Below are positions 1-64,000 of a stretch of DNA of 64,000 nt, piece by piece. The notes under the pieces were generated by a model. That model was given only the letters and a program-made list of their open reading frames with translations, was not told the origin of the DNA and ran no database searches. Location: positions 248,001 to 312,000 of the forward strand of contig NZ_VYQF01000004.1 of the NCBI RefSeq assembly GCF_008710285.1, written 5' to 3'. Source of the DNA: Ginsengibacter hankyongi. GTDB lineage: Bacteria > Bacteroidota > Bacteroidia > Chitinophagales > Chitinophagaceae. Each line of letters starts with the position of its first letter. The stretch's first letter is position 1. The position numbers and the translations under genes are program-made.

Positions 1-486
1 ATAAATTCCATCTTCCTCGGTCATAATTTTATCATCAACGAGGGTTACTTCAGGAAACGTATTTCTGAAATCATTTGCCGCCGCCCAGTGTGTTGCGCAT
101 TGTTTGCCATTTAATAACCCTGTTGCCGCCAGGAAGAATGAAGCAATGCAAAGGCTCGCTACTTCGGCACCCGCATTATATTGTTTTACGATCCATGGAA
201 TAAATGCCGCGTTATTTTCCATCATGGTTTTCGGATCGCCATGGATAGCGGGAATAATGATGAGGTCTGTTTTTTTTACATCACCAATTAATACATCGGC
301 ATCAATTTTAAACAAGCCATTTCGCTGGCTCGTTTCTTTTGAAATGCCCACCAACTGTACCTTAAATAATGGAGGCCGTTCCATATTTTTTAATATAGAA
401 TTTACATCATTAAATATCTGGTGCGTTCCTTCAATATTTACAACGCTGGTATGTCCTTTAGGAATAAGTATTGAAACGTGTTTCAT
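1..486 (-). CDS. GlxA-like DJ-1/PfpI-AraC transcriptional regulator, 5' part (truncated by window edge)
   Basis: The minus strand is open for 162 codons from an ATG at 486 to the window edge. The translation starts MKHVSILIPKGHTSVVNIEG and later has the stretch ASLCIASFFLAATGLLNGKQ followed by CATHWAAANDF. That is the nucleophile-elbow and 'LL.G...THW' signature of the DJ-1/PfpI (class I glutamine amidotransferase-like) domain of GlxA-type regulators; the elbow Cys is present. In this family the domain is followed by a C-terminal AraC helix-turn-helix, which would lie outside the window, so the DNA-binding half is inferred, not seen. A plus-strand ORF over the same bases (104-529) has no family resemblance and is a shadow. 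The gene is divergent from the GyrI-like gene at 620, with 133 bp between them. Confidence 0.8.
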   Translation of the reverse strand, partial: MKHVSILIPKGHTSVVNIEGTHQIFNDVNSILKNMERPPLFKVQLVGISKETSQRNGLFKIDADVLIGDVKKTDLIIIPAIHGDPKTMMENNAAFIPWIVKQYNAGAEVASLCIASFFLAATGLLNGKQCATHWAAANDFRNTFPEVTLVDDKIMTEEDGIY

Positions 487-619
487 AACCGGTATTTTTT
501 ACGCAGACTTTTTTATTAAACAAAAATAGAAAATGTTTTTGTCGCAATCAACCCATTATATTGGCGCATTTGCACCCTGCAATTCCCCGTTAATGAATGT
601 AGGTTTGTGCTGTAGATAA

Positions 620-1038
620 ATGGAAGATATGGAAGAATTTAATCTTACTACCGATGTAATTGTTTTTGGATTACAGGTAAAAAATTTCCCTTCTGGTATT
701 GACGAAGCTTTTAATGAGTTAATTAAAAAGACCGGGAATCGTGCCGGTGAACGTGCCTATTATGGCATCAGCGAATATAAGGATGGTAACATGATTTACT
801 ATGCCACTGCTGAAGAAAAGACCATCGACGAAGCTGGAAAATATAATTACATCAGACTAAAAATTGATAAAGGATCATATTTAACGTGTAATATTTTTGA
901 TTGGCGCAAAAAAACAGAATGTATTAAAGACGCTTTTATGAAATAATACAGGATCCGCGTGTGAATAAAGCAGCGCCCGCAATTGAATGGTACAAGAGCG
1001 ATAATGAAATGATGTGCCTCGTTAAAATGAATGATTAA
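620..1038 (+). pseudogene. GyrI/YdeE-like effector-binding domain protein, broken by a -1 frameshift near 944
   Basis: The first frame runs 620-946 (108 residues) and contains VIVFGLQVKNFPSGIDEAF and GERAYYGISEY, typical of the stand-alone AraC effector-binding (GyrI-like) fold found in YdeE-type proteins. It stops at TAA just after an A-run (ATGAAATAATACAGG). In the next frame the missing C-terminal strand continues directly: IQDPRVNKAAPAIEWYKSDN, ending in MMCLVKMND and TAA at 1036-1038. The motif 'EWY.SDNEMMC.V' is the usual family ending. Adding one A at the A-run restores a protein of about 139 residues, the normal family length. Either a recent inactivation or a homopolymer sequencing error. 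Start could also be the ATG at 629, which matches the conserved domain start better. Confidence 0.75.
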
Positions 1039-1085
1039 AACAACACATTCAATAATTATTTTTTTTAACAACTAAAACGATAACC

Positions 1086-1460
1086 ATGCTCAAACGCGCT
1101 AAAGCCTTCAGCGGATTTTCTGTTAATGATCTGCAAAAAGCAAAAAAATTTTATAGTGAAATACTAGGGCTTGAAGTAGTGGACAATCCAATGGGATTGA
1201 TAGAATTGCAGATCGAAGGAAGTAACAAGATATTGATATATCCCAAACCCAATCATGCGCCCGCAACTTTTACTATCCTCAATTTCCCTGTGGATAGTAT
1301 TGAGCAGGCAGTGGCTGAACTAACGGCAAGAGGCGTGGTTTTTGAACAATACAAAGAGTTAAAGACCGATGAGAAAGGCATCAGCAGAAATCCACCTGGC
1401 CCTAAGATTGCGTGGTTTAAAGACCCTGCAGGAAATATTTTATCTGTTATTGAAGAATAA
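1086..1460 (+). CDS. VOC family (glyoxalase/bleomycin-resistance fold) protein
   Basis: A 124-residue single-domain protein. It opens with a betaalpha module ([20 protein letters not shown], followed by GLEV) and ends with the second module ([20 protein letters not shown]), both classic VOC signatures. The 'FKDPAGN' loop and the C-terminal Glu before SVIEE fit the metal-ligand region of the fold. Substrate cannot be told from sequence; VOC proteins include glyoxalases, dioxygenases and drug-binding proteins, and stand-alone copies like this are usually of unknown function. It precedes a DinB-like gene by only 19 bp, so the two are probably co-transcribed. No signal peptide, so cytoplasmic. 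Confidence 0.85.
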
Positions 1461-1479
1461 ATATTTTAAACCACATTTT

Positions 1480-2004
1480 ATGACAACTGATACCATTAAT
1501 ACAACAGAACTCTTTTTATCTCTTGACAAAACATGGACTGAATTAGTTCAAATGATTTCCTCAACTAGCGATGAAGTCATAAACGCAGTTCCTTTTGAGG
1601 GTAGCTGGACGGCAGCGCAATTAGTTACCCACGTTACAAAATCAAACAATGCAATTATACAGGGATTGGATATGGAGGGTAAACTTGCAGAAAGAAATCC
1701 TGAAGACGGTGTTCCTAATCTTAAAAAGATATTCCTGGATTTCGACACAAAATTTCAATCACCGCAATTTATTGTACCTGAAAATAGAAATTATGATAAG
1801 CATGAGGTTATAACGGTTCTTCGCGGTTCAATCGACAGGCTAAAGGATGCCCGTAAAAAAACAAACCTTATTGAAATTATTAACCTTCCTGTTTTTGGTG
1901 AAATCACAAAACTGGAATTATTGCATTTTGTATTGTATCATACGCAAAGACACAATCACCAGTTGGAAGGAATTATTAATGCTTTAAAAAGAAACAGGCA
2001 TTGA
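1480..2004 (+). CDS. DinB-like (DinB_2/YfiT fold) putative metal-dependent enzyme
   Basis: A four-helix-bundle DinB superfamily protein of 174 residues, starting at the ATG at 1480. An upstream in-frame extension to 1369 overlaps the preceding gene by 92 bp and adds sequence that is unlike the family, so it is rejected. Key positions are a helix-1 segment GSWTAAQLVTHV (His51) and a C-terminal helix VLYHTQRHNHQLEG (His154, 158, 160), which is the His-rich metal-binding pattern of DinB proteins. Family members include thiol transferases for bacillithiol or mycothiol and damage-inducible proteins of unknown activity; nothing here identifies the substrate. Cytoplasmic. It lies in a run of small co-directional stress-type genes (VOC, DinB, VOC, DoxX). 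Confidence 0.8.
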   Translation: MTTDTINTTELFLSLDKTWTELVQMISSTSDEVINAVPFEGSWTAAQLVTHVTKSNNAIIQGLDMEGKLAERNPEDGVPNLKKIFLDFDTKFQSPQFIVPENRNYDKHEVITVLRGSIDRLKDARKKTNLIEIINLPVFGEITKLELLHFVLYHTQRHNHQLEGIINALKRNRH

Positions 2005-2064
2005 ATACAAATGAAACTTTTTTCAGCGCGGGCATTTTTTCAATAATTAATTTAAAAACAAAAC

Positions 2065-2484
2065 ATGAATCAAATTAATGTGTATTTAGGCTTTAATGGC
2101 AAATGCCGTGAAGCAATGACATTCTATAAAGAATGCCTGGGAGGTGGTGAACTTAACATGCAAACAGTTGGTGAATCGCCGGTAGCTGACCAAATGCCTC
2201 CCGGTTTCGGCAAAGACCAGATCCTTCATTCAACACTGGTAAAAGACGGTATTACGATAATGGGCTCCGACATGTCAAGAGGCCAATCCATTGATGGCAA
2301 TACCGTGCAGATATGTGTTCAGTGCAGCAGCGCAGACGAGATTCAATCTATGTTTTCGAAACTATCCGAAGGTGGAAGAATAGATGATCCTTTGAGTGAA
2401 AAATTTTGGGGCGATACCTTCGGCGGACTTACCGATAAATATGGTAAACCATGGATGTTTAATTACAGTAAGAATAAAAACTAA
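2065..2484 (+). CDS. VOC family protein, PhnB/YjdN type
   Basis: A 139-residue protein beginning MNQINVYLGFNGKCREAMTF and continuing YKECLGG, the exact opening pattern of the PhnB/YjdN branch of the VOC superfamily (often mislabelled 3-demethylubiquinone methyltransferase). The middle carries DQILHSTLVKDGITIMGSDM and the end has WGDTFGGLTDKYGKPWMFNY, both characteristic of that branch ('HS.L...G..l..SD', 'G..Dk.G..W'). E. coli YjdN lies in the phn operon but has no proven catalytic role, so only the family assignment is safe. The gene ends 6 bp before the DoxX-like gene at 2491 and is likely co-transcribed with it. Confidence 0.88.
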   Translation: MNQINVYLGFNGKCREAMTFYKECLGGGELNMQTVGESPVADQMPPGFGKDQILHSTLVKDGITIMGSDMSRGQSIDGNTVQICVQCSSADEIQSMFSKLSEGGRIDDPLSEKFWGDTFGGLTDKYGKPWMFNYSKNKN

Positions 2485-2490
2485 TTATTT

Positions 2491-2880
2491 ATGGAAATGA
2501 TTTTAAAAAACAAAAGCCTTAAACGCACCAAAATTATTTATTGGATAACTACGGGCCTGCTCGCATTGTTTCTTTTGTCCGGTGCCTTCTTTATTAATAG
2601 CCAAATGGCAATTGATGGCATGCATCATCTTGGGTTGCCCGAATGGTTCCGGTGGGAAGTAAGTATAGGTCATATTATCGCGGGCTTGTTCCTTATTATT
2701 CCAGTAGGATGGCGGTTAAAGGAGTGGACTTATGTAGCACTTGGTATCGATTATATTTCTGCTACTATTGCCTACGTATCGATAGACGGGCTGGTACCCA
2801 ATTCTTTTCAGCCGTTAGTTTCGTTGTTCCTGCTAATCGTTTCCTATGTATGTTATCACAAAATAAAAAAAGGCAGTTAG
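2491..2880 (+). CDS. DoxX-like inner-membrane protein
   Basis: A 129-residue membrane protein with four predicted hydrophobic segments, roughly at residues 16-37, 55-72, 80-97 and 107-124. Conserved features of the DoxX-like (DoxX_2) family are visible: a first helix followed by a HHLGLPEWFRWEVSIGHIIA segment and a second helix ending in G..L..P...R.KEW. Proteins of this family are small four-helix membrane proteins; some relatives take part in thiosulfate:quinone oxidoreduction or redox control, most are unassigned. It follows the PhnB-like gene by 6 bp. The start at 2491 is preceded by a typical A/T-rich leader; Met3 is an alternative start. Confidence 0.78.
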   Translation: MEMILKNKSLKRTKIIYWITTGLLALFLLSGAFFINSQMAIDGMHHLGLPEWFRWEVSIGHIIAGLFLIIPVGWRLKEWTYVALGIDYISATIAYVSIDGLVPNSFQPLVSLFLLIVSYVCYHKIKKGS

Positions 2881-3061
2881 GGTTTTATTTTTAATTTAAT
2901 TAGTTTACTAAATAAAACTGGACACCTTGCCCCAGGATGGACATTTAAAAATTGACATTTAAAACATAATTAAATCCTGATCGTCTTATTCTTTATAATG
3001 AAATGAATGTATTCATCGATTTGTAAATTATTACCCCAGTGGAAACTAATTATCGAAAATT

Positions 3062-3319
3062 ATGGTAGAAGTTTTTAAAACGAATGTTGAGGATTGCGAA
3101 CACGCGTCCTGGATCATTGACCGCATCCATAAAAAATTTGCTAATTATAAGGCAAACTTCGACCTCGAAGATTGTGATCATATTCTCCGGGTAAAATGCC
3201 CCGAAACACAAATAGAATCTCAAAGTATTATTAACCTGGTACGGGACCTGGGGTTTTATGCTGAAGTTCTGCAGGATAACATCAGTCCCGTAAAACGATG
3301 GAATATTTATTCTAATTAA
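3062..3319 (+). CDS. Small HMA-like ferredoxin-fold protein (unnamed Bacteroidota family)
   Basis: An 85-residue soluble protein: MVEVFKTNVEDCEHASWIID at the start, then FDLEDCDHILRVKCPE in the middle. The pattern of beta strand, helix (residues 12-28), strand around FDLEDCDHILRV and second helix (IESQSIINLVRDLGF) gives a compact betaalphabeta-betaalphabeta layout like heavy-metal-associated domains, but there is no CxxC metal site. Similar small proteins with 'FDLEDCD.ILR' are common in Bacteroidota genomes and have no known function. It stands alone, convergent with the lipoprotein gene on the minus strand (9 bp between the stop codons). The cysteines at 12, 39 and 50 could be tested for metal binding. 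Confidence 0.7.
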   Translation: MVEVFKTNVEDCEHASWIIDRIHKKFANYKANFDLEDCDHILRVKCPETQIESQSIINLVRDLGFYAEVLQDNISPVKRWNIYSN

Positions 3320-3328
3320 TTACCTGGC

Positions 3329-3670
3329 CTATTTAAAATCCGGGTTATTATACATTGATTTATTAAAAAGATAATATTTGCCATCTTTATTATTGCGCCA
3401 GTATCTATGGCCCATCACATCATAATAGAGCCGGCCGTCAACGCTCTTATGCGCTACGCTGTCGTTAACTACAATAACTTTAGGAAGCGTTGTTTTAGCC
3501 TTTGGTTTGGTAATTGTTTTTGTTGCTGCAGGCAATTCACTATTTTCCGTTCCTGCTTTCGTGGAAGTTTCTGTAGATGTTTTTGAAGGATGCGTTTTTC
3601 TGCTGCAACTGTATATTAAAAACGACAGTAAAAAAATGAAAATATAAATAAGTCTTTTGGCCATCAACAA
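3329..3670 (-). CDS. Small lipoprotein of unknown function
   Basis: A 113-residue protein with a lipoprotein signal: a positively charged start, a hydrophobic stretch (LIYIFIFLLSFLIYSC) and the lipobox Cys at 22. A Ser/Thr/Lys-rich linker follows (residues 25-68), then a short conserved-looking C-terminal part (KSVDGRLYYDVMGHRYWRNN). The layout is an anchor, a flexible spacer and a small beta-rich domain, as in many Bacteroidota cell-envelope lipoproteins. No catalytic motif is visible. The ATG at 3664 (MAKRL) is an equally likely start. No operon partner; the next minus-strand gene starts well upstream, beyond a 259-bp gap. Confidence 0.65.
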   Translation of the reverse strand: MLMAKRLIYIFIFLLSFLIYSCSRKTHPSKTSTETSTKAGTENSELPAATKTITKPKAKTTLPKVIVVNDSVAHKSVDGRLYYDVMGHRYWRNNKDGKYYLFNKSMYNNPDFK

Positions 3671-3719
3671 AATTTTTATATCCTCGTTCCAATAACTTTA
3701 CCAAAAATTGTTAAAATAA

Positions 3720-3890
3720 GCCGTTCGCCTCGTATTATTATTTTACTCTGCTAAAACAAAGAACATCGTAAAAACCTACAACCAGGTAGGCGTGCCTAAT
3801 GTAAATGGGAATATTCCTGATACCACTAATGGTATTAAACTTACGCACAAACTTGATACGACCGGTAACAGCAAAGACACAGCAAAATAA
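3720..3890 (+). pseudogene. Possible gene remnant (start-less coding-like stretch)
   Basis: Between the lipoprotein gene and the GMC small subunit, one plus-strand frame stays open for 56 codons from just after a TAA at 3717 to TAA at 3888. The translation from about 3753 (KTKNIVKTYNQVGVPNVNGN, then IPDTTNGIKLTHKLDTTGNS) has a normal, balanced composition that looks like protein, not chance translation. No ATG, GTG or TTG start is present in the frame. It may be the 3' end of a gene removed by deletion. It could also be chance; no family was recognised. Confidence 0.2.
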
Positions 3891-3929
3891 TTTGCTTTAA
3901 AATAAGTAACAGGTGTTGCGATTTAAATT

Positions 3930-4490
3930 TTAAGCCCAGGCTTTATCTCCTTTTTTATAATCCACACAACCATCGAATCTCCCGGGAGTTTCAACGTAGC
4001 GCCTGGCTTGGGTGCAACCAATCTCAGAAGTGAAATATCCCAATAAAGTAAGTTCCTTCATCATGCGGAAATAATGCGTAGGGTCTTCTTTTTTCTTTTT
4101 GGCCATATAATCTTTTTGCTCACCATCCAGCTTCACCAACAAATCATGTCGTTGCTGCGGATTTAATTTCATAAAAGAGTCATTGTAAGTTTTATTGGCA
4201 AAGTCATCTAATTTGCCCATGCCCTCATGAAATATTTTTTGATCATCCGCATCATAGCAATCATTAACCATCACCGTCATAAACTGGCCAACTTTTGCTG
4301 CCTTCGCTCCCGGTGTTTTTGTCGGGGGCAGAATGGTGTCAGCAATCTCATCCAGGTAAGAAACATCATCTGGAGTAAAAGCCATCGATACACCGGTTTT
4401 ACTTTTGCATCCTTCTAAAAAATAACTGGTGCCTATGATAGTACCACCCAAAAGGAGTGAGATATATTGTACTGCTTCTCTTCTTTTCAT
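3930..4490 (-). CDS. Gluconate 2-dehydrogenase subunit 3 family protein (small subunit of the GMC dehydrogenase)
   Basis: A 186-residue exported protein. The N-terminus has a twin-arginine pair (MKRREAVQYISLLLGG) and a lipobox-like LEGC at Cys28, so it is probably a Tat-exported lipoprotein. The body matches the gluconate 2-dehydrogenase subunit 3 family: DEIADTILPPTKTPGAKAAK, then FMTVMVNDCYDADDQKIFHE, and a C-terminal LTLLGYFTSEIGCTQARRYV. In known membrane sugar dehydrogenases this small subunit pairs with a GMC flavoprotein and carries the export signal for both. The GMC partner at 6014-7690 lacks its own signal, which fits. Last gene of the minus-strand operon, 17 bp after the Gfo/Idh gene. 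No cytochrome c subunit is adjacent. Confidence 0.88.
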   Translation of the reverse strand: MKRREAVQYISLLLGGTIIGTSYFLEGCKSKTGVSMAFTPDDVSYLDEIADTILPPTKTPGAKAAKVGQFMTVMVNDCYDADDQKIFHEGMGKLDDFANKTYNDSFMKLNPQQRHDLLVKLDGEQKDYMAKKKKEDPTHYFRMMKELTLLGYFTSEIGCTQARRYVETPGRFDGCVDYKKGDKAWA

Positions 4491-4507
4491 AAAAATTAAT
4501 TTAATAA

Positions 4508-5977
4508 TTATACATTATATGTAACGCCAAATCCTTCGCGATAATTACGTTTAATAAATTGATTGGCATCATCAAAATTGGTAATTTTCATATTATCATT
4601 ATCCCATAAAAGTTCAAGATAACGGCCGGGGTAATCGAAACCATTTCCGGTAGCTCTTGGTTTTCTTATATCAAATCCGCGGATAGCAAGATTCGACATA
4701 AGCAATGCTTCAGTTAATGGACCTGCAACAGCAAAATCTGAATCCATTTTAGCATTGCCATACCCTGCAATACACCCTTCAACCCATTGTGCATAGTGGC
4801 CTTCGGCGCTGCCGGGTATGCGTGGATATTTTTGTGGAACTTTTACTTCATTGGTTCTTGATATAGGAAGTAATTGTGGATTGGCGCCATAAGTGCCGCA
4901 CATCATTTTGCCTTTAGTCCCAATAAAATAAGTACCATTTCCGCCATCCCCAAATGTTTCGTTGGGTCCTAATTCTTCAGGTCTTTCGGGCTGAATCCCT
5001 CCGTCCATCCAATGTACTTCAACGGGTCCCTGTGTTTTACTGGTTTTTGGAAATTTCATAATTACATGGCTCGATGGAGGACAACTTTCAGGGAAATAAC
5101 CTCTTTGAAATTCACCTACATAAACACTTCCCACACTTGCCTGTACTGAATTTATATATTGCAGATCGAGTACGCCAAAAGCCGGTTGCACAATATGGCA
5201 TCCCATATCACCTAATGCACCGGTTCCGTAATCCCACCACCCGCGCCAGTTAAATGGAACGAGGTTGTCAAAATAGTTTTTTTCAGGCGCTGTTCCCAGC
5301 CATAGATTCCAATCTAATTCTTTTGGTATGGGAGTCCCTCCGGTAGGCCTTGGAATCCCCTGGGGCCATACCGGCCTGTCTGTCCAGCAATAAACCGTAT
5401 GCACGTCGCCAATGATACCGGCATCATACCATTCCATCAGTTGCCTTATACCGTCGCCGGAAGCTCCCTGGTTGCCCATTTGGGTTACCACCTTATAGCG
5501 CTTAGCCGCCTTCGTTAGCATGCGTGCTTCATACACATCGTGCGTTAATGGTTTTTGAACATATACATGTTTTCCCAACTGCATGGCAGAATATGCAGCC
5601 ACCGCATGCGTATGGTCGGGAGTAGATACCGAAACCGCATCAAAGCTTTTATGTTCTTTGTCAAGCATCTCCCTGTAATCTTTATAAAATTTCGCTTTTG
5701 GAAAATTCTTCACCGTGGTTGCAGCCCTGCGATCATCAACGTCGCATAAAAATGCAATATCGGCTTTACCGCTTTTATAAAAATTAGCAATATCACTTTC
5801 CCCTTTTCCGCCCACACCAATACTCGCAATCGTTAAACGGTCGCTGGGAGCTATAAATCCTTTGCCACCTAGTACATGGCGGGGAATAATCATAATCCCT
5901 GTAGCTGCGAGGCCTGTATTTCTTAAAAATTTTCTTCTTGAATAATTAGACTTTGAAATTTCTTTTTCTTCGCTCAT
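4508..5977 (-). CDS. Gfo/Idh/MocA family oxidoreductase with Tat signal
   Basis: A 489-residue NAD(P)-dependent oxidoreductase. It starts with a Tat signal (SRRKFLRNTGLAATGIMII), then a Rossmann nucleotide site (IASIGVGGKGESDIANF, Gly54-Gly59), STPDHTHAVAA at 118-128 and YVQKPLTHDVYEA, the family's EKP signature with Gln in place of Glu at 141. The long C-terminal part (WTDRPVWPQGIPRPTGG, then WDYGTGALGDMGCH) is typical of the exported Bacteroidota/Planctomycetes branch of this family. Some exported relatives use tightly bound NAD to act on sugars outside the cytoplasm. Position between the GMC and its small subunit suggests it works on the same substrate, probably oxidising or reducing a sugar at C3. 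Confidence 0.9.
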   Translation of the reverse strand: MSEEKEISKSNYSRRKFLRNTGLAATGIMIIPRHVLGGKGFIAPSDRLTIASIGVGGKGESDIANFYKSGKADIAFLCDVDDRRAATTVKNFPKAKFYKDYREMLDKEHKSFDAVSVSTPDHTHAVAAYSAMQLGKHVYVQKPLTHDVYEARMLTKAAKRYKVVTQMGNQGASGDGIRQLMEWYDAGIIGDVHTVYCWTDRPVWPQGIPRPTGGTPIPKELDWNLWLGTAPEKNYFDNLVPFNWRGWWDYGTGALGDMGCHIVQPAFGVLDLQYINSVQASVGSVYVGEFQRGYFPESCPPSSHVIMKFPKTSKTQGPVEVHWMDGGIQPERPEELGPNETFGDGGNGTYFIGTKGKMMCGTYGANPQLLPISRTNEVKVPQKYPRIPGSAEGHYAQWVEGCIAGYGNAKMDSDFAVAGPLTEALLMSNLAIRGFDIRKPRATGNGFDYPGRYLELLWDNDNMKITNFDDANQFIKRNYREGFGVTYNV

Positions 5978-6013
5978 TAGTAATTTTTTTAGAGGTAATA
6001 AGATGAAACTATT

Positions 6014-7690
6014 TTAGAGGTTATGTTTTTTTAATTCGCTTACAGCATGGTCTACTGCTCTTGCCGTCATAGCCATGTAGGTTAATGAAGGGTTTACGCA
6101 ATTGGCTGAAACCATGAAAGACCCATCTGTTACAAAAACATTGGGTGCATCCCATACCTGGTTCCATTTATTTAACACAGATGTTTTAGGATCGCTACCC
6201 ATGCGGGCTGTTCCCATTTCGTGTATGCCCCTGCCGATAGTTCCATCTCCCTCATGGCCTTTCACATTTTTAACTCCTGCCGCCTGCAACATTTCAACCG
6301 CGTCATTTTGCATATCAACCCTCATTTTCTTTTCATTGTCTTTCCACTCCGCATCGAAGGCAAGCACGTTTAATCCCCATGCATCCTTTTTATTTTTATC
6401 CAGCGTAATTTTATTTTCATGGTAGGGAAGTATTTCTCCAAAGCCTCCCATTCCCATTGTCCATTGGCCCGGCTCGGCCAAGGCATCTTTAAAATCGCCG
6501 CCGATATTCATTTCAGCCACATTCCGGCTCCAGCCTTCCCGGCTTGCCCCGCCCTGGTAACCAAAGCCTCTTAAATAATCTCTTTTATCACCCAAAATAT
6601 TCCTGTACTGTGGAACATAAATTCCATTGGCACGCCTTCCATAATAATATTTATCATCATAACCATCAACCGTACCCGAAGCGCCAACTCCAAGGTGGTG
6701 ATCCATTATATTATGACCTAATTCGCCACTGCTGCTGCCTAAACCATCAGGCCATATATCAGTCGCGGAGTTCATTAATATCCAGGTGCTGTTGAAGGTA
6801 GATGCATTCAGGAAAATTATTTTTGCAAAGTATTGGTAGGTTTTATTGGTTTCTGCGTCGAGCACTTCAACACCCGTTGCCTTTTTGGTATCCTTATCGT
6901 ATAAAATTTTTGTAACGATCGACCATGGACGAAGCGTTAAATTTTTTGTGGCCATTGCCGCCGGTAAAGTTGAAGATTGTGTGCTGAAGTATGCGCCAAA
7001 CGGGCATCCGAGCCAGCATTTATTCCTGTACTGGCAATTGGTTCTTCCGGGTAAAGGCTCGGTAATATTTGCAGTACGGCCTATGATCATGCGCTTTGCC
7101 TTATAATGGTCATTAATTCTTGCTGATACATCTTTCTCCACGCAATTCATTTCCATTGCAGGTAAAAAATGACTATCAGGTAACTGCTGTAAACCTTCTT
7201 TGGAACCGCTGATGCCCGCAAACTTTTCCACGTAAGTGTACCAGGGCTCAATATCTTTATAACGGATAGGCCAGTCAATAGCAATTCCATCTCTTGCATT
7301 GGCTTCAAAAGCAAGATCGCTCCAGCGATAACTCTGCCGTCCCCATAAAAGTGAACGCCCGCCAACATGATAACCCCTGAACCAGTCAAATCTTTTTATT
7401 TCAGTGTAGGGAGATTTTTGTTCATCTACCCACCAATTAAGATTCATTTCATTTAGCGGGTAATCTCTTTTTAAAACCGGGTGGGTTTTTATCATTTCCT
7501 GTGTACGCCCGCCACGGTGTGGAAACTCCCAGGGACCTTTTGTAGCGTTTACATAATCTTTTACGTGTTCGATATTTTCGCCTCTTTCAAGCATTATTGT
7601 TTTCAGGCCTTTCTCGGTAAGCTCTTTTGCGGCCCAGCCTCCGGAGATACCCGAACCAATAACTATTGCATCGTATGTATTGTCTGCCAT
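6014..7690 (-). CDS. GMC family FAD-dependent oxidoreductase (sugar/glucoside dehydrogenase large subunit)
   Basis: A 558-residue flavoprotein. The ADP-binding site is at the very N-terminus (AIVIGSGISGGWAAKEL, GxGxxG at 12-17). A Cys cluster CQYRNKCWLGC (219-229) and a GMC C-terminal domain with HEMGTARMG (His490) and SANCVNPSLTYMAM (Asn533), the catalytic His/Asn pair, are present. This is the branch containing gluconate, fructose and glucoside 3-dehydrogenase large subunits. There is no signal peptide. The operon supplies a Tat-tagged small subunit (3930-4490), so the enzyme probably reaches the periplasm by piggy-back export. By family, it should oxidise a sugar hydroxyl; C3 of a glycoside is the best guess because of the DUF1080 and TIM-barrel neighbours. 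Confidence 0.92.
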   Translation of the reverse strand: MADNTYDAIVIGSGISGGWAAKELTEKGLKTIMLERGENIEHVKDYVNATKGPWEFPHRGGRTQEMIKTHPVLKRDYPLNEMNLNWWVDEQKSPYTEIKRFDWFRGYHVGGRSLLWGRQSYRWSDLAFEANARDGIAIDWPIRYKDIEPWYTYVEKFAGISGSKEGLQQLPDSHFLPAMEMNCVEKDVSARINDHYKAKRMIIGRTANITEPLPGRTNCQYRNKCWLGCPFGAYFSTQSSTLPAAMATKNLTLRPWSIVTKILYDKDTKKATGVEVLDAETNKTYQYFAKIIFLNASTFNSTWILMNSATDIWPDGLGSSSGELGHNIMDHHLGVGASGTVDGYDDKYYYGRRANGIYVPQYRNILGDKRDYLRGFGYQGGASREGWSRNVAEMNIGGDFKDALAEPGQWTMGMGGFGEILPYHENKITLDKNKKDAWGLNVLAFDAEWKDNEKKMRVDMQNDAVEMLQAAGVKNVKGHEGDGTIGRGIHEMGTARMGSDPKTSVLNKWNQVWDAPNVFVTDGSFMVSANCVNPSLTYMAMTARAVDHAVSELKKHNL

Positions 7691-7783
7691 AGGATTTTAT
7701 TATTTTGAAGTTTTAAAGTTTAAATGTTGTTGTATCGAATTGCTGAATGTAAATCAATTTAAATTGCATGCCTCATGCTGTCA

Positions 7784-8671
7784 TTACACATCACAAATTT
7801 TTATAGCTTCTCTTAACGAATCTAATTTATCAGGATAGGTTGGCATAAACTCCTGCGCCACGTAACCTTTGTAACCGGTTTTCACAATTGCTTTCATTAC
7901 TGCCGGGTAATGCAACTCCTGCGAATCATTTATTTCATGCCTGCCCGGGATACCCCCCGTATGGTAATGCGCAATGTATTGATGATAGTCCTGTATATTT
8001 CTTATAATATCTCCTTCCTGTATTTGCATGTGATATATATCAAAAAGCAATTTGAAATTTTCTGAGCCGATCCGCTTACAAAGTTCTGCTCCCCATTCAA
8101 CATGGTTACACATATAATCTTTATGATCAATTTTGCTGTTGAGTAATTCCATTACCATTGTAACGCCATTCTTTTCCGCAAATGGTAATATTTTTTCTAA
8201 CGCATCCTTACAGTTTTTCATTCCCGTTTCATCATCCATCCCTTCGCGCTTGCCGCTAAAACAAATTAGATTTTTATAGCCCGCTTTGGCCATTATTGGA
8301 ATAACATCTAAATACTCCTGAATAAGCTTTTCATGATAGATTGGATTGTCTAATCCTTTGTATAAATTATTATCTCCGGCTGTATAACACATAGAACTGT
8401 ACACACCGTGTTTTTGCAGTGTTGGCCAGTCCTTTGGCCCAACCAGATCAATTGCATTAAACCCGATTTCTTTTACCGCTTTACACAAATCATCTAATGA
8501 CAGATAACCGAAAGTCCATCTTGAAACGGAATGATTGATATTGCCTTTCAATTTATAGGATTGTTTTTCTTCAAAATTTTTTGCAAAGGAAATAGCCGGA
8601 GCAGCTATTACGGCTGAGGTGCCAAGAGCGATATTTTTAAGTAAAGTTCTCCTGTTTTGTTTTGAACTCAT
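7784..8671 (-). CDS. Hydroxypyruvate isomerase-like TIM barrel (AP_endonuc_2 family), Tat-exported
   Basis: A 295-residue protein with a Tat-like leader (NRRTLLKNIALGTSAVIAAP, then AISFA) and a xylose-isomerase-like TIM barrel of the hydroxypyruvate isomerase/EndoIV superfamily. Probable metal ligands are Glu175 (MVMELLNSK), Asp211 and His214 (FDIYHMQIQEGD), His237 (HYHTGG) and Glu284 (VAQEFMPTYP). Enzymes of this fold isomerise keto-sugars or remove the aglycone from 3-oxo-glycosides by elimination. Export plus position next to the GMC dehydrogenase suggests it acts on the periplasmic oxidation product. It starts 3 bp after the MFS gene stop, so tight operon coupling is clear. True substrate unknown. 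Confidence 0.87.
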   Translation of the reverse strand: MSSKQNRRTLLKNIALGTSAVIAAPAISFAKNFEEKQSYKLKGNINHSVSRWTFGYLSLDDLCKAVKEIGFNAIDLVGPKDWPTLQKHGVYSSMCYTAGDNNLYKGLDNPIYHEKLIQEYLDVIPIMAKAGYKNLICFSGKREGMDDETGMKNCKDALEKILPFAEKNGVTMVMELLNSKIDHKDYMCNHVEWGAELCKRIGSENFKLLFDIYHMQIQEGDIIRNIQDYHQYIAHYHTGGIPGRHEINDSQELHYPAVMKAIVKTGYKGYVAQEFMPTYPDKLDSLREAIKICDV

Positions 8672-8674
8672 TAT

Positions 8675-9937
8675 TTAAATTTTCAAGCTTTGATCAATAA
8701 TTGGTTTCTCTTTTTTTTCATTGAATGAAATTGCAAATAAAAGAAATACCACCAGCGCTATACCTGAAGGAATTATCCAAATCATTTTCCAGTCAAATAT
8801 AGTTTGTGAAGTGGTATAGGCATCGGTAATCAAGCCCGCTGTTTTAAACCCGATAAGCATCCCTATGCCATAAGTTGCCAGCGTTATAAGCCCTTGTGCA
8901 GCGCTTTTATATTTTTCTCCCGCTTTTGCATTGGTGTAAATTTGCCCCGATACAAAAAAGAAGTCATAACATACGCCATGTAAGGCGATACCCATGATGA
9001 GCATGAAGCTTAACTCACCTGCATTTCCATAAGCAAATAATGCATAGCGCAGTGCCCACGCCAGCATGCCAAGTAATATGGTTTTTTTAAATCCAAATTT
9101 TTTGAAGAAGTAAGGAAGCATTAATAAAAAAAGCACTTCTGATATTTGGCCGATAGTCATTTTTCCGGTGGGGTTAGTAACCCCGATATTGGATAAAAAT
9201 GGATTTGCATTTTGATAATAAAAAGCTAACGGGATGCAAATAAGTATTGACGCTATAAAGAATACCAGGAAGTTTTTATCCTTTAATAATTTTAATGCAT
9301 CCAACCCCAGGATATCAGATACTTTTACTTTTGTCCCGGGAGCAACTTTAGGCGGTGTTTTTGGTAGTGTAAAACTAAACAGTCCCAAAACCAATGATGC
9401 AACGGAGGCCATTAAGAAAGTATTTTTCATTAAACCCGCCTTTACACTTTCTTCTGAATCCCATAAAAAGGCATAGCTGATTAATAACCCCGCAACAATC
9501 CATCCAATAGTGCCCCACACTCTAATAGTTGAAAATTCTTTTTCGGGATCTTTCATTTGATTAAATGAAATTGAATTTACCAATGCAAGGGTGGGCATGT
9601 ATAAAATCATGTATGCTAACAAATAAAAGAAAAATGATTCGGGATAAATGGCCGTTATGTCGCCGACACTATACATATAATACATTAATCCCGCACCTAT
9701 GAGATGCAACACCCCCAGGATTTTTTCTGCATTAAAATACCTGTCTGCTATTAACCCAATTATAAACGGAGCAATAATAGCTCCCCATGATTGGGTTGAA
9801 AAAACGGAGCCTGTTTGAGCTCCCGTGGCATGAAGATTAGTTATCAAAAAAGTACCAAGTGTTACAAACCAGGAACCCCAGATAAAAAATTCAATAAACA
9901 TCATCAGGGAAAGCTGCAATCGTGTGGTTAATTTCAT
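8675..9937 (-). CDS. MFS transporter of the nucleoside:H+ symporter (NupG/XapB) family
   Basis: A 420-residue 12-helix carrier. The start TTRLQLSLMMFIEFFIWGSW is the signature opening of the NupG/XapB family; FIIGLIADRYFNAEKILGVL (loop 2-3) is the family's A-like motif. Bacteroidota copies of this family commonly lie in sugar catabolic operons next to Gfo/Idh and TIM-barrel genes, so transport of a sugar, not a nucleoside, is likely. First gene of the five-gene minus-strand operon (MFS, TIM barrel, GMC, Gfo/Idh, small subunit). Promoter must lie in the 153-bp divergent region 9938-10090. A plus-strand ORF inside it is a shadow. Confidence 0.88.
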   Translation of the reverse strand: MKLTTRLQLSLMMFIEFFIWGSWFVTLGTFLITNLHATGAQTGSVFSTQSWGAIIAPFIIGLIADRYFNAEKILGVLHLIGAGLMYYMYSVGDITAIYPESFFFYLLAYMILYMPTLALVNSISFNQMKDPEKEFSTIRVWGTIGWIVAGLLISYAFLWDSEESVKAGLMKNTFLMASVASLVLGLFSFTLPKTPPKVAPGTKVKVSDILGLDALKLLKDKNFLVFFIASILICIPLAFYYQNANPFLSNIGVTNPTGKMTIGQISEVLFLLMLPYFFKKFGFKKTILLGMLAWALRYALFAYGNAGELSFMLIMGIALHGVCYDFFFVSGQIYTNAKAGEKYKSAAQGLITLATYGIGMLIGFKTAGLITDAYTTSQTIFDWKMIWIIPSGIALVVFLLFAISFNEKKEKPIIDQSLKI

Positions 9938-10090
9938 TTACTATTTTTGAGCGATTAGTAAAGCAAGGCTTAAATGTACTATTTTTAAGAGAACAAAAAT
10001 TTTTAAGCAAATTTTTTTTCAATTATTTGTAGAAAAAATAATTCATGCCTGTATATTTATTAAAAATTCAATCATAAAAATTGTATTAAT
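9938..10090. promoter_or_regulatory. Divergent promoter region of the keto-sugar operons
   Basis: A very AT-rich 153-bp gap between two genes read outward (MFS to the left, Gfo/Idh to the right), so promoters for both operons should lie here. Two half-sites GCTTAAA (9968-9974) and TTTAAGC (10002-10008) form an inverted repeat with 27 bp between them and could be an operator. No exact match to the Bacteroidota promoter consensus was confirmed. Confidence 0.35.
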
Positions 10091-11254
10091 ATGAGAAAAT
10101 TAAGAATGGGAATGGTAGGCGGTGGTAAAGATGCTTTCATTGGCGCTATACATCGTATTGCTGCAAACATGGATGGACTAATTGAATTGTGTTGCGGCGC
10201 ATTAAGTATTAATCCTGAAATAGCGAAAGCATCAGGTAAAGAATTATTTCTCCCCGAAGACAGAACATATCTTACGTATGATGAAATGATTACTAAGGAA
10301 AGTAAAATGCCTGCTGATAAGCGGATTGATTTTATCACCATTGTTACTCCCAACTTTGCACACTTTGGCCCCGCAATGATGGCGCTTGAAAATGGTTTCA
10401 ATGTGGTTGTTGAAAAGCCAATGACCTTTACTTTAGATGAAGCAAAGCAATTAAAAAAGAAAGTGGAAGAGACCGGGCTGCAATTATGCCTTACGCATAC
10501 TTACTCGGGTTACCCGATGGTAAAGCAGGCAAGGGCAATGATAAAGGAAGGCGCTTTGGGAAAGGTCAGGAAAATTTATGTTGAATATAAACAGGGATGG
10601 TTAAGTAAATTATCAGAGCGTGAAGGCAATGCCCAGGCTGCATGGAGAACCGATCCTAAAAAATCAGGAAAGGCGGGTGCAATGGGAGATATAGGAACAC
10701 ATGCTGCGCATCTCGCAGAATATATTTCAGGATTAAAGATTACAAAGCTTTGTGCGGATTTAAATATTGTTGTGGAAGGTAGACACCTGGATGACGACGG
10801 AAGTGTTTTATTAAAGTTTGAAAATAATGTATCAGGTGTGTTAAGTGCCACTCAAATTGCCGCAGGTGAAGAAAATAATTTAAAGATTAAAATTTATGGA
10901 GAAAAAGGTGGCATTGAATGGATGCAGCAGGAACCGAATACATTAATAGTAAAATGGCTTGAGAAGCCAACAGAAATATTACGTGCCGGTGGAAACTATG
11001 CAAACGTATTGAGCAGTTTTGCGCTAAAAAATTGCAGGACACCCGGAGGGCATCCTGAAGGATACCTTGAAGCATTTGGAAATATATATCACAATTTTGC
11101 GCAAACATTATTAGCCAAACTAGAAGGGAAAGAACCAACAAAAGAAATGCTCGATTTTCCCGGAGCCGAAGACGGGGTGCGTGGAATGGCATTTATAGAA
11201 AATGTAGTAGCATCTGGTCAGTCCAAAGAAAAGTGGACGGAGTTTATAATATAA
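10091..11254 (+). CDS. Gfo/Idh/MocA family oxidoreductase (cytoplasmic)
   Basis: A 387-residue NAD(P)-dependent oxidoreductase without a signal peptide. Rossmann site MGMVGGGKDAFIGAIHR (residues 6-22), TPNFAHFGPAMMALENGFNV and the family motif VVVEKPMTFTLDEAK (EKP at 108-110). The catalytic-domain segment GAMGDIGTHAAHLAEYISGL carries the His used by this family as active-site residue. It begins the plus-strand operon and is followed 62 bp later by an AP_endonuc_2 TIM barrel, the same gene pairing used for C3 oxidation followed by elimination or isomerisation in C-glycoside and levoglucosan breakdown. Contrast with the exported paralogue at 4508-5977: here a true EKP is present and the protein should be cytoplasmic. 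Confidence 0.92.
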   Translation: MRKLRMGMVGGGKDAFIGAIHRIAANMDGLIELCCGALSINPEIAKASGKELFLPEDRTYLTYDEMITKESKMPADKRIDFITIVTPNFAHFGPAMMALENGFNVVVEKPMTFTLDEAKQLKKKVEETGLQLCLTHTYSGYPMVKQARAMIKEGALGKVRKIYVEYKQGWLSKLSEREGNAQAAWRTDPKKSGKAGAMGDIGTHAAHLAEYISGLKITKLCADLNIVVEGRHLDDDGSVLLKFENNVSGVLSATQIAAGEENNLKIKIYGEKGGIEWMQQEPNTLIVKWLEKPTEILRAGGNYANVLSSFALKNCRTPGGHPEGYLEAFGNIYHNFAQTLLAKLEGKEPTKEMLDFPGAEDGVRGMAFIENVVASGQSKEKWTEFII

Positions 11255-11271
11255 TTTTTTAATAATCCTTA

Positions 11272-11304
11272 TCCCTCTACTTTGGAGAAGGGTCGGGGTG
11301 AGAC
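11272..11304. repeat. REP-like intergenic element
   Basis: In the short gap between the Gfo/Idh and TIM-barrel genes lies TCCCTCTACTTTGGAGAAGG followed by GTCGGGGTGAGA. This resembles the degenerate 'ccctct..tttggagaggg...ggggtgagg' intergenic element scattered through many bacterial genomes. It can fold as an imperfect CCCTCTaC/GAGaAGGG hairpin with a TTTG loop. Assignment rests on recalled resemblance; only one copy was noticed in this window. Confidence 0.4.
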
Positions 11305-11316
11305 TAAATAAGTATA

Positions 11317-12372
11317 ATGAAAACAATTAAAGGTCCCGGAATTTTTTTAGCCCAGTTTCTTGGTGATAAGCCCCCATTTAATAACCTGAAATCTATCTGC
11401 CTTTGGGCTAAGGATCTTGGTTATACAGGTATTCAAATACCAACATGGGATGCCCGCTGCATTGATTTAAAAAAGGCTGCTGAAAGTAAAACCTACGCTG
11501 ACGAATTAAATGGATTAGTGAATGAGTGTGGCTTGCACATTACAGAACTTTCTACGCATTTGCAGGGGCAGTTGGTAGCTGTAAATCCTGCATACAACGA
11601 ATTGTTTGATGGCTTTGCGCCTAAAGAAGTTCATGGTAATTCCAAGGCCAGGACAGAGTGGGCAGTTGAGCAATTAAAATTTGCAGCCAAGGCTTCCAAA
11701 AACCTGGGATTGAATGCTCATGCAACATTCAGTGGTTCACTGTTATGGCCCATGGTGTATCCATGGCCCCAGCGCCCGGCCGGGCTGGTTGAAACTGGCT
11801 TCAAAGAATTAGCTGATCGTTGGTTACCTATATTAAATGAATTTGATGAATGTGGTGTAGATGTCTGTTATGAAATTCACCCCGGCGAAGATTTGCATGA
11901 TGGTATTAGTTATGAAATGTTTTTAGAAGAAGTAAATTTTCATTCAAGGGCTTGTTTGTTATATGATCCTTCGCACTTTGTATTGCAATGCCTGGATTAT
12001 CTCGCTTATATCGATAACTATCACTCACGCATACGTGCTTTTCACGTGAAGGATGCTGAATTTAACCCAACCGGTAAGCAGGGCGTGTATGGTGGCTATC
12101 AAAGCTGGATCAACAGGGCCGGCCGTTTTCGATCATTGGGAGACGGGCAGGTAGATTTTAAAGCAATATTTAGTAAACTGGCCGCTTATGATTATCCGGG
12201 GTGGGCTGTGCTGGAATGGGAATGTTGTTTGAAAGATTCAGAGACAGGCGCCAGGGAAGGAGCGGAGTTTATAAAGAAAAATATTATTCCTGTTACGGAT
12301 AAGGCATTTGACGATTTTGCAGGAACTGCTAAAGATGAAAAGCTGATCAGTTCTGTTCTGGGGCTTGATTAA
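11317..12372 (+). CDS. Sugar phosphate isomerase/epimerase family TIM barrel (AP_endonuc_2)
   Basis: A 351-residue cytoplasmic TIM barrel. Metal-site motifs are spread through the barrel as expected: HLQGQLVAVNP, VDVCYEIHPGEDLHDG, LLYDPSHFVLQ, IRAFHVKDAEF and WAVLEWECCL, giving the Glu-Asp-His-Glu set of the family. This long branch (about 350 residues, start 'GP.IFLAQF.gd..P') regularly sits beside a Gfo/Idh/MocA gene, as here. By analogy with enzymes that act on 3-oxo-glycosides, it may cleave or isomerise the keto-sugar made by the neighbouring oxidoreductase; substrate is unproven. Start ATG 11317, 62 bp after the previous stop, with the REP-like hairpin between them. Confidence 0.88.
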   Translation: MKTIKGPGIFLAQFLGDKPPFNNLKSICLWAKDLGYTGIQIPTWDARCIDLKKAAESKTYADELNGLVNECGLHITELSTHLQGQLVAVNPAYNELFDGFAPKEVHGNSKARTEWAVEQLKFAAKASKNLGLNAHATFSGSLLWPMVYPWPQRPAGLVETGFKELADRWLPILNEFDECGVDVCYEIHPGEDLHDGISYEMFLEEVNFHSRACLLYDPSHFVLQCLDYLAYIDNYHSRIRAFHVKDAEFNPTGKQGVYGGYQSWINRAGRFRSLGDGQVDFKAIFSKLAAYDYPGWAVLEWECCLKDSETGAREGAEFIKKNIIPVTDKAFDDFAGTAKDEKLISSVLGLD

Positions 12373-12528
12373 TTTGTCCGACAAACCTGCCTGACAGCAG
12401 ATAGGGTTACAAAGGCTACAAAATAATTTCCTGCTGTTCCGGAGCCCTTAGTATGAAAACTTGTTATCGAAAATAAAACTTAATTTGACGGTAATTTAGT
12501 TTCTTTTTCTAATCTTTAAAATATAATA

Positions 12529-13284
12529 ATGAATAAAATATCTATTCTCCTGATTGCGTCTATCCTATGCGTTAGTAACAGCTTTCCACAGGCAAAAAAA
12601 GTCCACGACGCCGATAATATGCTTACGCAAAAAGAAAAGAGCGAAGGCTGGAAATTATTATTTGATGGCAAAACTGCCAATGGATGGCATAGCTACGGAA
12701 AGCAAACTGCCGGCAAAGCCTGGAGCATAAAAGACGGGGCCTTTTACCTGGATGCCGAAGCGCAGAAAAACCTTGATAAAAGCGAAGCCGGCGATTTGGT
12801 TACTAATGAAGAGTATGACAATTTTGATTTGAAATTAGATTGGAAAATCGGGGTTAAAGGAAACAGTGGTATCATCTTTTATATACATGAAGATCCCGCA
12901 AAATACTCCGAGACTTATGAAACGGGGATGGAAATGCAGGTGCTGGATAACGGCAGCCCTATACGCCAGGGCCACCCCGATGGAAGACTCTACACTCACC
13001 GTGCGGGCGACCTCTACGATCTGTTGGCATCAAAAGAAGTTGATCATCCGCAGGGAGAATGGAATCATGTTGAAATTATTTCAAAAAATGGCAAGCTTGA
13101 TTTTTATATGAATGGAACACATACACTTTCAACCACCCTGTGGAATGACTACTGGAAAAAAATGATTGCAATCAGCAAGTTTAAAGACATGCCTGGTTTC
13201 GGTACTTTCAAAAAAGGAAGAATTTCCTTACAGGATCATAATGAGGATGTATGGTTTAAAAACATTAGGATTAAAAGACTTTAA
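12529..13284 (+). CDS. DUF1080 protein (3-keto-disaccharide hydrolase domain), secreted
   Basis: A 251-residue exported protein with a cleavable signal (ISILLIASILCVSNSFPQA). The rest is a single DUF1080 / 3-keto-disaccharide hydrolase domain, a concanavalin-like jelly roll: EGWKLLFDGKTANGWHSYGK at the start, then FDLKLDWKIGVKGNSGIIFY, MEMQVLDNG near the middle, the RAGDLYDLLAS segment and WFKNIRIKRL at the end. Members of this family hydrolyse 3-keto-glycosides after a dehydrogenase oxidises C3. It therefore completes the logic of the surrounding oxidoreductases and is the strongest hint that the locus works on 3-keto sugars. 156 bp separate it from the TIM barrel; it may have its own promoter. 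Confidence 0.9.
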   Translation: MNKISILLIASILCVSNSFPQAKKVHDADNMLTQKEKSEGWKLLFDGKTANGWHSYGKQTAGKAWSIKDGAFYLDAEAQKNLDKSEAGDLVTNEEYDNFDLKLDWKIGVKGNSGIIFYIHEDPAKYSETYETGMEMQVLDNGSPIRQGHPDGRLYTHRAGDLYDLLASKEVDHPQGEWNHVEIISKNGKLDFYMNGTHTLSTTLWNDYWKKMIAISKFKDMPGFGTFKKGRISLQDHNEDVWFKNIRIKRL

Positions 13285-13459
13285 CCGGCTTATACTGTAT
13301 CACCCAGTCGCTCTTCAACAATGCAATGCTTGTCGGCTATTATCGTCGAAGCTGAAATTTAAATCGTTAGCCAAATCATTTAAGTAAATAAATAAGGCTT
13401 AGATATTGTTCCTTTTTTCAACAGGTTGTGATTAATATAACATGCATTCGTTTTAAGTA

Positions 13460-14398
13460 ATGAAATATTTACTATCCCCTATATTAAGTTTTTATTTCTT
13501 CTCATCCGGTTATGGGCAGCCGGAGATTCCTCGCTATTTTACACAGAAGAAAAATTTTAATGAAGCCCTGCATAAAATCGTACATGAGGTTGGGTTAGAC
13601 AGCACCTGGAATGCCGGCGAGGATGGAATGGAAACAATTTCATTTGCGGTAATTGATCTTAATAGTAAACATCCTGTTTTGGGTTGCGTTAACTGTGGCA
13701 ATTTTATTTATCCGGCATCGGTGTATAAAATGTATGTAGCTATGGAGATTCTAAGGCAGGTAAGTAACGGAGACTTTTCCTTATCAAGGCAATACATTGT
13801 AAAGTCTCCTAACGATGTCGACAGGTCTAAAGAAATAAGTTACGATCCGAGGCCGCTATTGCGTGCAGGCGACACCGTTACCATCAATTACCTGCTGGAT
13901 TTAATGATTACACGTAGTGACAATGCGGCTGCCAATTGCTTAATTGATGTTGCCACGAGAGATAGTATTAATAGAACTATTCACGAAATGGGTTGGTATG
14001 GAAGCGAGGTTACCCGTAAGTTTTTAAGCAGGAAGCTGGAAGACCCTGGTTATGATACTATAAAAAGTACGGAGACATGTGCTTTGCATGCAGCGGATTT
14101 TATGTATAAAGTTTATAAGAATGAATTAATAAACCCATGGGTGAGCAGGCAAATGAAAGCTTTGCTCGGCCGGCAATTGGATACTACCAAACTATCTTTA
14201 GGGTTACCGCATAATACGATGTATTACCATAAAACCGGCTGGTGGAGTATTTATACAAACGATGTGGGAATTGTTGAGGATGGAAACATCAAATATATTA
14301 TCGCATTATTTACCCCGGTAACCGAAGAAAAAGTATCGTTGCAAATGAAGGAACTTTCAGACAGGGTTTACAATTTTATCAGTCTCCTGCATCATTGA
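13460..14398 (+). CDS. Serine beta-lactamase-like hydrolase (class A-like fold), secreted
   Basis: A 312-residue protein with a short signal peptide (to about residue 19). All three active-site elements of the penicillin-binding/beta-lactamase fold are present: SVYK at 87-90 (nucleophile Ser87, Lys90), SDN at 153-155 (TRSDNAA) and KTG at 258-260 (YYHKTGWW). That makes a class A-like serine hydrolase. The omega-loop ExxLN of true class A enzymes was not located, so beta-lactam hydrolysis is uncertain; an endopeptidase or esterase role is possible. No operon partner: it lies alone between the DUF1080 gene and the oppositely oriented DUF6266 gene. A periplasmic location is expected. Confidence 0.83.
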   Translation: MKYLLSPILSFYFFSSGYGQPEIPRYFTQKKNFNEALHKIVHEVGLDSTWNAGEDGMETISFAVIDLNSKHPVLGCVNCGNFIYPASVYKMYVAMEILRQVSNGDFSLSRQYIVKSPNDVDRSKEISYDPRPLLRAGDTVTINYLLDLMITRSDNAAANCLIDVATRDSINRTIHEMGWYGSEVTRKFLSRKLEDPGYDTIKSTETCALHAADFMYKVYKNELINPWVSRQMKALLGRQLDTTKLSLGLPHNTMYYHKTGWWSIYTNDVGIVEDGNIKYIIALFTPVTEEKVSLQMKELSDRVYNFISLLHH

Positions 14399-14572
14399 GA
14401 GCCGGTATGGAACCTGGCCGTGCCAAAAAACCTAATAATAGAGTGTATGTCAACAAAAAAGGAAAAGTCGGTTTTGGATAGTTCCGGTTCTCTCAGAGAA
14501 TTGTTCTTATTGATGAAAAAATTGTAGCGCTTCGAATGCGGTAGTAAACTATGTAGTCTGCACAACCTTAAA

Positions 14573-15214
14573 TTACAACACCACGCTCCCCGTATACACA
14601 CTGCAGGCTGCATCGTCTTCGTCATTGCTTAAGTAGCCCATCCATGTTTCAGCAAGCTGCCCTTGCCTGTTGGGAGTTTCAAGAATCGCATTGCCGGATT
14701 GTCTTGTTCCTGCGTCAAAGCTGTATACTGCTTCGTTTGTTGCGGGGAAGTAAGCAACCAGTATGGCCTTGTCTGTCTTTTTGGAAGTACCGGTGCCTGT
14801 ATTATCCGTCCAGGTGAATTGTATATTACCCGAATCCGTTGCTGAAGCTGCGGCGTTCCGCGCAGGCGGCAGCATACCTTTGGATATCAATACCAGCGGG
14901 TAGCTGATGGTTACGCCATTATCCGAAGATACCAGCGCCAGGCTCATGAGCGCACTTACCGCACGGTTATAGCCGGAGCCGGTATGGCCAAAGGCCGGGA
15001 ATGTTTTGGTAAAAAACCCTTTGCCCGCAAAGGCTTTTGCAAATGCATTACATACGGTAATCTTGCTGCGCTGGGCCAGCCTTTTTGCCGTAGGTTTTAC
15101 GGTGCCCCTGTTTTTTGCAGAGCGAATTACGTCTATGCCATACCTGTTATAGCCGGTTACAGTACCCACCCGGCCTTGTATACCGCCCAGGATGCCGTTA
15201 GGAATTGTTGCCAT
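14573..15214 (-). CDS. DUF6266 family protein
   Basis: A 213-residue protein starting MATIPNGILGGIQGRVGTVT and continuing GYNRYGIDVIRS, the hallmark N-terminus of the DUF6266 family, which is largely restricted to Bacteroidota. Two beta-rich parts follow, around residues 95-160 (ISYPLVLISKGMLPPARNAA, then IQFTWTDNTGTG) and 160-213 (KAILVAYFPATNEAVYSFDA). No signal peptide, no catalytic motif and no known function. The gene is GC-richer than most neighbours. It stands alone, and the region just upstream holds an 11-bp tandem repeat array with a perfect hairpin (15345-15417), suggesting special control or a mobile cassette. Confidence 0.85.
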   Translation of the reverse strand: MATIPNGILGGIQGRVGTVTGYNRYGIDVIRSAKNRGTVKPTAKRLAQRSKITVCNAFAKAFAGKGFFTKTFPAFGHTGSGYNRAVSALMSLALVSSDNGVTISYPLVLISKGMLPPARNAAASATDSGNIQFTWTDNTGTGTSKKTDKAILVAYFPATNEAVYSFDAGTRQSGNAILETPNRQGQLAETWMGYLSNDEDDAACSVYTGSVVL

Positions 15215-15344
15215 AATTTTTTATTTTTAAATTATATAAAATCAATTTTTATTCTTCAGTAATATCCCTGTTGTTATTGCACCTTATACCTTTAGTACCT
15301 GTCTGTGCCCTGCCTTTTACAGAAGACAGGCGGAAGAAAGATAT

Positions 15345-15375
15345 TAGTTGTTCGGTTACTCCGACCGAACAACTA
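15345..15375. repeat. Perfect 12-bp inverted repeat (hairpin) upstream of the DUF6266 gene
   Basis: TAGTTGTTCGGT (15345-15356), a 7-nt loop TACTCCG, and ACCGAACAACTA (15364-15375) are exact reverse complements. The right arm coincides with the first unit of the 11-bp direct repeat array. There is no following T-run on either strand, so a simple terminator is unlikely; it could be an operator or a recombination site. Confidence 0.75.
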
Positions 15376-15417
15376 CCGAAGAAGTACCGAAAAACTATCA
15401 AACACCTTTCAAACAAC
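15363..15417. repeat. Five tandem 11-bp repeats
   Basis: Five adjacent units with identical 11-bp spacing: GACCGAACAAC, TACCGAAGAAG, TACCGAAAAAC, TATCAAACACC and TTTCAAACAAC. Consensus is TACCGAACAAC, with decay toward the right end. A sixth unit lies inverted at 15345-15356 as the left arm of the hairpin. An 11-bp period places each unit on the same face of the helix, as expected for cooperative protein binding. Units lie about 150-200 bp upstream of the DUF6266 start codon. Confidence 0.7.
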
Positions 15418-16463
15418 TATGCCCGCAGGCCATACTGAGAAATAACGAAGGGGTGGGAAAGTTTATTGCGAAGGGTGTATAAATATAACGACGGGAGTGC
15501 TTCGCTAGTATATCATCGGAGTTTTTGCAGCTGAATTTATTATTTCATTTTTAAGTGATAATGTGTAGATATATACTTCTAATTGTAATTCCTTCCCTTG
15601 CTCTTTTTAAATGATACCCCCGGTTACCGAGGGGTGGACTTTGTTACATAAAAAATGATAATAATGAAAAATTGGATACTATTGGGGAAAGTACAGGCTG
15701 TTCAGGAAAACATATTACCTGCGGTAAGCTCACTGGCACACCTGCTCGAAAAACATTATTACAAAATAAGCCGCTATCCGGTTGCAGTAAGTTTACCATT
15801 TCCATCCCGGATATTGCACATTATATCCCGGAGGCTTTCCATAAAGAGCCGGGACCTATAGCCGGCTCTCTGAATTACCAGCGATGTTTTGATACAGGAA
15901 CTATAACCGGCTTCACCAGGGAAGGAACTACCACTACTTTTATAACTGTGATTACCGAACGGGGGGAACCATCATTACTGCCTCCCCGGGGCACTATTAG
16001 CCATAACACTGAGCTCGCCTTTACTGATTTTATTTCGTCAGCTACTTTCCAAACATTTTGATGAACACCCGATATCTGCCGGGCTTTCGAAAGTGACAAA
16101 AGCTTCGAAAGTAAACGATCAAGTGGGGGTATGGTATAAAAGTATAGTATGGAGATCCTCAGAAATTATCACGATGGTTGCATCCGTTATCTGATATCCA
16201 TTCGAGATAAACATGATATAGCTCATTTCTGAAAGGAATCCTCATTAGGTTTGGGATGCAACACAGAAATTTAAATAGATTATTAAAAATAGAGGCAACC
16301 TGCAAAGGACGGGCCTCGTTATAACCTAATAATTATGTTTGGGAGCGTAGAAAAATAAAATGAAAAAAAGTTGACATTTTTTTTTCTTAAAATGATAATT
16401 ATTTCACAATTGTGTGTAAATTACACGTTAAATAAACATTAACACTTATTTAATTACTTGATT

Positions 16464-19433
16464 ATGAGAAAAAAACTTCTGCTTAGCGGCCTGTTTATGC
16501 TATTTTGTGTCTTTGCAATGGCGCAACAACGAACAGTAACCGGAACAGTAACTTCAACAGACGGTACTCCGTTAGCTGATGCATCTGTAATAGTTGTTGG
16601 ACAAAAAACAGGTGTAAGAACCGATGCCGATGGTTCCTTTACCATTAATCTCCCGGCAAAATCACACATTCTTCAAATTAGTTATGTTGGCTCTGAAACT
16701 CAAAGAGTAGATGTTGCCGATCTTTCCAGTGTGAAAGTGGTTATGAAATCCTCTACAACCGCTTTGACTGATGTTGTTATCATTGGCTATGGATCAGCGC
16801 GCAAAAAAGATTATACTGGTGCTGTTTCATCTATAAAAGCCAAAGATTTCAACCAGGGGGTAATTAATTCGCCCGATCAATTGCTTCAAAATAAAGTCCC
16901 CGGTTTGGAAGTTACTAACACAAGTGGCCAACCCGGCGCCGCAACTACTATCCAGATAAGAGGTACTTCTTCCATTCGGGCTGGTAACAATCCATTATAT
17001 GTGGTAGACGGGGTTCCTCTCGATGGTGGAACTGCCAGGCCGAATATAGGGAACGCTTTTGGTAGCACACCCAACTCGGATCCGTTATTATTTATTGATC
17101 CTAATACTATCGCACAAATAGACGTTTTGAAAGATGCGTCAGGAACAGCAATTTACGGTTCAAGAGGTGCTAACGGAGTTGTTATGATAACGACAAAGAA
17201 AGGAGGTTCCGGGCCGATGAGAATTGATGCAGGCGTAAGTTTCAGCGCTTTTGCCGGATATATGAAACGCTTTGAAGTATTAAGTACGAGTCAATATCGG
17301 TCAGCCTTAAAAAAGTATAATGAACCGGCAACTTTAGATGGGGGCACCACTACCGATGCTCTTAAAGCTATTACGCAAGATGCTATTTCCCAAAACTATT
17401 CTTTAGCCTTAAGCGGAGGAAATGAAACCGGGAAGTACAGGGCAACATTTCTTGCTGCTGATAATAACGGATTTCTTAAGAAATCTGATCTGAAGAAATA
17501 CCTGGCAACTTTTAACGGACAATATAATTTCATTGATAATAAATTATCAATTGATTTTGGATTAATTGCCGGAAATTTTGGTGAGAGCCTTACTCCGGTG
17601 GCTAACACATCGGGGTCAACGGGAAATGTTATTTCGTCTGCCTTGAGCTGGAACCCAACGGCCCCGTTACGTACCAGTGGTAAATATAATTTCCCAAGCA
17701 CCGGATCAGGTAACCCGCTGGCTATCATTGATGCTTATGATGATAAAACCAATGTATCTGCATTTTTAGGCAATATTTCAGCTGCCTATAAAATACTCCC
17801 CAATTTATCTTACAAGTTTTTATTTGGGATCAATTATGAAACCGGTAGCCGCAAATTAAATGAAGAAGGCTGGCTTCCCGGCTTCCCCGGACTCTCTGGC
17901 CTTGGAAACGCTGCAATAGCCACCGATGTTCTGAGGTCCTATACAATTGATCATACTTTGAACTACACCGGGAACATTTCAACCAAGTTTTCTGTGGATG
18001 CTTTGGCGGGTTATGAATATTTTAAAACTGATTTCTCCGGAGGCGGTGTAACTGCAGCCGGATTCAATACCAATTTGGATTATGCGAATAGAATTAGCGT
18101 TCCTTATACCAATATCATGACGGATGCCCAGACACAAAATCCCTATTATAGTTTTGCGAACCCATCATCGGAGTTGCAATCTTATTTTGGAAGGGCGACC
18201 TTTAATTATGACGACAGGTATTTATTAACCGGAACTTTCCGGGCTGATGGATCCAGCAAATTTGGTACGAATAACAAATATGGCTATTTTCCTTCTGTTG
18301 CAGCCAAGTGGCAGATAAACAATGAAAGTTTCATGAAGACAAGCACAATTTTCTCCAATCTTGGTCTTCGTGCATCTTATGGAATTACAGGTAACCAGGA
18401 ATTTCCTGCCGGTTCTGGTATAGAGCAGGTGGCAATTGGGCCCTTTAATACGGTTGGCCAGATCAATGTTAAAAACCCTGATTTGAAATGGGAAGAGACC
18501 AAACAATTTAATGTTGGTTTGGACTTCGGAGTTGCAAAAGGGAAAATTTATGGATCTATAGATTACTATAATAAGAAGACATCTGACATTCTATTTTCAA
18601 CGGTTGCTATCCAGCCTGCACCATCAGCAACTGCCTGGACAAATCTAAAAAATGCAACATTAACTAACGATGGAATTGAAGTTGCCTTAGGAGCTACAAT
18701 CGTAGATACTAAAGATTTTACATGGGATGTTGCTGGTAACTTTGCTCACAATCACAATGTTATTAATAATTTTAATAATTCAGTGGGTGGCGCACCCCTA
18801 CAAATCATTACCGGGGAAATTGACGGACAGGGTGTATCAGGTACATTGTCGCAGATTATCACAAATGGCTATCCTGTTAATGAATGGTATTTAAAGCCAT
18901 TCCAGGGGTTTGATCAAAATGGTAATCAGACGTACGGTGGATCACCGGTATATTCCGGGAATCCCAATCCTACAGTGTTGGCGGGATTTAGCACTACTTT
19001 AAGATGGACTAAATTTACCCTTGGAGTTAATATGGGAGGTTCATTTGGTTACCTCATATATAATAATACAGCAACGGCTGTGACAAATATTGCCGGTATT
19101 GCACAAGGAAGAAACATCGATCTTAAGGCATATAATTCTCAAGAAAAGCCAGGAAGTCCGGTAGCTGCTAACAGCAGATTTTTGGAAAAAGGAGACTATT
19201 GGAAACTTAGGAACGCTACGCTTCGCTATAATTTCGGGAATGCAGGTAAATACTTTAAAAACATTAGCGCATACATAAGCGGTAGCAATTTATTTGTTAT
19301 TACTAAATTCAGCGGATTTGATCCTGAAGTAAATATTGATAAAACTTCCGGCGGTTATCCTTCCAGGTCTGTAGAGTACATTCCTTATCCAACTCCAAGA
19401 ACACTTACGCTTGGGTTAAATTTTTCTTTATAA
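16464..19433 (+). CDS. SusC/RagA family TonB-linked outer-membrane transporter
   Basis: A 989-residue TonB-dependent importer. Start is the ATG at 16464 (MRKKLLLSGLFMLFCVFAMA); a TTG two codons upstream is less likely. Order: signal peptide to about residue 21, CarboxypepD_reg-like domain (RTVTGTVTSTDGTPLADASV) to about 100, SusC signature and TonB-box region (LTDVVIIGYGSARKKDYTGA), plug (PLYVVDGVPLDGG, then IDVLKDASGTAIYGSRGANG) and a beta-barrel ending TPRTLTLGLNFSL with the terminal aromatic/hydrophobic pattern for BAM. It works with the SusD at 19460, 26 bp downstream. No sigma/anti-sigma or hybrid two-component regulator accompanies it, and no glycosidase follows, so the substrate is unknown. 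Confidence 0.96.
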   Translation: MRKKLLLSGLFMLFCVFAMAQQRTVTGTVTSTDGTPLADASVIVVGQKTGVRTDADGSFTINLPAKSHILQISYVGSETQRVDVADLSSVKVVMKSSTTALTDVVIIGYGSARKKDYTGAVSSIKAKDFNQGVINSPDQLLQNKVPGLEVTNTSGQPGAATTIQIRGTSSIRAGNNPLYVVDGVPLDGGTARPNIGNAFGSTPNSDPLLFIDPNTIAQIDVLKDASGTAIYGSRGANGVVMITTKKGGSGPMRIDAGVSFSAFAGYMKRFEVLSTSQYRSALKKYNEPATLDGGTTTDALKAITQDAISQNYSLALSGGNETGKYRATFLAADNNGFLKKSDLKKYLATFNGQYNFIDNKLSIDFGLIAGNFGESLTPVANTSGSTGNVISSALSWNPTAPLRTSGKYNFPSTGSGNPLAIIDAYDDKTNVSAFLGNISAAYKILPNLSYKFLFGINYETGSRKLNEEGWLPGFPGLSGLGNAAIATDVLRSYTIDHTLNYTGNISTKFSVDALAGYEYFKTDFSGGGVTAAGFNTNLDYANRISVPYTNIMTDAQTQNPYYSFANPSSELQSYFGRATFNYDDRYLLTGTFRADGSSKFGTNNKYGYFPSVAAKWQINNESFMKTSTIFSNLGLRASYGITGNQEFPAGSGIEQVAIGPFNTVGQINVKNPDLKWEETKQFNVGLDFGVAKGKIYGSIDYYNKKTSDILFSTVAIQPAPSATAWTNLKNATLTNDGIEVALGATIVDTKDFTWDVAGNFAHNHNVINNFNNSVGGAPLQIITGEIDGQGVSGTLSQIITNGYPVNEWYLKPFQGFDQNGNQTYGGSPVYSGNPNPTVLAGFSTTLRWTKFTLGVNMGGSFGYLIYNNTATAVTNIAGIAQGRNIDLKAYNSQEKPGSPVAANSRFLEKGDYWKLRNATLRYNFGNAGKYFKNISAYISGSNLFVITKFSGFDPEVNIDKTSGGYPSRSVEYIPYPTPRTLTLGLNFSL

Positions 19434-19459
19434 TTAATAAAATAATAAATCTTTTGAAT

Positions 19460-21157
19460 ATGATACATTATAAAAAAATAACAAAAATGGCGCTGCTGTT
19501 TTTAGCGGTAGGTGTGATGGCTGGTTGTACGAAACTTAACGGGAAACTAAATGGTACACTTTCCACCTCCCAGGCTGCTGCAGCTTTAGGCCCAGCAGGC
19601 ACCGGGTATCTACTTGCCGGGGCATATGCCGATCTTACTTTTTTAGCAGGACAAGACCAGCTATTTTCACTTGAAGAAAATACGGCCGATGAGTCGTTGG
19701 TTCCTACAAGGGGTGGTGACTGGGATGATAACGGTGTATGGCGTGTGTTACATAATCATACCTGGGATGCAAATCACGGACAGTTGCTGAGTGTATTTAA
19801 TAACCTTAATAAATTAAATTTTGATGCAACCAATGTGTTGGGTTATAATCCTACGCCAGCCCAGGCGGCGCAGGCAAAAGTTTTAAGGGCGTATGCGTTG
19901 TTTTACCTGCTTGATCTATATGGACAATTCCCAATCAGAAATCCGGGCGATAATTTATTGTTAGCACCGGATGTTAAAGCCGGGGCGGAAGCTGCCGATT
20001 TTATTATAAGTGAATTAACTGCCGCAGTTGCTGACTTGCCGGCTGCTACAGGTAGTAATGCCAATATTGCCAACAAAGATGTTGCAAATACTTTATTGAT
20101 GAAATGTTACCTTCAAAAAGGCACCTTTGCGAACAGGGCTGCGCCAACGTTTGACCCAGCTGATCTTGCAAAGGTAGTTTCAATAGGCACCGCAATAATA
20201 GCAAGCAACACGTACAGCTATTCTCCCAATTATTTTGATAATTTCTCCCCCAATAATCATGGTACCAAGGAAGCGATTTTTATGTATCCTAATACTGGTG
20301 GGGTAAGCACTAATCATGCGGGAACAGAAGCACGATGGAACATGACCTTGCACTATAATAGCTGGGATAAGCAGGCGCCCAATGCAGGCTGGAATGGATT
20401 CTCCACAATTAGTGATTTTTATAATAGTTTTGGAGCAACTACTGCTACGTTAGCAAGTAATAGAGTTGGCGGGTTTTTCACAGGTGTAGGCGCTAAGAAC
20501 AACGCGGACACTCTTCTTGATCAAAGGTTGGGCGGAAGGACTACGAGCAACCTGACCGACTATCAAACCTCTGGTATCAGGTCCGGATTTCTAATTGGTC
20601 AGCAATACGATGAAACCGGCGCCGCGGAAAAAGATAGAAAGGGAAATCCATTGGCTTTTGATCCGGCTATTGCAGCAGATATGAAGGAAACAGGAACCAA
20701 TCTTGAGATTACAGGGATCAGGGTTATAAAATATCCTCCTGATTATAATCATTATGGTGGTCCGGCCAATAATAACCTGATGATCTTCAGGTATCCTGAT
20801 GTAGTATTGATGGTGGCCGAAGCTAAATTAAGGATCGACGCATCTGAGGGAACTAATAACGCTCCCGGACACGCATTAGGTATGGTAAATGATTTGCGGG
20901 CTGCAAGAAGTGCCGCTCCACTTCCCTCTATAACCTTGGTGAATACCTCAAATATTTACGCTGTTAATACCTTGTTAGCTGAAAGGGGAAGAGAGTTTTA
21001 TTGGGAGAGTTTAAGAAGAACAGATTTAGAACGGTTTGGAGTTTATAATACCATCTGGCAATATAAACCGACAGACGATCCGAAGAATCTCCTGTTCCCT
21101 GTGCCCAGCCAGGCACTGGCAGCAAATCCTAATTTGAAACAGAATCCTGGTTACTAA
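19460..21157 (+). CDS. SusD/RagB family surface lipoprotein
   Basis: A 565-residue glycan-binding lipoprotein partner of the preceding SusC. ATG at 19460 is chosen over a TTG two codons upstream. The signal ends in the lipobox MAGC (Cys23). SusD-type TPR-like helices are seen (AQAAQAKVLRAYALFYLLDL, then YGQFPIRN). The late conserved block FRYPDVVLMVAEAKLRIDAS and the strongly diagnostic LLAERGREFYWESLRRTDLE, with the chain ending PNLKQNPGY, are all present. It would cap the SusC barrel at the cell surface and hand over substrate. A strong terminator hairpin follows (21183-21215), separating the pair from the VCBS genes, which start 209 bp later. Confidence 0.96.
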   Translation: MIHYKKITKMALLFLAVGVMAGCTKLNGKLNGTLSTSQAAAALGPAGTGYLLAGAYADLTFLAGQDQLFSLEENTADESLVPTRGGDWDDNGVWRVLHNHTWDANHGQLLSVFNNLNKLNFDATNVLGYNPTPAQAAQAKVLRAYALFYLLDLYGQFPIRNPGDNLLLAPDVKAGAEAADFIISELTAAVADLPAATGSNANIANKDVANTLLMKCYLQKGTFANRAAPTFDPADLAKVVSIGTAIIASNTYSYSPNYFDNFSPNNHGTKEAIFMYPNTGGVSTNHAGTEARWNMTLHYNSWDKQAPNAGWNGFSTISDFYNSFGATTATLASNRVGGFFTGVGAKNNADTLLDQRLGGRTTSNLTDYQTSGIRSGFLIGQQYDETGAAEKDRKGNPLAFDPAIAADMKETGTNLEITGIRVIKYPPDYNHYGGPANNNLMIFRYPDVVLMVAEAKLRIDASEGTNNAPGHALGMVNDLRAARSAAPLPSITLVNTSNIYAVNTLLAERGREFYWESLRRTDLERFGVYNTIWQYKPTDDPKNLLFPVPSQALAANPNLKQNPGY

Positions 21158-21182
21158 TGGTATTTCGAACATAATTTAATAA

Positions 21183-21215
21183 AATTAAAAGGCCTTACAC
21201 GGCCTTTTAATTTTT
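21183..21215 (+). terminator. Rho-independent terminator after SusD
   Basis: AATTAAAAGGCC and GGCCTTTTAATT form a perfect 12-bp stem around a 6-nt loop (TTACAC), directly followed by TTT. It lies 25 bp after the SusD stop. Because the stem is symmetrical it could work on both strands. Confidence 0.85.
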
Positions 21216-21366
21216 AGTGCAACTGTGTATTCGATGACATAAATAAAATGCAAATTTTACCCTGGAATGTAAAACCGGTAAGTTGAATAAATACAGTTGT
21301 GTATTCATTTCTTTACCTTTATCAAAAAAAATTCGCTAAGCAATAGTTCAATAATTATTCTAAATA

Positions 21367-24300
21367 ATGAAGTATTTACCAAAGCTTTCTTTAAGTTTTC
21401 TTCTTGTAATATTTTTTTCCTGCACCCGAAAACCCAAGGAATCTTTATTTCAATTGATGGACAATACAGGAATTGACTTTGTAAATAAAGTTGAAGATTC
21501 TAAGCTTGAGAACAGTTTCCTGTTTCGCAATTTTTATAATGGCGGCGGCGTGGCAATAGGAGATATTAATAATGATGGCCTGCCGGATGTTTTTCTAACA
21601 TCAAATATGGGCGAAAACAAATTATACCTCAATAAAGGTAATCTAAAATTTGAAGATATATCACAGAAAGCGGGGCTGAAGCAGGATAGTATGTGGAGCA
21701 CCGGCGTAACCTTTGTAGATATCAACGGAGATGGCTGGCTGGATATTTATGTGTGCAATTCGGGGCACATGAAATCCGGTAACAGGCGAAATAAATTGTA
21801 TATCAATAACCATGATAATACATTTACTGAAGAAGCGCATAAATATGGATTAGATATTTCTGCTTACACCACACAGGTTTCTTTTTTCGATTATGATATG
21901 GATGGTGACCTGGATTGCTTTATGATCAATAACAGCCCGATGCCCATTAATACATTAAACAATGCCAACAGGCGCGATCTTCCTGATTCGCTTTGGCCGG
22001 TAGCTCCTTTTTTAAAGGGTGGCGGCGATCATCTTTACCGGAATGATAACGGGCATTTTACTGAAGTCACCCAATCTGCAGGCATACATGGTAGTTTAAT
22101 AAGTTTTGGTTTGGGCGTAAGCATCGGCGATCTTAATAATGATGGTTATCCTGATATTTATGTGGGCAATGATTCTTATGAAAAAGATTACCTGTACATT
22201 AACCAGAAAAATGGAACTTTTAAAGATGAAATGGAGCAAAGTCTTCAGAGCATTAGTATGTCTTCTATGGGTACCGACGTTGGTGATCTAAACAACGACG
22301 GCTACCCGGAGATATTTACGACAGATATGCTGCCGGCCGATGATTACCGGCTTAAGACGTTGGGCTCTTTTGACAATATTGATTTTTATAACAGCAAGAT
22401 TAAATCCGGGTTTTACCACCAGTTTATGAAAAATTGTCTCCAGTTAAATAATAAGAATGGAACTTTTTCTGAAATCGGAAATTATAGTGGCGTTGCTGCA
22501 AGCGACTGGACGTGGGGTGAATTAATTTTTGATGCCGATAATGATGGATTAGGTGATATATATGTGTGCAACGGCGTCAATAAAGACGTTACCAACCTGG
22601 ACTTTATGGACTTTTTTGCAAACGATGTTATTCAAAAAATGGTGCTCACCGGTGAAAAGGAAAGTGTAGATAAAGTATTAGAACATATACCCGTAAATCC
22701 GTTGCCTAATAAAGCCTTCAGAAACATGGGAAATTTAAAGTTCCAGGATGTTAGCACGGCCTGGGGCTTTACCCAGCCATCGTTTTCAAATGGTGCTGCT
22801 TATGCGGATTTGGACAATGATGGAGACCTCGATCTTATCGTAAATAATGTAAATGAGAAATCATTTGTCTATAAAAACAATAGCCGGCAAATCAATAAAA
22901 ATAATTATATCGGCATTTTATTAAAAGGGAAAGGAAAAAATACGTTTGCTATAGGAAGTAAAATTAAATTATATGTCGGCAACCAGGTATTAAGCAGGGA
23001 AGTTGTACCTGCCAGGGGATTTCAATCATCAGTAGATTACAAGCAAATTATAGGATTAGGCACTGCCACAAAAATAGATTCAATGTATATTAGCTGGCCC
23101 GACAGGTCGTATTCGAAGTATACTAGTCTTTCAGCAGATACGGTGCTTGTAATACACGAAGCTGACCAGGATAAACTTTCACCAGACACCATTGCTCCTG
23201 TATTGCCTCCGCCATTACTTTCTCCTGCGAAGAATATTTTTGATAAACATAAGGAAGACGATTATAATGATTTCTACTATGAACGTAACTTGCCGGAAAT
23301 ACTTTCAAAAGAAGGCCCTAAAGCCGCTGTTGGTGACGTGAATGGCGACGGTTTTCCGGATGTTTACATTGGTGGTGCGGCAGGGCAGCCGGGTCAATTG
23401 TATCTACAAACCAAGACCGGCGCCTTCATTAAAAAACCCGAAAAGATTTTTGATGATTTTGCCGATTTTGAAGACGTGGCTGTTGTGTTTTTTGATTGCG
23501 ATAATGATGGTGATCTTGACTTATTGATAGGACCCGGGGGAAACAGTTTTCCTCCCGTTAGCAAGCAGATGCAATTGCGGCTTTATAAAAATGATGGTAA
23601 AGGAAATTTCACTATCGATGCTTCAGCATTTCCAAATAATACTTCAAATATATCAGTGGTTATACCGTATGACTTTGATGATGATGGCGACCTGGATTTA
23701 TTTGTTGGTGGCAGAAGTGTTCCTCAAAACTACGGCATTAATCCGTCCAGCTATGTATTTGTGAATGATGGCAAAGGTCATTTTACAGATATGGCAAAAA
23801 CGAAAAATCCGGATATTTCGTCTATAGGGATGGTAACGGCAGCAGCGTGGGCGGATGTAACCGGCGATAAAAAGAAAGAATTAATTATAGCCGGTGAATG
23901 GATGACTCCAAGAATTTTTTCATATAGCGGCGATCATTTTAATGAGGTAAAAACGAATCTCGACAGTTTGTACGGTTGGTGGCAGTCTATATCAGTTGGA
24001 GATTTTGATGGTGATGGCCGCCAGGATATTGTATTGGGAAACATTGGTGAAAATTTTTACCTGAGGCCCGACCTGCAGGATCCTGTTAAATTATGGATAA
24101 ACGATTTCAATAACAATGGCAATCTTGATAAAATACTCACGCGTACAGTAGACGGACAGGATAAGACCGTATTTTTAAAACATGAGCTCCAGGACCAGAT
24201 ACCTGCCATTAAAAAGAAAAATTTGAAACATGCAGAGTATGCTAAAAAAACAATGGCAGAATTGTTCCCCAAGGATATACTAAGTAAGAGCATTGTGAAG

Positions 24301-24708
24301 GAATTCAACTACGGTTCTTCAATCATTGCACTCAACAAAGGGGATGGCCATTTTGTAATTGAAAAATTACCGCCCTTAACACAAATTTCTTCTATAAATG
24401 CCATACATCAAATGGATATAAATAATGATGGATTTATGGATTTAATTTTAGGTGGAAATAAGTATGGATTTCCACCACAGTTTGGAAGACTGGATGCCAG
24501 CTATGGTGACATTCTCATTAACGATCACAAAGGCGGATTTACAAGATTGGATTATAATCAATCCGGGCTGGAAATAAAAGGTGAAGTAAAAGATATAGTA
24601 GAAATTCCTTCGGGCGAAAAAGATTACCTATTGTTTCTTATCAATGATGAATACCCGGCATTGTACGAAGTGAAAGAGAAGACAAAAAAGGTTATGGACT
24701 TACAGTAA
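21367..24708 (+). CDS. Large FG-GAP/VCBS repeat lipoprotein with ASPIC/UnbV domain (CRTAC1-like)
   Basis: A 1113-residue surface-type lipoprotein; lipobox FFSC at Cys19. It carries about 14 FG-GAP/VCBS blades with Ca-binding loops of the form D.N.DG..D (for example IGDINNDGLPDVFL, VDINGDGWLDIYVC, YADLDNDGDLDLIV, VGDFDGDGRQDIVL), enough for two beta-propellers. Between them (about residues 515-590) lies an ASPIC/UnbV domain with GSKIKLYVGNQVLSREVVPA and RGFQSS. This architecture is typical of Bacteroidota proteins next to SusCD; the family has no proven activity. It may serve as an extra surface glycan-binding or adhesion protein in place of SusE/F. A close paralogue follows after 44 bp. Confidence 0.9.
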   Translation: MKYLPKLSLSFLLVIFFSCTRKPKESLFQLMDNTGIDFVNKVEDSKLENSFLFRNFYNGGGVAIGDINNDGLPDVFLTSNMGENKLYLNKGNLKFEDISQKAGLKQDSMWSTGVTFVDINGDGWLDIYVCNSGHMKSGNRRNKLYINNHDNTFTEEAHKYGLDISAYTTQVSFFDYDMDGDLDCFMINNSPMPINTLNNANRRDLPDSLWPVAPFLKGGGDHLYRNDNGHFTEVTQSAGIHGSLISFGLGVSIGDLNNDGYPDIYVGNDSYEKDYLYINQKNGTFKDEMEQSLQSISMSSMGTDVGDLNNDGYPEIFTTDMLPADDYRLKTLGSFDNIDFYNSKIKSGFYHQFMKNCLQLNNKNGTFSEIGNYSGVAASDWTWGELIFDADNDGLGDIYVCNGVNKDVTNLDFMDFFANDVIQKMVLTGEKESVDKVLEHIPVNPLPNKAFRNMGNLKFQDVSTAWGFTQPSFSNGAAYADLDNDGDLDLIVNNVNEKSFVYKNNSRQINKNNYIGILLKGKGKNTFAIGSKIKLYVGNQVLSREVVPARGFQSSVDYKQIIGLGTATKIDSMYISWPDRSYSKYTSLSADTVLVIHEADQDKLSPDTIAPVLPPPLLSPAKNIFDKHKEDDYNDFYYERNLPEILSKEGPKAAVGDVNGDGFPDVYIGGAAGQPGQLYLQTKTGAFIKKPEKIFDDFADFEDVAVVFFDCDNDGDLDLLIGPGGNSFPPVSKQMQLRLYKNDGKGNFTIDASAFPNNTSNISVVIPYDFDDDGDLDLFVGGRSVPQNYGINPSSYVFVNDGKGHFTDMAKTKNPDISSIGMVTAAAWADVTGDKKKELIIAGEWMTPRIFSYSGDHFNEVKTNLDSLYGWWQSISVGDFDGDGRQDIVLGNIGENFYLRPDLQDPVKLWINDFNNNGNLDKILTRTVDGQDKTVFLKHELQDQIPAIKKKNLKHAEYAKKTMAELFPKDILSKSIVKEFNYGSSIIALNKGDGHFVIEKLPPLTQISSINAIHQMDINNDGFMDLILGGNKYGFPPQFGRLDASYGDILINDHKGGFTRLDYNQSGLEIKGEVKDIVEIPSGEKDYLLFLINDEYPALYEVKEKTKKVMDLQ

Positions 24709-24752
24709 TTAAATAAAGGAGGGTTGCCTTGCCGGAACCAGATTTAATAATT

Positions 24753-27700
24753 ATGACTTATAAAATAAAGAGGTATTTGAAGCTTGTAGTAATAACGTTC
24801 CTGCTATATTTATTTTCATCTTGTAATCACAAAAAAAATGCACCAGTTCTCTTCCAGGTGCTGGATCATAATACAACGGGGCTTGATTTTAGTAATGTAC
24901 TGAAACCTACCAAAGAGTTTAATGTTTTCAAGTACATGTATTTTTATAACGGTTCAGGCGTAGGCGCAGGCGATTTCAATAACGATGGATTGATTGATCT
25001 ATTTTTTTCTGCTAACCAGGGGAATAATAAAATTTATCTTAACCAGGGAAAATTAAAATTTAAAGATGTTACTGCTGAAGCAAAAATCCCTGAAGATGGT
25101 GCCTGGTCCACGGGAGTTTCAGTGGTTGATATAAACAATGACGGACTATTGGATATCTACATTTGCCGTGTTGGTGATTATGAAACTTTGCATAGTAAGA
25201 ATCAATTACTCATTTGCCAGGGGATTGATAAAAATGGCGTTCCCTTTTATAAAGACGAAGCACACGAATACGGCCTGGATTTCTCAGGCTTCAGTACCCA
25301 GGCAGTATTTTTTGACTACGATGGCGATGGTGATCTTGATATGTTTTTATTAAATCATTCTGTTCATCAAAACGGAACATTTGCTCCACGCAATAATTTT
25401 CTCGGCACGTACAATGTGCTCTCAGGCGACAGGTTGTATCGCAATGATGGTAATAATAAGTTTACAGATGTTACCAAAGAATCTGCCATCAACAGTTCGG
25501 CAATAAGCTACGGACTTGGTATCGGCGTATCGGATATCGATTTGGATGGATGGCCGGACTTATATGTCGGAAATGATTTTCATGAAAATGATTATCTCTA
25601 TATCAACCAGCATAACGGAACTTTTAAAGAAGACCTTACCAACAGGATAATGCATACCAGCCAGTTCTCCATGGGAGTTGATATTGCTGATATAAATAAT
25701 GATGCTTATCCGGATATTATTTCAATGGATATGCTTCCCTCCGATCGTACCATTCTAAAAAGCTCTTTGGGGGAAGATGAGTACAACACTTTCTACATGA
25801 AAATTGGCTATGGTTACAACTATCAATATACCAGGAACAATCTCCAGCTAAACAGGCGAAACGGTATGTTTAGTGAAACCGGGCTTTACTCAGGTGTGGC
25901 TGCTTCCGACTGGTCGTGGTCGCCACTTTGGATGGATTTTGATAATGACGGATTGAAGGATTTATTTATTTCGAATGGAATTCCCAAGAGGTTGAACGAC
26001 ATGGATTATGTCAATTATATCTCTGATGATGAAATACAGCAGAAATTGAGAGAGAATGTTACAGATGAAAAAGATCTGGGATTAATAAAAAAATTTCCGG
26101 AAATAAAATTGCCGAATAAATTTTTTAAAAACGAAGGCGATGTAAAGTTTGCGGATATCGGGGACGAGATAGGAGACAACAGGCCAACCTTTTCAAATGG
26201 CGCCATCTATGCCGACCTCGACAACGATGGCGACCTTGATGTGGTGGTAAACAATTTGGAAGATCCGGCATTGATCTATGAAAATAAAAGTAATGATGCA
26301 AAGAATAAACCTTACATCGATATTAAGCTGACAGGCTCAGCAAAAAATATAAATGCGTTAGGTGCTAAAGTAATTGTGTACGACAGTAATGAAATAAGGA
26401 CGTATGAAAAGTATCCTGTGAGAGGGTTCCAGTCAAGTATGGAAATTCCAATTCATATCGGCTTGTATAAGACGAAAGTAGATTCTATTTTACTGATATG
26501 GCCTGATAATACCTATCAAACCATTGATTGGCAAAATAATATTTCCAGGCAAATTAAATTTCAATACCACGCCGGGCTTCCAAAATACGATTATTCGCGG
26601 CTAACGAATCATTGGAAAAATCCCGGGCGTGAAATGGTTGATATAACAAAAAACGTGAATCTTAATTTTAAACCGGAAGAAAATCCCTTTAATGAATTTG
26701 ACAGGGAACCTTTAATTCCTTTCATGGTTTCCCGGGAGGGACCTGCACTTGCCGTTGGTGATGCTAGCGGTGACGGGCTAGACGATGTTTTTATCGGTTC
26801 CTCAAAAGGAAATAAAAGCGCTATATTTTTTCAAAGGCCCGGGGGTAAATTTGAGAAATCCGATCAGCCCGGTCTAGATAGCGACAGCACTTATGAAGAT
26901 GTGGATGCTGCCTGGGTTGATGTTAATAATGACGGTACAACCGATCTTGTAATTGCATCCGGAGGCAATGAATATTATGGCAATGATAAATACCAGCAAC
27001 CACGTTTGTATTTAAATGATGGACATGAGCATTTTACATTGCTCGATCATGCGTTTGATAATATTTATCTTACAGCATCCTGTGTAGTTCCTTACGATTT
27101 TAACGGTGATGGATATGCAGACTTATTTATTGGCGGCAGGGCGGTGCCATGGGAATATGGGCAGGTTCCCCAATCTTACTTATTGGAAAATGATAAACAA
27201 GGGCATTTTAAAGATGTTACAGCGCAATACAGCAGTGAGCTTTCAAAAGTTGGTTTTGTAAGAAGTGCTTTATGGTTCGATATTAATAAAGATGGTCGGA
27301 AAGATTTGATCATATCGCCTGAATGGGGAGAGGTATGTGCTTTCATAAATGAAAATGGCAGTTTCAAAAAACAATTGCTTACCGATAAAAAAGGCTGGTG
27401 GAATTTTACCTTGCCCGTGGATGTGAACGGAGATGGAAATATAGATCTTATAGCAGGAAATGAAGGATTAAATAACCGCTTAACCGCTTCGTCTACAGAG
27501 CCAGTTAGATTGTACTTTAACGATTTTGATGATAACGGCAAAAAGGAGCAGGTACTTACCTATTACCTCGACGGGCACGAAATTCCTTTTGCCAATAAAG
27601 ATGAATTGCAGAAACAAATACCTGTAATAAAGAAAAGATTTTTATACGCATCTGATTTTGCCAAAGCCAGTTTAGACGAAATATTCTCCGCCGATAAATT

Positions 27701-28148
27701 GAAGAATGCATCGGTTTTAACTGCCGATTATTTTTCCAATTCTATTTTAATGAATAAAGGAAACCTGGCCGGTGGCAAAGCAGGTTTAAATTTTGCAACG
27801 ATGCCCTTGCCCTGGCTGGCGCAGTTAAGTCCATATAAAGATGCAGTAGTAGTAAATGCTAATAATGATAGTCTGCCCGATATATTAATGGTTGGAAATT
27901 TTTATGATAACAATATCCAGATGGGAAGAAACGATGCTGACTTTGGAACGATCTTAATAAATAAAGGTAATGGGCAATTTGATTGTGAAAGTATTAATGG
28001 TTTGCAGATTAAAGGGGAAGTTCGCCACATCAAAAAAATAAATATTGGCAGGGAGGAAGCTTATATTCTTGCAAGGAACAATGACAGCGTTATGGTTATA
28101 AAATTTAAAGACGATAGCCCTTTTAAAAAACGGGATAATAAATTTTAG
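24753..28148 (+). CDS. Second FG-GAP/VCBS lipoprotein with ASPIC/UnbV domain
   Basis: A 1131-residue paralogue of the preceding protein with the same order: lipobox FSSC (Cys24), N-terminal propeller (GAGDFNNDGLIDLFFS, VVDINNDGLLDIYIC), ASPIC/UnbV domain (LGAKVIVYDSNEIRTYEKYP, then VRGFQSS) and a C-terminal propeller (VDVNGDGNIDLIAGNEGL). Start is the ATG at 24753; an in-frame TTG at 24729 would add eight residues ahead of the signal peptide. It lies 44 bp after its paralogue and is surely in the same operon. Its 3' end overlaps, tail to tail by 26 bp, the minus-strand gene at 28123. Tandem duplication with divergence suggests different ligands for the two copies. Confidence 0.9.
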   Translation: MTYKIKRYLKLVVITFLLYLFSSCNHKKNAPVLFQVLDHNTTGLDFSNVLKPTKEFNVFKYMYFYNGSGVGAGDFNNDGLIDLFFSANQGNNKIYLNQGKLKFKDVTAEAKIPEDGAWSTGVSVVDINNDGLLDIYICRVGDYETLHSKNQLLICQGIDKNGVPFYKDEAHEYGLDFSGFSTQAVFFDYDGDGDLDMFLLNHSVHQNGTFAPRNNFLGTYNVLSGDRLYRNDGNNKFTDVTKESAINSSAISYGLGIGVSDIDLDGWPDLYVGNDFHENDYLYINQHNGTFKEDLTNRIMHTSQFSMGVDIADINNDAYPDIISMDMLPSDRTILKSSLGEDEYNTFYMKIGYGYNYQYTRNNLQLNRRNGMFSETGLYSGVAASDWSWSPLWMDFDNDGLKDLFISNGIPKRLNDMDYVNYISDDEIQQKLRENVTDEKDLGLIKKFPEIKLPNKFFKNEGDVKFADIGDEIGDNRPTFSNGAIYADLDNDGDLDVVVNNLEDPALIYENKSNDAKNKPYIDIKLTGSAKNINALGAKVIVYDSNEIRTYEKYPVRGFQSSMEIPIHIGLYKTKVDSILLIWPDNTYQTIDWQNNISRQIKFQYHAGLPKYDYSRLTNHWKNPGREMVDITKNVNLNFKPEENPFNEFDREPLIPFMVSREGPALAVGDASGDGLDDVFIGSSKGNKSAIFFQRPGGKFEKSDQPGLDSDSTYEDVDAAWVDVNNDGTTDLVIASGGNEYYGNDKYQQPRLYLNDGHEHFTLLDHAFDNIYLTASCVVPYDFNGDGYADLFIGGRAVPWEYGQVPQSYLLENDKQGHFKDVTAQYSSELSKVGFVRSALWFDINKDGRKDLIISPEWGEVCAFINENGSFKKQLLTDKKGWWNFTLPVDVNGDGNIDLIAGNEGLNNRLTASSTEPVRLYFNDFDDNGKKEQVLTYYLDGHEIPFANKDELQKQIPVIKKRFLYASDFAKASLDEIFSADKLKNASVLTADYFSNSILMNKGNLAGGKAGLNFATMPLPWLAQLSPYKDAVVVNANNDSLPDILMVGNFYDNNIQMGRNDADFGTILINKGNGQFDCESINGLQIKGEVRHIKKINIGREEAYILARNNDSVMVIKFKDDSPFKKRDNKF

Positions 28149-29064
28149 TGATCCATTTTGAAGTGTCGGGCTCTTCCATCCTGTTGGTTACTAAAGATTC
28201 GAAAGGTATAGCCGGAGACGACAAAGCATGGTCAGTCATAAATATTCCCATCTGCCTGATGGCCTCATTAGCTGTATATGCTCCGCCGGTAACCTGCCCT
28301 ACCAAAATTTTTCCAGGGACCATTCTTTTAATAAGGTACATATGGTTTTGAGGTATTACCACATTTACCGGGATCGCCACCTGGGATTTATATATTCCGC
28401 TATCCTGCCATATATGCAACATAGGGAAATTGGTTTCCTTAGCATGATTCAATGCGATGTAGGTTTTAATTCCATTTATCAAATCATAAATTTTTTGTGT
28501 AGTGGGATATTGAGGCGATGAAAAATTGGTTGTTACCAATAGGGTATCTTTAACTAAAATTTGATCTATGTGCATGCCATAAACATTTTCGGGCTTATCA
28601 AGGAATGCTTTCATGCTCTTCATGATATTCAATAGGTTGTTATTTATCTTTTTCGATTCCCAATAAAGATGCAGCCTGTTTATCGGGTTCGCAGTTGTTT
28701 CGAGTCCATATTTCCATTCTACCTGGATGCTATCGGGATTGAGCGGTAAGAATATCATAGTTCCGCTTATGCTAAATCCATTAGCCTGCGTTTCAATTAA
28801 AATCGCGTTATATTTAATTTCAGTTATTAAATATCGGCATCCTTCATAGTTAAATATATCTTTATTAGATACACTATCATGTATTATCGTTCCCGGCCAC
28901 CACTTTGGCCATTTAGTCTCATTCATCACATACCGGGACGCACTGTTCATAACACAATGGATTTTTACAACAATAGAGCTATTTACATTTTTTGGTAAAA
29001 ACACATATGCATACGTTACCAACAAACCAATTAAGACTACAACTATTATTAGCCACTTTTTCAT
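28123..29064 (-). CDS. Membrane-anchored SRPBCC plus GyrI-like effector-binding protein
   Basis: A 313-residue protein with one N-terminal membrane helix (LIIVVVLIGLLVTYAYVFL). The first half looks like an SRPBCC (START-like) domain (VMNETKWPKWWPG, then IQVEWKYGLETTANPINRLH), the second like a GyrI/AraC effector-binding domain (QKIYDLINGIKTYIALNHAK and KILVGQVTGGAYTANEAIRQ, ending KWITKIYYPVF). Proteins with this pairing are common in Bacteroidota and may sense or bind a small hydrophobic molecule in the periplasm; none is well studied. No helix-turn-helix is present, so it is not itself a transcription factor. It overlaps the end of the VCBS gene by 26 bp and is divergent from the GH65 gene at 29233. 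Confidence 0.72.
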   Translation of the reverse strand: MKKWLIIVVVLIGLLVTYAYVFLPKNVNSSIVVKIHCVMNSASRYVMNETKWPKWWPGTIIHDSVSNKDIFNYEGCRYLITEIKYNAILIETQANGFSISGTMIFLPLNPDSIQVEWKYGLETTANPINRLHLYWESKKINNNLLNIMKSMKAFLDKPENVYGMHIDQILVKDTLLVTTNFSSPQYPTTQKIYDLINGIKTYIALNHAKETNFPMLHIWQDSGIYKSQVAIPVNVVIPQNHMYLIKRMVPGKILVGQVTGGAYTANEAIRQMGIFMTDHALSSPAIPFESLVTNRMEEPDTSKWITKIYYPVF

Positions 29065-29232
29065 TCATCAATACATTAAGGTGGCTGCAAAGTAACTAAT
29101 CGCCGTTTAAAACATTTCAAAATAATGTCAAAAGCGTTTCTGGAAAATTTTTTGTCACGGTAGCCGCTTTGTAATTTTATTAAACCAAATAACATTAATT
29201 TACACGTCTTATATTTTTATAAACTGCCTGGT

Positions 29233-31263
29233 ATGAAAAAATTGGTTGTCCTGTTTCTGTTGCATTTCGTCTATCTTTTTTGTTTCTCCCAAAAAATTGA
29301 TTCCTGGAAAATAGCTGCTGATAAAATAGATCCCAACAATTATTATGGAGAAACGGTGGCTAACGGGGTGATAGGAATTGTGTCGTCTCCCATTCCATTG
29401 CAATGTAAAGATGTGGTACTTAACGGCGCCTACGACCAATATGGCCGTGGACGAGTGAGTAATTTTTTGAAGAGTTTTAACCTGGTGAATATGTACCTCG
29501 ATATTGACGGGCATCGGATTGGCGCGGGTGATGCCGCAAATATGCAACAGGTATTGGATATGAAGCATGCAAATCTTACAACAACTTTCGATTACGCCGA
29601 TAAGGCAAAAGTTTCTTATACTTATTATGCATTACGAAATCTTCCTTACACAGTATTGGTTGATGTAACTATCACTGCAAAAAAAGATATCGAAATAATT
29701 CCTGCAAGTGTAATGGAAGCGCCGGATGAATTAAAAGATGTGCAGAATTATTACAACCAGATAGACAGGCCGCACGTAACACTAAGCCTGCTTTCTTCAA
29801 TTGCAAAAAGCCCGACGGGCAAATTAACCCTCGCATCTTCAACTACATTTTTGTTTGATGAACCGCATGGTTCTGAGCCGCAATTAATTCACGAGATGTG
29901 GGATAATAATATGCATTTATCAAAATTTAAAAAGAATTTAAAAGCGGGAACAGTTTACCATTTTGCCATCGCCGGTGCATCTATAACCACGGCCCAGCAT
30001 GACGATCCATTGAATGAAGCGGAGCGGTATGTTATTTATGCAAAGCTGCAGGGCACGCAAAAATTAATTCAATTTCATAATGCCGCATGGGATAGTTTAT
30101 GGAAGAGCGATATAATTATTAATGGTGATGATGCAAGCCAGCGGGATGTGCATGCTGCTATGTATCATCTGTATTCATTTGTAAGAGAAGGAACATCTTA
30201 TAGCCCGTCACCCATGGGTTTAAGCGGATTGGGTTATAACGGCCACGTATTTTGGGATGCTGAATTATGGATGTTTCCTGCAATATTGGTGCTTCATCCT
30301 GAAATGGCAAAAAGTATGGTTGAATATCGTTTTCAAAGACTGGCTGAAGCAAAGCACAATGCATTTGCCCACGGTTATAAAGGCGCCATGTATCCATGGG
30401 AAAGCGCAGCTACCGGCAACGAAGAAACGCCGGTGTGGGCATTGAGTGGCCCCTTCGAACATCATATTACCGCCGACGTTGCTATCGCCGCGTGGAATTA
30501 TTTTGCCGTAACACAGGATACTTCTTGGTTAAGAGAAAAAGGCTTCCCCATAATTAAAGCATGCGCTGATTTTTGGGCAAGCCGTGTCGAAAAAAATGGT
30601 CCGGGTAAATATGATATAAAAAATGTAGTTGCCGCCGATGAATGGGCCGAGAATGTTGACAATAATGCCTTTACTAACGCTGCCGCAAAAGCGAATTTAA
30701 ACTATGCAGTTATGGCTGCAAATATTTTGCATGAGCCGGTAGATAATGAATGGATAGATGTAGAAAAGAATATCCCGATTTTAAAATTGAACGACGGGGT
30801 AACGGCTGAATTTGAAGGATACCATGGGCAAAAAATTAAACAAGTGGATGTAAACCTGCTGGCCTATCCATTAAAAGAGATAACAGATCCACAACAGATA
30901 AGAAAAGATCTGACCTATTATGAAGACCGGGTAGGAGAAGGCTCTCCCGCAATGACTCATGCAATTTTTGCTTTATTATATGCAAAGTTAAACGAACCGG
31001 ACAAAGCTTGGAATGCATTTAAAGAATCATTTATTCCTAATAAAAAAGAACCCTTTGGCGTTTTGGCAGAAACTGCGGGAGGTACCAATCCATATTTTGC
31101 AACAGGTGCCGGGGGATTTTTGCAAAGTGTGCTTATGGGCTTCGGCGGACTTGATATAACTCCCCGGGGAATAACTCAAATAAAAACTTCTTTGCCAAAA
31201 CAATGGAAATCCTTAATTTTAACCGGTATCGGGAAAGATAAAAAAACATTTACGATAAATTGA
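29233..31263 (+). CDS. Glycoside hydrolase family 65 enzyme (acid trehalase / disaccharide phosphorylase group), secreted
   Basis: A 676-residue exported enzyme with a signal peptide ending near FCFSQ. It has the GH65 layout: N-terminal beta-sandwich (to about 270), linker, (alpha/alpha)6 barrel and short C-terminal domain. Catalytic-barrel motifs are GHVFWDAELWMFP (337-349), GYKGAMYPWES (381-391), GNEETPVWALSGPFEHH and AADEWAENVDNNAFTN (467-482), whose Glu470 is the likely general acid. Exported Bacteroidota members resemble acid trehalase-type hydrolases more than cytosolic phosphorylases, so cleavage of an alpha-linked disaccharide in the periplasm is the best guess. It leads into the downstream gene with a 4-bp overlap. 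Confidence 0.88.
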   Translation: MKKLVVLFLLHFVYLFCFSQKIDSWKIAADKIDPNNYYGETVANGVIGIVSSPIPLQCKDVVLNGAYDQYGRGRVSNFLKSFNLVNMYLDIDGHRIGAGDAANMQQVLDMKHANLTTTFDYADKAKVSYTYYALRNLPYTVLVDVTITAKKDIEIIPASVMEAPDELKDVQNYYNQIDRPHVTLSLLSSIAKSPTGKLTLASSTTFLFDEPHGSEPQLIHEMWDNNMHLSKFKKNLKAGTVYHFAIAGASITTAQHDDPLNEAERYVIYAKLQGTQKLIQFHNAAWDSLWKSDIIINGDDASQRDVHAAMYHLYSFVREGTSYSPSPMGLSGLGYNGHVFWDAELWMFPAILVLHPEMAKSMVEYRFQRLAEAKHNAFAHGYKGAMYPWESAATGNEETPVWALSGPFEHHITADVAIAAWNYFAVTQDTSWLREKGFPIIKACADFWASRVEKNGPGKYDIKNVVAADEWAENVDNNAFTNAAAKANLNYAVMAANILHEPVDNEWIDVEKNIPILKLNDGVTAEFEGYHGQKIKQVDVNLLAYPLKEITDPQQIRKDLTYYEDRVGEGSPAMTHAIFALLYAKLNEPDKAWNAFKESFIPNKKEPFGVLAETAGGTNPYFATGAGGFLQSVLMGFGGLDITPRGITQIKTSLPKQWKSLILTGIGKDKKTFTIN

Positions 31264-31835
31264 TACTGAAAAAGACAACTGCTTTATTTTTCATCACTCT
31301 GTTTTTATTCAATCTTTTTGGATACAGGTTTGTTTTTACCTATATGCAGCAGAAAGTATCAGATCAGCTGGAAGTGAAGCTGGATAAGAGTTTATACAGT
31401 GATGCGGACCTGATTGAATTAAAAGTTCCGATGAATCTTCCTTATCAAACTAACTGGTCGGCCTATCAAAGATATAACGGTGAAATTGAGATGGATGGCA
31501 TCATGTACAAATATGTAAAAAGAAAAGTATCTAATGATACGCTTTACTTAATGTGCATACCGAACACTAAAAAAATGACACTTGAAACAGCCAAGAATGA
31601 TTTTTTCAAGATGTCTAATGATTTAACCCAAAATAACAATTCAAAGAAGTCTGATAATTCCAAAACGATATCGTTTAAAATTCTCCAGGGCGAATATGAT
31701 CAGTATTCATTCGCTTTGCATACCGTAAACCCTTATGAAAATAATATGAATTCATGGCCTGCTGTGGATTCAGAATCATTAATTTCTTCTCCACACGTTT
31801 CTCCTGAACAGCCTCCTGATCAGTTGGGAGCATAA
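31260..31835 (+). CDS. Conserved membrane-anchored hypothetical protein (Bacteroidota)
   Basis: A 191-residue protein. The start is TTG at 31260, overlapping the GH65 stop as TTGA; the first internal ATG would delete half of the N-terminal membrane helix (TTALFFITLFLFNLFGYRFV), so TTG is preferred. The outward part has SDADLIELKVPMNLPYQTNW, YNGEIEMDGIMYKYVKRKVS and a Pro-rich tail ending SSPHVSPEQPPDQLG. I recall similar proteins as frequent, uncharacterised Bacteroidota proteins, sometimes near TonB receptor genes. Single membrane pass or uncleaved signal; no enzyme motif. Translational coupling to GH65 suggests co-expression, but a direct link in function is only inferred. Confidence 0.68.
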   Translation: MILKKTTALFFITLFLFNLFGYRFVFTYMQQKVSDQLEVKLDKSLYSDADLIELKVPMNLPYQTNWSAYQRYNGEIEMDGIMYKYVKRKVSNDTLYLMCIPNTKKMTLETAKNDFFKMSNDLTQNNNSKKSDNSKTISFKILQGEYDQYSFALHTVNPYENNMNSWPAVDSESLISSPHVSPEQPPDQLGA

Positions 31836-31930
31836 TTTCTTATTAGTTAATTAAAGTCTTCGCTTTGATAGTTACCATGGTAATGTATCAATTGTATTTA
31901 TTGATTGGTCGTTCAAATTTTTTTTCTTGT

Positions 31931-33259
31931 ATGAGGAAATTCCTTTTATTTTCTTGCAGTGTTATTATACTGTGGGGATGTAATTCAAAAAAAGACTACG
32001 TAGCTGTTTTTAATAACCCCATCCTGTTTTGCAAAACTGTTTACCAGTTAAACGGGGTGGTAATGGGAAATAATTTCAGCCCCATTGTTGCATCGAGAAA
32101 TTATTTGTATGCAAGCATCGCTGCCTACGAGGTAATAGCTGCGGGCTATCCGGAAAAATATCAATCACTCGCAGGCCAGCTTAATGGGCTTAAATCAATG
32201 CCTCGCCCCGGAGAAGGCAAAAAAATAAATTTCGAATTTGCTTCCTTACTGGCCTATTGCAATTTAGGCAGCTCAGTTACTTTTCCTGAAGGAAGCATGG
32301 ACGAATATGTAGATAGTCTTAAAAAGCTCGCAACCGACCATGGAATGCCTACAGATGTTTTTAATAATTCTGTTGCATTTTCTGATACCATTTCGCATGC
32401 AATTTTAAACTGGAGTAAAAAGGATAATTATGCTCAAACAAGAAGTGCAGAAAAATATTCGGTAACTGATGAGCCTGGCAGGTGGGTGCCCACACCTCCT
32501 GCTTATGCTTCAGCAATGGAGCCACACTGGAACCAGATAAGGACGCTGGTAATGGATAGTGCTACTGAGTTTGTTCCCCCGCCACCATACCCGTTTAACG
32601 TAAAGGATAGCAACAGCGACTATTACAAGCAGGTAATGCTTATAAAAAATGCGATAGAAAACCTGACGCCGGAACAAAAGCATATAGCAGATTTTTGGGA
32701 CGATAATCCTTTTAAATTAAACGTGTCCGGACATGTTATGTTTGGAAGCAAAAAGTTTTCCCCTCCCGGCCACTGGATGAGCATTGTAGGGATCGCGGCT
32801 GAAAAATCCAAAGCCGACTTCCCGACTACCGTTTATGCCTATGCGAAAACCAGCATTGCTTTATTCGACGCTTTTATTCAATGTTGGGACGAAAAATATC
32901 GCCACAATACCGTGCGGCCTGAAACAGTGATTAATAAGTATTTTGATGCCGGCTGGCAACCCTATTTGCAAACTCCTCCATTTCCTGAATATACATGTGG
33001 CCACTCCACTTGCTCCTCGGCAGCAGCCGAAGTCTTAACGAGTGTTTTTGGCGACAACTTTTCTTATACCGATTCTACTGAGCTTGAATTTGGAATTAAA
33101 AACCGTAGTTATAAATCCTTCAGGGATGCTGCTGAAGAAAATAACTGGGCAAGATTTTACGGCGGAATTCATTTTCACCATTCCTGTATTGTCAGCACAG
33201 AATATGGAAAGAAAGTAGGTGAGCTGGTGGTGAATCGTTTGAAAATGAAAAAGGGATAA
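31931..33259 (+). CDS. Vanadium-dependent haloperoxidase-type (PAP2 superfamily) lipoprotein, copy 1
   Basis: A 442-residue protein starting at the ATG at 31931, which gives a clean lipoprotein signal (MRKFLLFSCSVIILWGC, Cys17); the frame stays open back to 31865 but that extension is not signal-like. The vanadate/phosphate pocket of the vanadium haloperoxidase group is visible: Lys322 and Arg329 in KYRHNTVRPE, TCGHS at 355-359 with His358, and Arg408 with His414 in ARFYGGIHFHH. Spacings match vanadium chloroperoxidase (Lys353/Arg360, SGH 402-404, Arg490/His496). The usual Ser of SGH is replaced by Cys356. Function could be halide oxidation or acid phosphatase activity. First of three paralogues in this run. 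Confidence 0.87.
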   Translation: MRKFLLFSCSVIILWGCNSKKDYVAVFNNPILFCKTVYQLNGVVMGNNFSPIVASRNYLYASIAAYEVIAAGYPEKYQSLAGQLNGLKSMPRPGEGKKINFEFASLLAYCNLGSSVTFPEGSMDEYVDSLKKLATDHGMPTDVFNNSVAFSDTISHAILNWSKKDNYAQTRSAEKYSVTDEPGRWVPTPPAYASAMEPHWNQIRTLVMDSATEFVPPPPYPFNVKDSNSDYYKQVMLIKNAIENLTPEQKHIADFWDDNPFKLNVSGHVMFGSKKFSPPGHWMSIVGIAAEKSKADFPTTVYAYAKTSIALFDAFIQCWDEKYRHNTVRPETVINKYFDAGWQPYLQTPPFPEYTCGHSTCSSAAAEVLTSVFGDNFSYTDSTELEFGIKNRSYKSFRDAAEENNWARFYGGIHFHHSCIVSTEYGKKVGELVVNRLKMKKG

Positions 33260-33289
33260 ATAATTTATTAAACTAAAAATATTTGAAAG

Positions 33290-34156
33290 TTGAAGTTTTT
33301 AGCTGAAAAGAAAATTTACTACACATTGCGAATTGCTTCTGCCATGTGCTTCATAGGTCATGGTTCATTTGGAATTATTACCAAATCTATCTGGAGTAAT
33401 TATTTTGGTGTATTTGGAATTTCACCTGGTACGTCCTATCACTTAATGCCAATTGTAGGGAGCATCGATGTATTAATGGGTATTATCATTCTGGTATACC
33501 CAATGCGTGCGATTATAACATGGCTGGTTATATGGGGTGCAGTCACCGCTTTGCTAAGGCCATTATCTGGTGAGCCATTTGCCGAATTTATTGAACGTTC
33601 CGGAAATTTTGGAGCTCCGCTGGCACTCATTATTCTTTCTGGTTACGCTGGCGACACGTTAAAAAAAATGCTGTCCCCGGTAAAACCGGCTGCTCTTGTT
33701 GATACGAAATTATTAAGGGCGGTAACCACTTGCCTACGGTTTGTGGTGTGTTTTCTTTTTGTTGGGCACGGATGGCTTAATATAATAGACAAAAAAGATT
33801 TGGTTGACCTGTACATGAGGTTGGGCTTTGTTAATCCTGTTAAAACAGCGGGGTTTATTGGCATATTCGAAATTGTTGCCGGGCTTTGGGTTTTGATCCG
33901 TCCGATCCGCTCATTTGTATTGTTACTGTTTGTATGGAAAATAATAAGCGAGCTTTTTTATCCGCACTATGAAATATTTGAATGGATAGAGCGTGGAGGA
34001 AGCTATGGCGCAATCCTGGCACTTTGGTTCGCTTTAGGCATTCCATCATCCGTTGCAAAAAAGGATTTAGTGGGCAAATCAGGTTCCCGTTGGCTCAATT
34101 ATAACCGGGCAAGAATAAATTTTTCATTACCTGTTTATAAAATGCTATTTAAATGA
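33290..34156 (+). CDS. DoxX-like membrane protein with internal tandem duplication
   Basis: A 288-residue membrane protein with a probable TTG start at 33290 (no ATG precedes the first helix). It contains two copies of one module: residues about 14-120 (CFIGHGSFGII ... IVGSIDVLMGIIILVYPMRA ... FAEFIERSGNFGAPLAL) and about 147-255 (FLFVGHGWLNII ... GIFEIVAGLWVLIRPIRS ... EIFEWIERGGSYGAILAL). Each copy has about four helices and a shared GHG, a mid-helix acidic residue (D/E) and ER.G.(F/Y)GA. The module resembles the DoxX superfamily; fusion would give the pseudo-dimer that single-copy proteins make by pairing. It sits 30 bp after haloperoxidase copy 1 and overlaps the next gene by 4 bp (ATGA). 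Confidence 0.75.
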   Translation: MKFLAEKKIYYTLRIASAMCFIGHGSFGIITKSIWSNYFGVFGISPGTSYHLMPIVGSIDVLMGIIILVYPMRAIITWLVIWGAVTALLRPLSGEPFAEFIERSGNFGAPLALIILSGYAGDTLKKMLSPVKPAALVDTKLLRAVTTCLRFVVCFLFVGHGWLNIIDKKDLVDLYMRLGFVNPVKTAGFIGIFEIVAGLWVLIRPIRSFVLLLFVWKIISELFYPHYEIFEWIERGGSYGAILALWFALGIPSSVAKKDLVGKSGSRWLNYNRARINFSLPVYKMLFK

Positions 34157-34578
34157 AAAAACTACTGTTTATATGTATTATTATTTCTTCCTGTAACAAT
34201 AGCAGCAGTAATAAAATTGATCCCAAGCATATTGAAAGTTTAGCATTAGATTTTATGAAAGCAAGTGTTATTCCTCAAATGAAAGACCCGAAACCTTATG
34301 AAATAGTGGGAGCAAAAGTGGTGACGAAAACTGTGGCGGATAACATCAACGACTACAGGTTTACGTATGAGCATTTATCACTGAGCCATGAAGATTCGGT
34401 TTTTAACAAGAAATGCCTCGACTCAGTAATTGAAATTTCGAAGCATCCGGATTCAATTGTAAGCATTACCGTAGACATTGGATACAAAACCAGGTACAAA
34501 CGCGGGGATATTGTAACAGATAGTATCAAATTAGGGTACAATTCCGAAAAGGATAAGGTAACCTTTTGGCCTTTTTAA
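34153..34578 (+). CDS. Small lipoprotein of unknown function
   Basis: A 141-residue protein whose signal is very short: MKKLLFICIIISSCNNSSSN with the lipobox Cys at 14. The mature part has DPKPYEIVGAKVVTKTVADN followed by YRFTYEHLSLSHED, and ends GYNSEKDKVTFWPF. It has an alpha/beta look and no catalytic motif I recognise. Its ATG overlaps the TGA of the tandem DoxX gene, so the two are translationally coupled and probably act together in the envelope. It lies between haloperoxidase copies 1 and 2 in the same operon. Confidence 0.7.
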   Translation: MKKLLFICIIISSCNNSSSNKIDPKHIESLALDFMKASVIPQMKDPKPYEIVGAKVVTKTVADNINDYRFTYEHLSLSHEDSVFNKKCLDSVIEISKHPDSIVSITVDIGYKTRYKRGDIVTDSIKLGYNSEKDKVTFWPF

Positions 34579-34636
34579 AATATTATTTCACCAATGTAAA
34601 ACGCAAAAAAGCAAAATCAATTCTTAAAAATAAAGT

Positions 34637-35989
34637 ATGAAAAGAAACCCGGTTTTTAGTTCAATGTTGTTGTTTACAGTAGTCTTTGTAATACTGTTCT
34701 CCTCCTGTACCCAGAAAAAAAATGACTACGTAAAGATTATGCATAATCCTTTTTTATATAACGATGTGGTGCATAAGCTGAATTATGTGATCATATACGA
34801 TATTTTTTCTCCCCCTGTCGCAGCCAGAGTTTTTGCGTATTCCAATCTTGCGGCGTATGAAGTACTAGCAAATAATAAAGACCATCTTTCTTCTTTAGAA
34901 GGAAAAGTAAAAGGATTGAATAATGTCCCGCGTCCTGCCGCAAATGCCAAAATTGATTATCCTTTTGCTTCTATAGTTGCTTTAATTAAAGTAGGAAATG
35001 CTCTTACCTTTTCAAGCGATACCATGAAGCTTCTTGCTGATTCAGTAAAATCGCTTGCTAAAGATGCCGGCATGCCCGATGACTTATTTGACGGTTCAGT
35101 GCAATTCGGTAACCAGGTTGCAGATTCAATTCTTTCCTGGAGCAAAAAAGATAACTATGCTCAAACTCGTGGATCACGTTTTACGATATCCAACCTGGAG
35201 GGCCACTGGACTCCAACACCTCCCGGATATTTCAGCGCCGTTGAACCTAAATGGCCCACGCTTAGATGTATGGTTATGGATTCGGCAAATATGTTTCCAC
35301 CGCCACCGCCAGTTCCTTTTAGTAAAGATTCTGCCAGTGAATTTTATAAAATGGCTAAAGAGGTGATGGTAACTGGCAATACGCTTGATTCAACCAAAAA
35401 ATGGATTGCCAATTTTTGGGATTGCAACAGTTTTAAATTACATGTGGAAGGCCATGCAATGTTTGCAACAAAAGCAATGACGCCTGGCGGGCATTGGATG
35501 GAAGTGGTTGGTACTATTTGCAGAAATAATAACGCAGACTTTTATAAAACTGCAGCTGCTTATACCGGCGCAAGTATTGGTATTTACGATGCATTTATTT
35601 GTTGTTGGTTTACAAAATATAAATTTGATGTTCTTCGTCCGGAAACGTATATAAATAAATATATTAACCAGGACTGGATGCCCTATCTGCAAACCCCCCC
35701 ATTTCCTGAGTATAACAGTGCCCACTCTACCATTTCAGCGGCAGCAGCTACAGTACTGGGGTCTATGTTTAAAAATACTGCTTTCAGAGATTCTTCGGAA
35801 CGGGAATGGGGATGGCCAGATCGTAGTTTTAAAACATCAGATGAGGCAGCAGTTGAAGTTTCTTACAGCAGGTTTTACGGAGGTATACATTACAAACCAT
35901 CTGTGTTGACAGCTTATGTGCAAGGCAAACAAATTGGCAATCTGGTGATGAGCAAATTAAACGCTAAGGAAGCAAAGAGTTTAAAATAA
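34637..35989 (+). CDS. Vanadium-dependent haloperoxidase-type lipoprotein, copy 2
   Basis: A 450-residue lipoprotein (LFSSC, Cys24) closely related to copy 1: both share KKNDYV/KKDYVA after the Cys, the WSKKDNYAQTR block, the PTPP.Y segment and YLQTPPFPEY. Pocket residues: Lys327 and Arg334 (KYKFDVLRPE), NSAHS at 360-364 with His363, Arg412 and His418 (SRFYGGIHYKP). Here the SGH Gly is replaced by Ala362 while the Ser is kept, the reverse of copy 1. Same uncertainty between haloperoxidase and phosphatase. The copies arose by duplication and have different pockets, so they may differ in substrate or activity. Confidence 0.87.
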   Translation: MKRNPVFSSMLLFTVVFVILFSSCTQKKNDYVKIMHNPFLYNDVVHKLNYVIIYDIFSPPVAARVFAYSNLAAYEVLANNKDHLSSLEGKVKGLNNVPRPAANAKIDYPFASIVALIKVGNALTFSSDTMKLLADSVKSLAKDAGMPDDLFDGSVQFGNQVADSILSWSKKDNYAQTRGSRFTISNLEGHWTPTPPGYFSAVEPKWPTLRCMVMDSANMFPPPPPVPFSKDSASEFYKMAKEVMVTGNTLDSTKKWIANFWDCNSFKLHVEGHAMFATKAMTPGGHWMEVVGTICRNNNADFYKTAAAYTGASIGIYDAFICCWFTKYKFDVLRPETYINKYINQDWMPYLQTPPFPEYNSAHSTISAAAATVLGSMFKNTAFRDSSEREWGWPDRSFKTSDEAAVEVSYSRFYGGIHYKPSVLTAYVQGKQIGNLVMSKLNAKEAKSLK

Positions 35990-36055
35990 AATCGTAGATC
36001 CAAATTGATTGAAACCAAATTTTAAAAATAATTATCAATCCAAAAAAAACTTTTT

Positions 36056-37141
36056 ATGAAACAATTATCAATTTTATTAAGCGTTTTTTTTATCTTATGT
36101 ATTTCAAATAATGTTAGGGCGCAAGGCTGCGTTGCCATACGCAGTACAGGAGGTATATGTACTATGGATCATGGTTCGGAAACTGATACTCTTTCCAAAT
36201 GGGAATTCAATGCCAACAACCGTTATTTCAAATCGTTTCGGCACTTTGTAGGCACGAAAGAACAAAAGCAAAGAGTAGCGCTGGGTACCGAAGTTATTAA
36301 TCACGCTTATACCCTGGATCTTACACCAACCTATCACCTCAATAAATGGTGGTCTTTCTCAATAGATGTGCCTGTTATAGCCAACTCACGGTCATCCTTA
36401 TACGAACATGATGGAAAGCACCGGTTTACTACCCATGCATTTGGCCTGGGGGATGTTCGTCTTACTGCATACAGGTGGGTTCTTGATCCTGCAAAAATGC
36501 CCAAAGGAAATATCCAATTTGGATTGGGCATTAAATTGCCAACAGGTGATTATAAATACCAGGACATTTTCCATAAAAATGATTCAACCCTTGTGCTTGG
36601 ACCGGTAGATCAATCCATTCAGTTAGGTGATGGTGGCACCGGATTTAGTACCGAGTTGAATGCCTATTATAATTTCTCTAAAAGCTTTAGCGTGTACAGT
36701 AATTTATATTACCTCGTGAGCCCGCGTGAGCAAAATGGTACACTTACTTCAAGAGGAGGCACTCCTTCCGCTGCAAGCATTAAAAACGGAAGTTTTGTTA
36801 TGAGTGTTCCGGATCAGTATATGATAAGAGCCGGAGCCAATTTTACAGCGAAGGATTTTATTTTCTCTCTGGGCTTTCGAGACGAATGCCTGCCTGTTCA
36901 TGATTTAATAGGAGGCAGTAAAGGTTTCAGAAGGCCGGGATATATACTTTCTGCAGAACCTGGAGTAACCTACACTTTCAAAAAGATAAGTGTTTATGCA
37001 TTTGTGCCCGTTGCTTTCGAGCGCAATCGTACTCAAAGTGTAGCCGATAAAATTCAAACTCAGCTAACCGGCACTTACACCCAGGGAGATGCAGCATTTG
37101 CAGATTATACAATTAATGTTGGCTTTACAACAAGATTTTAA
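36056..37141 (+). CDS. Outer-membrane beta-barrel protein (transporter, MetA-pathway/phenol-type)
   Basis: A 361-residue exported protein: signal peptide to about residue 22 (NVRAQ), then a Cys-containing N-terminus (GCVAIRSTGGICTMDHGSE) and an antiparallel barrel of about 12-14 strands, such as YHLNKWWSFSIDVPVIANSR, NIQFGLGIKLPTGDYKYQDI and VTYTFKKISVYAFVPVAFER, ending in a C-terminal Phe (NVGFTTRF). The 'G.G.KLPTGDYKYQD' pattern belongs to the outer-membrane transporter group seen with aromatic degradation. In this run it lies 66 bp after haloperoxidase copy 2 and 55 bp before another barrel, suggesting transport of the substrate or product of these enzymes. Substrate unknown. Confidence 0.8.
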   Translation: MKQLSILLSVFFILCISNNVRAQGCVAIRSTGGICTMDHGSETDTLSKWEFNANNRYFKSFRHFVGTKEQKQRVALGTEVINHAYTLDLTPTYHLNKWWSFSIDVPVIANSRSSLYEHDGKHRFTTHAFGLGDVRLTAYRWVLDPAKMPKGNIQFGLGIKLPTGDYKYQDIFHKNDSTLVLGPVDQSIQLGDGGTGFSTELNAYYNFSKSFSVYSNLYYLVSPREQNGTLTSRGGTPSAASIKNGSFVMSVPDQYMIRAGANFTAKDFIFSLGFRDECLPVHDLIGGSKGFRRPGYILSAEPGVTYTFKKISVYAFVPVAFERNRTQSVADKIQTQLTGTYTQGDAAFADYTINVGFTTRF

Positions 37142-37196
37142 TTAAGAAATTAAGATGTAAAACCTATTAATTATAAAATTTATCAAAACAAATGCA

Positions 37197-38138
37197 ATGA
37201 ATCAAAATATTATTTATAAAATAAAACAAATCGGCTTACTTGCTTTTTCAGTTTTTATTTTTAGTCAGATGCAGGCTCAAACAGATGCTGATGCTATTAT
37301 GATGAATAAAAATCAATTATGCAGCGGGCCTGCGTATGGTTATTCTACATGGGATCATTACTGGGAGGGAACATTACACCGAATAAATCGAAACATAGGC
37401 ACTGTAACTACGCAATCGGTCATGTATATGGCTGTTTATGGCATCACAGGAAAACTAAACGTAATGGCCAGCGCGCCTTATGTTTGGACCCATGCATCTG
37501 CAGGAACATTACATAGCTCCAGGGGGCTACAGGATATAGCTGTTTTTGTAAAATGGAAACCTGTTGCTTATTCATTCGCAAAAAATAAATTATCTGTTTT
37601 TGCATTAGGTGGTTTTTCCACACCGCTTACCAATTACGAAATTGATTACCTGCCTTTAACCATTGGCCTTGGTTCTACAAATCTTACAGGAAAGGCAATG
37701 GTAGATTTTCAGCATAAAAGATTTACAATTACTGCATCCGGGGCGTATGTATGGAGAAGTAATGTAAAAATTGACAGAACAACTTATTACGATACCCGGC
37801 AACATCTTACCAATGAGGTGGAAATGCCCAATGCAGCTCAATTTCAGTTTAGGAGCGGGTATCGGGGTAGATACTTAATAGCAGAAGGGGTTGTAACCAA
37901 CTGGACAACCCTGAGTGGCTTTGATATAACCCGTAATAATATGCCTTTTCCAAGTAACCGGATGAATATGACCACAGTCGGCGCAGCTATTAAATATACT
38001 TTGAAACAAGATACGCACTTATCAGTAATGGCAGGAGGCAACTATACCGTTACAGGAAGGAATGTAGGGCAGGCCGGCGCTTTTAACATCGGGGCTTTTT
38101 ATGCTTTTTATGTAAAAAACAACGGAAACAAAAAATAA
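37197..38138 (+). CDS. Outer-membrane beta-barrel protein (transporter-like)
   Basis: A 313-residue exported protein with a signal peptide ending around QMQAQ. The mature protein starts DADAIMMNKNQLCSGPAYGY and contains repeating amphipathic strands (GITGKLNVMASAPYVWTHAS, LQDIAVFVKWKPVAYSFAKN, NKLSVFALGGFSTPLTNYEI). This matches barrel transporters that usually sit beside the preceding type. The chain ends FYAFYVKNNGNKK, without the classic terminal Phe; the aromatic strand FYAFYV is just before a basic tail. Placed between the other barrel and haloperoxidase copy 3 (18 bp downstream), in the same operon. Function is inferred only from fold and place. Confidence 0.72.
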   Translation: MNQNIIYKIKQIGLLAFSVFIFSQMQAQTDADAIMMNKNQLCSGPAYGYSTWDHYWEGTLHRINRNIGTVTTQSVMYMAVYGITGKLNVMASAPYVWTHASAGTLHSSRGLQDIAVFVKWKPVAYSFAKNKLSVFALGGFSTPLTNYEIDYLPLTIGLGSTNLTGKAMVDFQHKRFTITASGAYVWRSNVKIDRTTYYDTRQHLTNEVEMPNAAQFQFRSGYRGRYLIAEGVVTNWTTLSGFDITRNNMPFPSNRMNMTTVGAAIKYTLKQDTHLSVMAGGNYTVTGRNVGQAGAFNIGAFYAFYVKNNGNKK

Positions 38139-38156
38139 TATCAAAAACGAATTAAT

Positions 38157-39704
38157 ATGAAAAGGCAATTTTTCTTTTACTTAATGCTTATATGTTCAGC
38201 AGCAATGTTAGGCTCCTGTTCAAAAAATATAATTGAAAGAACAGATAATTTACCTGCACTCACGCCATCTGATATCGATATTAATGCAGGTACCTGGAAA
38301 ACTATTTTACTAAAAAGGCCAGATACTTTTGCAGTGAATGCTCCGGCGCTAACAAATTCCCCGGCCTACCTTGCTGAGTTAAATGAGATAAAAGGGTTGC
38401 AGCAAAATATAAACAGCGCTCAAAAAAGTATCATTAAATACTGGAGCGCAGGTTCAGTATTAAGATGGAATGAAATTATGCGGGAACTGGTTGAAAAATA
38501 TAATCTCCCGCCCTATCAAAATCCTGATGGCACGTACCCTGCTCCCAATGCAAACAATCCGTTTGCTTACCCGCAGTTTCCATTTTCAAATCCTCCATAT
38601 GCGGCAAGAGCTTTTGCTTATATAAGTGCTGCACAATATGATGCATTGGTGGCTGCATGGTATTATAAAAAAATGTATAATCGTTCTGCCCCTTATACAG
38701 TAGATTCATCGATAAAAGCATTGGTTCCTAAAACTGTTTTACCGGCTTACCCTTCAGAAGATGCTGTAGTGGCAGGTGTTACAGTCGAAATGATGAAATT
38801 GCTTTTTCCTACTGAGATAGCCTTCATTCAGCAAAAGCTGGAAGAGGAAGAAGAATATCGTCTGATAAGCGGAGCTAATGTACGCAGCGATATTGTTGCC
38901 GGTGAGGCGCTGGGCAGGCAGGTTGCCGCTGTATTTGTTGCACGTGCCAAATCGGATCATGCAGGCGCAGCTGGCGGATCTCCTCAGTTATGGAGTAGTT
39001 TAGCTTCTAATATTTCTGCCCAGGGCCAAACTCCCTGGATTAGCCTGGAATTTCCCAAACGCCCTCCCATGCTGCCATTGTTTGGAAACGTTAAACCATT
39101 TCTGTTTGATTCATTAACGGTGATTGCATTGCGCCCGGGACCCCCACCTTCAACATCAAGTGACGACTTCCACCAGGAAAATGCCGCTGCCTGTGCTCAA
39201 ATCAAAAATCCAACAAGAGAGCAGAACCGGATTGTTCAATTTTGGGCTGATGGGGTTGGTACTTTTACCCCTTCCGGCCATTGGAATGCTATTGCTGCGG
39301 ATGATTTTATAAAACAAAATTATAGCGAGGTAAGATGGGCGAGAAATATGGCTTTATTGAATATGGGACAGATGGATGCAGCGATTGTTTGCTGGAATAC
39401 CAAATTTTATTACTTCAATCCAAGACCAAGTCAAATGATTGCTGATATAAAGACACTAACGGGTGTTCCTAATTTCCCATCTTATATTTCCGGTCATTCA
39501 ACTTTTAGTGAGTCTGCATCTACTATATTAGGCCATATTATTCCTGCCAATGCTTCTAAATATGAAGCCATGTCTGCAGAAGCTGCCAAATCAAGATTTA
39601 TTGCCGGGATACATACCAAACTGGATTGCGATGCAGGTTTGAAGGTCGGTAAAAGCATTGGAGATTTTGCTGTATACAGGGCAATGACGGATGGGGCTGA
39701 ATAA
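38157..39704 (+). CDS. Vanadium-dependent haloperoxidase-type lipoprotein, copy 3 (canonical pocket)
   Basis: A 515-residue lipoprotein (MLGSC, Cys21), longer and more divergent than copies 1 and 2. The pocket is canonical: Lys416 and Arg423 in KFYYFNPRP, SGHS at 445-448 with His447, and Arg480 with His486 in SRFIAGIHTK. Lys-to-Arg spacing is 7 and Arg-to-His is 6, as in vanadium chloroperoxidase. Additional family segments are SHWxA-like PSGHWNAIAADDF and the FPSYISGHSTFSES helix start. It is therefore the copy most likely to bind vanadate and act as a true haloperoxidase or phosphatase. It closes the coding run; two copies of a hairpin repeat follow. Confidence 0.9.
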   Translation: MKRQFFFYLMLICSAAMLGSCSKNIIERTDNLPALTPSDIDINAGTWKTILLKRPDTFAVNAPALTNSPAYLAELNEIKGLQQNINSAQKSIIKYWSAGSVLRWNEIMRELVEKYNLPPYQNPDGTYPAPNANNPFAYPQFPFSNPPYAARAFAYISAAQYDALVAAWYYKKMYNRSAPYTVDSSIKALVPKTVLPAYPSEDAVVAGVTVEMMKLLFPTEIAFIQQKLEEEEEYRLISGANVRSDIVAGEALGRQVAAVFVARAKSDHAGAAGGSPQLWSSLASNISAQGQTPWISLEFPKRPPMLPLFGNVKPFLFDSLTVIALRPGPPPSTSSDDFHQENAAACAQIKNPTREQNRIVQFWADGVGTFTPSGHWNAIAADDFIKQNYSEVRWARNMALLNMGQMDAAIVCWNTKFYYFNPRPSQMIADIKTLTGVPNFPSYISGHSTFSESASTILGHIIPANASKYEAMSAEAAKSRFIAGIHTKLDCDAGLKVGKSIGDFAVYRAMTDGAE

Positions 39705-39746
39705 AATATAGGGTAAACGTGTTCCTGTTTAAAACAGGATTCTAAT

Positions 39747-39806
39747 AAAGATTTTTTCGTAATCAGTGTTAATACGGTCCTACAGTTCTCTGCGGGACCC
39801 TTTTTA
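39747..39806 (+). repeat. Hairpin repeat, copy 1 (terminator-like)
   Basis: The core CGTAATCAGTGTTAATACGG is identical to copy 2 and leads into a stem GGTCC-TACAG / CTGCG-GGACC around a TTCT loop (9 of 10 pairs), then TTTTT. It lies 43 bp after the haloperoxidase copy 3 stop and may end that operon. Just before it is a small CCTGTTT/AAACAGG palindrome (39724-39738). The rest of the 376-bp gap (39705-40080) is AT-rich and holds copy 2 and nothing else I can support. Confidence 0.7.
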
Positions 39807-39930
39807 AGATTTTAAAATTAATTAAAAATAAATATATAAAACAACTATTTAAATACCACGCAGAACAAAGTAAAATGCGAAATGATAAGACAATCAATTA
39901 AAATAGTGGGTGCAATGCCAGTGACATATT

Positions 39931-39991
39931 AAAGATTTTTTTCGTAATCAGTGTTAATACGGTCCTGTAGTTCTCTACGGGGCCCTTTTTT
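39931..39991 (+). repeat. Hairpin repeat, copy 2
   Basis: Same CGTAATCAGTGTTAATACGG core as copy 1, 184 bp downstream. The stem is complete here (GGTCCTGTAG / CTACGGGGCC, TTCT loop, 10 pairs with two G-T), followed by TTTTTT. Where copies 1 and 2 differ in the stem (TACAG/CTGCG against TGTAG/CTACG), both arms change, so pairing is kept or improved. That supports a structure acting as RNA. It ends 89 bp before the DoxX-like gene at 40081, so it may lie in that gene's leader. Confidence 0.7.
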
Positions 39992-40080
39992 AATACTTTT
40001 TATTATTAATGATCATAAGCAGTTTTGCCATAAGAGGATATGTTTTCGTTCGTGTGTTTTAAAAAGTAAAAAGAATTATC

Positions 40081-40635
40081 ATGCAATCAAAAGTACCATC
40101 CCGTAAAACACCAGCTGTATTTTCAGCATTTTCCATCTTGCGTATAAGCGTCGGGGTAGTATATTTTTGGTTTGGCGCATTGAAATTTTTCCAGGGATTG
40201 AGCCCTGCAGAACAGCTTGCCATGCAAACGATACATAAAATTACTTTTGGGTTTATCAATGATCGTCTCAACATCATTATGTTGGCGTCATGGGAATGCC
40301 TTATTGGCGTTTTCCTTATTATAGGCAAATGGATAAAGCCAGCTCTAATGTTGTTATTTCTCCATATGGTTTGCACGTTTTCCCCTTTTATATTTTTCCC
40401 GGATCAGGTATTTCATATTGCCCCTTATGGTTTATCACTTACGGGTCAATACATCGTCAAGAATATAATAATAATTGCAGCCGGACTTGTATTGTGGAAA
40501 GTAGAAACACAAAAAGCAATATCTTCTGAAGTCTCATCAATTGTTTCTAAAAGTGAAGAATTTATGCAGGGAAAAAAGATAAGAGAGCATAGCGTTAAAG
40601 AGTATGCTATTAATGACAATGGCATTAGTAACTGA
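40081..40635 (+). CDS. DoxX/YkgB-like membrane protein
   Basis: A 184-residue membrane protein with four helices (about 17-40, 62-84, 88-108 and 124-143). Motifs ILRISVGVVYFWFGALKFF, ECLIGVFLIIGKW and LSLTGQYIVKNIIIIAAGLV fit the DoxX/DUF417 (YkgB) group: an acidic residue in helix 2, a Gly-rich GQY.VKN before helix 4. The last 40 residues are a charged cytoplasmic tail (SKSEEFMQGKKIREHSVKEY). Role unknown; relatives are linked to redox or chlorine stress in other bacteria. It lies downstream of the haloperoxidase run, set between repeat copies 2 and 3, and could protect against oxidised halide, but this is speculation. Confidence 0.72.
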   Translation: MQSKVPSRKTPAVFSAFSILRISVGVVYFWFGALKFFQGLSPAEQLAMQTIHKITFGFINDRLNIIMLASWECLIGVFLIIGKWIKPALMLLFLHMVCTFSPFIFFPDQVFHIAPYGLSLTGQYIVKNIIIIAAGLVLWKVETQKAISSEVSSIVSKSEEFMQGKKIREHSVKEYAINDNGISN

Positions 40636-40656
40636 TAGCAAGGTTAGCCTTGCCAT

Positions 40657-40748
40657 AAAATTTTTTCGTAATTAGTGTTAATACGGCCCTGTAGTTCTCT
40701 CAACGACTAGTGTATTGAGGGGACTAAGATCAGTTTTTTTTTATACTT
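40657..40748 (+). repeat. Hairpin repeat, copy 3 (diverged)
   Basis: The left half (CGTAATTAGTGTTAATACGG, then CCCTGTAGTTCTCT) matches copies 1 and 2 with two changes. The right half differs: in place of the closing arm there is a new inverted repeat CTCAA..TTGAG centred on ACTAGT, then GGGGAC and a run of nine T at 40741-40749. A second, 6-bp hairpin GCAAGG/CCTTGC lies just before (40638-40653). It follows the DoxX/YkgB gene stop by 21 bp and may act as its terminator. Confidence 0.6.
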
Positions 40749-40906
40749 TCTAAAAATTATTTTAATTCTGCGATTATACTTCGCGGGAATTTCCGGTCAT
40801 CTGAAAATTAATGGAAGTTTTTTTAATATTCCCCATTACTACTTCTATACCATTTGCGTACTCGAATAAATTGTATATTCGGTATTATTAATTTCAAAAC
40901 GATTGC

Positions 40907-42166
40907 ATGAAAAACTGGCGAATAAAACTTTCCCTTTTTATTAATTATTTCGTATTTGCTATTTTATTGAACAGCTCTGGCATAGCAATTTTGCAGGTGC
41001 AAAATAATTTCGGCGTTACGAAAAATGCCGCAGCATGGATTGATCCATGTAAGGATTTAAGCATTGCAATCGTATCTTTTCTTGTGGCTTCTTATATTGC
41101 AAAGTTTGGTTACAAGCGTGCGATGTTGTTTGCGTTGGGCATTATCACGGCCATTTGTTTTATCATCCCTAATACTCCTTCGTTTTTTGCAATTAAATTA
41201 TTATTTGTAGCGGTAGGTTCGTGCTTTGCATTAATTAAAATGAGCGTTTACAGTACTATTGGTATTGTTACAAAAGATTCAAAAGAACATATCAGCATGA
41301 TGAACTTTATTGAATCTTTTTTTATGGTGGGCAATCTTTCCCTGTATTTTATTTTTAGTTCATTTGTTGATAATTCCAACCCGCAATCTACTGCCTGGTT
41401 AAATGCTTATTATTTAATTGGAGGCCTGGCATTGGTGGCATTTATTTTATTATTTTCTGCGAAGCTGGATGAATCTGTGGCGCATACGAATGCAGGAAAA
41501 CCAGAACAGCCTAAGTTTTCTGATATGTTTAAATTAATGGGAGAGCCCATAGTTATTGCCTTTATTTTCTCAGCGTTTTTTTATGTATTGATTGAACAAA
41601 GCATACAAAATTTTTTACCAACATTTAATAATAAAGTGCTGTTATTACCAGCCGTGCTTAGCATACAGATGGGCAGTATTTTAGCAGGTTCAACAGCGTT
41701 AGGAAGATTTTTTGCGGGCCTGGTCCTGAAGAAGCTCAATTGGTTTTATGCAATCGTAGGAAGTCTATTACTGGCTGCTTTGCTGGTTATTTTAGCAATG
41801 CCGCTTGCAAAAAATGAGGCAGGCAGGCATATAACCGGTTGGTTGGATGCGCCAATCGCAGCTTACATTTTTCCTTTAGTCGGTTTATTATTGGCGCCTG
41901 TATATCCTGCAATAAATTCGGTAATTCTAAGCTCTTTACCAAAGCCGAAACACGGAGTTATGTCTGGACTAATAATTATTTTTTCAGCAATCGGAGGCAC
42001 GTGTGGTTCATTAATCACTGGCTATATTTTTGATAAGTATAATGGACAAACGGCATTTTATTTTACATTGGTTCCCATTGGCATTTTAATAGTTTCTCTT
42101 TCGGTATTTAAAAGGCTTCAAAAAAAGCCTTTAGTTGAAGCTTTAAATACGGGTGCAATGCATTAA
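40907..42166 (+). CDS. MFS sugar transporter
   Basis: A 419-residue, 12-helix major facilitator. N-half: LSLFINYFVFAILLNSSGIA (helix 1), SYIAKFGYKRAMLFALGIIT (motif A-like loop 2-3). C-half: FFAGLVLKKLNWFYAIVGSL and YIFDKYNGQTAFYFTLVPIG. It loosely resembles the fucose/glucose (FucP-like) branch, but the assignment to a branch is weak. Because it is 24 bp upstream of a cytoplasmic trehalase, trehalose is the likely cargo. An inverted repeat CGAATA-7-TATTCG at 40863-40881 lies 25 bp before the start and could be an operator or part of the promoter. Confidence 0.85.
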   Translation: MKNWRIKLSLFINYFVFAILLNSSGIAILQVQNNFGVTKNAAAWIDPCKDLSIAIVSFLVASYIAKFGYKRAMLFALGIITAICFIIPNTPSFFAIKLLFVAVGSCFALIKMSVYSTIGIVTKDSKEHISMMNFIESFFMVGNLSLYFIFSSFVDNSNPQSTAWLNAYYLIGGLALVAFILLFSAKLDESVAHTNAGKPEQPKFSDMFKLMGEPIVIAFIFSAFFYVLIEQSIQNFLPTFNNKVLLLPAVLSIQMGSILAGSTALGRFFAGLVLKKLNWFYAIVGSLLLAALLVILAMPLAKNEAGRHITGWLDAPIAAYIFPLVGLLLAPVYPAINSVILSSLPKPKHGVMSGLIIIFSAIGGTCGSLITGYIFDKYNGQTAFYFTLVPIGILIVSLSVFKRLQKKPLVEALNTGAMH

Positions 42167-42190
42167 CAATTTTATTTAAAATGAATTTAA

Positions 42191-43687
42191 ATGAGTGTCA
42201 AAAATATTTTTTCTCTTGGCGAATTATTTGAAAAAGTTCAGTTGCAAAAAGTTTTCCCCGACAGCAAAACTTTTGTAGATTGTACTCCTAGGTTTGACCT
42301 TGCGTATATTCTTCAACGTTATGATGAACAAAAAAAAGAACCTGGATTTAATCTATCTTTTTTTGTTCATGAATATTTTATTGAACCAAAATCTATATCA
42401 TCCGGTTATATAAGCGATACAAGCCTTCCAATAGAAACTCATCTTGAATTGCTGTGGGATGTACTTACACGCCAGCCTGAGGATACGAATGATTCATTAG
42501 TTGATTTGCCCGATCCTTATATTGTGCCAGGCGGCCGTTTCAGGGAAATATATTATTGGGATAGTTATTTTACAATGCTGGGTTTACAGGTATCAAACCG
42601 TGCGGACATGATCCTGAACATGGCCAATAATTTTTCATACCTCATTGATCGTTTTGGTTATGTACCTAACGGAAACAGAACTTACTTTCTTGGCCGGTCT
42701 CAGCCACCTTTCTTTGCCTGTATGGTAAAACTTTTGGCAGAAGAAAAGGGCGCAGAGATTTTAATAGAATACCTGCCAAGGCTTCAAAAAGAATATGATT
42801 TCTGGATGAAGGGAATTGAGGAATTAACTGATGAAAATAAATCTATAAACCGTGTTACACTTTTGCAGGGTGAAAATATATTGAATCATTATTGGGACGA
42901 ACATGATTTTCCACGACCTGAAGCCTTTGCAGAAGAAATAAAATTATCAGCAACAGCAAAAGATAAAAAAACCTTGTACCGGCATCTGCGTGCAGCCTGC
43001 GAATCAGGCTGGGATTTTTCTTCACGCTGGTTTAAAGATGTGAAAGATTTTTCAACTATTCATACTGCCGATATTATTCCTGTTGACTTGAATTGTCTTT
43101 TATTTCATCTTGAACAGACCCTTGCCGAAGGATATGAATTGGCCGGCAATAAAAACTCATCTGAGAAATTTATTGCTTTAGCTGCTTCAAGGAAAGAAGC
43201 AATAAATACATACTGCTGGAATGAAAACAAAGGATTTTATTTTGATTATGATTATGTTGATGATGTTCAAAAAAATTCTTTAACGCTTGCTGCAGCATTT
43301 CCATTATTTTTTGAAATTGCTTCGCAGCAACAGGCTGATAGCATTGCCAAAAATTTGCAGCAATATTTTTTGAAACCGGGCGGCTTGATCTCAACTACTG
43401 AAACAACAACGCAACAATGGGATGCACCTAACGGTTGGGCGCCATTACAATGGATTGCAATAATTGGATTGAGAAATTATAAACACGATGATCTGGCAAA
43501 AGATGTTGCCACGCGATGGATGAATATTAATAAGAAAGTTTACCAGGCTACCGGTAAGATGATGGAGAAATACAATGTGGTAGCAACTGACACCAAAGCC
43601 GGTGGAGGTGAATATCCCGCGCAGGATGGCTTTGGCTGGACTAACGGTGTATACCTTGCCTTAGAAAAATCATTTGGAAAATTGTAA
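42191..43687 (+). CDS. treF: Alpha,alpha-trehalase, GH37 (cytoplasmic type)
   Basis: A 498-residue enzyme that splits trehalose into two glucose molecules. Both GH37 signatures are present: PGGRFREIYYWDSY (113-126) and QWDAPNGWAPLQ (409-420). Catalytic residues match E. coli periplasmic trehalase: Asp275 in ESGWDFSSRW (general acid) and Glu474 in GGGEYPAQDGFGWTNG (general base). There is no signal peptide, so it resembles cytosolic TreF rather than TreA. With the MFS carrier 24 bp upstream it forms a two-gene trehalose uptake and cleavage unit. A nested hairpin and T-run after it (43732-43807) ends transcription before the convergent TonB receptor gene. Confidence 0.95.
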   Translation: MSVKNIFSLGELFEKVQLQKVFPDSKTFVDCTPRFDLAYILQRYDEQKKEPGFNLSFFVHEYFIEPKSISSGYISDTSLPIETHLELLWDVLTRQPEDTNDSLVDLPDPYIVPGGRFREIYYWDSYFTMLGLQVSNRADMILNMANNFSYLIDRFGYVPNGNRTYFLGRSQPPFFACMVKLLAEEKGAEILIEYLPRLQKEYDFWMKGIEELTDENKSINRVTLLQGENILNHYWDEHDFPRPEAFAEEIKLSATAKDKKTLYRHLRAACESGWDFSSRWFKDVKDFSTIHTADIIPVDLNCLLFHLEQTLAEGYELAGNKNSSEKFIALAASRKEAINTYCWNENKGFYFDYDYVDDVQKNSLTLAAAFPLFFEIASQQQADSIAKNLQQYFLKPGGLISTTETTTQQWDAPNGWAPLQWIAIIGLRNYKHDDLAKDVATRWMNINKKVYQATGKMMEKYNVVATDTKAGGGEYPAQDGFGWTNGVYLALEKSFGKL

Positions 43688-43731
43688 TGCTGTTCTTGGT
43701 ATTATTCAACTCCAATATTGTCACGACCTTC

Positions 43732-43807
43732 AGGCCATGGGGCATAAAAATTCAGCTGTTGGCTTTAGCCCAAATGAAACTAAAGCCCACCAGGGCCTAT
43801 TTTTTAT
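43732..43807. terminator. Nested hairpin terminator between convergent operons
   Basis: An inner stem GGCTTTAG (43761-43768) / CTAAAGCC (43780-43787) is perfect over 8 bp; an outer AGGCC/GGCCT pair (43733-43737 with 43794-43798) encloses it and is followed by ATTTTTTATT. It serves the trehalase operon on the plus strand and may also stop the TonB-receptor operon on the minus strand. Confidence 0.65.
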
Positions 43808-43853
43808 TCACGGCCTGAAAACTACGGTAATAAAAAGCCTGATTTACTTCTCT

Positions 43854-46220
43854 TTAAAATTTATACGATAAAGTTGCACCATAAGTTGCAGGATCGCCTA
43901 AATGCACAGCGCCAAAATCGTATGCATAAGCAATATATTTTTTATCGCTTGTATTTCTGCTCCATAAAAATAAATCGCAATATTTTGATGAAACACCTAC
44001 CCTCAGGTTGATTAAACTATAAGGAGATTGTTTGATAGTATTCGCAAGATCAAAATATTCTGTACCAAGATGCAGCCATTCAACCCGTGCTATTAATTTT
44101 GTCTGCTTTGATGCTGCCAGGCTGTAATTGTATTGTAGTGCAAGCATTGACGTTATATCCGGCGTAAAAATCTGTTTCTTTCCATTCAGATCTACCGATT
44201 GGCCATTCTGAGATACCTTTAATGAAGTATATTTTGCATCGGTATAGCCGAAGTCGTAATCAAATTGTAAGCCTTTTAACGGCGCTGCAGAGAGTTCAAG
44301 GTCTGCTCCTTTGCTGGAAAGCTTTCCTGTATTTTTTGTAACAGTAATAGCATCTGGCAAAATAAGTGTGGGCACTTGTGCATCATTAACATGGGTAAGA
44401 AAAACTGCAATATTTAATCTCAAGCGATCATTAAAAAGTGTGTTCTTAATACCTGCTTCAAAATTATTGCTGTACTCTGGTTTATAAGAGTACAGCGGTG
44501 GCTGCGAAGGATCAGAAGACAATTGTGTTAGACCGCCTGTTCTGTAACCACGGGTGTAAGTAAGGTACGCATTACTGTTAGATGCCACATGATAACTCAA
44601 TCCCAGCTTTGGTGAAATTGCACTATAGTTTACAGTGCCTGCAGTGTCAGGCTGTGTAACAAATGTACCCTGGCCATCCTTCTGGTATTCTCCTTCAACA
44701 TTAAGTTTTCTATTTTCATAATCATAACGAAGGCCTGCAATGAGATCGAGTTTTTTATTTATAGAATAACTTGTTTGTCCATAAAATGCAATGCCGGTAT
44801 TTTTTCCTGTAGTTGTATTTATGATAGAAAAGTTGGAATCAGGTACGCCCAGCATTCCTGCATCTTTCCCGAAGTGAGTAGCCTGTTTTGTAGGGTTATC
44901 CTGGTAAAAAAAATAAGTACCCGCAGTCCATTTAAAAGAAGAACTTTTATTTGCAGGCGAACTAAAACGCAATTCCTGCGTAAACACTTTCACGTTATTC
45001 CATTTATTACCATAGTTATTAATAATGGTCACAGCATCTGCAGGTGAAAAATCACCATCAAGAGGCGCATTATAATAACGATGATTTTGTTGCCATGAGG
45101 ACAGCGAAGTAAAGTTAAATGCAGTTCCGGAATGATTTAAAGTTAATGAAGCGTTTACTGTATTGTCAAACATTTTGCCAATTGCATTTTGACTAAGCTG
45201 AAACGGATCTTTAAATGCTTCGTCTACCCCAAACACCAAAGGAAAGGCTCCGTCATTTTTATTGTTTTGATGTTTTACATTTAATGTGATGGCCCATCTT
45301 GCATCCGGTATATATTTAAGATAATAATTACCGGTTATGCCCTGCTGGTTATCAAACGAACTATTATTGAACTTGTTGGTATAAAAACCATCGCGTTTAT
45401 TGAACATTGCAGAAGCGCCAAAGAACAATTTGTTTTTTATAACGGGCAAGCGTATTCCGGCACTATATCTCTGTTCGCCATGGTTGCCGATGTTTAATTC
45501 TACAAATCCATTGGTTGCATTAGTTGGTTGTTTGGTGATAATATTGATTACTCCACCCATTGCATTTCTGCCATATAGAGTTCCCTGTGGGCCTCTCAAT
45601 ATTTCTATGCGTTCAATATCATTAAGATTTGAAATATATGTATCAAGGCTAAACTGGTTTACCCCATCAATATAAGTAGCCACTGCCGGATCGTAAGAAG
45701 TGGTAACGATACCGCGGATGGAAGTTACATTACGATCGTCGCCTGAATTATTCGAATACAAATTTGGTACAATAGCCGTAAGTTCCTTACTGTTCCATAA
45801 CTTGTATTGGTGAACTTGTTTTGATGAGATGGAGGTTGTGCTTAACGGAATATTCTGCAGCGATTCTTCTTTTTTCTGGGCAGTTACAACCACTGCGTCC
45901 AACTGTACCATAGCATCGATAAGTTGAATGTTTAAATTTGCTCCGCTTGTGGTTACAACTACTTCTTCATTTTTATCTGCGTAGCCAACTGCTGATACAG
46001 AAACATTATATGTTCCCGCAGCAATGTGCTGAAAGCTATAATTGCCCCGTGCATCACTAACGGTTCCTGCATTTGTATTTAATAAGTGAATAAAGGCATC
46101 TGCAACAGGTTGTGATTTACTGTTTGTAATAGTTCCAGTAATAACCTGGCTATGTACTGCGGCGCTTGCCAGCATTAACAGCATGGCAAACAAAATTTTT
46201 TTTCTTATGATCTTGAGCAT
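43854..46220 (-). CDS. TonB-dependent outer-membrane receptor (non-SusC)
   Basis: A 788-residue receptor. Order: signal peptide (to about VHSQ), CarboxypepD_reg-like domain (VITGTITNSKSQPVADAFIH, then NYSFQHIAAGTYNVSVSAVG), plug with QLDAVVVTAQKKEESLQNIP and IEILRGPQGTLYGRNAMGGV, and a 22-strand-type barrel ending YGATLSYKF. The plug style is that of siderophore/vitamin/sugar receptors (FecA-like), shorter than SusC and without a SusD partner. As last gene of the operon with the sucrose symporter, fructokinase and amylosucrase, it is the likely outer-membrane gate for sucrose or a related small glycoside. An iron or other ligand cannot be excluded from sequence. Confidence 0.92.
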   Translation of the reverse strand: MLKIIRKKILFAMLLMLASAAVHSQVITGTITNSKSQPVADAFIHLLNTNAGTVSDARGNYSFQHIAAGTYNVSVSAVGYADKNEEVVVTTSGANLNIQLIDAMVQLDAVVVTAQKKEESLQNIPLSTTSISSKQVHQYKLWNSKELTAIVPNLYSNNSGDDRNVTSIRGIVTTSYDPAVATYIDGVNQFSLDTYISNLNDIERIEILRGPQGTLYGRNAMGGVINIITKQPTNATNGFVELNIGNHGEQRYSAGIRLPVIKNKLFFGASAMFNKRDGFYTNKFNNSSFDNQQGITGNYYLKYIPDARWAITLNVKHQNNKNDGAFPLVFGVDEAFKDPFQLSQNAIGKMFDNTVNASLTLNHSGTAFNFTSLSSWQQNHRYYNAPLDGDFSPADAVTIINNYGNKWNNVKVFTQELRFSSPANKSSSFKWTAGTYFFYQDNPTKQATHFGKDAGMLGVPDSNFSIINTTTGKNTGIAFYGQTSYSINKKLDLIAGLRYDYENRKLNVEGEYQKDGQGTFVTQPDTAGTVNYSAISPKLGLSYHVASNSNAYLTYTRGYRTGGLTQLSSDPSQPPLYSYKPEYSNNFEAGIKNTLFNDRLRLNIAVFLTHVNDAQVPTLILPDAITVTKNTGKLSSKGADLELSAAPLKGLQFDYDFGYTDAKYTSLKVSQNGQSVDLNGKKQIFTPDITSMLALQYNYSLAASKQTKLIARVEWLHLGTEYFDLANTIKQSPYSLINLRVGVSSKYCDLFLWSRNTSDKKYIAYAYDFGAVHLGDPATYGATLSYKF

Positions 46221-46276
46221 TTAATTGAGTTTTAAAGAAATAGTCCCTGGATAAGTTGAAACAGGTTTGTTATAAG

Positions 46277-49200
46277 TTATTTAATAAAAAATTGTATAGA
46301 TGATAATGCAGCACTGGTAGTTATTTTTTGATCTTTTGCCTTACTTACAATATAAATATTATGAAGTTTTCCATCATTAACCCCGGTTAGAGCACCGCTT
46401 AATGTTGCAAATTGCGGAGACGCTTTTCCAGGTTTTCCTGCCGCGCCTTCGCTTAAACCTGCAAAAGTAAATTCACCTATTTTGTTTCCTGAAGGTGCGT
46501 CAACATGCAATTCAAACATGTAGCCCGATACTGGGGGCTTCTGCCAGCCCATTGTTATAACAGCACGTGAAATGCCTGAAGGATCAATACTATCAATGCT
46601 GAACCAACCTGTGTTTTGTGGCAATACCATATACGTAGTTCCATTGAAAACTGCTTTACTAAAGCCTTGCATTTGCTGCACGCCGTCAAATGAAATTTTA
46701 CTGTTATGCAATGCAACAGAATTACTGCCCATCAAAGGCTTGATATTATTTCCGCCATTGTCAGTATAATCTGCGGAAATGTATAATACGCCGTTATCTT
46801 TTACAGGTTTGTTTAAGGTTGCGTTTACCTGGCCTTTTGCGGGTAAAGATTTTATTTTTTTGTTTTGAGCCGCGAGGGATAACACCCATGATATAATTTG
46901 TTTAGCATCGCTTTCTTTTAAATTAGGATGCGCAGCCATTGCCACCTCGCCCCATGCGCCGCTTCCGCCTTTTATTACTTTTTGCGCAAGATAGGTCATG
47001 GCATTTGGATCTTTTTGATAACGCTGTGAGACCATCGTAAATGCAGGCCCGATTGATTTTTCATCTACCTTATGGCAACCTTTGCAGTCTAAAGACATCA
47101 TTAAATTTTTACCCATCATAACCTGGCTTATCAGCTGGTGACCCTGTGTTGATCCTGCTTTACCGGTACCTTCTGCATAATCGGCTGAAACAACCAGGTT
47201 GCTCAAATCTTTTACTTTGGCTGTATCATCTTTGTCGTTAATATCAACGTGGTATTTTACATCGTGGCCGGGGAAGTAAAATGTTTTATTGCCATCAATC
47301 ACTATGTTTACGGTGGGTGCCTCGTTGCCTGCATATACATTTACCACGCTGCTTTTTGACGAAGCATTTTTATCATCTTTTACTTCTGCTGAAATCGAAT
47401 AGTCGCCGACGTTAGTTAGCGTGTATTGGAGCTTTGGTTCGTTTGTATTAACCTTTGTGCCATTGCCCAGATCCCACACATAGGATAGCTTATCATTGTC
47501 GGGGTCTTTTGCGGCAACGGTCGCTGTTATTTGCAAAGGCAGATCCCCCGATGTTTTATCCACGCTTATTGAAGAGATTTCCGGAGGCCTGTTTCCTGAG
47601 ATATAATCGATGCGTGCCAAGCCGGCATCAGGGTTTTTGGCAAACCATCCGCTGCCATATTCTAATACATAAATTCTGCCGTCAGGACCAACTTCCATAT
47701 CAGAAGGGTTTGCAAATTTTGTATGTAACATGAAAGGTTCCATGTTATCAAAATCACCGTTAGGTAACATCGTCACTACTTTTATCCAGCCGCGTATCCA
47801 TTCATAAATAAACAGTTTCCCATTGTAATAATCCGGGTAACGGGTCTCTTCCGGGTATAAGTCCGGGTAATAAACCGGCCCGGCCATTGCACACCTGCCG
47901 CCGCTTCCCACCTGCGGAAAATCTTTTGAAGCTGCATAAGGATACCAGATAAATGCAGGTTGCGCCGGAGGTAATTGCTGTAACCCGGTGTTATTGCGTG
48001 AATTATTTATAGGCTTTGCAGGATCGAATGCAGCACCGGATTGGCCTGTTGCGTAGTTGTATTCACGGTAAGGAAGATTGTTGGCGACGAAAAAAGGCCA
48101 GCCAAAGAAACCGGCTTTCCTTGCCTGGTTAAATTCATCATAGCCACGTGGGCCACGGGTATCCATACTGTCATTGTTTGCATCGGGGCCAACTTCTCCC
48201 CAATAGAGAAATCCAGTCTTTTGGTCTACAGAAATACGATAAGGGTTCCGGTCGCCCATTACATAAATCTCCGGCCTTGTTTTATTGGTGCCTTTTGGAA
48301 ATAAATTGCCATCGGGAATCGTATAGTTTCCTTGTTCATCTACATCAATGCGTAGTATCTTACCACGCAGGTCATTCGTATTTCCGGCACTGCGGCGATC
48401 ATCATAATGCTCATGACCGGGACGATCATCTAACGGAGCATAACCATGACTCGCAAAGGGTTGATTGGGTTCATCAAAAGGAGTTGTGTTGTCGCCTGTT
48501 GATAAATATAACATCCGATCTTTACCAAAAGCAATGGAACCGCCCGTATGGCAACATATTTCTCTTTGAGAATATAATTGCAAAATCATTTTTTCTGATT
48601 TTGGATCAATCGAATCATTATTAAAAGTGAAACGGGATAAACGATTCACGGAGGTATCTACGGGGCTATAATATATATACACGTAATGATTATGTGCAAA
48701 ATCAGGATCCTTCTGAATGCCCAGTAATCCTTCTTCTGCGTTGACTCCGGGTGTATGTAGCGTTTTCCAGTAAACATTCAAGAAGCCCACCTGCTTCACT
48801 GTTTTAGTATCGTTTTTATATAACAATATTTCTCCGCGCCTTTGTGCAATCAGTACGTCAAGGTTTGGAAGAATCGTCATTTCTGTTGGTTCAAAAAAAG
48901 TGCCCTGCACCAACTGTGTTTTTACAAAGCGGTCTTCTTCTGGTATGGGTGGCGTCTTTACTTTTGCATAATCCAATTCTTTATTGTCGCCCATTGCATA
49001 TTTAATTCCGCCGAGAATGTGCTTTAAATAATTGGGTTCGCTGTACGATTCTTCTGTATGGCCCAGCTCAGTGTACCATGCTCTTCCGCCATCATAATCA
49101 TGATACCAGGCCATAGGATGATATTCTCCGTTAGTACCGCCTTTATAACTTTTTTCATCAATGGTTAACAATACATGTACATCGTTGCTAAGATTTTTAA

Positions 49201-49723
49201 AATTATACCACTCGTCTTTTCTTATCCAGGGATCGGGTAAATGTTTGGTAGAAATATCATTCTTGTCTACTACGTGTAGGCTTGCCTGTTGTTGTTCTGG
49301 ATGGCCATTGAAATTAGCTCCTACCAGCCTCGTGTACCAGCCCCAATGATAGCCTGCATCTGTTGCGGCATGAATGCCAACAAATCCGCCGCCGGCTTCA
49401 ATGTAACGCTGGAAGGCATTTTCCTGGTAATTATTTAAAAGGACATCATCGTTATCAGTTGTACTTAAAAATACTACTGCCGCGTACTTTTTTAAGGTAT
49501 CCTCGTTAAACATTTCCGCATTGGAAGTGGTATCTACATCAAAGTTATTTTCCTGTCCTAGTTTTATAATGGCGTTAGCTCCTGTAGCTATAGAGGAGTG
49601 ATGAAATCCAGCTGTTTTGGTAAACACCAATAGCCTGGGCGTGCCTGAACGTTTGTTACAACTGTAAAGAAATAAAATGAAAACGGAAATCATAACCGGG
49701 CAAAATCGTGTGCAATTTTTCAT
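46277..49723 (-). CDS. Multidomain lipoprotein: ThuA, sugar/sorbosone dehydrogenase-like propeller, PKD, cytochrome c, CBM6-like
   Basis: An 1148-residue envelope lipoprotein (FLYSC, Cys22). Domains in order: ThuA-like (about 28-245; LLVFTKTAGFHHSSIATGAN, GGGFVGIHAATDAGYHWGWY), PQQ-type glucose/sorbosone dehydrogenase propeller (about 265-730; FFEPTEMTILPNLDVLIAQR, ICCHTGGSIAFGKDRMLYLS), PKD (about 735-815; DNDKLSYVWDLGNG), cytochrome c with CKGCH at 880-884 and probable axial Met929, and a CBM6-like C-terminal domain (about 950-1148). Known as a recurrent Bacteroidota architecture. It could oxidise a sugar and pass electrons through its own haem. In a sucrose operon it may act on glycosides outside the cell; the true substrate is unknown. 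Confidence 0.9.
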   Translation of the reverse strand: MKNCTRFCPVMISVFILFLYSCNKRSGTPRLLVFTKTAGFHHSSIATGANAIIKLGQENNFDVDTTSNAEMFNEDTLKKYAAVVFLSTTDNDDVLLNNYQENAFQRYIEAGGGFVGIHAATDAGYHWGWYTRLVGANFNGHPEQQQASLHVVDKNDISTKHLPDPWIRKDEWYNFKNLSNDVHVLLTIDEKSYKGGTNGEYHPMAWYHDYDGGRAWYTELGHTEESYSEPNYLKHILGGIKYAMGDNKELDYAKVKTPPIPEEDRFVKTQLVQGTFFEPTEMTILPNLDVLIAQRRGEILLYKNDTKTVKQVGFLNVYWKTLHTPGVNAEEGLLGIQKDPDFAHNHYVYIYYSPVDTSVNRLSRFTFNNDSIDPKSEKMILQLYSQREICCHTGGSIAFGKDRMLYLSTGDNTTPFDEPNQPFASHGYAPLDDRPGHEHYDDRRSAGNTNDLRGKILRIDVDEQGNYTIPDGNLFPKGTNKTRPEIYVMGDRNPYRISVDQKTGFLYWGEVGPDANNDSMDTRGPRGYDEFNQARKAGFFGWPFFVANNLPYREYNYATGQSGAAFDPAKPINNSRNNTGLQQLPPAQPAFIWYPYAASKDFPQVGSGGRCAMAGPVYYPDLYPEETRYPDYYNGKLFIYEWIRGWIKVVTMLPNGDFDNMEPFMLHTKFANPSDMEVGPDGRIYVLEYGSGWFAKNPDAGLARIDYISGNRPPEISSISVDKTSGDLPLQITATVAAKDPDNDKLSYVWDLGNGTKVNTNEPKLQYTLTNVGDYSISAEVKDDKNASSKSSVVNVYAGNEAPTVNIVIDGNKTFYFPGHDVKYHVDINDKDDTAKVKDLSNLVVSADYAEGTGKAGSTQGHQLISQVMMGKNLMMSLDCKGCHKVDEKSIGPAFTMVSQRYQKDPNAMTYLAQKVIKGGSGAWGEVAMAAHPNLKESDAKQIISWVLSLAAQNKKIKSLPAKGQVNATLNKPVKDNGVLYISADYTDNGGNNIKPLMGSNSVALHNSKISFDGVQQMQGFSKAVFNGTTYMVLPQNTGWFSIDSIDPSGISRAVITMGWQKPPVSGYMFELHVDAPSGNKIGEFTFAGLSEGAAGKPGKASPQFATLSGALTGVNDGKLHNIYIVSKAKDQKITTSAALSSIQFFIK

Positions 49724-49801
49724 GTGATATTTTAAAATGATGGTTTCTGGTAAATTATTATTTTGATCAAATGTACTTAAAATACAAAACTTGAGGGGGA
49801 T

Positions 49802-51748
49802 TTATACATCTTCCATTATATGAAAGCCATAAGGCTGAATTATCAGGTACTCGTCATCGTTAGCTACCCTGTATTTTTCCTTCGACCAATGATCATATAA
49901 TTTTTCTGGCGTAAAGCCACTTTCTTTAAATGCATACCAGGTTATGTATGCCGGCTTACCGCTGAAATTATACAAGCAAAATATTTGTTGTTCTTTAGCG
50001 GCTCTTATAAACGCAGCAACATGAATGTTATGTGGCGTTATCCATGTAAGGTTACTGGTGTCGGCGATTGCGGGTAATTTTCGTCTTATGGCAAGGAGTT
50101 TTTGAGTTCCTTTAAAAATTCTATTTTCAATAGATCCTTCCTTATCTTTTAAATTATTTTTATTCCAGTTAATTACCGGCCGGTGCATCCACCTGTTATC
50201 ATAACTTTTCCCGGCATCGTATAAATAAGAAGTATCATTGGTGTACCCAACTTCATCTCCATAAAATATCATAGGAAGGCCGCCAATGAAAAAACTAAAC
50301 GATTGCATCAATAAAATTTTATCGATTGATTTCGTTATTTCATCTTTATTATTCTCTTCAATTGCTTTCTGCAAGCCGCATAACGATGCTAAAGTACCGC
50401 TGATGCGGGCGTCACCGGTTTTTGGATTATAAGAGAATAATGCCCCCTTTGCAGGCGAGCCATAATAATTTCCTGAATAATAATTCTTTAAGAATTGCCG
50501 GTGTTCATAAGTATTAAAACCCGATTGCTGAATCATATAATCATCATAACCTAATCCGATATCATCATGGCAGCGGGTATAAGTAATCCATGAAGTGCCG
50601 TAAGGTTTTTGTAATAAAATATTTTGTGCAGCAAGCATAACCCTTGTATCGCTGGTTGCCAGGGCATCCCATTGCAAAGCCATTTGTGTGGCATTATAAG
50701 CGAAGTCACATTCTTTAGCAGTGAAGCTTTCGGTTCCGAAATAATTCATGATTTCTTTGGGAGCCACTATCGCTTCGCCCAAGAGTGCCATACCTGGTGT
50801 CGCTACTTCTGTGCAAAGTTTTATAAGCCTGAGAATAGTGTGTGCCTGTGGCAGGTTTTGGCAGGTAGTTCCCAATTGTTTCCAAATGAATGCAGGTGCG
50901 TCTATCCGTAATATATCTATGCCGAGGTTTGCATAAAAAAATATCGTATCAAGCATGGCAATAAACACCTCCGGGTTTGTGTAATTAAGATCCCATTGGT
51001 AATGATGAAAAACAGTCATTACCCATTTGTTGCATTCTTCAACCCAGGTGAAATTGCCGGGGGAACTTTCAGGAAAAATTTCAGGCATTGATTTTTCAAA
51101 CTCATCAGGAGTTTTTTTATCATCATACATATAAAAAAAATCCTGGTATTTTTTATCTCCTGCTTTGGCCTTCAATGCCCAATCATGATGACGAGAAGTG
51201 TGGTTGAGAACAATGTCAATCATGAGATACATTTCTTCTTCATTCATCTTTTGCTCGAGGTGTTGGAGGTCGCTTAGAGAGCCAAACCGTTTATCAACTT
51301 TTCTAAAATCGGAAACTGCATAGCCACCATCACTTTCGCCTTCGGGGCTTTCAAATAAAGGCATCAGGTGCAACACATTTATGCCAAGTTCTTTGAGGTA
51401 GGGTATTTTCTCTTCGAGTCCTGAAATGCTTCCGGAAAACCTGTCGACATATAAACTCATACCTGCAAGTTCATTGCTTAAATACCAGTTTTGTTTTTCA
51501 AGTTTAGCTATGTCCTTTTTTTGTAATTGTAAAGAACGTTTTTCAAAAGCGCTTACAATTGTTTCATTCAATCTGTCAAAGAAAAGAGGGCTTTTTTCGT
51601 GTGTGCCGTACAATTCATAAAATAACGAATGAATAGAAGAAGCATTGGCTATATATCTTGAAAAAAATGCGTTATGCTCTATCGTTCTTCCGGGGAATTG
51701 ATTGGCAATTATTTTTTCAATTTTTGAATGAACTTTAAAATCGTACAT
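49802..51748 (-). CDS. Amylosucrase-type GH13 enzyme (sucrose glucosyltransferase/hydrolase)
   Basis: A 648-residue cytoplasmic GH13 subfamily 4 enzyme. It follows Neisseria polysaccharea amylosucrase closely: LMPLFESPEGESDGGYAVSD (Asp140, the sucrose-binding counterpart of Asp144), QWDLNYTNPEVF, nucleophile Asp283 in ILRIDAPAFIWKQLGT, acid/base Glu325 in LLGEAIV, Asp395 in RCHDDIG and Arg519 in SYDNRWMHRP (counterpart of Arg509, which forms the sucrose salt bridge with the Asp). So sucrose is the donor; the product may be alpha-1,4-glucan plus fructose, or glucose plus fructose. The fructokinase 12 bp upstream would take the fructose. No signal peptide. Confidence 0.93.
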   Translation of the reverse strand: MYDFKVHSKIEKIIANQFPGRTIEHNAFFSRYIANASSIHSLFYELYGTHEKSPLFFDRLNETIVSAFEKRSLQLQKKDIAKLEKQNWYLSNELAGMSLYVDRFSGSISGLEEKIPYLKELGINVLHLMPLFESPEGESDGGYAVSDFRKVDKRFGSLSDLQHLEQKMNEEEMYLMIDIVLNHTSRHHDWALKAKAGDKKYQDFFYMYDDKKTPDEFEKSMPEIFPESSPGNFTWVEECNKWVMTVFHHYQWDLNYTNPEVFIAMLDTIFFYANLGIDILRIDAPAFIWKQLGTTCQNLPQAHTILRLIKLCTEVATPGMALLGEAIVAPKEIMNYFGTESFTAKECDFAYNATQMALQWDALATSDTRVMLAAQNILLQKPYGTSWITYTRCHDDIGLGYDDYMIQQSGFNTYEHRQFLKNYYSGNYYGSPAKGALFSYNPKTGDARISGTLASLCGLQKAIEENNKDEITKSIDKILLMQSFSFFIGGLPMIFYGDEVGYTNDTSYLYDAGKSYDNRWMHRPVINWNKNNLKDKEGSIENRIFKGTQKLLAIRRKLPAIADTSNLTWITPHNIHVAAFIRAAKEQQIFCLYNFSGKPAYITWYAFKESGFTPEKLYDHWSKEKYRVANDDEYLIIQPYGFHIMEDV

Positions 51749-51760
51749 GCCTTTACGTTA

Positions 51761-52711
51761 TTAATGCAGTATAAGATTATTCAAATGTTTGAATGCTTCC
51801 ATAGCGCCCATATATTCGCAGGTTCGTGCCCCGGCTTTATTGCCATTGGATATAATTTCTTTCCACTCTTCGCCACTTAGCGCCTGGATCATTTTTGAAG
51901 AATATTTACTTAGCTGGAATAATACAGCCCCAACAAATGCGTCGCCTGCACCGGTAGTATCTATAGGCTTTACAGGAATACTTGGAACAATTATTTTATT
52001 TTTTTGATACACCAGCATGGTTCCTTCTTTGCCCAATGTAATAGTAAAAGTGGCACCTGTTTTTTCTGATAAAATATTTGCCGCATCCGACACAGAATCT
52101 TTGCCCGTAATCAACATAGCTTCTTCATCACTTACTTTAAAAAAGTTACATTGTTGTATAAAATTCCATGATTGCTCAATAAAAAATTCTACATTATTTT
52201 TCCATAACAACTGGCGGAAATTTGGATCGAAACTTACAAAAATATTTTTCTCTTTCGCTTTTTGTAATAAGCTTTTATAAGCACCCTGCAAAGGACCCGG
52301 AAGAAATGCCGTGGCAGAGCCAAAGTGTATAATAGCACATTCATCTAAGTCAATTCCTGCAATGTCGTTTTCACTCAATTGTCCGTCTGCACCACGGTTA
52401 AAAACAAAGTCACGTTCTCCGTCTTCCATGAGTGATACAAAAGCGAAAGTTGTAAAATGATCTTTATCCTGTACCATCCACACGGTCGATACGCCAAAAT
52501 CTTTCATTACATCAACCAGTTGCTGGCCAAATGGATCGGCGCCCACCTTGGCTGATAACATTACATCGCCGCCTAACGCGGCAATAGCTGCGGCAACATT
52601 TGTGGGTGCACCTCCTGGCTTCTTTAAAAAATGTTCACCCTTTGAAAGTGATAACCCCGTGTCAGTGCAAATCATATCAATAAGCGCTTCGCCAATGCAT
52701 AGTATTTTCAT
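51761..52711 (-). CDS. Fructokinase (PfkB/ribokinase family)
   Basis: A 316-residue cytoplasmic sugar kinase. N-terminal signature ILCIGEALIDMI, substrate/GG switch KPGGAPTNVAAAIAALGG (33-38 GGAPTN) and the PfkB motif 2 DTTGAGDAFVGAVL (251-264) with catalytic base Asp257 are present. The PfkB fructokinases open in just this way ('GEAL.DMI...G...L..kPGGAP.NVA'). It would convert fructose released from sucrose to fructose 6-phosphate with ATP. It lies 12 bp before amylosucrase and 23 bp after the symporter, so co-expression is clear. Ribokinase or 2-keto-3-deoxygluconate kinase activity is the main alternative but fits the context less well. Confidence 0.92.
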   Translation of the reverse strand: MKILCIGEALIDMICTDTGLSLSKGEHFLKKPGGAPTNVAAAIAALGGDVMLSAKVGADPFGQQLVDVMKDFGVSTVWMVQDKDHFTTFAFVSLMEDGERDFVFNRGADGQLSENDIAGIDLDECAIIHFGSATAFLPGPLQGAYKSLLQKAKEKNIFVSFDPNFRQLLWKNNVEFFIEQSWNFIQQCNFFKVSDEEAMLITGKDSVSDAANILSEKTGATFTITLGKEGTMLVYQKNKIIVPSIPVKPIDTTGAGDAFVGAVLFQLSKYSSKMIQALSGEEWKEIISNGNKAGARTCEYMGAMEAFKHLNNLILH

Positions 52712-52734
52712 ATAGATAATTTTTTTAAAAATAG

Positions 52735-54087
52735 TTAAGGATGCTCTGTTGTCACAGACATTACATCCGGGGGAACATCGGTGTCCTCTTTTACTTTTGT
52801 GTTTTTAATTAAAGTTGTGGCCAATGCTGCCAATAATAAAAATGCTCCTGCAAAAGAAATGGCTCTGCCGGGATCGTTGGCTAAAAAATGTTTGAGGATG
52901 AATCCGAAAGTTACATTTTGTAAAATCATAGGAATCACGATCATCATATTTATAATACCCATATATACGCCATATCTTTCTTTAGGAATGTTATTTACAA
53001 CCATTAGATAAGGTACACCCATCATGCTGGCCCATGCAATACCAAACCCTGTCATAGGGGCAAATAACAGGTATTTATTTTCAATATGCGGAAATACGAG
53101 TAAGCCAATTCCAGCCATGATCAAACAAACAATATGTACTAACTTGGGAGAGTATTTTTTTGCAAGGCCTACCAATGCAAAGGCGGATAAAAAAGTAGCA
53201 ACGTTATACCACCCGTTTACAAGACCTGTCCAGCCAACCGCTTCTTCATATAACGATTTGTTGAGTGAAGGCGATGTATGCCACACAGATTCCGCAATAC
53301 TCTTGGATGCATTTTGCCAATAGCAAAACAAGGCATACCATTGAAATAAATAAATGAGGGCTAATTGCCACATTACTTTAGGCATGTCTTTAATTGCTTC
53401 AAAGATTTCAATAAATGGTTCAGCAATTCCCTTCTTTGCTGCTTTTAATGCAGCTAGTTCTTCGGATGTAGGTGGTATTTCAGGCGTTTTATAAATAGAC
53501 CACCCAACGGACGTAATTGAACAAATTGATCCTAGAAAAAATGAGCCAAAAACCCAATACGGAATTTGGCCATGCATGCCTTTTATATGCTTTTGAAAAA
53601 AGTATAGAGAAACATTTGCAAGGGTTATACCAAGCCCCGTAAAAAAGCTTTGAGATAAAAATCCGGTGGCATGTTGTTCTGGTGGTAATTTATCAGCAAT
53701 GAAAGCCCTGTAAGGTTCCATTGCTGTGTTATTAGCAGCGTCCAGTACCCAAAGCAATCCAACCGCCATCCATAAAGAACTACTGAACGGATAAAGAAAT
53801 AAACCAATGCTGCAGAACATGGCACCGATAAAGAAATAAGGTTTCCTTCTTCCAAATCTTGGTGACCATGTTTTATCGCTTAACGCTCCGATCATGGGTT
53901 GTATTAATAACCCGGTTATGGGGCCGGCTAAATTCAATAAAGGAATCTGGTCGGGGCTTGCGCCCAAAAAATCATAAATAGGATTTACGGCACTTTGTTG
54001 TAATCCAAAACTATATTGAATACCAAAAAATCCAACATTCATATTAATGATCTGGGAAAAAGTTAGCCTGGGTTTCTGCCATGTCAT
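52735..54087 (-). CDS. SLC45/GPH-type MFS sugar symporter (probable sucrose:H+)
   Basis: A 450-residue, 12-helix carrier. Motif GLLIQPMIGALSDKTWSPRF, followed by GRRKPYFFIGA, is the loop 2-3 signature shared with plant SUT sucrose carriers and animal SLC45 proteins. Other family elements: TFSQIINMNVGFFGIQYSFG in helix 1 and WVLDAANNTAMEPYRAFIAD in helix 4. It leads the five-gene minus-strand operon with fructokinase and amylosucrase, so sucrose is the likely cargo; maltose is the chief alternative. The 695-bp region upstream (54088-54782) should contain its promoter, including an 8-bp inverted repeat about 95 bp before the start (54182-54203). Confidence 0.9.
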   Translation of the reverse strand: MTWQKPRLTFSQIINMNVGFFGIQYSFGLQQSAVNPIYDFLGASPDQIPLLNLAGPITGLLIQPMIGALSDKTWSPRFGRRKPYFFIGAMFCSIGLFLYPFSSSLWMAVGLLWVLDAANNTAMEPYRAFIADKLPPEQHATGFLSQSFFTGLGITLANVSLYFFQKHIKGMHGQIPYWVFGSFFLGSICSITSVGWSIYKTPEIPPTSEELAALKAAKKGIAEPFIEIFEAIKDMPKVMWQLALIYLFQWYALFCYWQNASKSIAESVWHTSPSLNKSLYEEAVGWTGLVNGWYNVATFLSAFALVGLAKKYSPKLVHIVCLIMAGIGLLVFPHIENKYLLFAPMTGFGIAWASMMGVPYLMVVNNIPKERYGVYMGIINMMIVIPMILQNVTFGFILKHFLANDPGRAISFAGAFLLLAALATTLIKNTKVKEDTDVPPDVMSVTTEHP

Positions 54088-54181
54088 TTAATCTCATTTT
54101 TATAATAAAGCAAGCAATCGCAGATAAATATAATTAGTTTGATTGATAAAAGTGGATTTAAAACGGCCGCCTATTTTTATT

Positions 54182-54203
54182 ACAATTCTATTATAAGAAT
54201 TGT
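54182..54203. promoter_or_regulatory. 8-bp perfect inverted repeat (possible operator)
   Basis: ACAATTCT-ATTATA-AGAATTGT: two exact 8-bp arms around a 6-bp spacer, 95-116 bp upstream of the symporter start on the minus strand. Size and symmetry suit a dimeric helix-turn-helix regulator. No regulator gene was found in the window, so the binder is unknown. No T-run follows, arguing against a terminator. Confidence 0.4.
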
Positions 54204-54273
54204 TGATGATGACGTTTCACTTATATAATTAACGGTGAATTTTGTTTCAGTTAAAAATTAATCCAGGTAAAAA

Positions 54274-54366
54274 ATGGCTCTTGGAATACTAATACAATTT
54301 TATCATAATTACCTTATAAAAATAGCTGCCGAAGGGTATGAAAAAATTAATAATCCGGGTTATTAA
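54274..54366 (+). CDS. Possible 30-residue small protein
   Basis: ATG at 54274 preceded by AGGTAAAAA (ribosome-site-like) opens a 30-codon frame: MALGILIQFYHNYLIKIAAE then GYEKINNPGY, stop TAA. It has a hydrophobic N-terminus. The ending NNPGY plus stop is the same as the last residues of both SusD proteins here (QNPGY), which could be chance or a relic of a susD 3' end. No ORF of this length can be called with certainty. Confidence 0.2.
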   Translation: MALGILIQFYHNYLIKIAAEGYEKINNPGY

Positions 54367-54782
54367 TGTCCATCCTAAATTCTGCATTTTCTCAGATTAA
54401 AAATGGGCATGTTTGCAATAAACTCATTCTGTCATTATTTACATCCGCCATTTTTCAAAAAGTGACACTAAATAAATTAATAATGTTAATACAAATGGGT
54501 ATATAAAAAAAGTCCTCTGGAAGTTAAATAAAAGTGTAAAATCAAAGAAATATGCTACAACGTAGTTAACCCAAATAAAATTTCTAATGATTTCGAATTT
54601 CCTGCTAGTTGAATTATGTAACCATAATCTTATGAATAAATGTATAATTGACACCAGCGCATTATACAATTCTATCTTTTGTTAGTATTTTTTTAACATT
54701 TCGTTATCTTTTTTTCCGTAAAAAAATACTTTTAGTTAGATTGGTAACACAATTAATTTATCCTACAACAATTACTTTGATT

Positions 54783-57700
54783 ATGAGAAAAAAAATACTG
54801 CTTAGTAGCCTTGCTATTATTTTCTGCATTATGCAATCGATTGCGCAGCAAAGGACAATTTCCGGAAAAGTTACTGATGCCTCAACAGGGCAACCAGTGG
54901 TTGGCACAACAGTTAGTGTAAAAGGTACCAAACTGGCAACGCAAACCGACAACGATGGAAATTACTCAATCTCTGTTCCGAATTCAGCGAAGGCATTAAT
55001 TTTCACTACGGTCGGTTATGAGTCCCAGGACATTTTAATTAATGGCCAGGGCGAGATTTCGGTTTCTTTAAAAACCACAGTGTCTAACCTAAATGAAGTT
55101 GTCGTGGTGGGTTATGGTACTCAAAAACGTAAAGATTTGACGGGTTCTGTAAGTAGCATCTCCGCAGCTTCAATAGAAAAGGTACCGATCACCACGGCTC
55201 AGCAGGCGTTGCAGGGGCGCGCTGCAGGGGTACAAATAATAAATAATGATGCTTCTCCCGGGGGAAATATATCAGTGTTAATACGGGGTGTTGGTAGTTT
55301 GGCCAGTGGGGGCAATAATCCTTTATATGTTGTAGACGGCTATCCTACAACAGGAGGAATTAATAATATCAACGCAAACGATATTGCCAGTATAGATGTG
55401 TTAAAAGATGCATCTGCAACGGCTATTTATGGTATACGTGCGGCTAATGGAGTTGTAATCATTACTACAAAGAAGGGGACAAAAAATAATAAGGTCCAGG
55501 TTTCCCTGGATGCTTATAATGCTGTTCAGTCCAAGCCAAAAGAATATAACCTGTTAAATGCACAGCAGTTTGCTAGTCTTTCCAATGAAGTTGAAGCTGC
55601 TGATTCAACGCATTCTTATTTTGGATTGCCGGTGTGGCATACGCCCAGCGCTCTTCATAATATAGATTGGCAGAATGCCGTATACCGCACCGGGTTGACT
55701 CAAAATTATACAGTTGGCATACGTGGAGGAAATGAGAAAGTTCAGGCGGCGATGTCGTTTGGTTATTATGATCAGAAGGGAATTATAATAGGATCATTTT
55801 TTAAAAGATATAACCTTAATCTTAACCTCGATTACCAGGCTACCAGTTGGCTTAAATCGTCAACAAGCGTTAAATATTCTTACCAGGATGCAAACAATCC
55901 CCTCACGGGATTTAACCTTTTAAATGTAGCAACTAACCCACCTACCATGGACAGTGGAAGCAGAATTACTCCTTATATAAAAGATGGAAAAGGTAATTAT
56001 GGTTTTTACAATCCTCTGAAAAATGTTGTGAGCGGCTTTGGCAACCCGGTTTATTCCGTGGAGACGAATCAATATCAAAATGTAACAAATTATATATTAG
56101 CGAGTACTTTTTTGGAGGCAACTATTTTTGACGGTCTCAAGATAAAAACGAATCTCGGGGCGAATGTTAGTAATTTCTCCAGTTTCTATCTTCAGCCGGC
56201 AGATAACAGGGCCAGCCTGCAATATGCTGGTGTAATTGTGTCACCTGCAAATTATCACCAGACTATAAACAAGACATTTGAGTGGTTATGGGAGAATACG
56301 ATTTCATACGATAAAACTTTTGGGTTACACACCATCAATTTTGTGGGTGGCATTTCCGCCCAGAAAAATACATGGACGGGAATGGGAGGCGGCGGTATTC
56401 CTCCCAATACCGTGACAAGAGATTTATCGCTTGTCTCAAATCTGACTCTTGATCAAAATATTCCCGGCACAAATACCGGCAATGGTCAAAACGTTTATAC
56501 TTTAGCTTCAACATTCGGAAGGATAACTTATCAGTATGCTGACAAATACATGCTGACTGCTACTGTAAGAAGAGATGGCTCTTCCAAGTTTGACCAGGGT
56601 CATAAATATGGTACCTTCCCATCCGCCGCGGTGGGATGGAGAATAAAAAATGAATCGTTTTTGAAATCCGCAGATTGGCTTTCGGACCTTAAGCTCAGGG
56701 GCAGTTGGGGCCAGGTAGGAAATGAGGCTCCGATAGGATTATTTCAATATCAGTCGCTGTATGCAGGGAATTACCCGTCGAATATAAATGGGGGAGGGCT
56801 TGATAATCTTGGGTATCCCTTTAATAAAGTATACCAGAATGGTATCGCTCAAATTCAGCCGGCTAACCCAACCCTGAAATGGGAAACCGATAAGCAATTA
56901 GATATTGGCGTTGATGCCGCATTTTTGCATGGCGCTTTAACCTTTACTGCTGACTATTTTAACCGGGATTCAAAAGATTTCCTGCTAAGGCTTGCTGCAC
57001 CCGCACAAACCGGTTATAATTTCATTACCCGCAATATTGGAAGTATGAACAACAAAGGTTATGAGTTTGCTGTCAATTATAGTGGTAGCGCCAGCAAGGA
57101 TTTCCATTATGGGATTGGCTTAACATTGACAACAATTAAAAATAAACTAACAAGCATCACATCAGGTACAGCTTTCGTGTCAAATTTTGGCGGTTTAATT
57201 TTAAACGGTTTCCAGGGATGGGATGAATATACCCGTTCCTATATTGGACAACCGGTGGGAGAGTTTTTTGGTTATAAAGCAATCGGAATTTATCAATCCC
57301 AGGCACAAATTGATGCTTTAAATCAAAAAGCCCCAGGTGGCATATATCGCCCCGGCGCTGTTGCTGTTCCGGGAGACAGAATTTTTGCGGATACTAACGG
57401 AGACGGCCTGGTAAATGCAGATGACAGAGTACCCATCGGAAACCCTCAACCAAAATTTTACGGTGGTCTCAACCTTGATGCTTCTTATAAGGCATGGGAT
57501 ATCAATTTGTACTTTTATGGTTCTGAAGGCAACAAAATATTAAACTATGTTGAAAGCAACCTGGAAAGTCTGGCACGTAGGGGTGGCGTTGGCTCTGAGA
57601 ATGTAAGTGAAGAGTACTACAAGAATCACTGGACGCCGACCAATCCTTCAAACAGGTATGCAAGAGCGGCCAGCACTGCCGAGGATAACAGCTCCATTAA

Positions 57701-57977
57701 TAATGTTCCATCCAGTGTATGGGTTGAAGATGGAAGTTTCCTTAAGTTGAAAAATGTTTCCATAGGTTATACTTTGCCAACAAGTTTATTGAGTCGTTTG
57801 TCTATATCAAGGATAAGGTTATATGTGTCTTCTCAAAATCTGTTCACTATTACCAAATACAAGGGTCTGGATCCGGAAATAGGAATCCAGGGAGGTAATG
57901 CAACTCAAAATGGTGTAGATAACGGAACATATCCTTCATCAAGGTATTTCACCTTCGGTCTCAATGCAACATTCTAA
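54783..57977 (+). CDS. SusC/RagA family TonB-linked outer-membrane transporter
   Basis: A 1064-residue importer starting at the ATG at 54783 (MRKKILLSSLAIIFCIMQSI), where the signal peptide begins; the open frame upstream to 54648 is not coding-like. Domains: CarboxypepD_reg-like (RTISGKVTDASTGQPVVGTT), TonB box and SusC signature (LNEVVVVGYGTQKRKDLTGS), plug (PLYVVDGYPTTGGINNINAN, ASATAIYGIRAANGVVIITT), barrel ending SSRYFTFGLNATF. It also has the conserved LFTITKYKGLDPEIG block near the end. Its SusD partner follows after 25 bp. It differs clearly from the SusC at 16464, so a different ligand is expected. Confidence 0.96.
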   Translation: MRKKILLSSLAIIFCIMQSIAQQRTISGKVTDASTGQPVVGTTVSVKGTKLATQTDNDGNYSISVPNSAKALIFTTVGYESQDILINGQGEISVSLKTTVSNLNEVVVVGYGTQKRKDLTGSVSSISAASIEKVPITTAQQALQGRAAGVQIINNDASPGGNISVLIRGVGSLASGGNNPLYVVDGYPTTGGINNINANDIASIDVLKDASATAIYGIRAANGVVIITTKKGTKNNKVQVSLDAYNAVQSKPKEYNLLNAQQFASLSNEVEAADSTHSYFGLPVWHTPSALHNIDWQNAVYRTGLTQNYTVGIRGGNEKVQAAMSFGYYDQKGIIIGSFFKRYNLNLNLDYQATSWLKSSTSVKYSYQDANNPLTGFNLLNVATNPPTMDSGSRITPYIKDGKGNYGFYNPLKNVVSGFGNPVYSVETNQYQNVTNYILASTFLEATIFDGLKIKTNLGANVSNFSSFYLQPADNRASLQYAGVIVSPANYHQTINKTFEWLWENTISYDKTFGLHTINFVGGISAQKNTWTGMGGGGIPPNTVTRDLSLVSNLTLDQNIPGTNTGNGQNVYTLASTFGRITYQYADKYMLTATVRRDGSSKFDQGHKYGTFPSAAVGWRIKNESFLKSADWLSDLKLRGSWGQVGNEAPIGLFQYQSLYAGNYPSNINGGGLDNLGYPFNKVYQNGIAQIQPANPTLKWETDKQLDIGVDAAFLHGALTFTADYFNRDSKDFLLRLAAPAQTGYNFITRNIGSMNNKGYEFAVNYSGSASKDFHYGIGLTLTTIKNKLTSITSGTAFVSNFGGLILNGFQGWDEYTRSYIGQPVGEFFGYKAIGIYQSQAQIDALNQKAPGGIYRPGAVAVPGDRIFADTNGDGLVNADDRVPIGNPQPKFYGGLNLDASYKAWDINLYFYGSEGNKILNYVESNLESLARRGGVGSENVSEEYYKNHWTPTNPSNRYARAASTAEDNSSINNVPSSVWVEDGSFLKLKNVSIGYTLPTSLLSRLSISRIRLYVSSQNLFTITKYKGLDPEIGIQGGNATQNGVDNGTYPSSRYFTFGLNATF

Positions 57978-58002
57978 AATAAAAAAGAAAAAAATTAGCG
58001 AT

Positions 58003-59769
58003 ATGAGTAACAGAAAAAAAATTATCATCTATCTGATAGCTTTTGCTGTAACAGCAATAACAGTTTTCCAGGTGTCGTGCACAAAAAAATTCTTAGATCA
58101 AACCAACACCTTTGGAATATCTCCGGATGCTGCTGCCAGTAAGCCCCAGCAAGTGATTTCTCTTGTTAATGCTATTTATGATACATATCAGAATAGCGAT
58201 TTGCTTAAAAAATGTATTTGGTACAGGGCCAATTTTGGAACTCATGACTTCTTCAACTGGGGTGCTGATGTATTTTGGAATAACTATCAAATCGCGCCAA
58301 TTTTTGTAGGACTTATTACTTTCTGGAATCAATCTTACATTGGTATTGCAAGGGCAAATTCTGTATTTGCGGTTATTACGAAGGCAGAATCAGGCGGTGT
58401 GATTGATCATACCTTGGCAAGCCGCTTAAGAGGAGAAGCTTTTTTCCTGAGAGGCATGACGTACTATTACCTCGCTGCTTCTTTTGGGGGTGTTCCATTG
58501 GAGGTAGACACAACAGGTGCTTTAAATCTTGGTCTGAGGCCCCGGGATTCGCGGGATTCTGTGTTTCAACAAGTAGTATCAGATATGACGCAGGCAGAAG
58601 CCTTGTTATTGTCGAAATCCCAGTTGTCAAGTGCTGATCTGGGAAGAGCGACCAAGGGTGCCGCTTATGCTTATGATGGGGCGGCTCGTATGTGGCTAAA
58701 AGACTATGCCGGAGCGTTAACAGCTTTCAATAATCCGGAATTTAATAATTATCACCTGATGCCAAATTTCGTGGATGTCAACGAATATAACCATCAGAAT
58801 AATGATGAATCTATTTTCGAAGTTCAGTTTTATTTAAAACCCGGTGATCCGCAGGATTGGGGCGGAAGCTGGCAACCTCCTGGAGCCGAGCTTGGCTGGA
58901 TAGACAGCTTTAGCTGGCCGAATGAAATAACGCAACAGGGTTATGATTACGGTAACCCGGCACTATGGAATTCGTATCAGTCAGGAGACAAACGTAAAAC
59001 CCTTACTATTGTAGGTCCGGGTGATTCATTACAAAGTCCCGGGATTATTGCCAAATGGGGTGGAATAAAAGGCTATCCTCCGGTAAAAGGAGGTTTTGCG
59101 AGTGGTAATCAAACATATACAGGTGATGATGGCAAAATCATAAATACTGTTGGCACTTTAACCAGGCCCTGGTATGGAGATGATAAACAACGTACCGGGT
59201 ATGTTTGCGCAAAAAAATGGAGAGACCCTAATCTTACCGGCAATTATAGTAATCCGGCTGACGGTCAATCTCACATTTTTGGGGACCAAAACCAGATTTT
59301 GATGCGTTATGCCGAAGTTCTATTAAGTAGGGCTGAATGTAAAATCCGCACCGGTGATATTCCCGGCGGAATGGCTGATCTTAAAATGGTGAGAGACAGG
59401 GCATGGGGTGGCACTGCACCGGCAGTTATGAAAGATAGTGCTAATTATGATGGCACTCCGGGTGCAGATATAACAGATCCTTTGCAAATGGTATTAAGCG
59501 AATACAGGCATGAACTCAGCGGCGAATATTCTACTTTTTATGATATTTGCAGAGCAGGTACAGATGTGGCTGTTAAATTTATCAACAGTGCAAATGGAGC
59601 AGTGGAAAGCAGCTATAACCCCGTTCCCAACCCGGCTCCCGGTCCAACACATGACGGGAAAGTACATGGGTTATATAATACAGCGATTACGGCAAACTGG
59701 ACTCTTTTGCCAATACCACAAGGTGCCAGAGCCCTTAATCCTAATTTAGCTCAAAATCCGGGTTATTAA
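58003..59769 (+). CDS. SusD/RagB family surface lipoprotein
   Basis: A 588-residue lipoprotein starting at the ATG at 58003; the in-frame ATG at 57964 overlaps SusC and adds only lysine-rich residues ahead of the signal. Lipobox QVSC at Cys26, followed by the SusD-typical CTKKFLDQT. Later SusD blocks: LRGEAFFLRGMTYYYLAASF, GGVPLEVDT, RYAEVLLSRAECKIRTGD, LSEYRHELSGEYSTFYDICR and the end LAQNPGY. It should form the lid of the SusC above and bind its glycan at the surface. A strong terminator comes 15 bp after the stop; the VCBS gene behind it therefore needs read-through or its own promoter. Confidence 0.95.
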   Translation: MSNRKKIIIYLIAFAVTAITVFQVSCTKKFLDQTNTFGISPDAAASKPQQVISLVNAIYDTYQNSDLLKKCIWYRANFGTHDFFNWGADVFWNNYQIAPIFVGLITFWNQSYIGIARANSVFAVITKAESGGVIDHTLASRLRGEAFFLRGMTYYYLAASFGGVPLEVDTTGALNLGLRPRDSRDSVFQQVVSDMTQAEALLLSKSQLSSADLGRATKGAAYAYDGAARMWLKDYAGALTAFNNPEFNNYHLMPNFVDVNEYNHQNNDESIFEVQFYLKPGDPQDWGGSWQPPGAELGWIDSFSWPNEITQQGYDYGNPALWNSYQSGDKRKTLTIVGPGDSLQSPGIIAKWGGIKGYPPVKGGFASGNQTYTGDDGKIINTVGTLTRPWYGDDKQRTGYVCAKKWRDPNLTGNYSNPADGQSHIFGDQNQILMRYAEVLLSRAECKIRTGDIPGGMADLKMVRDRAWGGTAPAVMKDSANYDGTPGADITDPLQMVLSEYRHELSGEYSTFYDICRAGTDVAVKFINSANGAVESSYNPVPNPAPGPTHDGKVHGLYNTAITANWTLLPIPQGARALNPNLAQNPGY

Positions 59770-59784
59770 AATATTTTTTTTGTC

Positions 59785-59819
59785 AAAAGGCTCTCTTCTA
59801 AAAAGAGGGCCTTTTTTAT
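59785..59819 (+). terminator. Rho-independent terminator after second SusD
   Basis: AAAGGCTCTCTT and AAGAGGGCCTTT pair over 12 bp with one G-T, closing a short CTAAA loop, followed directly by TTTT. Placement between SusD and the VCBS gene repeats the arrangement at the first locus (21183-21215). Confidence 0.88.
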
Positions 59820-59861
59820 TGATGTTTCAATAACTTTATCCATTTTCTTCAAAAAAGGTGT

Positions 59862-62800
59862 ATGAATTTTTCAAAACTAATTTTTGTTGGGTTTCTTTTT
59901 CTATTGCTTGATGCGTGCAATTCGAAACAAACTTTATTTCAACAAATTTCCTCGTCCCATTCCGGAATCACCTTTAACAACAAAATCACCGAGAATGATT
60001 CCATCAATCCAATGGATGTAGTAAATATTTATAACGGCGGTGGAATTGGCATAGGTGATTTTAATAACGATGGCTTGCAGGATATATATTTTGGTGGTAA
60101 CATGGTGCCCGGAAAATTGTATTTGAACAAAGGGAATTTTAAATTCGAAGACATAACAGATATCGCAGGTGTTGGAGGAATGGGCAGGTGGGAAAGGGGG
60201 ATATCAGTGATTGATATAAACAATGATGGGCTCATGGACATTTATATCTGTAATACCATCGATAAAGATTCGATCAAACGGAGAAATATACTCTACATAA
60301 ACCAGGGATTGGATAAAGATGGTATTCCGCATTTTAAAGATATGGCTGCGGAGTACGGATTGGATATTCATGTGCAATCAACCATGGCCAGTTTTTTTGA
60401 CTATGATAATGATGGAGATTTAGACATGTATCTAACGGTCAACGAAGCTTCCAATGCGAGTAATCCTTCTGTTTTTCGGGAGCGACATGCAGTAAACACC
60501 GTTCCCAGCCGGGGAAGGTTATTTCGGAATGATATGGATCCTCTTTTAAAACATCCTGTATTTCATGATGTTTCTGATGAGGCCGGGATAACAGCTGATG
60601 GATTTGGCCATGCGGCTACAATTTGCGATATCAACAACGATGGATGGAAAGACATTTACATTTCAGATGACTTTATATCAAATAATCTTCTTTATATAAA
60701 CAACCACAACGGTACATTTACCGAAAGGGCGAAAGAGTATTTTAAACATACATCCTTTAATTCCATGGGCCAGGATGTGGTAGACATCAACAATGACGGG
60801 CGACCTGATGTTGTTGAATTGGATATGAATCCGGAAGATAATTATCGGAAAAAGATGATGTCGGGTGCCAACAATACTTTCACTTACCAGAGTTTCGATC
60901 AGTTCGGTTATCAATATCAATATGTGCGGAATACGTTGCAAATAAACCAGGGCCCTATCATCGGGGCAAATGATACTATTGGACGCCCGGCTTTTAGCGA
61001 CATTGGTTTCATGGCCGGTATATCACAAACCGACTGGAGTTGGTGTCCCCTCGTTACCGATTTTGACAATGATGGGTATCGCGATTTAATTGTAACCAAT
61101 GGCTTTCCACGGGATGTCTCAGACCACGATTTTATTGCCTACCGTAAACAAGCGGGCGGAACGGAAAGTACGATGTCTCTGCTGAATCAAATACCCCAGG
61201 TTAAAATTCATAATTATGCTTTTCATAACCAGGGCGATCTCACTTTCAGGGATGTAACTTCACAATGGGGGCTTACAGTACCTACTTTTTCGAGTGGGGC
61301 AGCATATGCTGATTTTGATAATGATGGTGCGATGGATATGGTGATCAGCAATATTAATGATGAAGCATTATTGTACAGAAATACTTTACACGATAAGGAT
61401 TCGCTTAATACTAATTTTTTGCAAATAAAATTTCATGGCGATAAGCAAAATATTAATGGAATAGGAGCTTCTGTAACTATATTCTACGACAATGGTAAAC
61501 TCCAGGTATATGATAATAATCCTTACAGGGGTTACATCTCTACCGATGAAGATGTGGCGCATTTTGGACTAGGTAAAATAAAAGTTGTAGATTCTGTAAT
61601 CATAAAATGGGGCAATGGCAAAACGCAAACTTTAAGGAATATAAAGGTAAACCAGGTTGTAACAGCAGATATCAGAAATGCCGCCGAAAGTCATTCTGCG
61701 CCGCAACCAATAACTGATACAACCAGTTTGTTTACCGATGTTACCGGTTCGGAAGGTATCAATTTCAAGCATAAAGATATTGACAATTTTATAGATTTTA
61801 ATATCCAGATAATTCTGCCTCATAAATTTACTGAATATTGCCCGGCCATTGCAACCGCAGACCTTGATGGCAACGGATTAGATGATATGGTTGTTGGAGG
61901 AAACACATTTAATCCTGCCCAGGTTTTTTATCAGCAGGCAGATGGGAAATTTATTCAGCGAAAATTAGATTCCTCTAAAATTGATGTGACTAATCAAAAT
62001 GCAGATGAAGGAATATTAATCTTTGATGCCAACGGAGATGGAAGACAGGATGTTTATGTTTCGAGCGGCGGATATAAGAACGATCCCAATTCAAAGTACT
62101 ACCAGGACAGGTTATACATTAATGAGGGTAAAGGAAATTTTGCATTAGACTCGGCTGCCCTGCCACAAAATTTTACCAGCAAACTCTGCGTAAGAGCCTT
62201 CGATTATAATAAAGACGGAAAGCTGGATTTATTTGTATCAGGCCGCGTAGATCCCTGGAATTATCCAAAACCTGTGGGCAGTTTCATTTTTAGAAATGAT
62301 ACAAAAAATGGGATTGCCAGGTTTACCGATGTAACAAATGAAGTGGCTCCGGCTTTGAAGAATATCGGGATGGTTTGCGATGCCCTGTTTACCGACTTTG
62401 ACAATGACGGTCAAACAGATTTGATTCTTGCCGGAGAATGGATGCCTATCACGTTTTTAAAAAATGGGAATGGACAATTTAGAAAGGTGCATACAGGCGT
62501 CGATAGTTTTTATGGTTGGTGGAATACTATTGTCGCCGGGGACTTCAGGCATACGGGAAGGATGGACTATATAGTAGGCAATCTTGGGTTAAATACAATT
62601 CTCCAGGCAAGTGATTCATTTCCTGTATACATGACTGCCAAAGATTTTGACAATAATGGATCTGAAGATCCCATATTGTCACTCTATCTACCGGATAAAA
62701 ATGGCGTAAAAAAGGAGTTCCCGCTTTTTAGCCGGGATGACATAATGACCCAGCTTCCGGGTTTGAAAAAGAAATTTGATGACTATAAATCTTTTGCAAA

Positions 62801-63437
62801 TGCAAGTATGGATGATATTTTTTCGCCGAGGCAAAGGCAAGGAGCCTTGCGTTTGAAAGCAAATTACCTTCAATCGTGTTATTTAAGAAATGAAGGCAAT
62901 GGTAAATTCACCATGATTCCACTTCCAAAGGAAGCACAGGTTTCAGTTTTAAATGGAATGGTCGCGGAAGATTTCAATGGCGATGGCAACCTGGATCTCG
63001 CTATCAATGGAAACGATTACGGTACCGAAGTTTCTACCGGCAGGTACGACGCGTTGAACGGACTTGTGTTACTTGGAGATGGAAAGGGAAATTTTAAACC
63101 GTTATCCATTTTACAGAGCGGAATTTATATCCCGGGAAACGGTAAAGCATTGGTTAAATTATTAGATAACAAAGGCGATTTGATGTTAGCTGCCAGTCAA
63201 AATAAAGATGCATTGAAAGTATTTAAACTCAAACGGGAAGCAAACCATATAGCCATACTTCCCGATGATATAAATGCCATCATTACTTATAAAGATGGTA
63301 CTATACAAAAGCAGGAATTTTATTATGGATCTTCCTTTTTATCCCAATCTGCAAGATTTTTAATTACGAACTCGCTAATGAGCAGTGTGGCTATTAAAAA
63401 TAACTCTGGTGTAATAAGAACTATTACCCTTAAGTAG
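59862..63437 (+). CDS. Third FG-GAP/VCBS lipoprotein with ASPIC/UnbV domain
   Basis: An 1191-residue lipoprotein (LLDAC, Cys19), similar in plan to the two at 21367 and 24753. N-terminal propeller blades include IGIGDFNNDGLQDIYFGGNM and SVIDINNDGLMDIYICN; the ASPIC/UnbV segment is IGASVTIFYDNGKLQVYDNN then PYRGYIST; C-terminal blades include IATADLDGNGLDDMVVGGNT and MVAEDFNGDGNLDLAINGND. It is the only such gene at this locus, whereas the first locus has two. Many Ca-binding D.N.DG.(D) loops suggest a rigid surface protein. Role in glycan or cell adhesion is inferred from place only. Confidence 0.9.
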   Translation: MNFSKLIFVGFLFLLLDACNSKQTLFQQISSSHSGITFNNKITENDSINPMDVVNIYNGGGIGIGDFNNDGLQDIYFGGNMVPGKLYLNKGNFKFEDITDIAGVGGMGRWERGISVIDINNDGLMDIYICNTIDKDSIKRRNILYINQGLDKDGIPHFKDMAAEYGLDIHVQSTMASFFDYDNDGDLDMYLTVNEASNASNPSVFRERHAVNTVPSRGRLFRNDMDPLLKHPVFHDVSDEAGITADGFGHAATICDINNDGWKDIYISDDFISNNLLYINNHNGTFTERAKEYFKHTSFNSMGQDVVDINNDGRPDVVELDMNPEDNYRKKMMSGANNTFTYQSFDQFGYQYQYVRNTLQINQGPIIGANDTIGRPAFSDIGFMAGISQTDWSWCPLVTDFDNDGYRDLIVTNGFPRDVSDHDFIAYRKQAGGTESTMSLLNQIPQVKIHNYAFHNQGDLTFRDVTSQWGLTVPTFSSGAAYADFDNDGAMDMVISNINDEALLYRNTLHDKDSLNTNFLQIKFHGDKQNINGIGASVTIFYDNGKLQVYDNNPYRGYISTDEDVAHFGLGKIKVVDSVIIKWGNGKTQTLRNIKVNQVVTADIRNAAESHSAPQPITDTTSLFTDVTGSEGINFKHKDIDNFIDFNIQIILPHKFTEYCPAIATADLDGNGLDDMVVGGNTFNPAQVFYQQADGKFIQRKLDSSKIDVTNQNADEGILIFDANGDGRQDVYVSSGGYKNDPNSKYYQDRLYINEGKGNFALDSAALPQNFTSKLCVRAFDYNKDGKLDLFVSGRVDPWNYPKPVGSFIFRNDTKNGIARFTDVTNEVAPALKNIGMVCDALFTDFDNDGQTDLILAGEWMPITFLKNGNGQFRKVHTGVDSFYGWWNTIVAGDFRHTGRMDYIVGNLGLNTILQASDSFPVYMTAKDFDNNGSEDPILSLYLPDKNGVKKEFPLFSRDDIMTQLPGLKKKFDDYKSFANASMDDIFSPRQRQGALRLKANYLQSCYLRNEGNGKFTMIPLPKEAQVSVLNGMVAEDFNGDGNLDLAINGNDYGTEVSTGRYDALNGLVLLGDGKGNFKPLSILQSGIYIPGNGKALVKLLDNKGDLMLAASQNKDALKVFKLKREANHIAILPDDINAIITYKDGTIQKQEFYYGSSFLSQSARFLITNSLMSSVAIKNNSGVIRTITLK

Positions 63438-63874
63438 ATTGACAGGTTTCCTCAGACACATACATGCTTTCGCCAAATAATATGCGGCAGTTTACCGTAT
63501 CAGATGTGTTTGAAAAAAAACATGTTATCGTTCAAAAGGATCCTAGACAGTTTTGGGGCTATTTTTAAAAAGTGAGTTACAAGATAATCATTGAATACTG
63601 TTACAAGATTACAATCCATTTTTTAAAATTCATATGGTTTTCTGGCGAAGCTTTTTGAAAGCATTTTCAATTCTAAAGAAACCCTCTCTTGGTGAGTTGA
63701 CAGTCTTTAAATATCTACCCAGATAAAATATCATTGCCTTTGGATAAAAAAATATTTTCTAAGAAAATGTTAATAGTATGCATCAAAATCCTACTTTTAT
63801 GTGTCCTTTATACATATTGTCCTCCTCGTATGTAAACGAGAATTAATTTTTAACCACTTTATTGATTGCAAATT
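63438..63874. other. Intergenic region before the third SusC
   Basis: 437 bp, AT-rich, no gene seen. It contains a direct repeat GTTACAAGAT (63576-63585 and 63600-63609, 24 bp apart) and a 5-bp hairpin CTCGT/ACGAG (63826-63841). The spacing of the direct repeat equals about two helical turns and could be a binding site. The SusC promoter should lie in the last 150 bp. Confidence 0.4.
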
Positions 63875-64000
63875 ATGAGTATCAAGACCTTTCACCAGGG
63901 TAAAAAAATTTCAACTTATTTTTTATCTCTTATTTTCCTGACTGCGTCATTTATCCCTTCACTCGTTTTTGCACAAGCAAAAACTGTTACGGGTAAAATA
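63875..64000 (+). CDS. SusC family outer-membrane transporter, 5' end (cut by window edge)
   Basis: An ATG at 63875 opens a frame of 42 codons running off the window. The peptide is a long signal sequence (MSIKTFHQGKKISTYFLSLI, FLTASFIPSLVFAQ) followed by AKTVTGKI, the start of a CarboxypepD_reg-like domain as in the SusC proteins at 16464 and 54783. So the window ends inside a third SusC gene. Its SusD partner and substrate genes lie beyond the edge. Only the signal and the first domain residues support this. Confidence 0.75.
   Translation, partial: MSIKTFHQGKKISTYFLSLIFLTASFIPSLVFAQAKTVTGKI

Follow-up and report, generated by a model that had tools for sequence, protein, structure and literature searches.

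The window analyzed here, a 64,000-nucleotide stretch of DNA from Ginsengibacter hankyongi, carries three genes (A, B and C) for haloperoxidase-type, lipoprotein-like proteins. By its gene content, the setting is a predicted kojibiose/trehalose-type sugar operon with SusCD, two UnbV/FG-GAP proteins, a kojibiose hydrolase, two outer-membrane barrels, an MFS transporter and a trehalase. The features are as follows.

16458-19433, plus strand: SusC, outer-membrane glycan uptake (TIGR04056, 642 bits)
19454-21157, plus strand: SusD, outer-membrane glycan uptake (Pfam SusD_RagB)
21367-24708 and 24729-28148, plus strand: two FG-GAP/UnbV_ASPIC (VCBS-type) proteins (Pfam FG-GAP_3, UnbV_ASPIC)
28123-29064, minus strand: x28, conserved gene between the UnbV and GH65 genes (no family match)
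29233-31263, plus strand: GH65 kojibiose hydrolase (NCBIfam NF053734, 1156 bits, cut-off 800)
31260-31835, plus strand: x31, small conserved protein immediately 5' of A (no family match)
31931-33259, plus strand: A, ZgVIPO1-family lipoprotein-like protein with Cys356 replacing the vanadate-loop Ser (PDB 4cit, E 3.7e-124)
33290-34156, plus strand: D1, tandem DoxX-like membrane protein (DoxX 20.3 bits, just under the cut-off of 23.6)
34153-34578, plus strand: L, small lipoprotein-like protein overlapping D1 by 4 nt (no match in family searches)
34637-35989, plus strand: B, second ZgVIPO1-family lipoprotein-like protein, loop S-A-H (Pfam PAP2 31.1 bits, cut-off 27.2)
36056-37141, plus strand: OM1, predicted FapF/COG4313-like outer-membrane barrel (AlphaFold2 and Foldseek)
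37197-38138, plus strand: OM2, Phenol_MetA_deg outer-membrane protein (Pfam PF13557 32.5 bits, cut-off 22)
38157-39704, plus strand: C, PAP2/VHPO-like lipoprotein-like protein with canonical SGH (Pfam PAP2 37.5 bits)
39961-39984, plus strand: intrinsic-terminator-like hairpin 3' of C, a 10-pair stem with a T run
40081-40635, plus strand: DoxX2, single DoxX protein (Pfam DoxX 26.6 bits, cut-off 23.6)
40907-42166, plus strand: MFS transporter (Pfam)
42191-43687, plus strand: GH37 trehalase (Pfam, NCBIfam TreA/TreF subfamilies)

An ORF check located seven same-strand ORFs between 31931 and 39704, with gaps of 30, -4, 58, 66, 55 and 18 nt in the order A, D1, L, B, OM1, OM2 and C, which bore out the operon-like gene set proposed in the initial annotation. 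The set also extends upstream of A through GH65 and x31, from position 29233. Downstream of C, a spacer of 376 nt precedes DoxX2. Going by the short gaps and the terminator-like hairpin, it is plausible that the genes from A to C form one transcription unit; hairpins with a T run were not in excess in this region (11 matches, compared to 10.5 in shuffles). A near-identical copy of the terminator-like stretch lies approximately 185 nt upstream of 39961-39984. A sigma-70 promoter scan of the region returned fewer matches than in shuffles and was uninformative.

The sugar-use character of the gene set (kojibiose hydrolase, trehalase, SusCD and MFS) had been missed in the initial annotation. The GH65 protein was assigned to the NF053734 equivalog and matched PDB 7fe3 with an E value of 2.3e-248. 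Parts of the arrangement recur in relatives, one culturable example with the locus being Ferruginibacter paludis. MFS and trehalase genes recur downstream, and among loci that share the Cys loop of A (Cys-loop loci) x31 was found in 48 of the 72 with enough upstream DNA and x28 in 21 of the 81 examined. No source of H2O2 was recognized inside the gene set, where the other enzymes are hydrolases and transporters, and AhpD/CMD-like genes occurred in only 8/81 Cys-loop loci.

The duplicated DoxX protein and the two outer-membrane barrels described previously were also recovered. The two halves of D1 are 30% identical (E 7e-13), a tandem duplication, and its DoxX match falls just under the Pfam cut-off. 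The barrel assignment comes from prediction for OM1 (AlphaFold2 pLDDT 76; Foldseek top match FapF 5o67, E 4.6e-14) and from the Phenol_MetA_deg match for OM2, whose sole PDB sequence match, DraIII (E 4e-4), was taken as chance. An RclC-like function for DoxX2 was ruled out, as the RclC match was far under the cut-off, and no clear hint of function came from the x31 and OM1 paralogues at other places in the genome. The translated sequences of A, B, C and L each show a lipobox-like Cys. An acidic stretch after the lipid Cys acts as a lipoprotein surface-export signal; no clear stretch of this kind follows the lipid Cys in the proteins that the initial annotation proposed to be surface-anchored.

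Protein A shows full-length homology to ZgVIPO1, aligning with 4cit across residues 21-461 of the A frame at 45% identity; the two PDB entries for ZgVIPO1, 4cit and 4usz, both bear the title vanadium-dependent iodoperoxidase. In Pfam, A gave no PAP2 match, and VCPO_2nd reached 22 bits, under its cut-off of 27. The vanadate-site Lys, Arg, loop His, Arg and axial His are all present in A. Its loop, YTCGHST, has a Cys instead of the vanadate-bonding Ser found in vanadium haloperoxidases (VHPOs), and because of this replacement A was filed as a homologue and not as a proven VHPO. According to the available part of PMC10278073, Ser402 of vanadium chloroperoxidase (VCPO) hydrogen-bonds vanadate, the loop Ser being one of the vanadate-holding residues.

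The three haloperoxidase-type lipoprotein-like genes are real, and the Lys, Arg, Arg and His positions are kept, with K-x6-R, R-x5-H and the loop His retained in A, B and C. The claim that these residues stand at exact VCPO spacing was right for the short spacings, K-x6-R and R-x5-H, and wrong for the long ones. From the Arg to the loop Ser/Cys there are 27 (A), 27 (B) and 22 (C) residues, and from the loop His to the second Arg 50 (A), 49 (B) and 33 (C), compared to 42 and 86 in VCPO by the numbering in the same part of PMC10278073. Likewise, of three SGH variants that had been proposed, those of A (TCGHS) and B (NSAHS) do differ, whereas that of C (ISGHS) is the canonical SGH.

Protein B is 46% identical to A and 44% to ZgVIPO1, and its loop, YNSAHST, has Ala in place of the Gly in the Ser-Gly-His of ZgVIPO1-type enzymes. 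This Gly-to-Ala change arose about five times on a loop-masked tree and looks permissive; the five changes ruled out the SAH loop as a special variant. Protein C, unlike A and B, is distant from ZgVIPO1 in sequence. The PAP2 acid phosphatase signature consists of K-x6-RP, SGH and SR-x5-H-x3-D. Among the trio, C (loop YISGHST) carries this signature in full and A and B do not: the signature Asp at H+4 is absent from A, B and ZgVIPO1, and B has Ser there. The case of three plain acid phosphatases, named in the initial annotation as refuting its proposal, therefore fits the signature of C but not A or B. Asp at H+4 together with the Ser before the Arg was found in 43/46 rows of the C group, the remaining three being gapped at these positions.

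There is a real possibility, short of a probable one, that A, B and C are all PAP2-type phosphoryl-His phosphatases acting on phosphorylated glycans or glycolipids imported by SusCD, with vanadate merely an inhibitor-like mimic. Such a role would suit a gene set rich in sugar hydrolases and transporters, and it would agree with the scores of B and C above the Pfam PAP2 cut-off and with the signature and partial acid-phosphatase fold matches of C. However, A and B are without Asp at H+4, A is without a Pfam PAP2 match, and the best solved relative of both is an iodoperoxidase at 44-45% identity. The model of C (pLDDT 89) also had 4usz as its best full-length fold match, and acid phosphatases covered only about 200 residues. 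Since VHPOs and PAP2 phosphatases share one site, the chemistry is not settled by sequence.

The initial annotation had suggested a division of labor among the three paralogues. As a conserved trio, this was ruled out as a general arrangement by the fetched loci, where A and B occurred together only in the window and in L057 and L058, which were also the only loci outside the window with L. The commoner form was an A- or B-type gene together with C, and in L222-L224 a B-clade gene occupies the slot of A. A division of labor among the three paralogues is thus a weak proposal.

Conservation across relatives was examined in sequences collected with A or an A1 profile as the query (the best 80 of 172 relatives), which is a non-random sample. 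The Lys, first Arg, Phe and loop His were invariant across 102 Cys-loop, 61 SGH and 10 SAH sequences, the split between 102 and 61 being true by construction as rows were sorted by loop. The site Trp was present in 101/102, 61/61 and 9/10 of these sequences, respectively. The remaining site residues were kept in at least 100 of the 102 Cys-loop sequences, with Arg408 replaced by Leu in one and gapped in one. Position H+4 was S, C or T in 101/102 Cys-loop rows, the other row being gapped, and Asp was present there in 8/61 SGH relatives. With one key hydrogen-bond residue replaced, A might be a substrate- or oxyanion-binding pseudoenzyme, but this is highly improbable given how completely the other site residues are kept.

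The conservation of Cys356 was assessed by two non-circular tests, an identity cut and the loop-masked tree. Of 103 distinct sequences at least 60% identical to A, 102 have Cys at the loop position, a count from which ORFs shorter than 230 aa were excluded, and both codons were used (TGC 62, TGT 39). On the loop-masked tree of 119 rows, from which roughly half the Cys rows were left out together with the C group and five long-branch rows (an A-N-H row among them), the Cys loop arose by a single change, with 52/52 Cys rows in one clade. The sister clade carries Ser, one base change from Cys, as placed by an earlier tree of 115/220 rows, and no Ser was seen inside the Cys-loop clade among the rows read. 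One Cys-loop pattern match outside the clade, G483, was ruled out, as none of the reading frames at its locus matches A.

Such persistence may be read as new chemistry, in which the thiol beside vanadate is converted to a sulfenic acid or sulfenyl halide and then hands on the oxygen or halogen, or serves as a redox switch. The near-universal Cys among close relatives, its use of both codons, its one origin and the absence of Ser one base away would all be expected. The loop, however, has no conserved partner Cys: position 361 is Cys in only 16/102 sequences, which also ruled out a CxxxxC disulfide between Cys356 and Cys361, and we consider the idea quite unlikely. A literature search, narrow and covering few subscription papers, found no Ser-to-Cys haloperoxidase. 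The natural Cys in about 100 distinct sequences offers a ready experiment on the role of the vanadate-loop residue.

The pairing with UnbV genes extends across Bacteroidota. An UnbV gene was found within 10 kb of a ZgVIPO1-family gene at no fewer than 45 of 71 places, compared to approximately 1.7 expected by chance if UnbV genes do not cluster. The 35 genomes sampled (29 genera, several close relatives) were hand-picked, UnbV not being consulted, from 76 positives of a screen that scored at most four candidates per genome. Additionally, three UnbV/FG-GAP genes in a different genome immediately precede a gene that is 98% identical to ZgVIPO1; no homologues of GH65, x31, OM1, OM2 or C were seen in the 20 kb around this gene. 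The literature search, with its few subscription papers, returned no paper joining a haloperoxidase with UnbV or FG-GAP, and no vanadium haloperoxidase in Chitinophaga or Bacteroidota was among the matches listed. As the authors of PMC8407465 compare genomic contexts of VHPO genes, going by the available part of that paper, others may already know of the pairing. It offers a clue from genome data as to what bacterial iodoperoxidase-type and UnbV proteins do physiologically, and the Cys-loop clade links both to sugar-uptake genes.

With homology to ZgVIPO1, retained ligand residues, a strongly conserved Cys of single origin, a recurring gene order and a phylum-wide UnbV pairing, the reading we tentatively favor, at a probability somewhat below even, is an alpha-glucoside (kojibiose/trehalose-type) uptake set containing built-in ZgVIPO1-family proteins. 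As to enzyme activity, halide, subcellular side and the role of the Cys, we infer that A, and B where present, would most likely be vanadate- and H2O2-dependent peroxidases of the cell envelope, acting on a halide, whose identity is not readable from sequence, or on an organic compound. C would be an oxyanion enzyme distinct from these, probably a phosphatase, and the conserved Cys that replaces the vanadate-bonding Ser of A may tune or redox-gate the site. Clustering does not predict the halide: according to the available part of PMC12871659, one Rhodopirellula protein groups with iodoperoxidases, yet when assayed it was a chloroperoxidase with a preference for bromide. Counting against the peroxidase reading are the missing vanadate-holding Ser of A, the lack of a recognized H2O2 source and the Asp in 8/61 SGH relatives. 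A bolder version, in which a haloperoxidase-fold lipoprotein clade with a catalytic or redox-sensing Cys in the vanadate pocket is coupled to sugar uptake with UnbV/FG-GAP, as a thiol-assisted vanadate enzyme, and the UnbV-VHPO pair is a general Bacteroidota envelope module, seems unlikely.

Among known systems, FjGH65A of the Flavobacterium johnsoniae locus FjDexUL belongs to the same GH65 equivalog and also lies in a SusC/SusD locus (PMC10316084 and PMC8626586, each in part). This dextran locus comprises SusR, C, D, E, GH66, GH31, GH97 and GH65 and, unlike the window, is without haloperoxidase, UnbV or trehalase as described in the available part of PMC10316084. OM1 shares its predicted fold with FapF/COG4313 outer-membrane channels, with 14-16% identity to FapF. 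PAP2/class A acid phosphatases (7f17, 1d2t) share the signature with C, 7f17 likewise having Asp at H+4, and match it in the C-terminal part, but C is about twice their length and its full-length fold is nearest ZgVIPO1; A and B differ from them in lacking the Asp and the exact loop. ZgVIPO1 has the same Lys, Arg, His, Arg and His, with the adjacent Trp and Phe, as A and B. Its loop is Ser-Gly-His where A has Cys-Gly-His and B has Ser-Ala-His, and the UnbV/FG-GAP genes directly upstream of its 98% identical counterpart mirror the pairing in the window.

The genes analysed lie in one run around three lipoprotein-like relatives of the vanadium haloperoxidase (VHPO)/PAP2 proteins, designated A, B and C:

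16458-21157, forward strand: SusC and SusD (family search)
21367-28148, forward strand: two FG-GAP/UnbV_ASPIC proteins (family search)
between the UnbV and GH65 genes, reverse strand: x28, conserved, without family match
29233-31263, forward strand: GH65 enzyme (NCBIfam kojibiose hydrolase model)
31260-31835, forward strand: x31, small conserved protein without family match
31931-33259, forward strand: A
between A and B, forward strand: D1 (tandem DoxX-like), then L (small lipoprotein-like)
34637-35989, forward strand: B
between B and C, forward strand: predicted outer-membrane barrel proteins OM1 and OM2
38157-39704, forward strand: C
after C, forward strand: hairpin with T run, single DoxX, MFS transporter and trehalase, in this order

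The GH65 protein scored 1156 bits against the kojibiose hydrolase model (cut-off 800), its closest solved relative was 7fe3, and intergenic gaps from A to C ranged from -4 to 66 nt. After C, at 39704-40081, two near-identical stretches of hairpin and T run lie about 185 nt apart, of which a terminator scan flagged the second only. Farther along the window, a 1148-aa protein (46277-49723, reverse strand) combines ThuA (trehalose utilisation), glucose/sorbosone dehydrogenase, PKD and cytochrome c domains and adjoins alpha-amylase-type, PfkB kinase and MFS genes; the stretch 57964-63437 holds a further SusD (57964-59769) followed by an UnbV protein (59862-63437).

Alignment with ZgVIPO1, the Zobellia galactanivorans iodoperoxidase (PDB 4cit, 4usz), bore out the initial annotation in that A, B and C alike retain the vanadate-site Lys, both Arg residues, the loop His and the axial His, with residue roles and numbering as assumed for ZgVIPO1. 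Of the three loop variants that had been claimed, C-G-H in A and S-A-H in B stood, and C has S-G-H. The TCGHS loop of A was found to be a conserved feature with a single origin and the NSAHS loop of B, earlier read as a special variant, to be a recurrent change, based on identity counts and a tree with the loop masked. In a query-led collection of 220 distinct sequences, among which were ZgVIPO1 and the three window proteins, 102 of the 103 at least 60% identical to A carried Cys and one carried Ser (locus L138, 60%), and no Cys loop was seen among the 220 below that identity. Besides the Cys rows, those closer to A than to C had S-G-H (61), S-A-H (10) or A-N-H (1). Of 101 fetched copies, 62 encode the Cys by TGC and 39 by TGT, and pairwise identity, sampled on half of the Cys-loop copies, had a minimum of 54% and a median of 64%. 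On a tree of 119 rows with two loop columns masked, the Cys state required one change and the S-A-H state five; all 52 Cys rows formed one clade with support 98 and no other rows inside, and in a separate tree its sister group has Ser and includes L138. The S-A-H change in B is probably permissive. According to PMC10278073, Ser402 of vanadium chloroperoxidase (VCPO), the equivalent of the loop Ser, is among the residues hydrogen-bonding vanadate.

A Cys-loop DNA pattern matched 8 of 395 genomes of the phylum, seven of them at clade members; these were six from the window's family, its own genome included, and G338 from the same class. The eighth, G483, was rejected, as no frame of its locus matches A. 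The G338 copy (L149) comes from a different taxonomic family than the window, and horizontal transfer is possible. The Cys-loop protein at L015 and L040 (one genome; third copy counted) carries, as assembled, a Leu at position 408, where the second vanadate Arg is expected, and is unique in this among 101 Cys-loop sequences with letters there.

Maps of 100 fetched loci revealed a recurring order of UnbV, x28 (opposite strand), GH65, x31, A, OM1, OM2 and C, with DoxX, MFS and trehalase toward its end; many loci had a partial set and some A alone (e.g., L082, L087, L093, L098). Counted on the longest locus per distinct protein, among relatives gathered by query and related genomes that are not independent, x31 and GH65 occurred in 48/72 and 39/72 Cys-loop loci and in 5/53 SGH loci each, and OM1 (30/66), OM2 (29/66), C (29/66), trehalase (20/66) and MFS (12/66) also neighboured Cys-loop genes. 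Many Cys-loop loci thus have no sugar genes close by, GH65 being absent from 33 of the 72, which counts against the functional reading given below. Clustering not seeded with window genes gave the same picture, with a LacI regulator (family confirmed for one member) in 18/81 Cys-loop loci. D1, L and B stood together as a block, before or after A, in the window and at L057 and L058. In L222, L223 and L224 a Ser-type gene from B's clade fills A's place between x31 and OM1, which suggests that A and B are alternatives for one slot and meet in the window.

Elsewhere in the same genome, contig C12 carries a ZgVIPO1-like 247-aa frame (L206:9256-9996; C-terminal part only, 48% identical to A, loop SGH) that looks truncated, with a SusC-like gene near. 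Carboxymuconolactone decarboxylase/AhpD-like genes were observed in 8/81 Cys-loop loci, near such loci at L095:19019-19576 (Pfam match) and, assigned by eye, at L230:9124-12714 on the genome's contig C31. At L204:10782-11555 a tandem DoxX homologue and a VHPO-like gene only remotely related to A (31%) are neighbours on opposite strands.

Pairing with UnbV extended across the phylum. Among 71 VHPO-like places in 35 genomes, at least 45 had an UnbV_ASPIC match within 10 kb, where random placement would give about 1.7, and at least 33 had one directly upstream; at least 28 of the 35 genomes held one or more linked pairs, and 7 had none among the matches listed. UnbV genes occurred in all 35 genomes (1 to 12 each among matches listed) and, among the matches listed, in none of 14 control genomes. 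By another measure, an UnbV-type protein lay within about 9 kb at 36/49 SGH and 22/52 Cys-loop loci with full flanks, and three lie directly upstream of a gene 98% identical to ZgVIPO1 in another genome. No paper naming a haloperoxidase together with UnbV or FG-GAP turned up in one literature search.

Judging from the protein families, SusCD and the UnbV proteins would capture and import an alpha-glucoside, the kojibiose hydrolase and trehalase would release glucose, OM1 and OM2 would serve as channels, and A (and B) may be vanadate-pocket enzymes located in the envelope. PMC9296495 describes higher expression of a Zobellia iodoperoxidase gene, vIPO3, with Ascophyllum nodosum than with alginate, which would fit a function in stress or defence.

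Whether these pockets would serve a phosphatase or a peroxidase was weighed on an Asp that acid phosphatase 7f17 carries, by alignment, four residues past the axial His. It is present in 43/46 of the C group (3 gapped), 0/102 Cys-loop (1 gapped), 8/61 SGH and 0/10 SAH rows, and not in ZgVIPO1. Fungal VCPO may likewise carry it, so the mark is only suggestive of a phosphatase-like C and ZgVIPO1-like A and B. For C, phosphatase is more likely. For A and B, we tentatively consider peroxidase somewhat likelier, due to kinship with ZgVIPO1, the absent Asp and the shared UnbV pairing; the missing loop Ser of A and the lack of a recognised peroxide source in the gene set count against it. Phosphatases are a possible, second-ranked alternative. 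If A and B are peroxidases, as we prefer, the halide is not predictable from sequence, since one Rhodopirellula protein grouping with the iodoperoxidases behaved, when assayed (PMC12871659), as a chloroperoxidase with a preference for bromide.

The predicted structure of C (pLDDT 89) best matched 4usz/4cit over about 450 columns (E 1.6e-13; TM 0.56 by query, 0.69 by target), followed by NapH-type and fungal chloroperoxidases, and by acid phosphatases over about 200 residues. A matched 4cit with E 3.7e-124 and is 46% identical to B; identity to ZgVIPO1 is 45% for A and 44% for B, compared with 26% for C.
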